Of a stretch of DNA of 48,190 nucleotides, positions 1-48,190 are shown piece after piece. Origin of the DNA: a virus; IMG/VR virus record IMGVR_UViG_3300025435_000472, positions 1 to 48,190 of that record, one strand, 5' to 3'. The stretch's first letter is position 1; each line of letters begins with the position of its first letter. The position numbers and the translations under genes were made by a program. The notes beneath the pieces are model-generated. The model did no database searches. It was given only the letters and a program-made list of their open reading frames with translations, and was not told where the DNA came from.

Positions 1-1086
1 AAGGCCAACTAACAGTTCATCTATCCAAGGATGTAATATGTCCTTAGGTAGGGCTAAAGGGCTCATAATAATATCAGGGCTAAAACTAAAGACTACTTTG
101 GCTAGGACATCGACCCCTTCTTCTTGAGCAAGACGGCTAATGTTTTGGATTTCGAACATTCCGGGCAGTGTGAGAGTAAAGTCAATTCGCATTTGCCTTC
201 TGTGAGTTGCTGCCTTAACTCCCTGACGGAAGTTCGCAAGCCAGTGGCTGTATCCAAGGCCTGTTCTAATGTATTCCCCAATTGCTCCTGTTCCATCGAG
301 GCTCGCGCAGATTTGCCAGTCACGTAGCCCAGATAAAATGTCCCTGTAAAGATTGACACCGCGATAGTCGACACGGCTAAGGTTAGTGTTATACCTTGCG
401 TATACATTTTTGCCATCTCCTAGTTCAACAATGCGCTTCATGTAGCGCCAATGTTGTTCGTACATCAGGGGCTCTCCGCCTACCCAATATACTTCTTCTA
501 CTTGATGTTGTTCTACAGCGTTTGCAAACTCTTGTTCAATTTGACTGTCTTGAAAGGCTGTTATCTGCTCTTTGATTTCGGGTTTCATCCAATTGTTCTT
601 TGGATTTGACCAATTGATCATATTGTGAGTGCGCTGTTCTGACTCCCAGGCACTAGATAGCATATCACCACACATACGACATTTGAAGTTGCATAAGTTA
701 GAGAATCTATAATCCCAACTAACAGGACGAAGTGTAGTAGTTCCGTCTGGTTGAGTATTCTCTAGTATACTATCGTACTTATGAGCAAACAGTTGATCAA
801 AATAACTACGGTAAACGGATGTGTTGAGTAACTTGTCGTTACATACTTCGCATTCTGGTAAAATTTCGCCAGCCATCATACGTCGACGTACTGACTTCAT
901 GTGAGGACTATTCCAGTGTTCTTCTAGAGTAATAGGAATATACTTGCCTGTGCCTGATTTAGTATCTATATACTGTTCAAAGTTCTGTGCAGGCTCGCGA
1001 CTGGCACAGCACATGCGTCGTTCTGTTTGCGGACTTAGATATGTATGCACCCAAGGTGCTAGACACATGGTCTTGGGTTTATTCAT
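1..1086 (-). CDS. Radical SAM protein with N-terminal twitch/SPASM-like domain (3' end outside window)
   Basis: The reading frame starts with ATG at 1086, overlaps the stop of the upstream gene by 8 bases, and stays open to the window edge, so 362 codons are seen and the C-terminus is missing. A cysteine-rich N-terminal segment (C8 in CLAPW, CC at 26-27, CEVC at 79-82) resembles a twitch/SPASM auxiliary cluster domain. The radical SAM core follows: CNFKCRMC at 132-139 (the CxxxCxxC that holds the 4Fe-4S cluster) and GGEP at 203-206 for SAM binding. The family cleaves S-adenosylmethionine to start radical chemistry, often on peptides. The domain order, auxiliary domain first, matches the known group of radical SAM proteins with an N-terminal twitch domain. 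The substrate is unknown. It is the last visible member of a run of four related genes. Confidence 0.85.
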   Translation of the reverse strand, partial: MNKPKTMCLAPWVHTYLSPQTERRMCCASREPAQNFEQYIDTKSGTGKYIPITLEEHWNSPHMKSVRRRMMAGEILPECEVCNDKLLNTSVYRSYFDQLFAHKYDSILENTQPDGTTTLRPVSWDYRFSNLCNFKCRMCGDMLSSAWESEQRTHNMINWSNPKNNWMKPEIKEQITAFQDSQIEQEFANAVEQHQVEEVYWVGGEPLMYEQHWRYMKRIVELGDGKNVYARYNTNLSRVDYRGVNLYRDILSGLRDWQICASLDGTGAIGEYIRTGLGYSHWLANFRQGVKAATHRRQMRIDFTLTLPGMFEIQNISRLAQEEGVDVLAKVVFSFSPDIIMSPLALPKDILHPWIDELLVGL

Positions 1087-3643
1087 ATCCCATTGCTCTG
1101 GCTATCTCTGGATGTGTAGTCAACATACTTTGTTCACGATAACTATCCGTCTGTTGCATCTTAGCTAAGAATGCAGAGCCATCACTGCCTGAACCATTTT
1201 CAATGAACTGTATAATCTTATCAATTTCTACGCGGTGTTTTTCACTGAAGGTAGCAGTGCGTAGTCTAGTAATAACTAACTCCTGGGCTTGAGGTGTCAT
1301 ACGACTGATACACATGTCGCTAGGATCATGTAACATGTTAAAATACACATAGTCAAAGTTTTGAGTGTTTACCCAGTCACATAGTTCAGGTAAGTAGTAG
1401 ACATTCTGAATGTTAACTGTCATACACACCTGCGTGGTGATGTGATCTGATCGTAGTTGATTAAACTTCTCAATGTTAGCTTCTACTTCAGACCATTTAG
1501 CACCATAACGCTCATACTCAAAGCGATCACCTACGTTGTCAATACTTACTGCAATTTCGACTTGATTGAATTTCTTCCATAGATCAACTTCCTCAGCTGT
1601 AGGATACACAGTTCCGTTAGTATTATAATGAATATCAATACGCTGACTGTACTCTTGATCTACAGCGTAACGTAGGAGTTTAAAGTGTTCTTCGATTAAG
1701 AACGGTTCTCCGCCAGTAAACTCGAAGTATTTGATATTAGGCAATAGTTCTTTTAAGTTTTCCCAGAACACAGCGTTCGTACGTGGCCAACTACCTTCTT
1801 GTAAGAACATATATGCGCCATGTTTTTTACGATCATAACCCTGTATGCCCGCTTGTTCATATTTCTGTGCTTCGTAATCAATTTCTTCCTTGGCCCATTT
1901 ACTACTTGACCAACTACCACAGATGCGACATTTTAAGTTACAGATGTTACCTAGTTTTAGATCAAGGAACCAAAGTTGATCTGGTTTGACATTGTTCCAA
2001 TCTACAATAGGATAATAATGTTTTAATCTAATACGACTATTGATGCGCTTACTTGTACGACCAGCGGCTTCTTCATCCCAACAACGATTACAAGTGCTAG
2101 GTTTCTTACCGTCTAGGAACTCCTGACGTAGATTCTGCATGTATTCGCTTTGGTAAATTTCACCTAGACTATTTTCCGTTAGTTTGTATACTGTGCCATC
2201 TGCTTTGGTAATTTCATCCTTGGCTAAACAACAAGGGCGTGCTGTACCGACAGGACTGGCTTCTATACTAACCCACGGTAACATACAGATAGTATCGTGT
2301 GTTTTGTTTATACCTAAGTAGTCGCGTAATTCTGCGTACTCAGGAAATACGTCTTCAAATTTTTCATTACGAAATGCATCTGATTGATCGTTTACTTTGA
2401 AAAATTCTGGAAGTAAATGACTCTTATCGTCTTGGTACATAAACGTAATCAAGGCCTTATATCCGCTAACTGCTCGCTGTAATTTATCCTGTGGTTCTAA
2501 CCAAGCAATATGCTCTTCAAGACGCTGTTTGATACGATCTTTAAATTGAATAGGCAATACATCAACACGGTCACGTTCTGGTCCTTGTAGAATATTAACA
2601 TTCCAATCCATTGGTTTGATCAACCCTAGGTCAGCCCACTCTCTATGGAATTCACTGACATGCCATGCATTGTAAATGCTCACTGTGGCACTAATATAAA
2701 AGTCCACGTTAGGACAAATCTCAATCATCTTGCGGCGGTTCTCAACTGTTTCTGCCCAGTCTGTGCCTTTACGCATGTATTCGCCACGTAGATAACTGTC
2801 GTCTAAACTTGCACCTACGCTGACTGTATGGAATAATTTCCAATAGTCAAATACATACTTGTCTTTGAGTTTCATGTGACTGAAGTTTGTGTTATAGATC
2901 AGTCTGACATGGAACATCTTACGCTTAACTAACTCTTCTAAGATACGATAGTGTTCTTCCATGATCAATGGTTCACCGCCAGCAAAGTAGATCTGTTCAA
3001 GATAGGGAATATGTTCCTGCATCTGAGCCCACATGTCGTCTTTGTCTCGGCCAGCATACATGATCTGCGGATGATTTAGTTTGCCAAATAATTTTGTTTC
3101 TTCTTGGTACCAACTTGAACTAAACAGACTACCACAGGTGCGGCAACTAAAATTACATAAGTTACTAAAACGTACATCATAGTAGCGTAATTTAAAGTCT
3201 TCAAATGTACCATCTTCTTTGGTCTGATCAACTAACTTGATATGATGCCCAAAGTTTTTATTAGCACTGTTACGCATACTAAAGAAACCATTTTGCTCTT
3301 GCTCGTAGCATTTAGAACATTCTTTACAGGGCTTATCTTCTATCATGTTTGTGCGCATGCGGCGATAAGCAACACCATTCCAAACTTCCTTCATGGTATT
3401 TTCTCTGAAGTTACCTACAGGCAATTGAGAATCTGCCAGACAACAGGGATAAGCACGACCGTCTGGAAATCCATGTAAGTGTATCCATGGTATCATACAG
3501 AAGTTATCGCTTTCAATTAACTTATAAGTCTGATCTTCTGTTAGATCATCTTCATGTATGTACACCGGCTTACGAGTATTGTAATTATGGTTCTTATGTT
3601 GTACTATTAATTTTCTAGGTTTGTCGTTTCTGTCGTCGCTCAT
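1079..3643 (-). CDS. Tandem radical SAM protein: two complete twitch/SPASM plus radical SAM units in one chain
   Basis: The 854-residue chain holds the same architecture twice. Unit 1: CMIPW at 49-53, PCCLA at 66-70, CKECSKC at 106-112, the radical SAM motif CNFSCRTC at 163-170 and GGEP at 222-225. Unit 2: CMLPW at 453-457, PCCLA at 470-474, CNRC at 518-521, CNLKCRIC at 568-575 and GGEP at 644-647. Each unit therefore has an N-terminal auxiliary-cluster domain followed by a radical SAM barrel, and all cluster cysteines are present in both, so both halves should be able to bind iron-sulphur clusters. A single-unit protein of this kind is roughly half as long. The start ATG at 3643 overlaps the upstream stop by 4 bases, which suggests translational coupling. 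The reaction is unknown; peptide or protein modification is an inference from related SPASM enzymes. Confidence 0.85.
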   Translation of the reverse strand: MSDDRNDKPRKLIVQHKNHNYNTRKPVYIHEDDLTEDQTYKLIESDNFCMIPWIHLHGFPDGRAYPCCLADSQLPVGNFRENTMKEVWNGVAYRRMRTNMIEDKPCKECSKCYEQEQNGFFSMRNSANKNFGHHIKLVDQTKEDGTFEDFKLRYYDVRFSNLCNFSCRTCGSLFSSSWYQEETKLFGKLNHPQIMYAGRDKDDMWAQMQEHIPYLEQIYFAGGEPLIMEEHYRILEELVKRKMFHVRLIYNTNFSHMKLKDKYVFDYWKLFHTVSVGASLDDSYLRGEYMRKGTDWAETVENRRKMIEICPNVDFYISATVSIYNAWHVSEFHREWADLGLIKPMDWNVNILQGPERDRVDVLPIQFKDRIKQRLEEHIAWLEPQDKLQRAVSGYKALITFMYQDDKSHLLPEFFKVNDQSDAFRNEKFEDVFPEYAELRDYLGINKTHDTICMLPWVSIEASPVGTARPCCLAKDEITKADGTVYKLTENSLGEIYQSEYMQNLRQEFLDGKKPSTCNRCWDEEAAGRTSKRINSRIRLKHYYPIVDWNNVKPDQLWFLDLKLGNICNLKCRICGSWSSSKWAKEEIDYEAQKYEQAGIQGYDRKKHGAYMFLQEGSWPRTNAVFWENLKELLPNIKYFEFTGGEPFLIEEHFKLLRYAVDQEYSQRIDIHYNTNGTVYPTAEEVDLWKKFNQVEIAVSIDNVGDRFEYERYGAKWSEVEANIEKFNQLRSDHITTQVCMTVNIQNVYYLPELCDWVNTQNFDYVYFNMLHDPSDMCISRMTPQAQELVITRLRTATFSEKHRVEIDKIIQFIENGSGSDGSAFLAKMQQTDSYREQSMLTTHPEIARAMGYE

Positions 3644-5016
3644 AGGGTATCGTACCAGTCTGCTAATTGTGGAAATGTATATTTAAAGTCTAGACCACGT
3701 CTCTGGTCGTATTGTTGATAAAAATTCTTAAAGTCACGTTGTAAGATCTCGCGTGATAATGCACCACTATGTGGACTATCTACTGTTTGTAAGTATTCGA
3801 TTAATCTAGCCAATTGATTGTATTCGTATTCGTGCATATCTTCACCTCGAGCTTCAGCAAACATCTGTAGGTCACGTGCATACGCTTGACGCATCTCTAA
3901 AGGCAATATTAGCGGGCTTTGGAAACTAGGAAAACGTAGGATGTTTAGGCTGATGTTAATACTATTTCTACCGTACTTTTCTCTAAGATTAATGATTGAT
4001 CCAATGAATTCAACTAGGCTTACCAAGCATAGGGCATTGATGGTACACATAACATGTAGGCCGCGCAGTTTTTTACTATCCAATAGATACATAACATTGC
4101 TAACCCATTGATGCCAATCCAGGCCATCACGAATATATACCGCATGTCTACCCATGCTTTCATTGCTTGTATATATGTCAAGCTCATTACCTTCGCATGC
4201 TTCCAACAATCTATCAATTTTATCACGATCGAATCCTAGGTTACTGTTTAATGCAAGACGTGTCTTGCTCTGACCTTTGTGCTCTTTAAACCAGTCGAGG
4301 AGTTTCCAGGTGTAACCTGACATAAGCGGTTCGCCTCCTGTGATACGTAGCTCTTTGAGTGTTCTGTGTAGGTCTGACTCCCACCAACGGAAGAAGGCCT
4401 CAACGTAAGGATTAACTTCAGTGATAGTATACAGTTGACTACTATTATGCTCATGAGTAAAATGGTTGCGGCCATCGGATACCAAGTCGGTATATGGTCC
4501 ATTACGATGGATATCCTTAACCCAACTGCTACTGAAAGCAGGATTACAGTAGCTACAGGCAAACTGACAAGTGCGATCAAAAGCAATTTCCAGGGTTTGT
4601 AAGTTGACGTCTTGTTCCGGCGGTGTATTAAAAGCTTCATCTAAGTCCTTATCATTATAAATTACTGTTTTGTATACACGATCACTAATTGGTGTTGGTA
4701 CATCAACCCCAGTATACTTAGGATCCTTGTACATATCTTCTATCTTCCAGCAGTACTCGCAACCACTAGGGCGTTCGCCACGTTGCATCATAGCACGTTC
4801 TAATTTTTTCTGCGGAGTATTGTGGATAGCACTAGGATTAACTAAGATTGCTTCTCGATCAATGGCATGTGGTAGTGGATGATGACAACTTGTAGTCTGT
4901 CCTGATCCTAACCATATAGTAGCATTGTACCATTTGGCTGCACAGAATGACTCTGATTTAATGTCAATCACTCTACGCTTATATTGTAAGTCTGATTCGT
5001 TAGGCTTTTTCGGCAT
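3640..5016 (-). CDS. Radical SAM protein, paralogue of the next gene upstream
   Basis: The radical SAM motif is CQFACSYC at residues 150-157, with GGEP at 227-230. The N-terminus has its own conserved cysteines (C25 in FCAAKW, C44 in SCHHP, CEYCW at 86-90), which look like a divergent auxiliary-cluster domain. The stretch NPSAIHN and the pattern RPSGCEYCW are shared with the protein encoded immediately upstream, so the two genes are paralogues that form a sub-type distinct from the tandem enzyme downstream. The start ATG at 5016 lies 17 bases inside the upstream gene, and the stop overlaps the downstream start. No clear Shine-Dalgarno sequence precedes the ATG, consistent with coupled translation. 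The substrate is unknown. Confidence 0.85.
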   Translation of the reverse strand: MPKKPNESDLQYKRRVIDIKSESFCAAKWYNATIWLGSGQTTSCHHPLPHAIDREAILVNPSAIHNTPQKKLERAMMQRGERPSGCEYCWKIEDMYKDPKYTGVDVPTPISDRVYKTVIYNDKDLDEAFNTPPEQDVNLQTLEIAFDRTCQFACSYCNPAFSSSWVKDIHRNGPYTDLVSDGRNHFTHEHNSSQLYTITEVNPYVEAFFRWWESDLHRTLKELRITGGEPLMSGYTWKLLDWFKEHKGQSKTRLALNSNLGFDRDKIDRLLEACEGNELDIYTSNESMGRHAVYIRDGLDWHQWVSNVMYLLDSKKLRGLHVMCTINALCLVSLVEFIGSIINLREKYGRNSINISLNILRFPSFQSPLILPLEMRQAYARDLQMFAEARGEDMHEYEYNQLARLIEYLQTVDSPHSGALSREILQRDFKNFYQQYDQRRGLDFKYTFPQLADWYDTL

Positions 5017-6379
5017 GGTATTTACATTCGTTCCAAAATTCTTTCATTTGTGGGAAAGCAGCTAAGAAGCCAGGATTTCCAGTTTGCATATATTCATCGC
5101 GGCGATCGTACTCGCTAAAGAAACGATAGAAGTCCGCACGCTGTTCTTCAAGATACGCAGGTTCTTTTGGTTCTTTCATCCAAAGTAGGTTACGTTCCAT
5201 ACGCTGTATTTCATAGTCTTTAAATCCTACAAAACTATCTTCTGGCATAACATTTTCTTTCATATATGCTATTACGTCTTCTAATACAGTATAATAACTT
5301 GCTGGAAGTATCTGTAGACTTTGCCATGTGGGACTACGCAGCAATGGCGTGTCAAACCAAACACGTTGATAGGTTGTACTATGTAACTTGCGTAATTCTA
5401 ATATGTGATCTAATAAGCGTTTCAATCCAAGTATGTTTAAGTTACTCATAGTAATAATATAAGTTAAACTATTACGATATGGAATCTGTGTAAGGAAACG
5501 ATGTACATAAGTGTTTACACGATGTGGGCCTAGACCTCTACGTATGTAGGCAGACTGTACCGGATCACCACTATCTAAACTTACATACTGCATGAAGTGT
5601 TCAATGCGTTCGCCTTCACATAGTTGTTTAACCTTGTCCATGTACTTGTCAAACAGTTCTGGTTCTACACTAAAGTTACTGGTGACATCTACATGTAGGT
5701 CACTTTTAGGCAGTGCTAGGATATAGTCAAACACACGGTATGTGTTCTTGTCCATAAGTGGCTCACCACCTGTCATACGGAAGTGTTTAAGGCTACCATA
5801 TAAACTAGGCCACCAGGACCAAAATGCTTCTACATAAGGATTGTGTTCACGTACTGGAATAGGCTTACGTCTACCTTCAAAGTGTTCAGGCGCATTGTGC
5901 GGAGTACTTGTAGGATAAGCACCAAACTTGGCAATATCTTTGCCCCATTCCGTTGAGTATTGTGGACTGCAATAACTACATGCTAGATTACAGCCATGGC
6001 TGAAGTTTACTTCTACATAACTAGGAGTAGCATCTTCAAGGCCGGTGCTGTTTACAATAGTGTCAAAGTGTTCTGCGGCCCATGGCTCGCCACTACGGTA
6101 ATGCCGGTCACTTAATTGTCCGTTATCCTCAGCTGACCAGCAGTAACTACATTCGCTTGGACGTTCTTGTTTAAGCATGATAACACGTTGCTGTTTTTTA
6201 TACGCTGTGTTGTGTAAGGCACTAGGATTGGCCAGCAATGGTTGTGGATCTATTTCATGTAGGGGTGGATGGTAGCAACTATTAGTCATGCCTGTTGTTA
6301 GGTGTAGACTAACCTGTTGCCATTTAGCCAAGCAGAGTGCAGGACCTAACTTGTCCTTCATCGACTCTGCGCTTGACAT
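5000..6379 (-). CDS. Radical SAM protein, paralogue of the gene immediately downstream
   Basis: The start used is ATG at 6379; an in-frame GTG at 6391 would add four residues and overlap the upstream gene. Residue numbers here count from that GTG: N-terminal cysteines C20 (LCLAKW), C39 (SCYHP) and CSYCW at 81-85, then the radical SAM motif CNLACSYC at 134-141 and GGEP at 208-211. The shared motifs NPSALHN, ERPSECSYCW and RMTGGEPLM show that it arose by duplication together with the following gene. At about 460 residues it is long enough for an auxiliary domain plus a full radical SAM barrel. It is part of a continuous minus-strand operon. The function beyond radical SAM chemistry cannot be assigned. 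Confidence 0.83.
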   Translation of the reverse strand: MSSAESMKDKLGPALCLAKWQQVSLHLTTGMTNSCYHPPLHEIDPQPLLANPSALHNTAYKKQQRVIMLKQERPSECSYCWSAEDNGQLSDRHYRSGEPWAAEHFDTIVNSTGLEDATPSYVEVNFSHGCNLACSYCSPQYSTEWGKDIAKFGAYPTSTPHNAPEHFEGRRKPIPVREHNPYVEAFWSWWPSLYGSLKHFRMTGGEPLMDKNTYRVFDYILALPKSDLHVDVTSNFSVEPELFDKYMDKVKQLCEGERIEHFMQYVSLDSGDPVQSAYIRRGLGPHRVNTYVHRFLTQIPYRNSLTYIITMSNLNILGLKRLLDHILELRKLHSTTYQRVWFDTPLLRSPTWQSLQILPASYYTVLEDVIAYMKENVMPEDSFVGFKDYEIQRMERNLLWMKEPKEPAYLEEQRADFYRFFSEYDRRDEYMQTGNPGFLAAFPQMKEFWNECKYHAEKA

Positions 6380-6383
6380 AAAA

Positions 6384-7283
6384 TCACTCACGTATCATTG
6401 GTCCTTGATTTTTAAAGTTACTTTTATAATGATGTTTAAAGAACTTGCTTTCTTCTGGATCCATATCCACAATAGGTAATGCTAAACGTTGACGCAATGT
6501 ATCACCTATTACCTTGCAGTGATACACAGCAATATCTTCATGGTTATATTCATTCCATAAGTCTTCTAGTGTGTCAAAGTCTTGCACCCAACGATATTCC
6601 CAATCGCATAGCATGGTTAGATATGTACCCAAGCGTGCGCCGTATATTGCCCAAAATCCGTTTTCTACATCTGAGCCCACTGACTGCCAAATACACAAAT
6701 GATCATAGTTGCGATGATGTACTTTACTTTCAAATTCTTGTAAGCTAGGTTTAGTGCCGCGATCTAAGCACATCTTAACCCCTTCTCTAAAGCCTGCTCG
6801 CCATGCCTGAAATGGTGTTTGATTAGGATATGTTGTTGAGTAGCAGTCTGCCATGGCCCAATAGTTAGGATAAAAGCAAAACTCTACATCATTGGCGGCA
6901 CTGCCATCACTGGCTTCATGCGTTTTCATCGCGTAGACAAAGTCTTTAGTCCAGCAACTTAGTCCTCCGTTTCCGTACTGTAGCCCATTAATATGGTTGC
7001 GAGCACGCCAACGAAATACTTTATCGCTATTAGCATCAGTAAGAGCAAGCTGAAGGTTGAAAAACTGTGGATCGGGTATATTATCACCGTCAACGACCAC
7101 AAAACGATCAGTGTCGCTGAGGTCAGCACATGCCTTGTGTGCGGCGTCACTGCCCTTAACTCCGTCAACCCTTTTTGCCCAAGGTACCATGTTTTGAATC
7201 TTAATCCAATTTTGTTCTTTATTAGGTTCATCATATGTTAGGTAAATGCAGTCCAGGTCTGCGATATCAATTATTTGCGTCAT
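6384..7283 (-). CDS. Glycosyltransferase-like protein (GT-A fold, DGD motif)
   Basis: The 299-residue protein begins with a short beta-strand pattern and reaches a hydrophobic strand ending in an acidic triplet, FVVVDGDNIPD (D65, G66, D67). This is the usual look of the DxD motif that binds metal and nucleotide-sugar in GT-A glycosyltransferases. The following region is rich in Trp, Tyr and His (for example GNGGLSCWTKDF), as in sugar-binding parts of such enzymes. No signal peptide or membrane segment is visible, so it should act in the cytoplasm. It sits between a radical SAM gene and two further transferase-like genes, overlapping its upstream neighbour by 17 bases. Glycosylation of phage DNA, a virion protein or a host glycan are all possible; the acceptor is not shown by the sequence. 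Confidence 0.65.
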   Translation of the reverse strand: MTQIIDIADLDCIYLTYDEPNKEQNWIKIQNMVPWAKRVDGVKGSDAAHKACADLSDTDRFVVVDGDNIPDPQFFNLQLALTDANSDKVFRWRARNHINGLQYGNGGLSCWTKDFVYAMKTHEASDGSAANDVEFCFYPNYWAMADCYSTTYPNQTPFQAWRAGFREGVKMCLDRGTKPSLQEFESKVHHRNYDHLCIWQSVGSDVENGFWAIYGARLGTYLTMLCDWEYRWVQDFDTLEDLWNEYNHEDIAVYHCKVIGDTLRQRLALPIVDMDPEESKFFKHHYKSNFKNQGPMIRE

Positions 7284-7617
7284 AGTGTTCTACGTTCTCA
7301 TAGGTCTCACCGGGCTCTAATACAAGCCCAGCGTGATTTTTTACAGTTTTGTAACCAACTTCACTCTTACTTAATTGTACACGATAACCGGGATTGTTGT
7401 CAATCAATTTAAGTTTATTATTCTCAACAGTGTACTTAGAATAATTAGTGTACTCATCCAAGGTTACTACAATATATGGCTGATCTAAAGGATCCCCAGA
7501 CATGGTACAATGAGTGATATTGCCCTGTTCATCGAAGTATATACGATATTCTTTATCTAGCACAGGCAATAGTTCAATCATTGCCATGGCTTTTAGAAAC
7601 TCATCTTCTGAATTCAT
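7267..7617 (-). CDS. Small protein of unknown function in the glycosyltransferase/radical SAM operon
   Basis: The start is ATG at 7617, chosen because AGAGG lies eight bases before it; an in-frame TTG at 7623 has no such signal. The 116-residue product is acidic and has no cysteine clusters, membrane segments or repeats. The N-terminal third looks helical and the rest alternates polar and hydrophobic residues like a small beta domain (for example YIVVTLDEYTNY). It overlaps both neighbours by about 17 bases, so it is firmly part of the operon. I do not recognise a family. It could be an accessory or carrier protein for the neighbouring enzymes, but nothing in the sequence proves that. Confidence 0.6.
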   Translation of the reverse strand: MNSEDEFLKAMAMIELLPVLDKEYRIYFDEQGNITHCTMSGDPLDQPYIVVTLDEYTNYSKYTVENNKLKLIDNNPGYRVQLSKSEVGYKTVKNHAGLVLEPGETYENVEHYDANN

Positions 7618-8467
7618 GTTCAAACCTCTCTACTACTTCATCAGTGACCCAATTCTTATCTTGATAGTGGAATGGGTGATATTGATTAACATTATTAACC
7701 CTAATCATAGGTAAATCCAATTCACTTAAGACCAATTCCGGCCACGGAGTTGTTTCAGGCCAAGTATTAATAGCATTTTTCATATGTGTAAAATTAACAA
7801 AGTCTATTTCTGGTAAGGTGCAATTCTCTACTCCCAGGTGACTGGCGGCCATAGCATAAACCACATCTGTAGTAGGCAATTCTTCTCTACAGTTGATTAA
7901 TATTTCATCTCTGATATAGTCCCAAGACTTGTAGATGCTTTCTGCTGTGTCAAAAAAGTTAGCCGCTTCTCGACTATAACGGAAGTACATTAGACCATTG
8001 TAGGTATCCGGTAAATGATTATCATCAAATAGTTTTCTATAGCGACGTACTTCACTTAGTTCACCTTTAAAATCTCTACAGCCTAGACTTAGCACTACAT
8101 TGCGTAGTCTAAACATTGTCCACCAGTGTTCGATACTGCGGGTGAATACAATGTCTGCTTCAAGTTTAATTGTTTCTTTAAAAGGACTAAGCCAAAACAC
8201 CTGTGGCTCATTGCTTAACTTCCATGTGTCATCTTTGGCACTGTCATATTCTAATAGGATAACATAGTCAAAGACCTGTCTATGCTTATCCTCAACACGG
8301 GCCAGGGTCGCTTCATCTACTATTACAGCATACTTGGCAGTGGGGATAACAAGTTTAATGCTCATAGCCTGTACGTAGGCTAACTTTAAATAGTCTACAT
8401 GTTCAGTGTTCTGAGCAAAGGTAACAAATCCCTGTTGTTCTTGGAATGGTTCTACTCTTGGGTGCAT
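7601..8467 (-). CDS. Glycosyltransferase-like protein, paralogue of the upstream gene
   Basis: The 288-residue protein opens with GFVTFAQNTEHVDYLKLA, which matches the opening of the upstream protein (GVLIFAFNTEAVDYVAIA); the two genes are clearly related. After a second strand region comes FKETIKLEADIVF (about residues 96-108), in the place where GT8-type transferases carry their DxD; here it reads E-A-D, so metal binding may be altered. The C-terminal half has many aromatic residues and the segment HPFHYQDKNW. No membrane segment is visible. The gene starts with ATG at 8467, overlapping the upstream gene by 16 bases. A nucleotide-sugar transferase is the best guess; the sugar and acceptor are unknown. 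Confidence 0.6.
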   Translation of the reverse strand: MHPRVEPFQEQQGFVTFAQNTEHVDYLKLAYVQAMSIKLVIPTAKYAVIVDEATLARVEDKHRQVFDYVILLEYDSAKDDTWKLSNEPQVFWLSPFKETIKLEADIVFTRSIEHWWTMFRLRNVVLSLGCRDFKGELSEVRRYRKLFDDNHLPDTYNGLMYFRYSREAANFFDTAESIYKSWDYIRDEILINCREELPTTDVVYAMAASHLGVENCTLPEIDFVNFTHMKNAINTWPETTPWPELVLSELDLPMIRVNNVNQYHPFHYQDKNWVTDEVVERFEHEFRR

Positions 8468-9198
8468 ATTTGATCCACAAATTTAACGTGTAAGTCGCTT
8501 TGTAAGTAATCTTTGTCTATGATGTGCAGGTTCTGGCGAGGTATAAACTTGGCCATGTCTTCTCTGACTACCAGCATATCGCCGTTAACTTCTATTTGTT
8601 TAACAGGTTTGTCAATGGTCAGCATAGGCCACGGTATGCCCTGTGATTGGTTAGGTGTGTAACCGTTAATAATATTGTTAGCAATAGCAAACGCATAATC
8701 GTTGCGAAAGTTGCGTTCACGTAATTGATAGAGTTTGCAATAATAAGAGTAATTGCGCTGTATGCGTCCTACTAGATTAAACAGTAAGCGAGTTTTTTCT
8801 GTGCGTTTAAACACAATAGCAGTAGCCCAGACATAATCTAAACTAAGCACACCCATATTGCCTACACCATTATGCTGTAGTCTATAATCTTCTGTAGTAT
8901 CTAATAGGGTAAGCAGACTACGGTCTAATACTAGGTAATCACTGTCAATTAAAATAGTTTCATCGTAGGGACTAACATCATATGCTGTGTATCTATCACC
9001 ATTACGCCAAGCAGTTCCGCCAGCATAACCAGCACGCACATTAGTAAAGGTATTATCAACTTCTTGATCTGTGATAATAGTCACAGGTAGTCCAAGTGTA
9101 TGCTTAACAAGACGTGCAGTTTGTTCGGCAATTGCTACATAGTCAACTGCTTCTGTGTTAAAAGCAAAGATTAATACACCTCTAGATACGTCTTGCAC
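8452..9198 (-). CDS. Glycosyltransferase-like protein with D-S-D motif
   Basis: The start is uncertain. GTG at 9198 has GAAGAG about seven bases upstream and is used here; an in-frame TTG at 9213 would add five residues but lacks a ribosome binding site. The protein has the N-terminal pattern FAFNTEAVDY, then YDETILIDSDYLV, a textbook DxD strand of GT-A glycosyltransferases (the two aspartates are two residues apart). It shares this layout with the next gene downstream, whose DxD has changed to E-A-D, so this copy looks the more canonical. The predicted location is cytoplasmic. The start overlaps the end of the upstream small gene. Confidence 0.62.
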   Translation of the reverse strand: MQDVSRGVLIFAFNTEAVDYVAIAEQTARLVKHTLGLPVTIITDQEVDNTFTNVRAGYAGGTAWRNGDRYTAYDVSPYDETILIDSDYLVLDRSLLTLLDTTEDYRLQHNGVGNMGVLSLDYVWATAIVFKRTEKTRLLFNLVGRIQRNYSYYCKLYQLRERNFRNDYAFAIANNIINGYTPNQSQGIPWPMLTIDKPVKQIEVNGDMLVVREDMAKFIPRQNLHIIDKDYLQSDLHVKFVDQICTQE

Positions 9199-9496
9199 GC
9201 TTAATCTCTTCAAATTGAATATGCCATGTGTTCATTACACGTTGATAGTGATCTTGGCACAGGCTTAAAAATTCTGTACGAACAATTTTAATTGGGTTTT
9301 CGTAGGTATCTTCTAAGAACAATTCGTCACTGGGCCATGTGGCTAAGAACGCAATCAGTTCCGGGCTGACTTTGAACAAACCATTGTTGTAGGCTACATG
9401 CAGATCAGTTAGAATCTTTTCACGTAGAATACGTTTATTGGTTTGATAATCAGTCGCTTGTTTGATTTGTGTTACTAATTGATCTAATTCACTCAT
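9182..9496 (-). CDS. Small conserved phage protein, function unknown
   Basis: The 104-residue protein is predicted to be mostly helical, with the segment LREKILTDLHVAYNNGLFKV near residues 24-43 and a charged C-terminus ending RRARRI-like. It has no cysteines arranged for metal binding and no membrane segment. This type of short protein with ILTDLHVAYN is one I associate with marine T4-like phages, where it is listed without function. It is the first gene of the minus-strand accessory operon, directly after the terminator that ends the structural genes, so its transcript must start in the short gap 9497-9512 or arise by read-through. No clear Shine-Dalgarno sequence precedes its ATG. Confidence 0.65.
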   Translation of the reverse strand: MSELDQLVTQIKQATDYQTNKRILREKILTDLHVAYNNGLFKVSPELIAFLATWPSDELFLEDTYENPIKIVRTEFLSLCQDHYQRVMNTWHIQFEEIKRARRI

Positions 9497-9512
9497 ATAA
9501 GTATATAGCCGT

Positions 9513-9543
9513 AAAAAAAGGTAAGCAGGAAAAACTTACCTTT
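9513..9543 (-). terminator. Rho-independent terminator after the virion structural genes
   Basis: Read on the minus strand, AAAGGTAAG (9543-9535) pairs perfectly with CTTACCTTT (9525-9517) around a nine-base loop, and the 3' arm runs straight into a T-tract that ends at 9513. On the plus strand there is no T-run after the hairpin, so it acts in the minus direction. It ends the transcript carrying the fibre gene at 9565 and separates it from the accessory operon. Confidence 0.85.
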
Positions 9544-9564
9544 ATTATATACTCTATTTAACTA

Positions 9565-10533
9565 TTATGCAATAGTCGGAGTACCCCAGCTATTAGTCAA
9601 ATATGTAGATTCTGGTGGAATAATATCTACTCGATGTGTAACAGTTACGTTGACACTTTCATTAAATGATAAAGATTTTGCTGCTAAGTATACACCAATA
9701 ATCAAATTGATCGTTACACCATTATCACCATGACCACTGGCATTTGTAGTGGAATTGTACGCATTAACGTATATATAATCACCATTATACGTACTTGCGG
9801 TACTATAAATATTTTGAATTAAGTTAACTTGGCTACCATTTGCATTAGGTAAGTTATAATACCCGTTGCTGGTATTTATAGTGCCGCCAGTGCCGCCTGA
9901 CCCTGTACGTCCACCAAAGGTAGTCGCTTTTAAACCTTGTGCAGTACCAACGTAACCTAACAATGTAACTACATCGCCGCTACGATTGCTACCGTCATTA
10001 TTAGTTCCACTCATAACTAAGTTAATTTGTCCGCCTGCGTTAAAGAAATAACGAGCAGCATCGCCACTGGCAAATGTTACAGTACGGGTTACTCCAAAGA
10101 CAAGTGCCGAAGTAGTAGCAGCATTGGTCCAAGAAGCAGTAAAGTTACTACCTGTTATAGTTGTACCTTGGGAACCGGCAGATAGGTGATTAGTATTGAT
10201 AGTTGTTACCGCAGTTGCTACGTTTGAAAAGTATGTAATGGTCTGTCCAGATGTAGCATTTAAGTTACCTGCTGCAATTTGTGAACCACCTTGGTGACCT
10301 AATGCACGATTAACTAGAAAGAATAGACCAGCCCATTGTGCGGCTGTCACTGTAGCGGTGCTTGATACTGTATTAATTAAACTAAGATCTTGGCCATATC
10401 CATAATTACCATAACCTAGTCCCATAACATAAGCAATGTTATTTGGACTCGATGTATAAGTACCCTGTGTACCACCCCAGCCTAAGTTATTATAGTCTGT
10501 TGCTTGAATGGTGCCGCCTGATGAATATGACAT
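9565..10533 (-). CDS. Virion structural protein, fibre-associated
   Basis: The 322-residue protein is rich in Gly, Ser, Thr and Asn, poor in charged residues, and made of short beta-prone segments, typical of phage tail fibre or decoration proteins. It opens with MSYSSGGTIQATDYNNLG, an opening I associate with structural proteins of marine T4-like phages. It is the last gene of the fibre cluster and is followed by a terminator. AGGA lies 11 bases before the ATG at 10533. The C-terminal half shows Gly-rich loops (GGRTGSGGTGGTINTS). No enzymatic motif is visible. The exact virion location is inferred from its neighbours. Confidence 0.65.
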   Translation of the reverse strand: MSYSSGGTIQATDYNNLGWGGTQGTYTSSPNNIAYVMGLGYGNYGYGQDLSLINTVSSTATVTAAQWAGLFFLVNRALGHQGGSQIAAGNLNATSGQTITYFSNVATAVTTINTNHLSAGSQGTTITGSNFTASWTNAATTSALVFGVTRTVTFASGDAARYFFNAGGQINLVMSGTNNDGSNRSGDVVTLLGYVGTAQGLKATTFGGRTGSGGTGGTINTSNGYYNLPNANGSQVNLIQNIYSTASTYNGDYIYVNAYNSTTNASGHGDNGVTINLIIGVYLAAKSLSFNESVNVTVTHRVDIIPPESTYLTNSWGTPTIA

Positions 10534-10544
10534 ATTTCTTTATC

Positions 10545-12134
10545 CTAACTATTTAATTTAACAATGGCTTCAATCATACCTTCGCCATTTGTTGTTTTAT
10601 TTTCTAATGCGCGACCGATTACATTAAATGCCGTCATTTCACTGCGCAATGCCGCACGTGCAAGGCCTCGACCAGCACTAACTAAACGATCGCCTTTGTT
10701 AACTTGTCCAACAACTCTAACAGGCACACGCCCGTTAACTGCTACCGCTGGGTGAGTGTCATCGCTACCCGCTGTGCCATTTAATAAGAAACCCGGTAAT
10801 GTACTTATAACTCCAAATACTGCTTCCGACAATTCTTGAACTGCCTGTGTAATTTCCTTAATGCCACCTAACTCTACCACAGTACCTGGTACCATAGGAA
10901 CATCTGCTTCAAAGCGTTCTGCAACGTCAGCGTATTGTGCTGAAGTGGCTTTAGCAAACACTGTATTAAATGGATTACCCGCTGTTCCGATATTACCTAC
11001 ACCAGAACCTGCACCATTGACAATTGCTGTTGCACCGCCACCAGTGTTTACAGTCAATGATCCAGCTAAAGAACTGTTAGTTCCGCCACTTACGCTACCT
11101 ACTAGATTACCGTAGACTGTGCCAGCATTTAATGTAGCAGCAGTTAATGTATTGAATGATCCGTTAACTGATATAACGTTAGCAAATCTATAAATGCTTG
11201 TACCTAATTGTATTGTATTATCTACTTGTGGTAAAATCCCACCAGCAGCTACAATATTACTAGAGAATGTTGTGAATCCTGTTGTTCCGGATACTGTAAT
11301 TGCTCTAGTCTGTGTACTACCTTTGTTTACATAAATTGCAAGGTCTTTGATAGTTGTAGTACCGTTGCTGTAAATTTGTACTTCGTTTGATGGAGTTGGA
11401 TCTATGATTAGATCGCTACCTGCTTGCAGTTTACCAACACCTAATGTATAAGTACCGTTGCTTGAATTTTGGTCACTACGTAGGAAAGAGCTAGATGAAA
11501 TACTGTTAATTGCTAATGTATTAGTGCTGGTTCCATTTAATACTGTACCTGCTAGGTTAGCAGTGTTAATTAGGTTAAGACCTGGTAAAATTTTAGGAAA
11601 ACCAGTAAGTGGTGTTGCCGGCACAAATGAGTCTTGACTAAACACACCTACAGTGTATCCAGAAATATCCATTTTAACCACAACGTGGTTTTGAATACCA
11701 TCACTAAGCGTCCAAACGTTAGCACCCGAGCTACCTGTTGCGGCTGTGTATGCCGGACCAACAACTACCCAACTACTACTACCCCACACACTAAGTTGTG
11801 AAGTATATGTATTCCACCATAGATCACCTGTTACAGGTCCTGCTGGTGCTGTAGGACCTGCTGCCGATGTATGGATCGGTTTCCAAATTGAACCTGTATA
11901 GAATTTTAATAGAGTATTACTACTGTCATACCAAAGTTGTCCAGTTAGTGGAGCACTTGGTGGTGAACTATTACTAAAGTTTTCTAGTAATTGTACAAAA
12001 TTCTCGTTAAGGAAAATACCGTAGCCAGCATAGTTCTTACCAACTAAACTTAAACTTGTTGTAGTGGTATTAACTGTATCGTCATTTACTGTGGTTAGCG
12101 CAGCACCTGCGGTTGTAGTAACTATGTATGGCAT
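10545..12134 (-). CDS. Tail fibre-like protein 1, with conserved C-terminal domain
   Basis: The first about 190 residues form a domain shared with the next two upstream genes: SLVGKNYAGYGIFLNENFVQ, LLENF, PLTGQLWYD and WVVVGPAYT. The middle is Ser/Thr/Asn-rich beta sequence typical of fibres. The last about 125 residues differ in style: YADVAERFEAD, then GTVVELGG, VFGVIST, GRVPVRVVG and a final VIGRALENK. This closing domain is widespread at the ends of marine phage and bacterial fibre-like proteins, and its role is not established here. It is a probable baseplate- or tail-attached receptor-binding protein. It lies 26 bases from its upstream paralogue. Confidence 0.72.
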   Translation of the reverse strand: MPYIVTTTAGAALTTVNDDTVNTTTTSLSLVGKNYAGYGIFLNENFVQLLENFSNSSPPSAPLTGQLWYDSSNTLLKFYTGSIWKPIHTSAAGPTAPAGPVTGDLWWNTYTSQLSVWGSSSWVVVGPAYTAATGSSGANVWTLSDGIQNHVVVKMDISGYTVGVFSQDSFVPATPLTGFPKILPGLNLINTANLAGTVLNGTSTNTLAINSISSSSFLRSDQNSSNGTYTLGVGKLQAGSDLIIDPTPSNEVQIYSNGTTTIKDLAIYVNKGSTQTRAITVSGTTGFTTFSSNIVAAGGILPQVDNTIQLGTSIYRFANVISVNGSFNTLTAATLNAGTVYGNLVGSVSGGTNSSLAGSLTVNTGGGATAIVNGAGSGVGNIGTAGNPFNTVFAKATSAQYADVAERFEADVPMVPGTVVELGGIKEITQAVQELSEAVFGVISTLPGFLLNGTAGSDDTHPAVAVNGRVPVRVVGQVNKGDRLVSAGRGLARAALRSEMTAFNVIGRALENKTTNGEGMIEAIVKLNS

Positions 12135-12160
12135 ATCATTCCAGTGTTATTTTTATTCTA

Positions 12161-13390
12161 TTAATTTAATGCTACCCATGCAGCGCCAGTATAGCCCCAG
12201 AAGTTTGGACCTGCTGTTACTAATACCATCATACCAGCTTGTGGACTTGTAATAGCCGCATCACGTGCTGTAGTTGTTGCGTATACAGCAGTCTGCATAT
12301 AACCAGGTGCAGTTACGTTACCAGTCATTGAAGTTGCATATACGTTAGCAAACTTTGTACCGCTTGCGCCAATGTTAATTGTACCATTTGAGCTTGGTAA
12401 TAGACTGTTTGAAAGTGTTGTTACACCCTGTAATGCAGTTGTTCCTACTACTGATAATGCAGCATTGGCTGTTAGTGTGCTGTTAACTGTTACTGTATTC
12501 GAGAATGTTACTGCACCAGTTGTACCATTAACGCCAACTGCTTTAGTTGTACCTGTGTTAACGTACATTGTAATATCTTTCTTACTGGCGCTATAGCTGG
12601 CAAATCTAACTTCTGTTGAATAAGAAGGACTAATAATTAAATCGCTACCTACCTGTAGGTTACCTACACCTAGTTGATAGTTAGTTGATGTTGCAGTATC
12701 ACTGCGTAAGAAAGAACTAGACGGAATGCCATTTAATGCTAGAGCATTGCTTACATTACCCGTAAACTGACTACCTGCAAGTACAGTCGAACTAATTAGA
12801 TTAAAGCCAGGGTTAACTGTAGTAAAACCACTGATAGTCGGACTCGGTGTATATGAGTTTGTATTGGCACTAATAATACCAATAACACTGTTTTGTATAT
12901 AGAACTTAACAGCAATTTGGCTATTGCCGTTACTGTCAATAATAGTTTCAACGATTGCACCCGATGTGCCACCTGATGTTGAGTATGCTGGGCCAATTAA
13001 CATCCAATTGTTAGCAGTACTGCTCCATGCGTATAATTGTTGTCTAACGTTGTGCCAAAATAAATCACCATCGATTGGTGCAGGAGTAACTGGATATGTG
13101 CTTGCTGATGTTAATACACTTAGTGGCTTCCATTGGTTTGCACTACCGTTAACTGAAAGTTTTAGAATGTTGTTTGCATTATCAAACCATAGTTGACCAG
13201 TTAAAGGATTACTTGGTGCTGTACCGTATGCAAAATTTTCTAATAACTGAACAAAGTTTTCATTTAAAAAATTACCATAACCAGCATAGTTTTTACCGAT
13301 CAACGTTAAACTTGTAGCAGATGTATTGACCTGTCCATCAGGTATTGTTGCTAAAGTAGTACTATCTGTTTTCGTAATTGGGTATGCCAT
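12161..13390 (-). CDS. Tail fibre-like protein 2
   Basis: It has the same N-terminal domain as its neighbours (LTLIGKNYAGYGNFLNENFV, PLTGQLWFDN, MLIGPAY), followed by a shorter beta-rich region. It lacks the about 125-residue closing domain of the gene downstream. Instead it ends in a compact motif, YATTTARDAAITSPQAGMMV then FWGYTGAAWVALN, a short fibre tip seen on many phage fibre proteins. AGGTAA lies just before the ATG at 13390, and a late-promoter-like GATAAATA lies 23 bases further upstream. Same attachment but a different tip compared with its paralogues is what one expects of receptor-binding proteins. Confidence 0.72.
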   Translation of the reverse strand: MAYPITKTDSTTLATIPDGQVNTSATSLTLIGKNYAGYGNFLNENFVQLLENFAYGTAPSNPLTGQLWFDNANNILKLSVNGSANQWKPLSVLTSASTYPVTPAPIDGDLFWHNVRQQLYAWSSTANNWMLIGPAYSTSGGTSGAIVETIIDSNGNSQIAVKFYIQNSVIGIISANTNSYTPSPTISGFTTVNPGFNLISSTVLAGSQFTGNVSNALALNGIPSSSFLRSDTATSTNYQLGVGNLQVGSDLIISPSYSTEVRFASYSASKKDITMYVNTGTTKAVGVNGTTGAVTFSNTVTVNSTLTANAALSVVGTTALQGVTTLSNSLLPSSNGTINIGASGTKFANVYATSMTGNVTAPGYMQTAVYATTTARDAAITSPQAGMMVLVTAGPNFWGYTGAAWVALN

Positions 13391-13413
13391 TTTTATTACC
13401 TATTGTTATATGT

Positions 13414-13421
13414 TATTTATC
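13414..13421 (-). promoter_or_regulatory. Possible late promoter (GATAAATA)
   Basis: GATAAATA on the minus strand differs from the T4 late -10 element TATAAATA at one base. It lies 23 bases before the start codon at 13390, the same spacing as the perfect late promoter at 39977-39984. AT-rich surroundings make chance matches likely, so this is tentative. Confidence 0.35.
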
Positions 13422-13429
13422 TTGCTATA

Positions 13430-14821
13430 TTATGCTGTGTATTGGAACCAGAAGTCACCATCATGTGAACCAGCATCATTAACTCCAGCATTTGGAGCAC
13501 TTGTGCTGACAAATTTAGCACTACCACCCCACCATTGTGTAGCATTTTTAACAAACTGTGTTGTAGCCACTGCAGAATTACCAGTACCATTGTAGCTATC
13601 AGATTGTGTAATTGCTGTAGCACCAGATAGTAAGTTTACACCTGCTTGGCTTGCTGTTAATACTGATGTACTATCAATCGATAGTGTAGCAGTACCTGAA
13701 CCAGTGTCATCAATTTCAAAACTACTATTGCCTTGATAGATCTTGTTAGTAAAGAAACCTGAATTGTTAATAACAAATGCAGTTGTAGCAATTGCTGTAT
13801 TAGCAGTACCACCAGGCATAGTAGGTGCAGTAGGAACACCAGTTAATACTGTGTTAGTAAAACTACCGTCTACATATTGTTTAGTGGCGACGCCTAGAGC
13901 ACTTGTAGGATTACCAGCTACATATATTAAACCGTCTTGACCGTAAGCGGTCAATGCTTTAACTATGCCACCGGGTGTTGAAACATGTAAACTGATATTT
14001 GCACCAGTTTGTGTGTTCCAAATCTGTGCTGAACCCGATGTTGAATGTATGTTAGCAAAGTAATTACCCAGACTACCAATTTGTATGCCCACATTACTTT
14101 GAATTGCTAGACTACCTTGTGCAACATTATTAATGTCTGTGCGTAGATAATTTGCCGCAGGTACTGTGCCTAGATAACTGGCATTGTTGGCTGTACCCCA
14201 TAATGTTTCACCAGCGGCTAGGTTATAGCCAGGTTGAATTACTGTAAAATTTGACAGTGCTGGATATGGAGTAAATGTATCTTTACTAATAATACCTGTA
14301 CGTGTATTATCATTGTATAGACTAATAACATAATAGGTATTTGATGATGCATCATTAAGCGTTTCTACAATTGCACCAGTTTTATGACTTACTGGAAATG
14401 CTGGTCCTACTAACACCCATGCACTACCTGAATAAACATATAGCTGACTGTTTGTTTGATCCCACCATAGGTCACCTGCAGTGCCTATTGACGGAGCACT
14501 TGTCGCTGCCTGTGCGCCACCCACTGATTTCCAATATCCATTAACAGTATCAGATGCACTAGAGTTTGAATAAATGTTTAATGATCTAGTACTACTATTC
14601 CACCATAGTTGTCCTACTAACGGAGCACTTGGTGCAGTTCCATAAGAAAAGTTTTCCAATAATGCAATTAGGTTATCGGCCATTAATGCGCCGTAATTTG
14701 GATAGTTACGTCCAATTAACGTTAAGCTGGAATGGTTACCGCCAACGGTTGGGCTGTCGATTGTACCATCAAGAACGGTACATAGTGTAGATTGGTTTGT
14801 TTTTATTATTGTATACGACAT
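13430..14821 (-). CDS. Tail fibre-like protein 3
   Basis: This third copy of the fibre family is the most diverged in the shared N-terminal domain (LTLIGRNYPNYGALMADNLI, PLVGQLWWNS, WVLVGPAFPV). The rest is unlike the two paralogues: it contains two ATTAFV/ATTQFV repeats with GVPTAPTMPGGTANT, a pattern known from phage fibre shafts, and ends with GSHDGDFWFQYTA. The ATG at 14821 has AGGA 10 bases upstream. The order of the three paralogues head to tail points to tandem duplication followed by divergence of the outer parts. It probably sits at the baseplate or tail and binds the host surface. Confidence 0.72.
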   Translation of the reverse strand: MSYTIIKTNQSTLCTVLDGTIDSPTVGGNHSSLTLIGRNYPNYGALMADNLIALLENFSYGTAPSAPLVGQLWWNSSTRSLNIYSNSSASDTVNGYWKSVGGAQAATSAPSIGTAGDLWWDQTNSQLYVYSGSAWVLVGPAFPVSHKTGAIVETLNDASSNTYYVISLYNDNTRTGIISKDTFTPYPALSNFTVIQPGYNLAAGETLWGTANNASYLGTVPAANYLRTDINNVAQGSLAIQSNVGIQIGSLGNYFANIHSTSGSAQIWNTQTGANISLHVSTPGGIVKALTAYGQDGLIYVAGNPTSALGVATKQYVDGSFTNTVLTGVPTAPTMPGGTANTAIATTAFVINNSGFFTNKIYQGNSSFEIDDTGSGTATLSIDSTSVLTASQAGVNLLSGATAITQSDSYNGTGNSAVATTQFVKNATQWWGGSAKFVSTSAPNAGVNDAGSHDGDFWFQYTA

Positions 14822-14834
14822 TTTATTATCCTAA

Positions 14835-15446
14835 TTATGCGTTTGTACTTAAGTTAGTCAGTGTTTGTATGCGCACTGTATAATCAATTTGAATCAGTCT
14901 ATTCAAACTTTTTTGCACTGGACTAAAAATTACGTGTGTTAATAGCGGACCTAGTCCAGCGCCTGCTGAGGTAAATCCTTTTAATCCTAACTCATCGAAT
15001 GTAAAATCACCGTTTAATGATTGGCTATTGTCAAATGCAGCCTGACCGCTTGGTTCACCGTAGTCTAATAAACAACTTACTACGATGTCAGTGTAGATCA
15101 AACCCGAAGTGTGATTTACTACTATCTTATTTCTTAAAGGGTCACCGTTGGCTGCATTAGTATCGTCAACGATTTTATAGTATGTTGGGCTGTATAGGTC
15201 AGCATTTTGTACGTTGGTATTTGTTGGAAGATACGTAATAACACCAGTAGGGTCAACTGTGGTACCACCATTGCCAAAGTGCATTTCGCTAATGAAGTGT
15301 GTACCTTTGTTAGCAACGCTTTGTGCTAAGGCTTCGCTCATGTTCTCATAGTGAATGGCATTGCACTTATCGACATACACAAAATTGTCGATAGGATCAA
15401 AAATCTTTACCATACCTATAATATCTAAATTCATTGTTGACTTCAT
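14835..15446 (-). CDS. Phage structural protein, fibre cluster, function unknown
   Basis: The 203-residue protein has no membrane segment or enzyme motif. Its N-terminus contains IIGMVKIFDPIDNFVYVDKC, which resembles the end of the 52-residue protein encoded directly upstream (SLIKIYDPETNEVFVN). The central part (HFISEMHFGNGGTTVDPTG) and the C-terminal strand (LIQIDYTVRIQTL) give it the look of a baseplate or fibre connector. It follows the small gene with a one-base gap and is probably translated by coupling. I associate proteins of this kind with T4-like marine phages as unnamed virion proteins. Confidence 0.65.
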   Translation of the reverse strand: MKSTMNLDIIGMVKIFDPIDNFVYVDKCNAIHYENMSEALAQSVANKGTHFISEMHFGNGGTTVDPTGVITYLPTNTNVQNADLYSPTYYKIVDDTNAANGDPLRNKIVVNHTSGLIYTDIVVSCLLDYGEPSGQAAFDNSQSLNGDFTFDELGLKGFTSAGAGLGPLLTHVIFSPVQKSLNRLIQIDYTVRIQTLTNLSTNA

Positions 15447-15605
15447 TTATGCTCTTCCATTTACAAAAACTTCATTAGTTTCTGGATCATATATTTTAAT
15501 AAGGCTTTGTACGTGAATGCCACCACGCTCATCCGGCTGTTTTTGCGGTTGTGCGGGTACAGGCAATTCAGTATCCATATTCTTATTTATCGTGTTATTA
15601 TCCAT
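15447..15605 (-). CDS. 52-residue protein with a VKIFDP-like motif
   Basis: This short gene runs from ATG at 15605 to TAA at 15449-15447, one base before the next ATG. AGGA stands seven bases before its start. The first half is polar and proline-rich, and the second half reads GGIHVQSLIKIYDPETNEVF. That segment matches the first part of the downstream 203-residue protein (MVKIFDPIDNFVYV), so the small protein looks like a stand-alone copy of that element. It sits between two fibre-type genes. A virion or assembly role is likely but unproven. Confidence 0.68.
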   Translation of the reverse strand: MDNNTINKNMDTELPVPAQPQKQPDERGGIHVQSLIKIYDPETNEVFVNGRA

Positions 15606-15615
15606 GTGTTTCCTA

Positions 15616-16869
15616 TTAACCTACGTACCAATTGGTACCGTTGCTGAACACTGGTACATAATAAGTGCCGCCGCCAACTACTAGGTTAGCAAAGGTGTTA
15701 GAATTGGCGTTTGTTACAAACGCTCTAGCACCAGCACCTGCTGTGTTAGCTAATACCAAGTTAGCTACAGTAGTTGGTGTAGTTCTGATAAACGTAGCAC
15801 CACTAATCCAGGCACTACCATTTGATGTCAGAACGTTACCACTTGTGCCTGGAACAGACAATCCTGTACCACCACGTGATGCAGTTAGCGGATTTGCTGA
15901 ATAATATGCATTTACAACAACGTTTGCATCGTATCCTGACAGGTTAGAAACAATAGTACCAATTTGTCCTGCTTGATACGCAGCATTGGCTGTTAGAGTT
16001 GAATTAATATTATCAACGTATCCTTTCATACCTACGTTAGCTGTAACAATAGCACCAGTAGTAACACCAGCATTAGCATACAATGTAGCAATGTCACCTG
16101 CTTGACTTGCGGCATTAGCTGTTAACGTAGCTAGACTATTTGTAATTGTTGTACTGAAACTTGCATTATTGCCCAATGCATTGGCTAATTCTTGTAGTGT
16201 ATCTAACGCACCAGGAGCACCGCCGATTACTGTAGTAATTTGATTGTCGACATAACCTTTCATTGCAGTATTAGCTGTGGTAATATTAGCCTGAATAGAT
16301 GACATCTGACCTGCTTGTGTGGCCGCATTTGCTGTTAATGTTGAATTAATTGCATCAACATATCCTTTCATCGCTGTGTTAGCTGTGGTAATATTACCAT
16401 TGGCCGTTGATATTAAATTGCCCACATACCCTTGCATTGCGGTGTTAGCTGTAGATACGCTATTATTAACATAACCTTGCATTGCAGTGTTAGCTGTGGT
16501 AATATTGGCTTGAATAGATGCCATCTGACCTGCTTGTGTTGCGGCGTTGGCAGTTAATGTTGAATTAATTGCATCAACATAGCCTTTCATTGCTGTGTTA
16601 GCAGTTGTAACATTGGCCTGTACTGATGATATCTGTCCTGATTGTACACCCGCATTAGCATATAGATTAGCAATATCACTATTATTTTGAATAACATTAC
16701 CTTGTAACGTAGTAACGTTTGCTACTACATTACTTGTAATATATGTTTTTAAGGTTGCACCAGATATTTGTTGTGTTGTTGGGACTATACCCACGTTTGC
16801 CACTGCTGGTAAAATAGTAGCATCAGTGACAGCGGATAGTACTCCGAGTTGTGAAATCTTTATTGACAT
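15616..16869 (-). CDS. Repeat-containing tail fibre protein
   Basis: The 417-residue protein starts with MSIKISQL, a common opening of phage fibre proteins. It then has a shaft built of repeated units containing NITTANTAMKGYVD, INSTLTANAATQAGQM and SSIQ, present about three times with partial copies. The periodic Ala, Thr, Asn and Val residues suggest a trimeric coiled or beta-helical rod. The C-terminal part has LTASRGGTGLSVPGTSGNVL, another widespread fibre motif, and a short tip ending FSNGTNWYVG. It lies two bases from the stop of the giant baseplate gene. A receptor-binding or connector fibre is likely. Confidence 0.75.
   Translation of the reverse strand: MSIKISQLGVLSAVTDATILPAVANVGIVPTTQQISGATLKTYITSNVVANVTTLQGNVIQNNSDIANLYANAGVQSGQISSVQANVTTANTAMKGYVDAINSTLTANAATQAGQMASIQANITTANTAMQGYVNNSVSTANTAMQGYVGNLISTANGNITTANTAMKGYVDAINSTLTANAATQAGQMSSIQANITTANTAMKGYVDNQITTVIGGAPGALDTLQELANALGNNASFSTTITNSLATLTANAASQAGDIATLYANAGVTTGAIVTANVGMKGYVDNINSTLTANAAYQAGQIGTIVSNLSGYDANVVVNAYYSANPLTASRGGTGLSVPGTSGNVLTSNGSAWISGATFIRTTPTTVANLVLANTAGAGARAFVTNANSNTFANLVVGGGTYYVPVFSNGTNWYVG
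16267..16611 (-). repeat. Long direct repeats within the fibre gene
   Basis: Two stretches of about 120 bases, near 16267-16389 and 16489-16611, are almost the same and encode the shaft units ANITTANTAMKGYVDAINST and TANAATQAGQM. A weaker third copy lies near 15960-16050. The repeats are in frame and could change copy number by recombination, altering shaft length. Confidence 0.75.
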
Positions 16870-16871
16870 TT

Positions 16872-19800
16872 TTATCTGTTTTCCTCAAATAGTGAATTAC
16901 CGTCTTCAGTAGTTATTATATTTACCGCATCTTCAGTAATGATTTTGTTAATAATGGTAGATGTTACATTTACGTTTGCCGTGCTTGTTTTCAAGAACAG
17001 TGCCGCAGTTGTAGTTGATCCTTGCAGGCCAGTACCATCTGTAGCATTAGTAATAAGATCACCTGGATTGTACCAAATATCAACGTTGGCAATTAGATTA
17101 CCGTATGCTGTAGTAGGTACAACCTGTTGTACGCTTGCATCAACTACTGCGGTACCTATTGGATACGTTGCTACAGAAGCCGCTGTGCCGTAGGTACCAC
17201 GACGAATTTGTCCTAGGGTATTTGTTACTGTATTGTTAGTCCAGTAGGTAATACGTTCAGAACCTATAAACACTACACCAGGAATATTTTTATTAACATC
17301 TGGCATCCACAATACACTTGAATTCGCTACGCTAATTGTAGTATCAGTTATAGCAAATACATTAGTAAGTGTGGTTGTATACGCATCAGCAATACGTAGG
17401 TAACTAGGTTTGCGTAGCATATCATTGAATACTCTATAACCTAATATAGTATTAGTATTAATTGTAGTAAATATTCTCATGTCTAGCGTATCAAATACAA
17501 TACCAGGAACAAGCTCTTCTGGAGCATGACTTGAATATTGATCAACATACGCACCGCCATCTAGATTAATATCTTCTGCACGTGTTCCCAATGCTGCATC
17601 AGTAAACTGACTTTGAATGATAGTATCTAGTGCCGCTTGACTCAATAAAGATGTACCGTCAGCATCATAATCAATACCTTCAAATACTTCGCCAAATGTT
17701 GCACCATAGCCAGGTGACTGTGTAAAGTCTGCACCCAACACCTGCACTCCGGGATAATCAACACCGTAGACTAATTGCCCTAGATCACGTGCCGGCATTG
17801 CTTGTCCTGGCTCGTAATATCCTAAGATACGATCATTAGCTGTGGTAAGGTTGGCCGCATCATACACAGTATAATCACTTGCAATAAAGCTATTGCCTGT
17901 GGTAATATTTGCACTTATTAGATATGCTGTTCTTACGCCTAGGTTAACATAGCTAACAATGTCTCCTGCAGTAAAGCTGGTATTTGGTGCCCAATCTTTA
18001 ACTGTACTGCCGTAGGTAATACGATCAAATTTTATTTCAATACCAAAACTTCTTATTTGGCTGTTTTCTAATACTGCTGATGCAGTAGCCGCAATTGTAC
18101 CGTTACCATTGATAGTTACTGTTGGTGTACTTGTATATCCGCTACCTGGATTCACTACAGTGATTGCAGTTACTTTGCCTGTGTTACCATCGATAGTAGC
18201 AGTTGCAGTAGCACCACTACCGCCGCCGCCACTGATTAAAATAGTAGGAATATTAGTGTAACCACTTCCTGGATTGTCAACTTGTATGCTGCTAAGTTTC
18301 AATGTTCTATTGTTGTACCATTGATTATAAGGTGCAGTTTGCCATAGAGCTAAGTCAGTTGATTGTTCGCCGCTTGGACTGCGGAATAGGTCGTTAGCTG
18401 AATCATAGTATGCTGGTAGATCAAAGTCAGTTACATTACCTTGGTATTCATCTAGGCCAGTGTAGTCAATACGATATTCACGAACTTTAGTTCTATATGG
18501 TTTAACTTCATTGATATAATCTTGATAGTATGTTTGATTGTCGCGAACATAACTTGGGAACTGACTTAGTGTACGCAATTTATGAGTTACACTGATAAAG
18601 CTAGATTTAAATAACCAATCAACATACGTCTGTTCTGTCAGTAGGTAGTTAACCATGATAAAGAACAGGTCATTAAATTTACCTTCTAGGGAATCAATAA
18701 AAATAGTATCTCTCAATGCTGTGAGTATTGATCGAATTTCAATATTTGGGCTTTGGTCGTATCTACTAATACCAAAACCTTGATTGCCAAAACCTAGTTC
18801 ATTTGCGGCAAAGTCACCTAGTGAAGTAGACAGTGCAATAGTTCCGTTTTGAATACCAATTGTAGTAAAGTTTGTGCTGGTTGCACTGGTTACTAATACC
18901 AACTGCCATTCACCGTTACCTGTGTTATTAATCTTAATAATGTCACCTACTTGACGTGTTAATTTTAGTGCGTCAAGTTGTGTGTCTACTGAATAAGTTG
19001 GTTTAGTTAGCACGCTATAACCTGTTGCGTACCAATCAGTATAACTCCAATATAAACTATTCTTGTAGGCCTGAACACGACTAATAGCCCATGTGCGATC
19101 AGCTGATAGTGTATACAATACCCATAGTCCGTTTTGTGTAGTATCATTGTCTACTAGAACACGCCACCCAATCGGTAGCGGATCAACAGCGATATATGCC
19201 AATTCACTATCAGTTGCAACTTCTTGATCAAATTCGTCAAGTTTAGCAGTTGGTAGTGGTTCTTGATCAGTCAGTGCTGTTAGATCAAATTCCTTAGCTA
19301 CAGGTGTTGATGTAAATATCTCATTGACATAGGCTACTACTTCGCTGACCGCTGTTAGGCGATCAACAAACATACTTTGTCTTGGGCGTATGTCGATACC
19401 ATAGCGTTCTGCTACACTTAATTTAGGATCAGGTACAATTGCACCTTGTGAATCAATACCAGATAAACTGTCAATCATCTTGTTGATAGTTTTTGCTGGT
19501 AATAGTCCTTGATCATTGCCTTTTTGTACTAATTCATATTCACTATGAATGATGTTAGCATTGATTAATTCTTGATAATCTATGTGCAAGATGGTATTGC
19601 TTGCTGATAGATAAGGTCCTACGTTATATAAAATAACTGCATTATTTTGTACTACCGCGGCATAGGCAATCCCTTGAGATTTAGGATTAGCAATCATATC
19701 CTGAATCGAAAGAATCGGCATGTGTCTTGTAGCATTATTAGGGTCGATAGTTGTTTTATCCTTAACCCAGAAATAATATTTTGTAGTGATTATATTAGTT

Positions 19801-22800
19801 ATTGGATCTACGTAGGTATCTTCTACGTATGCGCTATCATCAGCATACTTAGGCACGCCATCACCGCCGTTAACTACATATTTGCTAGGTAACGCTGTGC
19901 TTTCGACCCACTCTAATACTTCAACTTCTGATCCTGGGAATAAGTTGCCCCAGTTAATTGAACGATAGGTAAGTGTATCTTGTTCATAGTCAATAAAGCG
20001 AATCTTGCTTAGGTTCCACCAAACACGGCCAACTTGATTCGTGCCCCAGTAGATGCTGGCGTTAATATCCGCTGCAGAGTTTGTTCCTCTATTATAGATA
20101 GCAGGATCGTATTCAGTTTTGTAACTGATTTCCTGTTCAGCTTGTCCGAGTATGCGACCTTTAGCCGGATCAATAAACTGTAGATTTTCAATAATTGTGC
20201 TTGTTTGACTATTGTACAGATACATTCTAGTAATACTGTCAACATCAACACGATCTTGTTGGTAACGTATTAGTTGCCATCCGCGTGTTACTTCTGGGTT
20301 TTCAAACACATAAACTGAGCCAACATTCGGAGAAATTGTGTCATCACCAGGTGCAGAAATTACAATATATTGACCTTCAATGTCTAGTGCAGCACCAAAT
20401 CGATCTCCGCCGTTTAGTGCGCCCGGATCAAGTTGTTGACAGAATTGATATCTACCTGGATGTGGGAATGAATCACGTGGATCATCATATAGTTCATATA
20501 TGTAGACGCTTCCACTGCTTGCCACATGATCAGCGAACTCAGTTGTCTTATTATCAAATTCAGTTGTACCTTGATCGAACGGTGTTAAGTGTCGAGTAGT
20601 ACCGCGATCACTGCCAATTACTAACATGTATGCGTTGGCAGCTAATTTAACTTTGCTACCAAAGTATTCATTAGATGCATTGTAGGGATTAACAATGACC
20701 TGCATTTCTGCAAACACAGCCATACCAGCGTTGGCCCAAATAGTATTATGTCCATAAGCTGTTGATCCAGATAGCATACGTAATTGATCTTTAACCACAG
20801 TAACATCAGATGTTAATCTTAGGTAACCGTTTTCATTTGTTGCAGTAACACCCAAGATGCCTGCAGTGTTAATATTTGTAATTAAATCATTTAATGAAAC
20901 CACAGACGATAATGGTGTGCTAATATTTGCCGCAGTAACTTCAAAGTTATCTAAACGAATAGAATCACCTGCATTGAATACTGGATTTTGTATAGTGCCT
21001 AAGTTAGTACCATATAGTCTACCGCGATTGTGGAATTTAAACACAGCACCTGTGTTATATGCAGCACCGTTTTTGTAGTAAGGAGAACCTACATAAATCG
21101 CACAGTTGTTAGAACAAATTGTTAGACTTGTGCCAAATGCCGCATTGGCCTGTACTTCATTACCTGTAACTTTTTCAAGTTGATTAAATTGATTAGCCTC
21201 AACATAGATAATTTTACCTAATGCAGGTGGCTCAATAAAGCGTATAGTATTAGTGCCTACAACAAAGTAGTTAGTAACTTCTACGTTATCGATAGTTACA
21301 CGATGCACAGTTGCAATGTTGCTCTTAGTAACGAAATCTTGGCCGCCAGTTGATTTAAATGCTTCAATAACACGATCGTATACCCAGACACATCCAGCAC
21401 CTAGGTTAGTGCCCACTGTGTCATTTGGTGCGCCCACTGCTAACTGTGCGCCATCAAAACTAGAACTCAATGCGCTACCGTAGTTACTGCCCACATTACC
21501 CTGTAGTGTGGTCATTAATTTATAGTAAGGTTGTTGAGTAATTGTAAGTGTTACATTAGCTACAGTTGATGCAAAACTAACAACATTTCCGCTTAATGTA
21601 TAATCAACATTAGGTATGTATGTTTTATTGTAGCTGGTAATCAACAATGAATTTGCATCGTTGGCCACATATGGTGTGAATGTAAGTGCGGCAGTACTAC
21701 CACTCGGTGCGATAATCGTCTGTTTAACAGGTACACTCTTGTTTAGGCCATAGGCATAAACTTGATTGTTGCCCGGAGCACCAATATACAACCAAGAACC
21801 ATCTTGATTAAATGCAAGGCTTGTACCAAATTTATCGCCTGTAGCTGATACATTACCAACAATTAATTGTGCTTTGCTAAATGTTGCTGAAGAAGCTGTT
21901 TTAGTATAGACATAAACATATCCTAGATTATTGTAGCTGCCTGGTGCACTTACTGCCAATGAACTTGTATTTGGAGTCTGTGCCAGATCAACTATAGTAC
22001 CAAAACTAGAAGTAGCAGTTGAGGTGTTACCTGCATCTGGTATAAGTTTAGTATTTTCTAAGAATGTGCCTGTGTGATCTTTTAGGAACACATGTGCCGC
22101 ACCAGTGTTGCCACTAAATGGACTGCCAGTGACTGCAATTAGGCCATCTGCACTCATCTTAACACTGGTACCGAATCCATCACCAGCAACATAATCATTT
22201 GATGCTTTGTCAAGAGTTTGTTTTATATTCCATGGATGATGTTTTTCGTATACTTTCCATGTACCACTAGGTTGTGGGCTATATGGTTGTCCTTGAACGC
22301 TGGTAGTTGCCGCGTCAATATCAATCCATACTTTTTCGCCTACTTGCCAACCATGTGGTGGCATGTATTTACGAGCATCTTCCATATAGGTAAAGCGCAG
22401 ACTGTGCAATGTTAATAGTATGCCAGAGCCAGTTATAGTTGTTAATTTGCTGGTGTCACCAGTGTAGACAACCATAAGGTTAGTAGAGTCAACTACAGAA
22501 TGTACTTGATAGAACCCATCAAATGCTGAGTTAAAACTCTGCACCAACATAATATTACCAGCTGATAATCCATGTGGTCGACCAGTGGTAAATGTTACAT
22601 ATCCATTTAGGCTATTAGTAACAGATATAACAGAATTGTCTGTTTCTGTTACGCGGAATACATTCCAATTTTGTGTAAAATCTTTAGCGCACCAGATGCG
22701 ATATCCACTGCCCATTTTGCTGATGTTATTATCTAAATCAACATAATTAGCGAGATCAAATATTGTTAGGTCAACGTCATTGATGTTAACATAACCTGCT

Positions 22801-25800
22801 GTAGGAATATCATTGTCATAGTTACTATGAGAGGTTCTAACCAATGCAATATTGCTGGTATAATCACCGTATGATTTGTATAACTGTGATTCATTGAATA
22901 TAGTTTTTCCATCACCGCTGTTATTATTAGTACCCGCAACAAACTGTGCCAATGAAGGATTAACACCAAATGCTTTTTCATCTAGCGGTATTTCTACATA
23001 AGGGTTACTGTCTAGGGCGCCGTATTCACCAACACGAATTGCCCATTCTTCGTAGAATTTAATCTCACTACTTAGATTATCAAATGTAGCATTAAGCATT
23101 TGATTAACTGCATTTGCTGAACCTTTTTGTCGTATGAATCCTTTATAGAATTCAATTTGACTTGTTTCACTTAGTCCTAGGTCGCTTAGATATTGTCTTG
23201 GTTTAAATCCAATCAGTGCATGGCTGTGTTCAATTTGATCTTTGTCTTTGATTTCACCATAGCTATCATAATATGATTTACCTTCTACATTTAGTGTAGA
23301 GAAGTTAGGCAATAGACCTGTTTGAATCTGGCTCTTATCGATCTGTTTCCAATAGTTAAATTGGAAATCAGGAGCGGCAATAATATTTTGTAAGGCAGTA
23401 TAGTATTGATTTTTATATTCTACTAGGTCGCCTTTAAGATAGTCAATGCCTTGATCCCATGCAGCAACCACACCGTCATTGTAGATAAATCCAGGCGCAC
23501 TTAGGCTACCATCCCAGGCTGCTGTTTTCTGACCAATTAGTTTTAGTCGATACTGTCTATTACCACTTTCTGGTTGATAGATAACATCGTTGAATACTGT
23601 GGTGTTGTCAAAGATCAATACATGTTCGTATTGAACTAGATTAACTTCAACGTAACCAATCATGTTTGCGGCATTGTTTAGTGTTACTTTAAAGTTAGTA
23701 GGTGTACGTAGTACAGTATAGTTATTATTCTTAACTAATTTAAAGTTTTGATCTAGTACTTTACTACCGTATTGGCTGTCTTCAATACCATCTGTGATTG
23801 CATTGGTACTGATTGCACTTAATGTATTGGCTACCGGACTTAGTACTAAAATACTACCTGTTTTCCATCCTTGTTGTGCCCAGAATAAAAATTCTTTAGC
23901 ACTTAGGCGCCAATTATGCAGTTCACCTAGTTGTGAGTCGGTGTCATTAAACACAAAGCCTTGACTTATTAGATATCTTTCATAGCCAACTAAGAAATCA
24001 ACAATTTGTTGCTGAGTAGTAAACTCGTAACCATAAGGCACTGTTAATTTTAAATTTTGATAGTCATTAAAAACAGTCGCGCCACTATTCAATACTTTAA
24101 TTTGATAGCTGTTTGAGTTGACTACACTTGGGATAATAGTAAAGTAAGGGCTTGCTAGATTGTAGCCGCGAACACTGTATCCACTATTAGTTTTTTCAAC
24201 AATCACTGCACTGTATGACAGTGTCTTAGTAGGTGTTGATTTGTATAGATGTACATTATAGTTTTCATTTGGTACAACAATGCTATCACTGGTACTTGCA
24301 GGACTAACTTGTTCTGCTAATACCTGTAGGTATTTTTGATCCGTAAAGCCAGCTGTTTTGTAGGCCAATTTTACATTGTACTTGTCTAGCATTGATGTAA
24401 TTTTACTGCTAGGACTAATGCCTTGGCTGATCAAATAATCAGCGATCCAGTTAATATAACCAGCACCACGATAGACGGTGCCAGTAGAAACATCACCATT
24501 GAAATCTATGTCAGACTGAGCAATGTGTTGATTAGTGTTGGTTGTTAGGTATTGACTTAAACTATAATTGTATGTATAATTGTAGGTATCTGCTAATAGA
24601 CCAAAATATTTTGCTGGTTTAGCTAGAGCCAATGCCTGTTGCACAGCGAACGAAAAGTCACTGCTGGTGCGCCATGCAAATTCTACAGGGCCAAATTGTC
24701 CTACACCCCAGCTGGCTGATGTTTGTCTTGCAGAAAATCCACGAGATAGTACCTGTGCTGGATTTAATAAGTTACCATTTTCGTCAATTGGTATAATAGT
24801 ACTTAGGCCAGGACGAGCAAACTGTGGGTCAATGCCCTGTCTTGGACCATTACGAATCATACCTGCTTCTAGGTCATCCCATAGAAGTTTATTGCCGCCA
24901 GTGTAAGGTGCAGGACCATATTCATCTTGCCACCAGTTCGGCATTGCAGTAAAGCCTAACATTTCCCATGGTGTTAGATGGGGTCGGAACGTATCATAGA
25001 AGTATTGGAAACATGCTCTCCAGCTACCCGGAAGTTGTTCACCGTCAATACGATCAACTAAATTACCATAGTTCCATGTAAATGCATCATTTGTGTCAAA
25101 TGTATTATTAGTAGTATAATCAAGTTTATTGTTGCCTAACCAATGTAGGAAACTCTTAGATAGTAACTGATTTGCTTCAGCTAATGAGTAATCATTATCT
25201 CTAAATTTACCAGGAACTACAGTAAAGATATCCTGATATGTACCTGTGTCAGGTAATTTAATATTGTTGTAGATACGTTTTTCAAGTTCTAATAACAAAT
25301 CATCACGATAGTCTCCAAACGCCGGAGTAATGCTGCCGTCATGTCCGCGAATAACATTAGTAGGAGTTCTATAAGTATCATCTAAGAATATTTCCGGAAT
25401 AAATCTAGGCCATAGTCCTAGTTTACTTGGAGTTTCTGGAATATAATTACCATCAGTATTACTATATTCTACAATAGTAATTGTGTCACCTACTGATAAA
25501 CTTGTAGTAAATCTAGCCGCAGGACGATCTTGTAAAAATGTAAAATCATTGCCAACTATTAACTGCACACCATTTAGGTATACTAATACTGCTTGATTAC
25601 TCAACACTTGATCAGCAAATATGTTAGTAAGTTCGTAGTCTGTTTTTAGTGCATCAAATACTGTATAGGTTATAGTATTTTTCAATGAACCGTATGGAAC
25701 CATATCACTGTAGTACCATGGGAATGTTTTATTTTTAATGCTGTTAATAGCAGTTAAAATTAAATCCACAGTGGCTACTGGATCAGTCTGATCTACTCCA

Positions 25801-28800
25801 GTTAGAGAAATGCTTAATCCTAAAAATTTATTTTTAAATCTGGCATACTCGGATTGTGCGTAACGCAATGAATCAATAAAGTTTGCAGTGTCATCTAATA
25901 AGAATAATGCGCTGTGTGTTACAGGAGCACTATGTTGTAAGATAGTACCGCCTTGTTGTTTGATTTCAAGGTCTCTTAAATTGCTAACTCCCAGTACATC
26001 ACCTGTTATAATGGTACTGTTCTGTGCCATAGCAACCAAATGGTTACGCATCTGACCTAATGTTACTGTAGTAATGTCAATGTTTTGTGCATTTAATTCT
26101 AAGTTAGTTGGTACTTGATAAGAACCAAGCGCACTCTTGTCAGTGCTGTAAACTAAGATATCAATCTTATCGCCATTAGTAGGAATTTGTATTACCTTAA
26201 TGTCAATAATTGCTCCAGCTACCGGTGCTGTTGTAAACAATACCGTTGCTCCTGAGATTAAAAACGTAGACGGTGATTGTACAACATTGTTAATGCTAAC
26301 AACAACACCGTTAACATAATTAGGATCACTAATATTATAAGAGGTAGAAGTACCGTCGGCTGTATATTCTTGCGTAGTTACAATACGTACAGAACCACCA
26401 ATCAGCATCCATTGTGTATTTGACAAATATGTAAAATTGTGGTATACTTTAATGTAAGGTATCGATGATTGACCTGCAGGAGTAACGTCAATCGGAAATA
26501 CTGTGTTCACTCCGTTGGCAATATAACCAATCAATTGATATTGTTTTGTTGGTTCAACTATAGTAGTCCATGTATTGTGTGGCTCTAAAGAATTTCTATC
26601 AATGATCTTTTGTAGGAAACCCGTTGCTACATTTTCAGTCGATGGTTGTTGCCCATCTGTATATGTAAATGTATCAGTGTTAAAGAATGTTTGGAATTCT
26701 ATCTCACCTTGAGTCGATAGGTTTCTGTAGCTTAATGGAAATCCTAATACACTGTCAGTTACTCCGGCACTGGATTTTAAATAACCAAATAATTGTGTGC
26801 CTGCAAATGTGCTTCTTGTATAAGCAGAAAAGCTCTTACCTGTACTATCATATACATCAAATAACGGACTTTGTTGTAGGCCTGTTTTTTGTTGACTTGG
26901 GTTCCAGTTAGCACCATCGTACCACCATTGACTGCCTTTGTATTGTCCTTGTAGTACTACCACAGAATCATTTACCTGAGCAACACCGTCGTCGGCTAAT
27001 ACTAGATCGATATGATAATCGCCTGTTGGATTTCCGTTAACGTCTACAGCATATTGTACTAGGTTAACTACATAAATTTTATCACGCACTAATGGGTCAG
27101 CATCAGCTGCAAATAAAACTCGAATACCACTAACTAATGTGATACCAAATGCCTCAGATGCCACACGACCTTGTAGTTCTGTAAAGGCATCAGTAGTTAC
27201 TGTATCTAAAATATCAATAGGTGTTTTACCGATTCTACCATGGTTTATCAGTTGTAGATCTGGATCAAATTGTATAATAGGACGTTTTGCACGTAGGTTC
27301 TGATCCAACACTGGAACAACATTATTGTATCCAGCTGTTGCAGTAATAACATCGCGATGGAACCAACGATTGTTACGTGACCAAGCATTTAAATCTACAC
27401 TGCTACGGTTAATTGTAATATAATCAGGAAATACTTTACCTGGGTAATTCAATGCTAATTCGTCATTGTATGTTTCAGGCGTTACTAATAAATTAACGTC
27501 AACTAATCTAATTCCTGCACCCACTTGTTCTACATAGTATTGGCCGTTTTGATAGTCGGTAGGAGTCACATCTTCACCAAATTGAATTTTTAATCCTGTG
27601 GTAAACTGCACACCATTAGGACTGGTATAGTTTAACTGCCCTAGAATATCATTTTCTACATCAATAGCCCAATTACTGTATTCCACAAGTTTAATTGAGT
27701 TGTACATGCCAGTACTTGTTTGGTCCTGTATATATAGTGTAGACAGTAGACTTGACAATAATGGAACTTGATGGAAGAAACCATCGTAGTCTTTGTAAAA
27801 TTCTTTATTAGCGTTAGCTACACCGTATCTGACATAGACTTTTTGATCTAGTGCTACATCTTGTACATATACCATTTGTATTAATAGATCAGGACTGCCA
27901 TCAGCATTTTTAATACCGGCATCAACTAATACTACTTTCCAAACACCATAGCGTAGAGCACCTGCAATCACAGTGCCTGCGGCATATCCTGCAACAGGAT
28001 TGCCAAGATTGTCGTAGACCACCGGATTAGTCCAAGCTGTTTCGCCTAGATTGGTGTACATGTCTGAAATAACAAATATTAAAGTTTTACCACTAAGTTG
28101 TCCGATAATGCCGCGCCATTGAGGATATTCAGCAGTGAATTGACTAACTGTTTTATTTTGCCATGTGTCATATGGCGCCGGTGTAGCGTAGTCTACATTG
28201 TAGACTGTAGTCATTCCAGTAAATCTATTCTGTGATGACAGTTGTGGCACTTGGAAGGTAATTGTTCCGCTATCTGTACCATTATTAGTTACACCTAAGA
28301 CATCTCTAGAACTAAGTGTCGGAGTAGCGGCTAGGACACCGTTGGTGCCTAATTCAGTTTGAATCCAAAATGGAAATCCAGGTTGATTAATAACAAAGTT
28401 ATAGGTACCACCACGTGCCAATGTTATAGAATGATCTACTTCACCGTTAGAAGTAAATGTATATTGATTCGTTGTTGCATTGCGTGTTACAATGTATGTT
28501 TTAGTTAACTCAACGCCAGAAGTATCAACTGTTACTGCATCTGGGCCATTAGGTAGCCAATAGTATTGACTAAAGTTAACAAACTTGTCAAAACTAATTA
28601 ATGGATTGAAACTATAGTATTCGCTGTCGAATAAACGACTTTGTTTATCAACAATACCACCATAGTACTTAATTTTGTTTAGTACATCGGTATAGGTTGC
28701 AAAGAATGTAATTTCATTTTGAGCATCTTGAAGTACAACGCTAGGCTCAAGTTGATAATTCTTTCTATCACCGGTTGTTTCTGTAATATAACTATCTCCA

Positions 28801-28958
28801 GTTTTATAAGTTGGAGCAAATTTTCTTCCGATATATCCATACAGTTTAGTTAGATTAGGTTCATTAACTAACTGATCCATAGTAGCCGACAAAAACTTTT
28901 GGTTAGTGTCGGATTGGAATACTACAGGAAGTAAATTTAAAGTCTTTTTAGCAGCCAT
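16872..28958 (-). CDS. Giant virion protein in the gp7 position of the baseplate operon, with FG-GAP-type repeats
   Basis: One uninterrupted frame of 4028 codons lies directly after gp6, where T4 has gene 7 (about 1030 residues), so it is a baseplate or tail-tip protein by position. The N-terminus ([25 protein letters not shown]) and a central piece [19 protein letters not shown] look like conserved parts of large structural proteins of marine T4-like phages. From about residue 2255 to 2890 it has at least five FG-GAP-like units ([79 protein letters not shown]), suggesting a beta-propeller. Near 3555-3640 there are two PGSGYT repeats. No protease or signal sequence is visible. The gp7 identity is inferred from position. 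Confidence 0.75.
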
Positions 28959-28988
28959 TATTGTTAGATCTCAAGTGTTATATAGTAT

Positions 28989-31900
28989 TTAAGCCAATGC
29001 AATCTGGTTGATTTGTGCGGCTGTAATTGCAGTAATGATCTGTACATTATCCACTGTAGCGGCACTTACAATAATCTCATTGACATTTGCGTTAATTTGT
29101 AGTAAACTACCGAACACGCTAGAATTACTTGCAGGTACAATTAAAATACTTGCAACGTTAGGTGCTAGGGTAGTGTGCAGATATGCCGCTAATTCTGAGA
29201 AGTAGAATGTTTCACCGAAGTCCCAGTTAGCTATAGCAAAGTAATTGTTAATTGCAGCAATTACAGATGTTTGTATATCGTAATCACTGATAACAATGTT
29301 AGGATTTTTAATCACTTTGAATGTTGCCTGTAGACTAGGATCAGCTTTAGCACCAAAGATTGGTTTAAATGATGCAGGATTATAAATGATAGTGTCACTG
29401 ATAGATTTATAATTCTCTAAATTGTTATATTCTAAATCCAATTCTTCGCTTGTAGGAGCAGTTGGTTCTGTTAGTGTATTAGAAGTATCTTGTACCCATG
29501 CAATGTAGTCAGTGGCATACTGTTTAGTTAAAATATACAAGTCAATAATATTATTTGGACTTGGGTCAATACGACGATAGTTAGGACTATTATGACGATA
29601 TTGGAAGTACAGATCTTGACGACCAATTTTAGCAGAATAACCAGTTACAGGATTTAACACATAACTTGCTCCATTAATGGATAGTTGATAGAATGCATCA
29701 TCCATTGGAAAATAGAACAATTGACCAGCAGTGTATAATGTAGCCGCTTGTTGTGCTGCTTGAAGCGTTGGGTAATTTGATAAGATAAGACTATTATCTA
29801 CAGGAGTTTGTACTACAAAATTATCGTAACTGTTAGTAGCCTGGAAATAAACATACTTGCTGTTGGTATTTGTGTTTGGATTAACAATCAATTCAAATAG
29901 TTCAGGATTATCAGGAATGCCATCGTTGTTTGAGTCAGGGAATGTTACTAAAATTCTATTAGGATTTTGATATCCGTCAACTGCCGTGATAGCATTATAG
30001 ATATACCAAGTATAGTCTAGTGATAGTGGATTAGAATCATCTGGATTACTATTTGTTTTTAATACTTTGATTTGATCGTTAATAGTTAATCCTGTAGTTG
30101 CATCAAAGATTTTAACTGAATTGTCAAAGTAAAAGTTAGTTTCTTTTACACTTTCGAATACATAGTCAAGACCACGATAGTAAACAGTATAAGTTTGACC
30201 CACTGTTTGGAAACGTATTAACCAACTACTGTCTAGTGACTGGCCACTGGTATCACCTGTGTTTGTTAGATCAAATGCGGCTGTGCTTAGATCCTGTGGC
30301 ATAATGATCTGCCAGCTAGAAAGTTCAACGTCATAACGTAGACCAAAATCTGCATAGGCTGTAATATATCCTACCATTGATGATACTAGATCAGTGGTAA
30401 AATCATTGTTAAACACAGCAAAGATAGTATCAGCTATTGCGCCGTTAGGTACTAACTGATTGATCACAACAGGGCCTGTGCCGTTGGCAAGGTTACCTTG
30501 TCCACCGTTAGTACCGTCACCAATTAACTGTTCAATAGTTGCATAGATATAGTATTTGTCGCCAGTGTTCTTAGGAGTACCAACTTGTATTGTATTAGTT
30601 GCATCAAAGTAGTTGCCTGTACCTGCTGAAAATCTAACTATAGAACTTTGTACAATGTATTTGTTTGAGTTACTTACAGCACTACCAACCTGTACAATTT
30701 TTCCAGTAGCATCATAGAAATAACCAGTAGAACCATTGGCCAATAATGTTGACGAATTCCAATATAAGTTTTCAGTTGTAATCAACGGATAGTTAGCATA
30801 GAAATACTGTAGCGTCTCTTGAGCACTGGCAATCGGTTTAACCTGATTGTAGACTACTTTGTAGATATCATTTGATGTTGTATATTCAAAATTAAATGTA
30901 TCTTCAAATGGGTCACGATATAATATACCGTCTTGTGCAAAGATGTTAGTACTTGAATATTTGCCTGTCACATCAATAACATCTAGGTAACGACTGATAC
31001 CGCTTGATGTGCGGTTTACAGCTTTAATTTTTAATATGTCGTTGAACAAGGTATAAGGTAAAATGTTATAGTCTTCACCTGTAACCATACGGTTTTGTGT
31101 ATAGTACTGTTGTGGTGCTTTCTGTCTAATATCTTCAATAGTGTCACGGCTTGTTGCATTAGCCACTGTATATTGTAGACTTGCACGAATAGTAATAGTT
31201 TCAATACGTCCAGTATGACTTACATAATTGATAGGCACTACGATACCTTGTAATTCTGTAGGAGTAATTTTATAGTCTAGTCCATTACTTACACGATAGT
31301 AAACACGGAAGTTACCTTGTGGAATATTAGCAAACGCACCGTCACCAAAAATCAGATCCACTTGATCACCAGCACGTGTAGCAACTTGGTAGATGTTTTT
31401 ATTAGAACTTTGATTGTAGATAACATTAGTGTTGTTTACTGCAGGTACCTGTGACCATAGTACACTTGGGTTGCCACTAGAATCTAAACTGTATAACCAG
31501 ATATCTGTGTTATTAATATTGTCTACGCTTACGCTATACACACGATTAGGTAAACTTTCTTGGAAGGCTACATCGATAGATTTTAAACTTCCCTGTTTGA
31601 AATACATAAAGAAACCGGTGTTAGCACTGCTATTACCAAGGTTGTCGTTTTTGTATAGTAAATTAAACGGTAGGTTAGGACGTGGTGCTACTTCGTATAC
31701 ATAGCTACTGCCTACACTGGTTGGGCTAACCATTTCAAAGTTAGTCTGCGAACCTTCGATTAGGGAATTAAAGCTATATGTAGGTATAACGCTTGGTACT
31801 AATCTAATTTGATATTCATCGTTAGTAATACCGTTGATAATTTGACTATTGCTAGGTTTGCCTACTACTTGATTAGCAATCAAGCTGGCATTTAGCACGG

Positions 31901-32372
31901 CTGTGAATTGTTCAAGCCAATTATCGTTACCAGCATCTGCCCAATTAACTAATAGACCACTTAGATTAATGCCGTTGCTGTCATAGACCTGTTCGGTAGT
32001 ACTAACGCTGTCAACTTTTAAGAATCCACTTGCTGGAATATTGCGTTTAGGATTGTAGCTGACTAAGCGAGCAAGTTTAAGAATACTGTCACGACGTTGT
32101 GCTGTGTCAATAAAGTTTTCACGTGCGTTTAAGTCACCTCGGAAAGCTAAACTTTGTCCTAAGAAAGCAATTAAATCAATTAAGGCTACAAACTCACTGC
32201 TATCAATAAAGTCATTGAAATCTTCTGGGTAATATAGTCTTAAGTAACTGACCATCGAAGCGCGAAGCGTTTCAAAGTCATAGCTTTGAAAGTCTGCGTT
32301 TCTAAAGGTTTGATATAGTTTAGTCCAGTCTTCTGCAACTAATAAACTCGTTTGTCGTGTGGTGGTAGCCAT
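28989..32372 (-). CDS. 6: Baseplate wedge protein gp6 (baseplate J-like)
   Basis: The N-terminus is typical of T4-like gp6: WTKLYQTFRNADFQSYDFET, LRLYYPEDFNDFIDSSEFV, then LARLVSYNPKRNIPASG. The middle carries a baseplate-J type strand pattern with DQVDLIFGDGAFANIPQGNF. T4 gp6 is about 660 residues; this one has 1127, with the additional length in the middle and C-terminal parts (several Tyr/Asn-rich insertions). gp6 forms the ring of wedges in the baseplate and changes shape during tail contraction. A ribosome site (AAGGAA) precedes the ATG at 32372, with a late-promoter-like AATAAATA further upstream. It lies between gp25 and the giant gene, in T4-like order. Confidence 0.9.
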   Translation of the reverse strand: MATTTRQTSLLVAEDWTKLYQTFRNADFQSYDFETLRASMVSYLRLYYPEDFNDFIDSSEFVALIDLIAFLGQSLAFRGDLNARENFIDTAQRRDSILKLARLVSYNPKRNIPASGFLKVDSVSTTEQVYDSNGINLSGLLVNWADAGNDNWLEQFTAVLNASLIANQVVGKPSNSQIINGITNDEYQIRLVPSVIPTYSFNSLIEGSQTNFEMVSPTSVGSSYVYEVAPRPNLPFNLLYKNDNLGNSSANTGFFMYFKQGSLKSIDVAFQESLPNRVYSVSVDNINNTDIWLYSLDSSGNPSVLWSQVPAVNNTNVIYNQSSNKNIYQVATRAGDQVDLIFGDGAFANIPQGNFRVYYRVSNGLDYKITPTELQGIVVPINYVSHTGRIETITIRASLQYTVANATSRDTIEDIRQKAPQQYYTQNRMVTGEDYNILPYTLFNDILKIKAVNRTSSGISRYLDVIDVTGKYSSTNIFAQDGILYRDPFEDTFNFEYTTSNDIYKVVYNQVKPIASAQETLQYFYANYPLITTENLYWNSSTLLANGSTGYFYDATGKIVQVGSAVSNSNKYIVQSSIVRFSAGTGNYFDATNTIQVGTPKNTGDKYYIYATIEQLIGDGTNGGQGNLANGTGPVVINQLVPNGAIADTIFAVFNNDFTTDLVSSMVGYITAYADFGLRYDVELSSWQIIMPQDLSTAAFDLTNTGDTSGQSLDSSWLIRFQTVGQTYTVYYRGLDYVFESVKETNFYFDNSVKIFDATTGLTINDQIKVLKTNSNPDDSNPLSLDYTWYIYNAITAVDGYQNPNRILVTFPDSNNDGIPDNPELFELIVNPNTNTNSKYVYFQATNSYDNFVVQTPVDNSLILSNYPTLQAAQQAATLYTAGQLFYFPMDDAFYQLSINGASYVLNPVTGYSAKIGRQDLYFQYRHNSPNYRRIDPSPNNIIDLYILTKQYATDYIAWVQDTSNTLTEPTAPTSEELDLEYNNLENYKSISDTIIYNPASFKPIFGAKADPSLQATFKVIKNPNIVISDYDIQTSVIAAINNYFAIANWDFGETFYFSELAAYLHTTLAPNVASILIVPASNSSVFGSLLQINANVNEIIVSAATVDNVQIITAITAAQINQIALA

Positions 32373-32392
32373 GCTTATTTCCTTGTATAATG

Positions 32393-32400
32393 TATTTATT
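32393..32400 (-). promoter_or_regulatory. Possible late promoter before gp6 (AATAAATA)
   Basis: On the minus strand AATAAATA, one base from the T4 late element, lies 20 bases before the gp6 start codon and just after the weak terminator that follows gp25. The position is right for a secondary late start. The evidence is only similarity and spacing. Confidence 0.35.
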
Positions 32401-32404
32401 TTAG

Positions 32405-32430
32405 GAAAAAAGTGGGTAGTTAATTAACTA
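32405..32430 (-). terminator. Possible weak terminator after gp25
   Basis: The perfect palindrome TAGTTAATTAACTA (32417-32430) overlaps the gp25 stop. On the minus strand it is followed five bases later by a run of six T. The stem is almost all A-T and therefore weak; it may only reduce read-through into gp6. Confidence 0.3.
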
Positions 32431-32801
32431 ACAGAAAGTTGTTTTGATTGGTTATCGAACTGTAAATTCATAACACTTGACTGGTTTGTCTGCAGGTATC
32501 TTAATTCTAAAGCTATCTGTAGGCCCTGATTATATTCTGTAACTACAATATTATCAAAACTCACACGAGGATCATACTTGGCGATAGCTTCTATATCGCT
32601 GGTAATAAGACTTTTAAGCTCAGATGTAAATGGTTCGTGCATTACGTTCCAAATAATAGTGCCAAAATTTGGATTCATTAGCTTTTCACCCTTGCGAATA
32701 TTGAAATGATTAATAATATCCTGTTTAACCAATTCTTCATCCGTAAGGCGAAACTTCTTGCTTGCGCCTAATGTACTAAAACCTTTATAAAATGTAGCCA
32801 T
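32424..32801 (-). CDS. 25: Baseplate wedge protein gp25 (GPW/gp25 family)
   Basis: The 125 residues match the length and pattern of gp25: KFRLTDEELVKQDIINHF, GEKLMNPNFGTIIWNVMHEP, then a C-terminal domain with DPRVSFDNIVV. T4 gp25 is 132 residues. The protein is part of the baseplate wedge core near the sheath attachment site; its fold is shared with type VI secretion TssE. Although once thought to be a lysozyme, it acts structurally in the baseplate. The gene starts nine bases after the stop of gp5, and AAGGAT lies just before the ATG. Confidence 0.93.
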   Translation of the reverse strand: MATFYKGFSTLGASKKFRLTDEELVKQDIINHFNIRKGEKLMNPNFGTIIWNVMHEPFTSELKSLITSDIEAIAKYDPRVSFDNIVVTEYNQGLQIALELRYLQTNQSSVMNLQFDNQSKQLSVS

Positions 32802-32809
32802 AAAAATAT

Positions 32810-34894
32810 TTATCCTTGACTAACTGACGTCATTTGTGGTGCTAATACCGCTACTGCATATTGCCCCTTGGCAAAATAAGAAGCACCTGTAGTGCCGTAT
32901 TGGTCAGCTCCACTTGCTCCGTTGCGATATGCTTTTGCACCACCTGGGCCTAGTAGATGTGCAACCGCTAACATACCAGCAATATCCTCTGGTTTCTGAT
33001 CAGCAGTAATAGCACCAATTCTAACCATAGAAGTGTAGTTTCGTTTGGTATATTCGCACATTGCCTGCTCTTGTTCTGGGCCATTGCTGAGCCAGGCCTG
33101 CAGACTGTTAACACCATTTTTGTTAGGACTCCACATGTTTGGATTGTTTAGTTGACTGTTACTCTTACAGGTCTTGCTTACATAACCACCATCAATTAGT
33201 GCAGGATAGCCAAATTGGTATTTGCCCACATAGCCAATTGAGTTAACTACATCATACTTGCCGCCGCTTTCGCTTTTGCCAATTGTAGCATAGTAAGCAG
33301 TTAATTGATCTGATGTTAGATTGCCAATGGTACAATCGCATTTAGGTTGATTACGTAGATCAGTTGCAGTTGCAGGATTTTTAACCGGAGTTCCTGTTGT
33401 TTTAGTAGCATCCTGTGTGCCTGTGTATTTTCCTGGTTGTAGTCCAGGGGCTGGAGTGGCCGCATACTGCGCCTGTCCTCGTGCAAAAGGTTCATGAGTA
33501 GGTGCTACTGCAACAATGGTACTAAGAACATCCGAATTAGAAACATATAATCCTGTAGATGAATCTAAACTAACATCAGGTAAGCTATTGACCTTTATTG
33601 GAGTAGCAAACGTTAATGCCTGTGTACCACCACTGTTTTGTTTAACCAATGATCCTTCATAGGCAACGGTGCCGCCTGACTTAATACTAACAGTTGCACC
33701 TGCATCAACAATAAATGTAGATCCCGACTTGCATCCGATACTACCTGTTGAATGTAAATTAAGTGCCCCAGTTAGAATAGTACTCGAAGAGTTGTTTACA
33801 CTAAATACACTTGATGCCATGTTAATATTGTTTAAGGCATTAAAGTTAATGTCCTGATCTGCATGGAAATTCATGCTACCTTGAGTTCTAACATTAAATC
33901 CGCTAGATGCAAATATATTAACAGCACCGTTGGCATCTAATTCCACCCAACTCGATCCATCAGCATGACTAATATACAATGAGTTGTCAGTGTCGTGCAT
34001 CATAATTTGATGCCCTTTGCCTGTACGCAGTCTAATCAACTGATCTTTGCCAACAACATTACCGTCATCCATGATAAATGTATGGCCGCCTCGACGTGTA
34101 GTGTAGGCGTAGTCTGCTTCTGTTAGGGTACCTGCTTGTATTTTGGCCAAGAATGCTTCGGGATTTTCTGCGCCGTTATCTGGATAAGGACGACCCGGTG
34201 TACTGATACCGAAAACGTTGCTAGGTGTTTCACGTTGACTACTACTTGTAACAACCCCACGTGTAGTATCACGGTCTAGACCCTGTACTTTTAAAATATT
34301 GTATTGTGGTTCGTGTATAGGTTTAGGATTACTATAAAACGATTGACTTTGATATGTTGTAGGGTCGTTTTCATTAAATTCTGTTACTGGTGCAGGCGTG
34401 CCTGGTTGATATGATTTAGCAACATCCGCACTGGCTCCGGATACATCTACATTAGTACTACCAGCTATAGCTGGAATCATGTACTTGCTTAAGTGACTGT
34501 TAACACAACCGATCCAATAACCACGCAATGGATCACCTGCAATAAAGATAACAATAACTTCTACACCAACATCCGGTGGTACCATCCACATGCCATAGGT
34601 ATGCGGAGTATTGCCAAATTTATTAGTAGTATTGGCTGTTCCATTGGTGCCATCTTGTACAATATTTGTAGTACCTAGGAATGGACTACTGTAGCTGACT
34701 GTGCGCCAATTTTTACTATCGTTACGATCACCACCTAGATCCGGGATCCATACCTGCAGTCTTCCACTACGTGTAGGATCTAGGTTATTTTTAACAATGC
34801 CAATATAAGGATGAGGGTCAACACGTGTGCCGGGAGCTTCCTCGCGGCGCTGACTCTTCATTATCTTATTGCTTTGTCTATGATCTATTGCCAT
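32810..34894 (-). CDS. 5: Baseplate hub/spike protein gp5-like with C-terminal lysozyme-like domain
   Basis: Residues about 27-135 form an OB-fold domain as in gp5 and VgrG (HPYIGIVKNNLDPTRSGRLQ, WMVPPDVGVEVIVIF, DPLRGYWIGCV). Residues about 265-450 look like the triple-stranded beta-helix spike, with GGHTFIMDDG and ADQDINFNALNNINM. Residues about 525-690 resemble a transglycosylase or lysozyme: YYATIGKSESGGKYDVV with E542 as candidate acid, then GYVGKYQFG and MLAVAHLLGPGGA. In T4 the lysozyme lies between the OB-fold and the helix; here it is after the spike. The protein should form the tail tip that pierces the envelope and opens peptidoglycan. AGAGGA stands before the ATG. Confidence 0.88.
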   Translation of the reverse strand: MAIDHRQSNKIMKSQRREEAPGTRVDPHPYIGIVKNNLDPTRSGRLQVWIPDLGGDRNDSKNWRTVSYSSPFLGTTNIVQDGTNGTANTTNKFGNTPHTYGMWMVPPDVGVEVIVIFIAGDPLRGYWIGCVNSHLSKYMIPAIAGSTNVDVSGASADVAKSYQPGTPAPVTEFNENDPTTYQSQSFYSNPKPIHEPQYNILKVQGLDRDTTRGVVTSSSQRETPSNVFGISTPGRPYPDNGAENPEAFLAKIQAGTLTEADYAYTTRRGGHTFIMDDGNVVGKDQLIRLRTGKGHQIMMHDTDNSLYISHADGSSWVELDANGAVNIFASSGFNVRTQGSMNFHADQDINFNALNNINMASSVFSVNNSSSTILTGALNLHSTGSIGCKSGSTFIVDAGATVSIKSGGTVAYEGSLVKQNSGGTQALTFATPIKVNSLPDVSLDSSTGLYVSNSDVLSTIVAVAPTHEPFARGQAQYAATPAPGLQPGKYTGTQDATKTTGTPVKNPATATDLRNQPKCDCTIGNLTSDQLTAYYATIGKSESGGKYDVVNSIGYVGKYQFGYPALIDGGYVSKTCKSNSQLNNPNMWSPNKNGVNSLQAWLSNGPEQEQAMCEYTKRNYTSMVRIGAITADQKPEDIAGMLAVAHLLGPGGAKAYRNGASGADQYGTTGASYFAKGQYAVAVLAPQMTSVSQG

Positions 34895-34906
34895 TGATTA
34901 TATCCT

Positions 34907-37900
34907 CTATGCTGCTGTGCTAATTTGATTTTGTAGTGCTTTTTCTGCTTGATACGCTTGGAAGTTTTGTTGTTGTAAACTTAAGAATGTTGCAGTTGCA
35001 GAATCTTTTTGTTGCTGTGCTGTGGCCAATAGTGCCTGTGCGGCAGCAAGATTGGTCTGTGCAGTTGCATAACCTGGATCAGATGGTTGAACTGCGCTGT
35101 ATCTATCAATTCTAGCCTGTTGTCGATCAATATCATTTGTTGCTGTTTCTATTGCAGCATTTGCAGCATCAGTTTGTTGATGTAGCGGTGCATTGGCCGC
35201 TTGTAGATCAGCAAGTTGTTGTTGGAGAGCCAATTTGGTCGCACTTGGCCCGGTATCTGCAGGTGATACAGTAGCTTGAGGTGCTGCATCTGCACTGCTT
35301 GGACTTGTTATTGCCTGCGTTGAAGCTGTGCTATCTACTATTGCAAGATCTTGTTGAGCCGCTGAAGCTGTAGGCTGCGGATTATCAGCTACTGGCGTAT
35401 TATTAGGTGCTACATTATCGCCTGTTGTTTTTGTAGTTGGCGAAGTTGTTGTAGGTGGAGCAACATCAACATTTGTTGTGTTAACTGTAGTTCCACTTTC
35501 TGAACGCTGTGTTGTTTGTTTATCTGCTACATAGTCAAGAGTTGATTGACGAGGTAATCTAACAATGTCCAATGATTGTTCAAATTTGCCGCCACTAAAT
35601 GTACTGTCAACTTTCAAAACTCTAAACATACCAGAAAACATAGATGACTGTTGGAAGTCACTATCAAATTTCATTAACCCTGTGCTGTCGTCAATGTCGC
35701 TGGGCATTAAAAATTTAACTTGAATATACACTTCTTGCTGATCCATGTGTAGACTTCCATCAGCAATTAATCTATCATCTGATGATGGAACTGCAGTAGA
35801 TGCCGAACCAGTCAACGGATTAATTACATTAACCGGAGCATAAAATGTATCATCTTGTTTAATATACTGCGGGTCACCAATAATTTTAAGCGTACCTTGT
35901 AGCATGTCGCCGCCGGCCGCTGTGTACAGCGACTCTTGTGTATCCACAGCCGCGGCCGCTTTAGGTGTAATATCACCGCCTGTAGCACGTGCTTTGGCAT
36001 CTACAGTCTGTGGTTTTTCTTTCATTGGTTGTACTGCGTTTGCTGTGTCGTCTATACCATTGTAGTTGTCTGGATTTAATTCTTGATCATCGTAGATATC
36101 TAGACCGTAGGTTGCGGCCATGTTCTTTTTATAAGCAGTAACCGCAGTGTAGTATAAGGCATTAAATTCAAGATTAAAATCTAATACATCTAGATTTTTG
36201 CCTGTGTAGTAATAGTTGTATTCTTTAAGTGGAGTAGTCCATGTACCTTGTGGCGCGGCAGCTATTTTAGTATTATAAACATCATAGGTAACTACATTAT
36301 AGGTAATTTCTCTAGCCCATACTTTTCTAATTGTATCATAGCCAGTCAATGTTACCTGTGGAACAATCTTAAACCATTTTAGAGGTAAATTTGCATTTTT
36401 AAGTTTAGCCGCTTTATATCCGGCCGCATCACTGCCAAAGTCTTCAGGCACCACTAATTGATTCTGTATATAATCACTGTTACGTATCACATAGTTAATG
36501 ACCATGTCTATACTTGTGCCTGTATTAATAGAAAATATCTGTGTACTATAATCTAACGCGGCGTTAACAGAATCCGCGTTACCGGCACGCATCGATATTT
36601 CATTAGATGCGTCTGCCATAGGTGTATCCTTAGCACTTAGATTTTTACCTAATAGAAATTTTGCTGATTGTATTTCAGGAGCAAATTTAAAATAGATCGT
36701 ATCAGCTACTTTGATCTTTTTAGTTTTAACCATGTCATCAAACCAAGCATTATACGCACTACCATATGATTTTACACGATACACTGGATCCGACGATATA
36801 ACGTTAGCAACCTTTTGTGGTACTGTGGTTAATGGAACCGGAGATATAGTACCGTCAGGATTTATCTTATTACCATTGGCATCGATGTTGTACCCATTTG
36901 CAGCAGTTTCGCGTTCTGATTTAGCTTCTGCCAGATATGATTCACTTTCTGTACTTTGGAAAAAGCTGGCCACTGTACCTGCAACTATTTCAAAGTGTGC
37001 AGGCGTTGCTAGAGTAGATACATCAAATGCAGAGTGATTATAAGGGCATGCTTCGATCTGGTATTCAGCACCTTTGCTCGATGCTTTAATATTCATTGAC
37101 AATATACGTATAGGAATGCGTTTTACCTGATTAGGAATTGAACCAATAATTGTACCAGTGTCGTCGATAGCAAAGAAATCTATCTGCAGCATATAAGGTT
37201 GCTCTACATAGTTTCGTGCCTTAACATCCGGACTCGAACATAGTTTAATAATTCTATCTACCAGCGTCATACCATACGGTTCGATGATTGTAAATGTCGT
37301 TTTGATAGCATTAGTAGCACGACTATGTTCGTTCAATCCAATTATAGTTTCAATGTTTAAACTTTCAAAGTAAAAATCTTCAGCAAAATAAGGTGCTCGA
37401 ATAAATTGATTAGGGTCAGTGGCATCCTGTGTGTTATTATATCTACCTGCACTGGCAATAATTACACGTTTAGGTGTATATGTTTGTGTTTTAACTATTT
37501 GATTATATTCGTCGATTGTCATTAAAGCCAAGCTCAATCCATAAGTATAACTTGGATAAGCATGCAGAGGATTCATTATAGGTGCTTTACTTGCGGCTGT
37601 GCTATCAGGATTTGTTGCTGATGGTGTTGCTCCGCCGCCACTAGGTTCTGTTTGTATTCCACCTGTTTGATTAAAATTAGGAGCAATATTATAATCAGTG
37701 CCCACTATGCTTGGTTCAGAAGAAGTTGATAATGGAGCAACGTATCCGCCACCAGTATAATAATCTGAATTTGGATCATAACCACCCTGTTGTACAGCGT
37801 TATAATTTGGCGCAGTTAAATTAACCTGTTCTTCTGTAGTCAATTGATTAGAAGTATCGGCGGCCGCTGTTTGTGCGGCTGAGGGATTTTGATTATCTAC

Positions 37901-38194
37901 ACTGGCCTGTGCCGTGTCTGCAGATGGGTTTAATGATGCTAATTGTGATTGCAAATCTGAAATAGCCGCTTGCTGTTGTGAAATAATGCTATTTGCATTT
38001 GTAATATCATCTTGTAAATCTGCCGCATCTTGTAGCAGATTATTTCGCACAAGGCTATTACCCGGTGCATTAGCCGCGGCCATCTTAGCATCATATTGAC
38101 TTTGCAGACTTGCCAATGTTGCCTGATTAGAACTAAGCGTAGACTGTGCAGATGCTATCTTGGCTTGTAAATCCGATGCCGTTGAAAGTGCCAT
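34907..38194 (-). CDS. Large baseplate protein with terminal coiled coils (hub candidate)
   Basis: The 1095-residue protein lies between gp53 and gp5. Residues 1-95 and about 985-1095 are strongly coiled-coil (LQAKIASAQSTLSSNQATLA at the start; AQALLATAQQQKDSATATF near the end). Between them is a low-complexity linker with GGYDPNSDYYTGGGYVAP, shared with the 484-residue structural protein upstream, and a globular core with RIIKLCSSPDVKARNYVEQP and GAEYQIEACPYNHSAFDV. The position and the strand-rich core suggest a hub or tube-cap role like T4 gp27, but I see no decisive motif. AGGA lies nine bases before the start. Confidence in a virion protein is high, in the gp27 comparison low. Confidence 0.7.
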   Translation of the reverse strand: MALSTASDLQAKIASAQSTLSSNQATLASLQSQYDAKMAAANAPGNSLVRNNLLQDAADLQDDITNANSIISQQQAAISDLQSQLASLNPSADTAQASVDNQNPSAAQTAAADTSNQLTTEEQVNLTAPNYNAVQQGGYDPNSDYYTGGGYVAPLSTSSEPSIVGTDYNIAPNFNQTGGIQTEPSGGGATPSATNPDSTAASKAPIMNPLHAYPSYTYGLSLALMTIDEYNQIVKTQTYTPKRVIIASAGRYNNTQDATDPNQFIRAPYFAEDFYFESLNIETIIGLNEHSRATNAIKTTFTIIEPYGMTLVDRIIKLCSSPDVKARNYVEQPYMLQIDFFAIDDTGTIIGSIPNQVKRIPIRILSMNIKASSKGAEYQIEACPYNHSAFDVSTLATPAHFEIVAGTVASFFQSTESESYLAEAKSERETAANGYNIDANGNKINPDGTISPVPLTTVPQKVANVISSDPVYRVKSYGSAYNAWFDDMVKTKKIKVADTIYFKFAPEIQSAKFLLGKNLSAKDTPMADASNEISMRAGNADSVNAALDYSTQIFSINTGTSIDMVINYVIRNSDYIQNQLVVPEDFGSDAAGYKAAKLKNANLPLKWFKIVPQVTLTGYDTIRKVWAREITYNVVTYDVYNTKIAAAPQGTWTTPLKEYNYYYTGKNLDVLDFNLEFNALYYTAVTAYKKNMAATYGLDIYDDQELNPDNYNGIDDTANAVQPMKEKPQTVDAKARATGGDITPKAAAAVDTQESLYTAAGGDMLQGTLKIIGDPQYIKQDDTFYAPVNVINPLTGSASTAVPSSDDRLIADGSLHMDQQEVYIQVKFLMPSDIDDSTGLMKFDSDFQQSSMFSGMFRVLKVDSTFSGGKFEQSLDIVRLPRQSTLDYVADKQTTQRSESGTTVNTTNVDVAPPTTTSPTTKTTGDNVAPNNTPVADNPQPTASAAQQDLAIVDSTASTQAITSPSSADAAPQATVSPADTGPSATKLALQQQLADLQAANAPLHQQTDAANAAIETATNDIDRQQARIDRYSAVQPSDPGYATAQTNLAAAQALLATAQQQKDSATATFLSLQQQNFQAYQAEKALQNQISTAA

Positions 38195-38197
38195 TAA

Positions 38198-38500
38198 TTA
38201 TAGTCCTAGTGCAGCAGTTAATGCAGCTTTTTTAGGTACATAGATAGTTGCACCTGGTAAAAAATCATAGATTGGATCTTGTATTGTATTTGGGTTACGC
38301 ACCGCAAACACCCACCACAATGCACTTGTGCCGTACAAATCGTAAGACAATAGATCGGGACGATTTTTATAAATTGCATCAATCTTATAAACTACATCTG
38401 TAGGATCATTAGGAATGCTAGGAATATTAGCAACGTCTAAAAATGGCCCGAATGTTTCGTTGTTGTAATACGGACTTGTCTTACTGTATGATACTGACAT
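38198..38500 (-). CDS. 53: Baseplate wedge protein gp53-like (LysM-like fold)
   Basis: The 100-residue protein contains IYKNRPDLLSYDLYGTSALW followed by WVFAVRNPNTIQDPIYDFLP and GATIYVPKK. This is the signature of the gp53 baseplate wedge family, which resembles the LysM-like baseplate proteins of other phages. T4 gp53 is about twice as long, so this is a short form like those in marine relatives. In T4, gp53 binds gp6 and links wedges around the hub. The start overlaps the upstream stop (TAATG), and the GGAGG inside the end of that gene serves as ribosome site. Confidence 0.85.
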   Translation of the reverse strand: MSVSYSKTSPYYNNETFGPFLDVANIPSIPNDPTDVVYKIDAIYKNRPDLLSYDLYGTSALWWVFAVRNPNTIQDPIYDFLPGATIYVPKKAALTAALGL

Positions 38501-39954
38501 TATAGGAATCCTCCATAACCGTTAGTTTTATCTTGTAGCAATTGACCTGCGGCAAATTTATTAAGATCAAATCTATCATGCAACATTTTTCGACTGTATA
38601 CCGGTTTTAGTGTAATTGATATAGTACTTGCAGTTGGTACTCGTGTTTTAGTAGTTATCTGTGTTGCTGTACTGCCTGTCGGTGCTGATGTTGCTCCGGA
38701 TGTATTATTAGAAAAATTCGGAGCCACTGGGCCCGAATAATCAGTAGTACCATAAGGCGAAGTAGGCACAGTTGTAGTTCCAGCATTCCCTGATGGATTA
38801 GTTGCTGTATTTAATGTTGTGCTGGTTATTGGAATTTCCATATAGTCTACATCTGGCGATAGTGTATGTGAAAAGTTACTTAACACACATGGTACATGTG
38901 GAAAGTAATGTTGCCCATATCCATCTAAAAACACAACAGGTGGTGGATTACCTACGTTTGTTCCACTACCAAAGAACATTTTAGTAGCCGCTCTAAAGAA
39001 GTATATAGCAGCCATTAGATATTGGCCTTCTTCAACGTTTTGCACTGTAAAGTCGCCGCTGATAGTAATGTCACTGACTTCACTATTGTTATAAAATTGC
39101 AAAGGATAGTTACTGTGCGTAGGACTTGTAGAACTGTAGTTTGCTGCATGTGTTACGGTGATACTGGGTGTGTATGGAAATATAACACCATTAGTGTTCT
39201 TTAGTGGCATCATTAATGCGTTTGTTCCTGATGCATCATTATAAAAGAAATTAGCTTTAGGTGCTAGGCTAATTCTTATTCGCCAATCGTCGGTAGTACT
39301 GGCATTATTACCGCTTTGAAATGACACACTTGGATTTGCAGGAGGGTCACCTGCAAGGCCGTCTGCTATTTTACTACCAGGTCTTTGATTTTTTGGGTCA
39401 TCAATGCCCTGTACTGATGGATCATACCCACCACCAGTATAGTAATCAGAGTTTGTATCAGATGGATCATACCCACCAGCTGGCACAGCATTATAATCTG
39501 GAGCACCGTTATAGTCTTGCGAAACCGCCGGAGTTCCACCAATTGAATTAGATTTGTCAATATAATCAGGATTGTCTGGATCATAACCACCACCAATACT
39601 GCCCACGGCATTAGGATCATACCCACCAACAACTGCATAGCTCGGTGCTTCTGTATAAGTTTGTGTAGCTGTAACGGGCACAGGAGTAAAATCAGCACCT
39701 GTAGTTGGAACATATCCTGTTGATGGGCTATATTCGCCACCAGATTCTGTAATCGGACCAGCCACTGCGGCCGCTGGAGCATTTGTATACGAACCAGTAG
39801 TTGCTACGCTATTGAAATAAGCATCCGATGCAGCATTATCAGCTTGCCACTGTTGTTGAGCCGCTGTTGATAGTGAACCGTATTCAACCAATTCTCCGGT
39901 GGCTGGATCCTGCACTAACGTGTGTGCTGTCATGTGATCGGTAAAGTAACTCAT
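38500..39954 (-). CDS. Structural protein with repeated GGYDP motifs and a conserved C-terminal domain
   Basis: The first about 200 residues are low-complexity and repeat GGYDP with Asp, Asn, Tyr and Gly (for example NSDYYTGGGYDPSVQG). This linker type is shared with the 1095-residue protein two genes downstream. The C-terminal part is a globular domain (DDWRIRISLAPKANFFYN, FPYTPSITVTHAANYSS, MAAIYFFRAATKMFFG). It closely recalls virion proteins of marine T4-like phages that are not given a T4 number. It is the first gene of the structural operon and lies 23 bases after a perfect late promoter. The exact virion location is unknown; baseplate or tail-tube end is likely from its neighbours. Confidence 0.68.
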   Translation of the reverse strand: MSYFTDHMTAHTLVQDPATGELVEYGSLSTAAQQQWQADNAASDAYFNSVATTGSYTNAPAAAVAGPITESGGEYSPSTGYVPTTGADFTPVPVTATQTYTEAPSYAVVGGYDPNAVGSIGGGYDPDNPDYIDKSNSIGGTPAVSQDYNGAPDYNAVPAGGYDPSDTNSDYYTGGGYDPSVQGIDDPKNQRPGSKIADGLAGDPPANPSVSFQSGNNASTTDDWRIRISLAPKANFFYNDASGTNALMMPLKNTNGVIFPYTPSITVTHAANYSSTSPTHSNYPLQFYNNSEVSDITISGDFTVQNVEEGQYLMAAIYFFRAATKMFFGSGTNVGNPPPVVFLDGYGQHYFPHVPCVLSNFSHTLSPDVDYMEIPITSTTLNTATNPSGNAGTTTVPTSPYGTTDYSGPVAPNFSNNTSGATSAPTGSTATQITTKTRVPTASTISITLKPVYSRKMLHDRFDLNKFAAGQLLQDKTNGYGGFL

Positions 39955-39966
39955 TCATAAAACCTC

Positions 39967-39995
39967 TTGTATAGTGTATTTATAGGCTATATAAT
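39967..39995 (+). promoter_or_regulatory. Host sigma70-type promoter for gp55
   Basis: TTGTAT (39967-39972), 17 bases of spacing and a perfect TATAAT (39990-39995) precede gp55. The -10 element and spacer are ideal; the -35 matches three of six consensus bases. This would allow early or middle transcription by the unmodified host enzyme. It overlaps the opposing late promoter. Confidence 0.6.
39977..39984 (-). promoter_or_regulatory. T4-type late promoter TATAAATA for the virion operon
   Basis: The minus strand carries a perfect TATAAATA, the T4 late -10 element read by gp55-bound polymerase. It is 23 bases before the first structural gene (start at 39954). It lies in the gap shared with the gp55 gene on the other strand and falls inside the spacer of that gene's host-type promoter. 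Confidence 0.82.
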
Positions 39996-40023
39996 AGTAG
40001 TAGTTAAAAGGAAACCTCCACCA

Positions 40024-40899
40024 ATGAGAAAGGTAAATTATCTAAATAATAAAGATATTTTAAAAGAAATTCACAAGAGTAAGTTAAATTATTGTAGTTT
40101 TATAGATCCAAGTGTTACCAGTTACGATACTATCGTTACTAATGTTTCATCAATTACTAAAAAGAACATCACAGAAGCACGTAAACTACGTGCTGAACGC
40201 CTAGCAAAAGAAGCACAAGAAGCAGAATTAGCTCTAGGCAACAAACGCAAGCTAGACGAGTTTGCTATTCCTGTAGAAAATATCCCTGTAACCGATGTAG
40301 TGTTCCGTGTTATGACCTGGGAGCATATACCTATTGACGATGCTAAACAAAAGAAAGCAGACGCCAAAGCACAAGAAGAATGGGACGAAGATAACTTCGA
40401 AACAGAATACGACGAACCCGTTGTAGTCAAAGGTGCTACTAAGTACGTTAAGGTTAATTTTCCTCCATTCCAACATTTCCGCGTTAACGAAGACTATCAA
40501 CCGTACGTAGTGGGCAAGAGTCACTGGACCAATGGCCTAAATCCAGGTGAGTTTAGTAAAGATCATGGCCAGATGACACCTAAATTGGCACACATGTTTG
40601 TTAAATTATGTGAACGCTATGCTACTAGATCTAATTGGCGTGGTTACACCTACAACGACGAAATGCGTAGCCAAGCATTGTTACAGTTAAGTCAAATTGG
40701 TCTACAGTTTGACGAAAGCAAAAGTCAAAATCCTTTCGCCTATTACACAGCAGCAATTACCAACAGCTTTACACGTGTTCTTAACATTGAAAAACGTAAT
40801 CAAAACATTCGTGATGATATCTTAGAAATGAACAACTACACACCAAGCTACACACGTCAAGGAGAATGGGGCGGTGGTGGCTGGGGTGCTGATGAATAA
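40024..40899 (+). CDS. 55: Late transcription sigma factor gp55
   Basis: The N-terminal NYLNNKDILKEI matches the start of T4 gp55. After a long insertion, the sigma region-2-like core is clear: KLAHMFVKLCERYATRSNWR, RSQALLQLSQIGLQFDESKS and NPFAYYTAAITNSFTRVLNI. T4 gp55 has 185 residues; this protein has 291. The extra part, about residues 40-170, is highly charged (RLAKEAQEAELALG, DEDNFETEYDEP). The C-terminus is GEWGGGGWGADE and lacks the hydrophobic clamp-binding tail of T4 gp55. The start is ATG at 40024 after AAAGGA; a TTG at 39967 would place the promoter within the gene. gp55 directs host polymerase to TATAAATA promoters. Confidence 0.88.
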   Translation: MRKVNYLNNKDILKEIHKSKLNYCSFIDPSVTSYDTIVTNVSSITKKNITEARKLRAERLAKEAQEAELALGNKRKLDEFAIPVENIPVTDVVFRVMTWEHIPIDDAKQKKADAKAQEEWDEDNFETEYDEPVVVKGATKYVKVNFPPFQHFRVNEDYQPYVVGKSHWTNGLNPGEFSKDHGQMTPKLAHMFVKLCERYATRSNWRGYTYNDEMRSQALLQLSQIGLQFDESKSQNPFAYYTAAITNSFTRVLNIEKRNQNIRDDILEMNNYTPSYTRQGEWGGGGWGADE

Positions 40900-41630
40900 T
40901 GAATTTGTTAGTTGTAGGGAGTTCTATTAGTGCTATCGATTGTTGTGGTATCAAAGACGCCGAGGGTAAAGTTTGGCATTCTTTGATACCTAATACCAAC
41001 GTTACGAACTTAAGTAGTGGTGGTCAAAGTAATACTAAAATCTTTAACAAAACAACAATAGAAGTTATTAAAAATCCTAAGAAATATGATTTAATAGCAG
41101 TACAGTGGACGTCTTTGATACGATTAAGCATGAATCGGGGTCAAACCATATACGACAATCAGGTTGATTTTACATTAGGATCACGCAACAAAGATTTTAA
41201 AAGATTTCAAAAAATATGGGAAAATAATTTTTGTCATCCTAGGATAGAACTATTAGAATGGTTAGCACAAATAACTGCATTAACCGCGTTTCTATCAGCA
41301 CAAGGGCAAAAGTTTATCTTTATCACTACATATGATAATTTTTTGCCCAATCTAATTCACAGCGACTGGCATGATTGTGATAAGGAGTTTTTAGATATAG
41401 TATTAAATTTACCTGCTATGATAGATGAAGAAATTACTCCTTATTACCGTGAATTATACACGTGCTACCAATCAATGGTCAGAATTTCAGAATCAAATTG
41501 GTTAAATTTGTATACACCCCCGTGGTTAGAATCAGCCGTGGATCGTGCCGAGGATAATGAGCATCCCGGAGTTGATTCGCATAAATTATATGCCGAAGAT
41601 TTTATCAAAAAAATAGAACTTATCTTTTAA
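40899..41630 (+). CDS. SGNH/GDSL hydrolase-like protein
   Basis: The 243-residue protein starts with a strand and LLVVGSSIS, in the place of the nucleophile block of SGNH hydrolases (candidate Ser in GSSIS), then SSGGQSNTKIF as the glycine block. Near the C-terminus NEHPGVDSHKLYAEDF supplies candidate Asp and His residues (D226, H228, or H222) of a catalytic triad. Known members are esterases or lipases acting on acyl groups of lipids or polysaccharides. No signal peptide is seen. The start codon overlaps the gp55 stop (TAATG), so the two are coupled. The fold assignment is fair; activity and substrate are unknown. Confidence 0.58.
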   Translation: MNLLVVGSSISAIDCCGIKDAEGKVWHSLIPNTNVTNLSSGGQSNTKIFNKTTIEVIKNPKKYDLIAVQWTSLIRLSMNRGQTIYDNQVDFTLGSRNKDFKRFQKIWENNFCHPRIELLEWLAQITALTAFLSAQGQKFIFITTYDNFLPNLIHSDWHDCDKEFLDIVLNLPAMIDEEITPYYRELYTCYQSMVRISESNWLNLYTPPWLESAVDRAEDNEHPGVDSHKLYAEDFIKKIELIF

Positions 41631-41649
41631 CGATTGTACACTATATTAT

Positions 41650-42666
41650 ATGGCTAACTTATTTAAAAAAGCAGCAGTGCTAACTGACATTCACTTTGGA
41701 TTAAAGTCTAACAGTCAAACCCATAACGATGACTGTCTAAACTTTGTTAAATGGTTTATTGAAACAGCAAAGGCGGAAGGATGTGATACTTGCTTTATGC
41801 TAGGCGACTGGCATAACAACCGTGCGGCTATCAACATTGTTACTTTGAACTACAGTCTAACAGCACTAGAACTGTTAGGCAAAGCATTTGACCGTGTTAT
41901 CTTTATTCCAGGCAATCATGACTTATATTATCGCGACAAACGTGATATACAGTCAGCTGAATGGGCTAGGCATATTCCTAACATTGAAATTGTAAATGAT
42001 TTCTACAGTGAAGGTGATGTTAGTATTGTGCCATGGTTAGTAGGTGATGACCATAAAAAGATTCCTAAGATCAATGCCAAATATATGTTTGGCCACTTTG
42101 AATTGCCGCATTTCTTTATGAATGCCATGGTACAGATGCCCGAGCATGGCGAACTACGTGGTGAACACTTTGGTCATGTTGATCATATGTTTAGTGGACA
42201 CTTCCACAAACGTCAAACCAGCAAGAACATTACATACATTGGTAATGCTTTTCCGCATAACTACGCCGATGCCGGCGATGATGAAAGAGGTATGATGATA
42301 CTTACCTGGGGAGAAGAGCCTGTGTTTCGAGCATGGCCAGGACAACCTAAATATCGTGTATACAGCCTAAGTGATGTACTACGTACACCAGAAACGCTAT
42401 TGTTAGCCGATATGCACTGTCGAGTTAATATAGATGTTGATATTACCTACGAAGAAGCTACATTTATTAAAGAAACGTTTGTTGGCACCTACAATCTGCG
42501 CGAACTTACACTAATTCCTGTTAAGAGTATGGACATTGGACAAGACATTGTTCTAGGCAACATTCAATTTGAAAGCATTGATACCATTGTTACTAACCAA
42601 TTAACCAGCATCAACAGCGAACATTACGATCCTAATCTACTACTTGATATCTACAGACACCTATAA
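41650..42666 (+). CDS. 47: Recombination nuclease subunit gp47 (Mre11-like)
   Basis: The 338-residue protein is a calcineurin-like phosphoesterase of the Mre11/SbcD type. Metal-binding motifs in order: TDIHFG (D13, H15), MLGDWHNN, IPGNHDLYY, MFGHFELP and SGHFHKRQ. T4 gp47 has 339 residues, so the length is as expected. With gp46 it forms the complex that resects DNA ends for recombination-dependent replication and host DNA breakdown. The start is ATG at 41650. No Shine-Dalgarno is visible, but TTGTAC and TATATTAT stand in the 19-base gap and could be a weak promoter. Confidence 0.95.
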   Translation: MANLFKKAAVLTDIHFGLKSNSQTHNDDCLNFVKWFIETAKAEGCDTCFMLGDWHNNRAAINIVTLNYSLTALELLGKAFDRVIFIPGNHDLYYRDKRDIQSAEWARHIPNIEIVNDFYSEGDVSIVPWLVGDDHKKIPKINAKYMFGHFELPHFFMNAMVQMPEHGELRGEHFGHVDHMFSGHFHKRQTSKNITYIGNAFPHNYADAGDDERGMMILTWGEEPVFRAWPGQPKYRVYSLSDVLRTPETLLLADMHCRVNIDVDITYEEATFIKETFVGTYNLRELTLIPVKSMDIGQDIVLGNIQFESIDTIVTNQLTSINSEHYDPNLLLDIYRHL

Positions 42667-42669
42667 CCT

Positions 42670-44442
42670 ATGTTTAGAATAAAAAATCTTACAGTAAGAA
42701 ACTTCATGAGTGTAGGTAATGCTACACAGGCCGTTGAGTTTGACCGTAGGGACTTAACCTTAGTCCTAGGTGAAAACATTGACTTGGGCGGTGACGATAG
42801 TGGGGCACGTAATGGTACAGGTAAAACTACTATCATTAATGCTCTATCATATGCTTTATATGGCACAGCACTTACTAACATTAAGAAAGATAACTTAATC
42901 AACAAAACTAATGCTAAAGGCATGTTAGTGACTATTGACTTTGAAGTTAATGGCGAAAGTTATCGTATTGAACGTGGTCGTAAGCACAATGTACTTAAAT
43001 TCTACATTGGCGATATTGAACGCGAAAGCAAAGATGATAATAGTCAAGGTGACAGTCGCGAAACACAACAAGAAATCGAACGTTTACTAGGTATGAGCCA
43101 CGATATGTTTAAACATATTGTAGCACTTAATACCTATACAGAACCATTCTTAAGTCTTAAAGCCAACGATCAACGTACTATTATCGAGCAGTTACTTGGT
43201 ATTACTTTACTGTCAGAAAAAGCAGAAGCACTCAAAGAACAAGGTAAAGCTACTAAAGATGCTATCCAACAAGAAGAATTTAACATCAAAGCAATTACTG
43301 ATGCTAATAAACGTATCGAAGAACAAATTGAAAGTTTAAAACGTCGACAAACCTTGTGGACTACTAAACACACAGAAGATATCAGTAGATTGCAGACTTC
43401 TATCGACGATTTGCAAAAATTAGATATTGATGCAGAAATACAAGCACACAAAGATCTTACTGCTTACAATCAAAAACGTAGAGACCTTGCTGATTTAAAC
43501 ACAGCGTTACAGCGTGCCAGCAGTGATATGGATCGTGAGCAAAAAACTGTTACAAAGTTAGATAAAGAAATCGCTGATCTAAACAATCATAAGTGCTATG
43601 CCTGCGGACAAGACATACACGACAGCAAGCATGAAGAAGTATTATTAAGCAAGGCTAATGCGCTACAAGAAGCGTTAACTGCATACACCACAGCAGAGCA
43701 ATTACTGTTAGAGCTAGGCGATGCTAAATCAGCATTAGGTGTATTAGGTACACCCCCTAAGGTATTCTACGATAAAGAAGAGGATGCTATCCATCATCGT
43801 AGCACTGTGGCTAATTTACAAACACAATTAGTCAGCAAAACTGCAGAAACTGATCCTTATAGTGAACAAATCGAGGAAATGAAGACTACTGCCCTAGCTG
43901 AAATTGATTATACAGTAATGAATGAACTGATGCGTGTTAAAGAACACCAAGAGTTCTTACTAAAATTATTAACAAACAAAGATTCGTTTATCCGTAAACG
44001 TATTATTGACCAGAACTTAAGCTACTTAAACGCACGTTTAGGTTATTACTTAGATAAGATTGGATTACCGCATACTGTTAAGTTCCAAAATGACCTAAGT
44101 GTGCAAATTGAAGAACTAGGTAGAGAGTTAGATTTTGATAACCTAAGCCGTGGTGAGCGTAATAGACTTATCCTTAGCCTGTCATGGGCATTCCGTGATG
44201 TGTGGGAAAGTCTATATCAACCGATTAACTTATTGTTTATTGATGAGCTTGTTGATTCGGGCATGGATACCTCGGGTGTAGAAAATGCACTGGCTATCCT
44301 TAAGAAAATGACCAGAGAAAATAACAAAAGTATTTGGTTAGTATCGCATAAAGATGAATTAGCAGGTCGTGTAAACAATATTTTAACAGTAGTTAAAGAA
44401 AATGGGTTCACAACATATAACAATGATGTCGATGTTACCTAA
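42670..44442 (+). CDS. 46: Recombination nuclease subunit gp46 (Rad50-like ATPase)
   Basis: The 590-residue SMC-type ATPase has the Walker A motif GARNGTGKTT (residues 45-54), two coiled-coil arms, a zinc-hook CYAC (C309 and C312), the ABC signature LSRGERNRL near 491 and Walker B LLFIDE near 521. T4 gp46 has 560 residues. It partners gp47, using ATP to control the nuclease. The gene starts three bases after the gp47 stop. All catalytic motifs look intact. The end overlaps the next reading frame by about 20 bases. Confidence 0.95.
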   Translation: MFRIKNLTVRNFMSVGNATQAVEFDRRDLTLVLGENIDLGGDDSGARNGTGKTTIINALSYALYGTALTNIKKDNLINKTNAKGMLVTIDFEVNGESYRIERGRKHNVLKFYIGDIERESKDDNSQGDSRETQQEIERLLGMSHDMFKHIVALNTYTEPFLSLKANDQRTIIEQLLGITLLSEKAEALKEQGKATKDAIQQEEFNIKAITDANKRIEEQIESLKRRQTLWTTKHTEDISRLQTSIDDLQKLDIDAEIQAHKDLTAYNQKRRDLADLNTALQRASSDMDREQKTVTKLDKEIADLNNHKCYACGQDIHDSKHEEVLLSKANALQEALTAYTTAEQLLLELGDAKSALGVLGTPPKVFYDKEEDAIHHRSTVANLQTQLVSKTAETDPYSEQIEEMKTTALAEIDYTVMNELMRVKEHQEFLLKLLTNKDSFIRKRIIDQNLSYLNARLGYYLDKIGLPHTVKFQNDLSVQIEELGRELDFDNLSRGERNRLILSLSWAFRDVWESLYQPINLLFIDELVDSGMDTSGVENALAILKKMTRENNKSIWLVSHKDELAGRVNNILTVVKENGFTTYNNDVDVT

Positions 44443-45292
44443 AATATTACATCTAGAACCTACAGATGCTTGTAATGCAGCGTGTCCGCAATGTGGCAGA
44501 GAAACTGATCCTACATTTGATAAGTCTGTGCTACACCATTTAACTGTAGATAATATAGCAGATGCTATTTCAGAAGATACTATCAAAGCATTAGACAAGA
44601 TGTATATGTGTGGAAATTATGGTGATCCTGCAGCAGGCAAGCACACCTTAGAAATTTATAACTATTTTCGTAAATTAAATCCCACAATAACATTAGGTAT
44701 GAATACTAATGGAGGTCTACGGTCTACTACTTGGTGGAGTTCGTTAGGTGCAATGTTATCTTTTCAGAAAGATTATGTAATTTTTAGTATTGACGGATTA
44801 AAAGATACCAATCACATATACAGAGTAAATGTTGTCTGGGATAAGGTTATAGAAAATGCGCAGGCATTTATAGCCGCAGGTGGTAGAGCGCACTGGGAGA
44901 TGCTGGTATTCAAACACAACCAACATCAAGTAGAACAAGCACAGGCATTAGCAAAAGAATTAGGATTTAAATGGTTTCGAGCTAAAGTAAGTAAACGAAA
45001 TGAATTATATCCTGTAACATTTCTTTCTCATCCAACAGGATGGGCTGACCCTACAGTAAAAGAAGGCATTATTGAATGCCAAGCATTAAAAGATTCGAGT
45101 ATATACCTATCTGCCACTGGAAAATTATATCCATGTTGTTGGCTAGGTAATACAGAATACACACTAGATACGTTTGATTCAATAAAACAATCTTGGGTTA
45201 ATGAGCCAAATACTGTGTGTAAACAAACCTGTACTAAAAATATATCTGGTACAAGTTTTAGCAATCAGTGGCAACGAGAAGTAGAATTTTAA
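44423..45292 (+). CDS. Radical SAM/SPASM protein
   Basis: The start is uncertain among ATG codons at 44423, 44426 and 44432; an earlier one at 44402 would overlap gp46 further. The radical SAM motif is CNAACPQC (residues 17-24 from the first of these). The place of GGEP is taken by GNYGDP in MYMCGNYGDPAAGK, a variant glycine motif. The C-terminus has SPASM-like cysteines (IECQALKD, LYPCCWLGN, CKQTC). Here the auxiliary domain is at the C-terminus, unlike the radical SAM genes at the other end of the window, so it belongs to a separate lineage. It follows gp46 and has no obvious partner peptide. Confidence 0.8.
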   Translation: MMSMLPKILHLEPTDACNAACPQCGRETDPTFDKSVLHHLTVDNIADAISEDTIKALDKMYMCGNYGDPAAGKHTLEIYNYFRKLNPTITLGMNTNGGLRSTTWWSSLGAMLSFQKDYVIFSIDGLKDTNHIYRVNVVWDKVIENAQAFIAAGGRAHWEMLVFKHNQHQVEQAQALAKELGFKWFRAKVSKRNELYPVTFLSHPTGWADPTVKEGIIECQALKDSSIYLSATGKLYPCCWLGNTEYTLDTFDSIKQSWVNEPNTVCKQTCTKNISGTSFSNQWQREVEF

Positions 45293-45350
45293 TAAAAATT
45301 TATCCCACCATATAAGGCGGTTAAATAGACATAACAACAAGGAGACAATT

Positions 45351-45536
45351 ATGTCAATTCATGAAGATATTTTAGCAGCAGTAGCAACATACACAGAAGA
45401 AAGCGCAAAGTTTGAAGACAAGGGCGTTAAAGCGGCTGCCGCACGTGCTCGTGGTGCATTAGGTGACTTAGCTAAATTAGCTAAAGCTCGTCGTGCAGAA
45501 ATCCAAGAGAAGAAAAATGCAATGGCTGCGAAATAA
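45351..45536 (+). CDS. Small basic histone H1-like protein
   Basis: The 61-residue protein is rich in Ala, Lys and Arg. The stretch AAAARARGALGDLAKLAKAR, followed by RAEIQEKKNA, resembles bacterial histone H1-like proteins of the Hc1 type (pattern RARKALQEI, KL, R). Such proteins bind DNA without sequence preference. AAGGAG lies eight bases before the ATG, one of the best ribosome sites in the window, and TTAAATA (45321-45327) stands 23 bases before the start as a possible late element. It could help in DNA compaction, but the match is short. Confidence 0.6.
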   Translation: MSIHEDILAAVATYTEESAKFEDKGVKAAAARARGALGDLAKLAKARRAEIQEKKNAMAAK

Positions 45537-45544
45537 ATAGCATT

Positions 45545-45979
45545 ATGGCTTATGAATATCCCTGGACTTACAATGGAACAATATTTGATTCTGGGGATAT
45601 AGGCACTTATTATGGCTTTATATATAGAATAACTAATACAATTAACGGGCATGATTACATTGGCCGTAAATACTTCACTACTATCAAAAAGAGACCACCT
45701 CTAAAAGGCAAGAAAAACAAACGACACGAAGTCATAGAAACAGACTGGAAAGATTATTGGGGCTCATCACAGCGTTTAATAGAAGATATTAACGCACTAG
45801 GCAAAGAGAAATTTACTCGTGAGATTATACATTTGTGTAGTTCCCGAGGCGAAACTAATTACTTGGAAGCCTATTACCAATTTAAAGAAGATGTATTGTT
45901 ACGTGAAAACAACTACAATGGCATTATTCAATTAAAACTTGGTAAAAATTCCGTAAAAGATTTAAAGATTACAAAATAG
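45545..45979 (+). CDS. GIY-YIG family endonuclease-like protein
   Basis: The N-terminal module is YYGFIYRITNTINGHDYIGR, where GFIY and YIG (residues 24-27 and 38-40) plus R41 form the GIY-YIG core. E108 in NYLEAYYQF is the expected metal-binding glutamate. At 144 residues it has the nuclease domain and a short tail, and no obvious DNA-binding extension. This type is found free-standing in T4-like phages, where members may be homing nucleases. It starts eight bases after the small basic gene. Right after its stop begins a hairpin-rich stretch without a clear gene, which could be linked to it. Confidence 0.75.
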   Translation: MAYEYPWTYNGTIFDSGDIGTYYGFIYRITNTINGHDYIGRKYFTTIKKRPPLKGKKNKRHEVIETDWKDYWGSSQRLIEDINALGKEKFTREIIHLCSSRGETNYLEAYYQFKEDVLLRENNYNGIIQLKLGKNSVKDLKITK

Positions 45980-46440
45980 CCACTGTGGCAGGTTAACCCT
46001 GTATCAAGAGGAGATGGTGCTCGCGTAATGGCCGCACTTGGAACGTGTAGACTAGACTACACACTTGATGGCAAAGACGAATTCAATTAGGCTTAAACGC
46101 CGAATGATGTGGGCTCTGAGAAAAAGATACAACCCACGTGACTACTATAGTTGGCTAACTACGGCTATAGAGCATCCGTCAGAAGAAGCAAGAGTAGGGG
46201 GTACCGGCTGACCGCCTCCGTGTTAATGATAACAATCTCTTTTAGTTAGTTTGACTGTCGACTCAGATGAAGCGATCGGTTTGTACTTTGCCTCGGATAG
46301 GTGAAGTATGACCAAATCTAGATGAATACGTAAAGAACGAACAATAGTTCAAATTAACTAATTTAATTAAATTAGAAGAAAAAGAAAAGCATTGAGCGAT
46401 AGCGATAATGCAGATGTCGCAAGACATCTTTAACAAGTAG
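45980..46440 (+). ncRNA. Putative structured RNA, family not recognised
   Basis: About 460 bases without a convincing gene, visibly richer in G+C than the flanks over its first half. Hairpins on the plus strand: GTGTAG/CTACAC (46045-46062); ATGTGGG/CCCACGT (46107-46139); CTATAGTTG/CGGCTATAG (46145-46170) with two G-U pairs; GGGGGT/GCCTCC (46197-46219); TACTTTGCCT/AGGTGAAGTA (46284-46308), ten pairs with two G-U; GCATTG/TAATGC (46389-46411), directly abutting AGATGTC/GACATCT with a GCAA loop (46412-46429). The G-U pairs would be mismatches on the minus strand, which points to a plus-strand RNA. I could not match tRNA, tmRNA, RNase P, a group I or II intron core, or a riboswitch. The ends are approximate. 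Confidence 0.5.
46358..46375. repeat. 18-base perfect palindrome
   Basis: CTAATTTAATTAAATTAG reads the same on both strands. It lies within the hairpin-rich region, just after a smaller inverted repeat TAGTT/AACTA (46346-46360). It could be another helix of the putative RNA or a protein binding site. Confidence 0.7.
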
Positions 46441-46444
46441 TCAA

Positions 46445-46472
46445 TAAAAAAGACTATACGAATATAGCCTTT
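46445..46472 (-). terminator. Rho-independent terminator after gp51 with UUCG loop
   Basis: On the minus strand AAAGGCTATA and TATAGTCTTT (46472-46449) pair around TTCG, and the 3' arm continues as a T-run to about 46446. The one G-U pair and the stable UUCG loop fit the minus direction. It ends the gp26-gp51 transcript and keeps it from entering the structured region. Confidence 0.85.
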
Positions 46473-46499
46473 AATATGTACTTTAAGGATAGCTATGAC

Positions 46500-46718
46500 T
46501 TAAAAGAATGGCATTCCTGACTTCTTAGTAGTTTCCATATTATCATTAACTATCTTATTAATAATTTCTTTTTCCTGTTGTGATAACATCATAACATCTT
46601 CGTAACTTAAACCACCTCGCATATACCAACACATACGCAATGCTTCGTCTCTATAGGCTTTTGATTCTTTATCGTAGGACTCAAGCAGGGCTACGATATC
46701 CTCGTTAGAGAGGGTCAA
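46500..46718 (-). CDS. 51: Baseplate hub assembly protein gp51-like
   Basis: The 72-residue protein has YMRGGLSYEDVMMLSQQEKE followed by NMETTKKSGMPFF at the end. This closing pattern is what I know from the short gp51-like proteins of marine T4-like phages; T4 gp51 itself is longer. It acts in assembly of the central hub rather than as a major virion part. The start is TTG at 46718, overlapping the gp26 stop (TTGA) with AAGG just before; there is no ATG until residue 29. Its position directly after gp26 supports the call. Confidence 0.68.
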   Translation of the reverse strand: MTLSNEDIVALLESYDKESKAYRDEALRMCWYMRGGLSYEDVMMLSQQEKEIINKIVNDNMETTKKSGMPFF

Positions 46719-47566
46719 AAGCCTTGATCGAAAAAACTTGCATAATCAAAATCAATAGACAATTGGAACTGGTGACCACAAGAGTCACAGGCTACATTTA
46801 ATGGTTTAAGACTTACAGTATCTCCGTATTCTTTGATAACTGCCTGCAGTTTTCTTAATACATCCGACTTAGCGTTAGCATAGAATTCTTTAATAAAGTT
46901 ACTATCATTAACAGTGTTACCATCTTCGGTAGTAATGCTTTCTGTGCAGTTGACAATGGTTTCTAGATTTAAGTCAATCATTTTTTGAACATGTGCATCA
47001 TACTGTACTTTTCTAACTTCTGGATCTAGGTCTGGATCTGCTAGGGTTTGAATTAGTTTTTCTTCTTCAAACACTACACTACCGCTTTGACTGATCTGTG
47101 CATAGGTCAACGGTTTCATTTTTGCCACTAGACCGTCGTCGATATCAACTGTTTTAGAGTAGTCTGGTGCAGTAATTGTGCTTAGAATATTCGGTAAATT
47201 AACTTCGTAATCGTGTTCTTCACCACATTGAGGGCAAATAGAACCGATAGACATATTGGGCCCGTAGCTGGCAATACGTATGGCAATCAATGTGCTATCG
47301 ACGTCAATGCTGGGCATATCCCATGCATTTTTAATACTTGGGCAACAACTTTGAATTACATTAACCACGCTGGTACCGTTGATCAATGCATCTGGTGTGC
47401 GTAGGGTAATTTCATCTTTGGTTGTCATAGGGTATACAGGAAGTTCGCCAGTGACAGGTAATTCCAATGAACCTTGCTTCCAGTAACGTCCGCCACTGGT
47501 TAGTTTAATGTATAAACTAGGTTGGCGAAAATGTTTAGCTAATGGGTTATTACTTGTTTGACTCAT
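46715..47566 (-). CDS. 26: Baseplate hub protein gp26-like with two CxxC pairs
   Basis: The 283-residue protein resembles the T4 baseplate protein gp26 family: YIKLTSGGRYWKQGSLELPV near the start, then MTTKDEITLRTPDALING. Two CxxC pairs, CPQC at 111-114 and CDSC at 260-263, could together bind one zinc ion. T4 gp26 is 208 residues. The protein takes part in hub assembly. AGGA precedes the ATG at 47566. Its promoter is likely the AATAAATA at 47602-47609, and the transcript continues into gp51 and ends at the UUCG terminator. Confidence 0.82.
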   Translation of the reverse strand: MSQTSNNPLAKHFRQPSLYIKLTSGGRYWKQGSLELPVTGELPVYPMTTKDEITLRTPDALINGTSVVNVIQSCCPSIKNAWDMPSIDVDSTLIAIRIASYGPNMSIGSICPQCGEEHDYEVNLPNILSTITAPDYSKTVDIDDGLVAKMKPLTYAQISQSGSVVFEEEKLIQTLADPDLDPEVRKVQYDAHVQKMIDLNLETIVNCTESITTEDGNTVNDSNFIKEFYANAKSDVLRKLQAVIKEYGDTVSLKPLNVACDSCGHQFQLSIDFDYASFFDQGF

Positions 47567-47577
47567 GATTTTATTCC

Positions 47578-47585
47578 TATAAATA
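47578..47585 (+). promoter_or_regulatory. T4-type late promoter TATAAATA for the rightmost gene
   Basis: A perfect TATAAATA on the plus strand, 37 bases before the start codon at 47623. It sits beside the start of gp26 on the other strand. Confidence 0.7.
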
Positions 47586-47601
47586 TAATTGATATACCTT
47601 A

Positions 47602-47609
47602 TATTTATT
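47602..47609 (-). promoter_or_regulatory. Likely late promoter for gp26-gp51 (AATAAATA)
   Basis: On the minus strand, AATAAATA differs from the T4 late element at one base and lies 35 bases before the gp26 start. It faces the perfect plus-strand late promoter, so the two transcripts would overlap at their starts. Confidence 0.5.
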
Positions 47610-47622
47610 GGTGAAAAACCCC

Positions 47623-48190
47623 ATGGACGAAAAAGAATTAGACCAGAGAATTCAAGATTTTGTTAACTCATCTCAAGATGCGGCTAGGCAAATGGCAGAA
47701 TATGCAGATATTGCTAAGAAATTAGGTCTGCAGGGCATTGATGCCAAGAAAAAAATGCTTGAATTTGCAGAAGGTGTTAAGAAAACATCTAGCATGTGGA
47801 AGAAATCTGCAAAAGAAATCAATGATTCTATGGTTAGCCTACGCAAGAGTCTTAATGATGGGGAAACATCTGCTGAGGAATTATCTGATGAACTAGAAGA
47901 TCTACGCAAACAGATTAATAAAACTTCAGATCAAGATAAAAAACAAGCACTACTAAATCAAAAAGCTGATCTCGAAAGACTAAATGCACAGAACAAAGCA
48001 ACAGAAGCACTAAAATCTAGTGCTGCCAGTACAGTTGCGGCATTAGGTACGGGCTTTACTAAAGCCGCAATGACTGCGGCTAAATCTGCACTTAGTGGTG
48101 CTGATAGTTTTGAAGTAGCTGGTTCGTTAATGTCGGCAGGTGTAGATATCATTAATTCAGCTAACCAGGGCGGAGCAAACGCACTTAAGT
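47623..48190 (+). CDS. N-terminus of a coiled-coil protein, probable tape measure (3' end outside window)
   Basis: The frame starts with ATG at 47623 and is open to the window end (189 codons). The first about 130 residues are highly charged and helical (KKLGLQGIDAKKKMLEFAEG; DELEDLRKQINKTSDQDKKQ), a long coiled coil. After that comes an Ala/Gly/Ser-rich stretch (SSAASTVAALGTGFTKAAMT) of the kind that enters hydrophobic segments in tape measure proteins. Its position next to gp26 and gp51, in the hub gene area that in T4 includes gene 29, supports a tape measure or gp29-like role. The full length is not visible, so the call is tentative. Confidence 0.55.
   Translation, partial: MDEKELDQRIQDFVNSSQDAARQMAEYADIAKKLGLQGIDAKKKMLEFAEGVKKTSSMWKKSAKEINDSMVSLRKSLNDGETSAEELSDELEDLRKQINKTSDQDKKQALLNQKADLERLNAQNKATEALKSSAASTVAALGTGFTKAAMTAAKSALSGADSFEVAGSLMSAGVDIINSANQGGANALK

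Follow-up and report, generated by a model that had tools for sequence, protein, structure and literature searches.

The 48,190-nucleotide virus record IMGVR_UViG_3300025435_000472 of IMG/VR (hereafter the window, meaning the whole stretch of DNA that was analyzed) carries a gene that raises the question of whether the cell-wall enzyme of a phage central spike can stand behind the spike helix, at the C-terminus of the protein, and whether it is still an enzyme there. A first-pass annotation had described the product as a gp5 whose lysozyme-like domain was moved to the C-terminus, in contrast to T4 gp5, and would sit at the very tip, with a changed manner and time of delivery.

The Spike Gene Lies in a Baseplate Operon

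The gene (32,810–34,894, minus strand) is a complete open reading frame with an ATG start, encoding 694 amino acids, which Pfam, PHROGs, and our own HMMs identified as a baseplate hub spike of the gp5/gpV/VgrG kind. The neighboring genes lie on the same strand. The next gene (32,424–32,801) encodes a gp25-like baseplate wedge protein (PF04965, 42.5 bits, with a cut-off of 27.2), and a gene at 28,989–32,372 encodes a baseplate wedge subunit (phrog_10646 and phrog_219), for which we infer the name gp6. Directly upstream of the spike gene, at 34,907–38,194, a 1095-residue protein matching phrog_11190, “virion structural protein” (E 2.1e-27), occupies the gp27 position and, by that position, as in PA5oct and RaK2, would be gp27; a gp53-like baseplate wedge protein (phrog_7145, E 7.5e-25; PF11246, 21.1 bits, with a cut-off of 21) is encoded at 38,198–38,500. 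With these gp53-, gp27-position, gp25-, and gp6-like neighbors, as assigned by Pfam and PHROGs, the gene sits in a phage baseplate operon, and its product is therefore a baseplate spike. The sizes of the open reading frames around the spike were alike across the seven loci compared, the exception being the separate enzyme gene of locus L187.

The 48-kb record is probably a fragment. It also encodes, after the gp6-like gene, a 4028-residue virion protein (16,872–28,958, minus strand) with an FG-GAP repeat (PF14312) and a match to carbohydrate-binding module 5/12 below the cut-off, and a radical SAM-like protein (3640–5016, minus strand; phrog_1802, E 5.9e-12).

Domain Order of the Spike Protein

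The order OB-fold, spike helix, and enzyme-fold domain, which the first-pass annotation had proposed, was confirmed by Pfam, by PHROGs, and by our own OB, HELIX, and LYS HMMs, built from a 63-row alignment of 62 distinct sequences in which the window is present twice. An OB domain of the PF04717 type occupies residues 22–145 (34,460–34,831; 35.1 bits, with a cut-off of 23.8, and our own HMM) and is followed by a DUF2345/VgrG-like spike beta-helix region at residues 262–425 (33,620–34,111), which was detected by the HELIX HMM, the DUF2345 match itself falling below the Pfam cut-off. After the helix come an APTHEP motif (residues 464–469; 33,488–33,505), in which H467, E468, and P469 are invariant in alignment A2, a linker of 47 residues (470–516; 33,347–33,487), and a domain with a lytic-transglycosylase fold (residues 517–690; 32,825–33,346), identified by the LYS HMM, AlphaFold2, Foldseek, and VIA-align; all of these features are read from the minus strand. 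Two PHROG families cover the protein piecewise, namely the RaK2-type hub family phrog_13211 over residues 20–431 (E 3.2e-47) and the enzyme part of the phiM9-type hub family phrog_27932 over residues 520–682 (E 8.7e-36).

Our HMMs found the OB-HELIX-LYS order in 102 open reading frames across 136 loci, a count that includes the window's own copy (L001) and in which overlapping loci of one contig are counted repeatedly. Since so many open reading frames share this order, the spike gene is not a chance open reading frame. Model confidence in the linker was mostly low, with pLDDT below 50 over residues 479–490 and 492–511 in the predicted model of residues 1–511. Because a flexible linker lies between the helix and the domain, the domain is better described as tethered near the tip, and a location at the very tip itself is something we infer.

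The OB and Helix Part Is of the gpV/VgrG Type

Foldseek analysis of the model of residues 1–511 (pLDDT 73.6) returned 14 matches at E ≤ 0.001, all of them spike or baseplate entries, headed by the AlgoCIS spike (1.6e-7), the Anabaena CIS spike (6.9e-7), and T4 gp5 (4.1e-6), with a VgrG match at 1.4e-4. The VIA Z values of the spike part, a multi-domain monomer model, reached at most 7.6, and the helix part was modeled poorly because a monomer was predicted. The helices of T4 gp5 and phiM9 matched our HELIX HMM. The OB similarity of the window spike to T4 gp5 was weak (7.4 bits), and Gp5_OB (PF06714), which we take to be the OB family of T4 gp5, was not among its Pfam matches up to E 1. No Pfam match to GH24 (PF00959) was found in the window spike, and the LYS HMM scored −4.2 bits on T4 gp5. 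Searches by sequence for solved relatives yielded none that was convincing for the whole protein, the C-terminal domain, or the domain profile.

The protein therefore combines the features of a contractile-injection spike of the gpV/VgrG type, that is, a PF04717 OB domain, a spike fold, and a baseplate neighborhood, and lacks the OB-lysozyme-helix order, the Gp5_OB domain, and the GH24 enzyme of a T4-type gp5. The description of a gp5 with a moved enzyme is therefore misleading, because the OB domain, which is of the P2 gpV/VgrG type (PF04717), and the enzyme both fall outside the T4 families.

Fold and Candidate Active Site of the C-Terminal Domain

AlphaFold2 modeled the C-terminal domain with a pLDDT of 95.1 and a pTM of 0.90. 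VIA-align matched this computed fold to Cj0843 (Z 12.4), MltE (11.2), Pseudomonas Slt (10.6), and phiKZ gp144 (10.1), and 39 of its first 40 rows were lytic transglycosylase entries (Z 12.4–9.7), the other being a T7 core-protein entry. For a mostly helical domain, a Z near 12 is supportive, not decisive, as helical models without a clear match can reach 13–14. Foldseek ranked MltE first and phiKZ gp144 next, with no match at E ≤ 0.001 (best, 0.049). No Pfam lysozyme family exceeded its cut-off on the window domain (PF06737, 15.0 bits, with a cut-off of 27); within the domain family, Transglycosylas (PF06737) matched 32 of 54 members at E ≤ 0.1 (best, 2.9e-5), and SLT (PF01464) matched 2 of 54 (best, 0.034). 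The fold searches by Foldseek and VIA-align thus place the C-terminal part inside the lysozyme/lytic-transglycosylase superfamily, and the lytic-transglycosylase matches leave the original lysozyme-superfamily reading standing. The term muramidase-like is to be narrowed accordingly, the superfamily fold being present and the closest proteins being GH23-type lytic transglycosylases, not a T4-type muramidase. By its modeled structure, the domain is classed as GH23-like in fold, and the sub-cut-off Pfam score sets it apart from membership in the curated family.

The Glu of GKSESGG, previously proposed as catalytic, is E542 (33,269–33,271), and both conservation and the fold alignment support its candidacy. 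E542, S543, Y547, G557, and Y559 are present in all 63 rows of the alignment (62 distinct sequences) and Q560 in 98%, although E542 is absent from many relatives at greater distance, and the invariant positions of a 54-sequence domain alignment are E31 (equivalent to E542), S32, G46, Y48, W77, Q97, and G129. In the MltE alignment, which pairs model 1..178 with chain 34..207, the end points set E542 at MltE E64, and in the Slt alignment they put it within one residue of Slt 503; the titles of structure entries name MltE E64Q and Slt E503Q as inactive mutants. The conserved segment G557-K558-Y559-Q560 (33,215–33,226) presumably corresponds to the GxxQ motif of GH23 enzymes. Based on the model, E542 is the probable catalytic acid.

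Fused, Split, and Central Forms of the Domain

A scan with the spike alignment returned at least 80 hub loci, 76 of which were new. At least 37 open reading frames were hubs without a fused enzyme, comprising 35 short-tailed hubs and two hubs, L204 and L211, with long C-termini of 789 and 749 residues beyond the helix, in which none of the local payload seeds gave a match. Among the matches listed, the LYS domain was present in the next open reading frame for 29 of the 35 short-tailed hubs (28 of 34 distinct ones, L186 and L187 being identical). The short-tailed hubs without it, among the matches listed, were L052, PA5oct, SCTP-2, L156, L180, and L184; the L180 locus ends 556 bases on from the hub, and in L052 two genes separate the hub from the gp25 gene, neither with a Pfam family at E ≤ 0.01. 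With the first ATG taken as the start, the hub and LYS open reading frames overlapped in 17 of the 29 pairs listed, by 4 bases in 12 of them, and lay 1 base apart in 9.

A quick, unrooted hub tree without bootstrap, from which rows more than about 85% alike were dropped, held 99 hubs among the matches listed, 65 fused to LYS and 21 split; C-terminally open ORFs and repeats were left out of the rows. The split hubs formed three clades, and the split label changed five times on this tree of matches listed, two of the changes being due to L180 and L184, which showed no downstream copy, so that three is the safer count. The domain tree, also unrooted, with rows more than 90% alike dropped and with long branches for L135, L122, L124, and L050, contained 8 central, 42 C-terminal, and 7 other rows, and its C-terminal label changed three times, two of the changes being forced by well-supported branches. 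Because both trees are unrooted, gains and losses are indistinguishable. The domain also has another carrier: L101, L103, L124, and L125 encode proteins of 654–772 residues that contain the lysozyme-fold domain with an intact Glu and in which no OB or helix was detected.

These forms bear on how the enzyme came to its place. That the enzyme moved directly from a central site in a T4-like gp5 to the end of the protein appears improbable to us, even though the domain family precedes the helix in phiM9 and in seven further rows of the domain tree, and the C-terminal copy of L102 groups with the central copies (support 80/85). The window OB domain is PF04717, whereas the central-order hubs L110 and L119 have PF06714 (phiM9 shows neither), and the occurrence of split hub/enzyme pairs in three clades, among the matches listed, makes the joining of neighboring genes the simpler route. 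The enzyme may be called moved in the sense that its family is also found centrally, in phiM9; the relatives that encode it in a gene of its own downstream indicate fusion or fission, for which no direct relocation is needed, and the C-terminal enzyme is best read as one state of a neighbor pair.

The same pairs bear on the idea that the domain is removed during maturation. As recounted in the available part of a study of T4 gp5, that protein is cut between enzyme and helix (PMC3004832), and the linker of the window spike, predicted to be unstructured, would be a plausible protease target. The split forms, however, present the domain as a separate chain without cleavage, an observation that is uninformative on the fused forms; we consider removal very improbable.

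Repeated Loss of the Catalytic Glu

A Glu at the position of E542 was found, among the matches listed, in 86 of 102 distinct fused open reading frames, another 11 having a different residue or a gap and 5 being unaligned and, by eye, without the ES motif. Among the same matches, it was present in all central (9/9) and other (10/10) copies, and in only 2 of 28 distinct split copies. The Glu state changed six times on the hub tree of matches listed, the five unaligned fused rows being set as Glu-less by eye. A profile of 21 Glu-less split domains matched A1 with an hhalign value of 99.6% (E 1.3e-23, 168 columns), indicating that these domains are true, full-length relatives. Nine split pairs were compared, some of them with a member in common and each from the largest split clade; their non-synonymous change was 0.012–0.19 per site, far below the synonymous change of 0.31–0.73, showing that the domain is maintained by purifying selection. 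The Glu is also missing from the full-length domain of some fused relatives of the window: L153, and L146 and L147, two contigs that encode one and the same spike. As the Glu has been lost in so many relatives, catalysis is dispensable in part of the family, and the domain of many relatives is, judging by their sequences, most likely a pseudoenzyme.

All of these losses, together with the maintenance of the Glu-less copies, favor the view of the C-terminal domain as a chiefly structural module for the tip or for docking, with a lysozyme fold in which catalysis is secondary and often lost. The view is opposed by the conservation of the ES...GxYQ site in the window and its nearest relatives in the 63-row alignment and by the retention of the Glu in every central and other copy listed, and we hold it to be rather unlikely.

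Extra C-terminal sequence goes with Glu loss, in related rows. Among fused copies, at least 80 residues follow the domain in 6 of 85 that have the Glu, in 5 of 11 that lack it, and in 5 of 5 that are unaligned there; among split copies, the numbers are 0 of 2 with Glu and 20 of 26 without. These counts are among the matches listed, leave out one C-terminally open row, and come from related, non-independent rows. The Glu-less L160 has a VanY peptidase behind the pseudo-lysozyme (PF02557, 27.8 bits, with a cut-off of 25). Among eight segments located behind Glu-less domains, Pfam found no family apart from this VanY/M15 match and weak Phage_tail_C and SPAM matches in L209; it found none in two N-terminal segments of separate enzyme genes, and the separate Glu-less gene product of L192 had no match in phage records. 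A VanY-type peptidase match below the cut-off was seen behind the lysozyme-fold domain at the C-terminus of L050. Of 10 records searched with the A1 profile, 9 contained a single copy of the domain; the record of L210 had an additional, weak one (E 7.8e-4). GH24 and M23 were each found in 0 of the same 10 records; as these may be incomplete, the absence of another wall enzyme in Glu-less phages is not established.

Comparison with Known Spike Layouts

The layout with the enzyme after the helix is already known from RaK2 (2013) and CBB (2017), with another enzyme family. The available text on RaK2 places the enzyme of gp078 C-terminal of the helix and speaks of a “very unusual domain composition” (PMC3622015), and that on CBB describes a hub with a gp5 domain at the N-terminus, possibly M23 in the center, and a lysozyme at the C-terminus, contrasted with T4 (PMC5259590). 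RaK2 gp078, CBB_240, and 121Q gp587 have the OB and helix scaffold in common with the window (phrog_13211); their C-terminus consists of an M23-like domain and a GH24 lysozyme, whereas that of the window is one GH23-like domain. Pfam detected GH24 at the C-terminus of the RaK2, 121Q, and Vibrio phage 2.275.O hubs; M23 fell below the Pfam cut-off in RaK2 and Vibrio phage 2.275.O and was assigned in 121Q by similarity to RaK2 only. Neither family was found in the window spike (by Pfam) or in the window record. The word “lysozyme” does not occur in the available part of the RaK2 adsorption paper (PMC10253068).

The hubs of XacN1/CM1 and Atu_ph07/Phosso have the scaffold of the window with other C-terminal payloads, which are SLT_3 in XacN1 and trypsin-like in Atu_ph07 by Pfam, those of CM1 and Phosso being assigned by similarity to these. 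The trypsin-like peptidase of Atu_ph07 (PF13365, E 6.1e-17) is at the C-terminus of the spike encoded at 3405–5999 of L133, and that of Phosso, recognized by its similarity to Atu_ph07, is at the C-terminus of the spike encoded at 3414–6545 of L139; the available text on Atu_ph07 describes gp699 as a predicted lysozyme and does not mention a trypsin-like domain there (PMC6102473).

T4 gp5 resembles the window protein as a central spike with an OB domain, a lysozyme-superfamily enzyme, and a triple beta-helix, and differs in that its enzyme is in the middle, belongs to another family, and is cut and helix-blocked (PMC3004832). In the portion of that source at hand, the chain is cut between Ser351 and Ala352, separating enzyme from helix, the helix and linker block the lysozyme until the helix dissociates, and the trimer retains 10% of the monomer's lysozyme activity. 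The phiM9-type hub of rhizobial T4-like phages (phrog_27932) has the enzyme family of the window (LYS HMM, 5.9e-54), but carries it before the helix, at residues 329–500 of 858. VgrG3 of Vibrio cholerae, compared by description only, has a C-terminal cell-wall enzyme after a linker, like the window spike, and is, unlike it, a secretion-system effector with an immunity protein; its C-terminal domain is called lysozyme-like or pesticin-like in the available text (PMC9927483). Judged from sequence, what appears to be new here is the GH23-like family at the C-terminal spike position, the gene splitting, and the repeated loss of catalysis; a search of open-licence PubMed Central returned neither a GH23-like domain at this position nor pseudoenzyme spike tips.

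The PAAR tip protein (PF05488) was over its cut-off in 5 of 11 phages scanned (T4, PA5oct, Atu_ph07, SCTP-2, and Phosso) and not in RaK2, Vibrio 2.275.O, XacN1, 121Q, phiM9, and S-WAM1. It was found in 0 of 17 IMG/VR records, the window included, which may be fragments, and was over its cut-off in 1 of 19 (the contig of L208), with a weaker match for L187 (21 bits, with a cut-off of 27). In the SCTP-2 record (L138), a PAAR match at 118,974–119,123 has two internal stops (one TAG and one TAA). Strict exclusion of PAAR by a C-terminal enzyme was rejected, because Atu_ph07, Phosso, and the contig of L208 combine a C-terminal payload with PAAR.

A Probable Tethered Payload and Its Implications

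Taken together, we consider it likely that the product of this gene is the central spike in the baseplate of a T4/RaK2-like jumbo phage and carries a tethered, GH23-like, murein-cutting payload. The OB domain and beta-helix would form a membrane-piercing needle, presumably as a trimer, and each chain would continue through the APTHEP motif and some 47 flexible residues to a GH23-like domain. Upon tail contraction, the needle would cross the outer membrane, the tethered domains would reach the periplasm near the needle front and, with their predicted activity, cut the murein, and the tube could then reach the inner membrane. Since a flexible linker carries the enzyme past the helix, we expect it to be neither blocked nor cleaved off: no cover by the helix would be needed, and neither maturation cleavage nor helix release would have to take place. 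Such an entry of the enzyme into the periplasm with the needle front would parallel that of evolved VgrG3.

In the relatives, the payload would be fused to the spike or encoded in the next gene, with the Glu repeatedly lost and the fold kept. This repeated loss suggests that the domain serves a non-cutting role in part of the family, such as a needle-end cap or murein binding. More tentatively, the spike of these numerous jumbo phages may be a carrier whose lysozyme-fold tip module is mainly structural and is kept independently of catalysis, the window holding a live version of it.

The standard model of murein breaching by contractile phages is T4, in which the enzyme lies against the side of the needle and is blocked until the helix falls away. 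An enzyme tethered beyond the needle would imply a different activation and timing, nearer to those of evolved VgrG effectors, and the presence of fused, split, and dead versions on one scaffold makes the role of murein cutting by the spike in entry testable.
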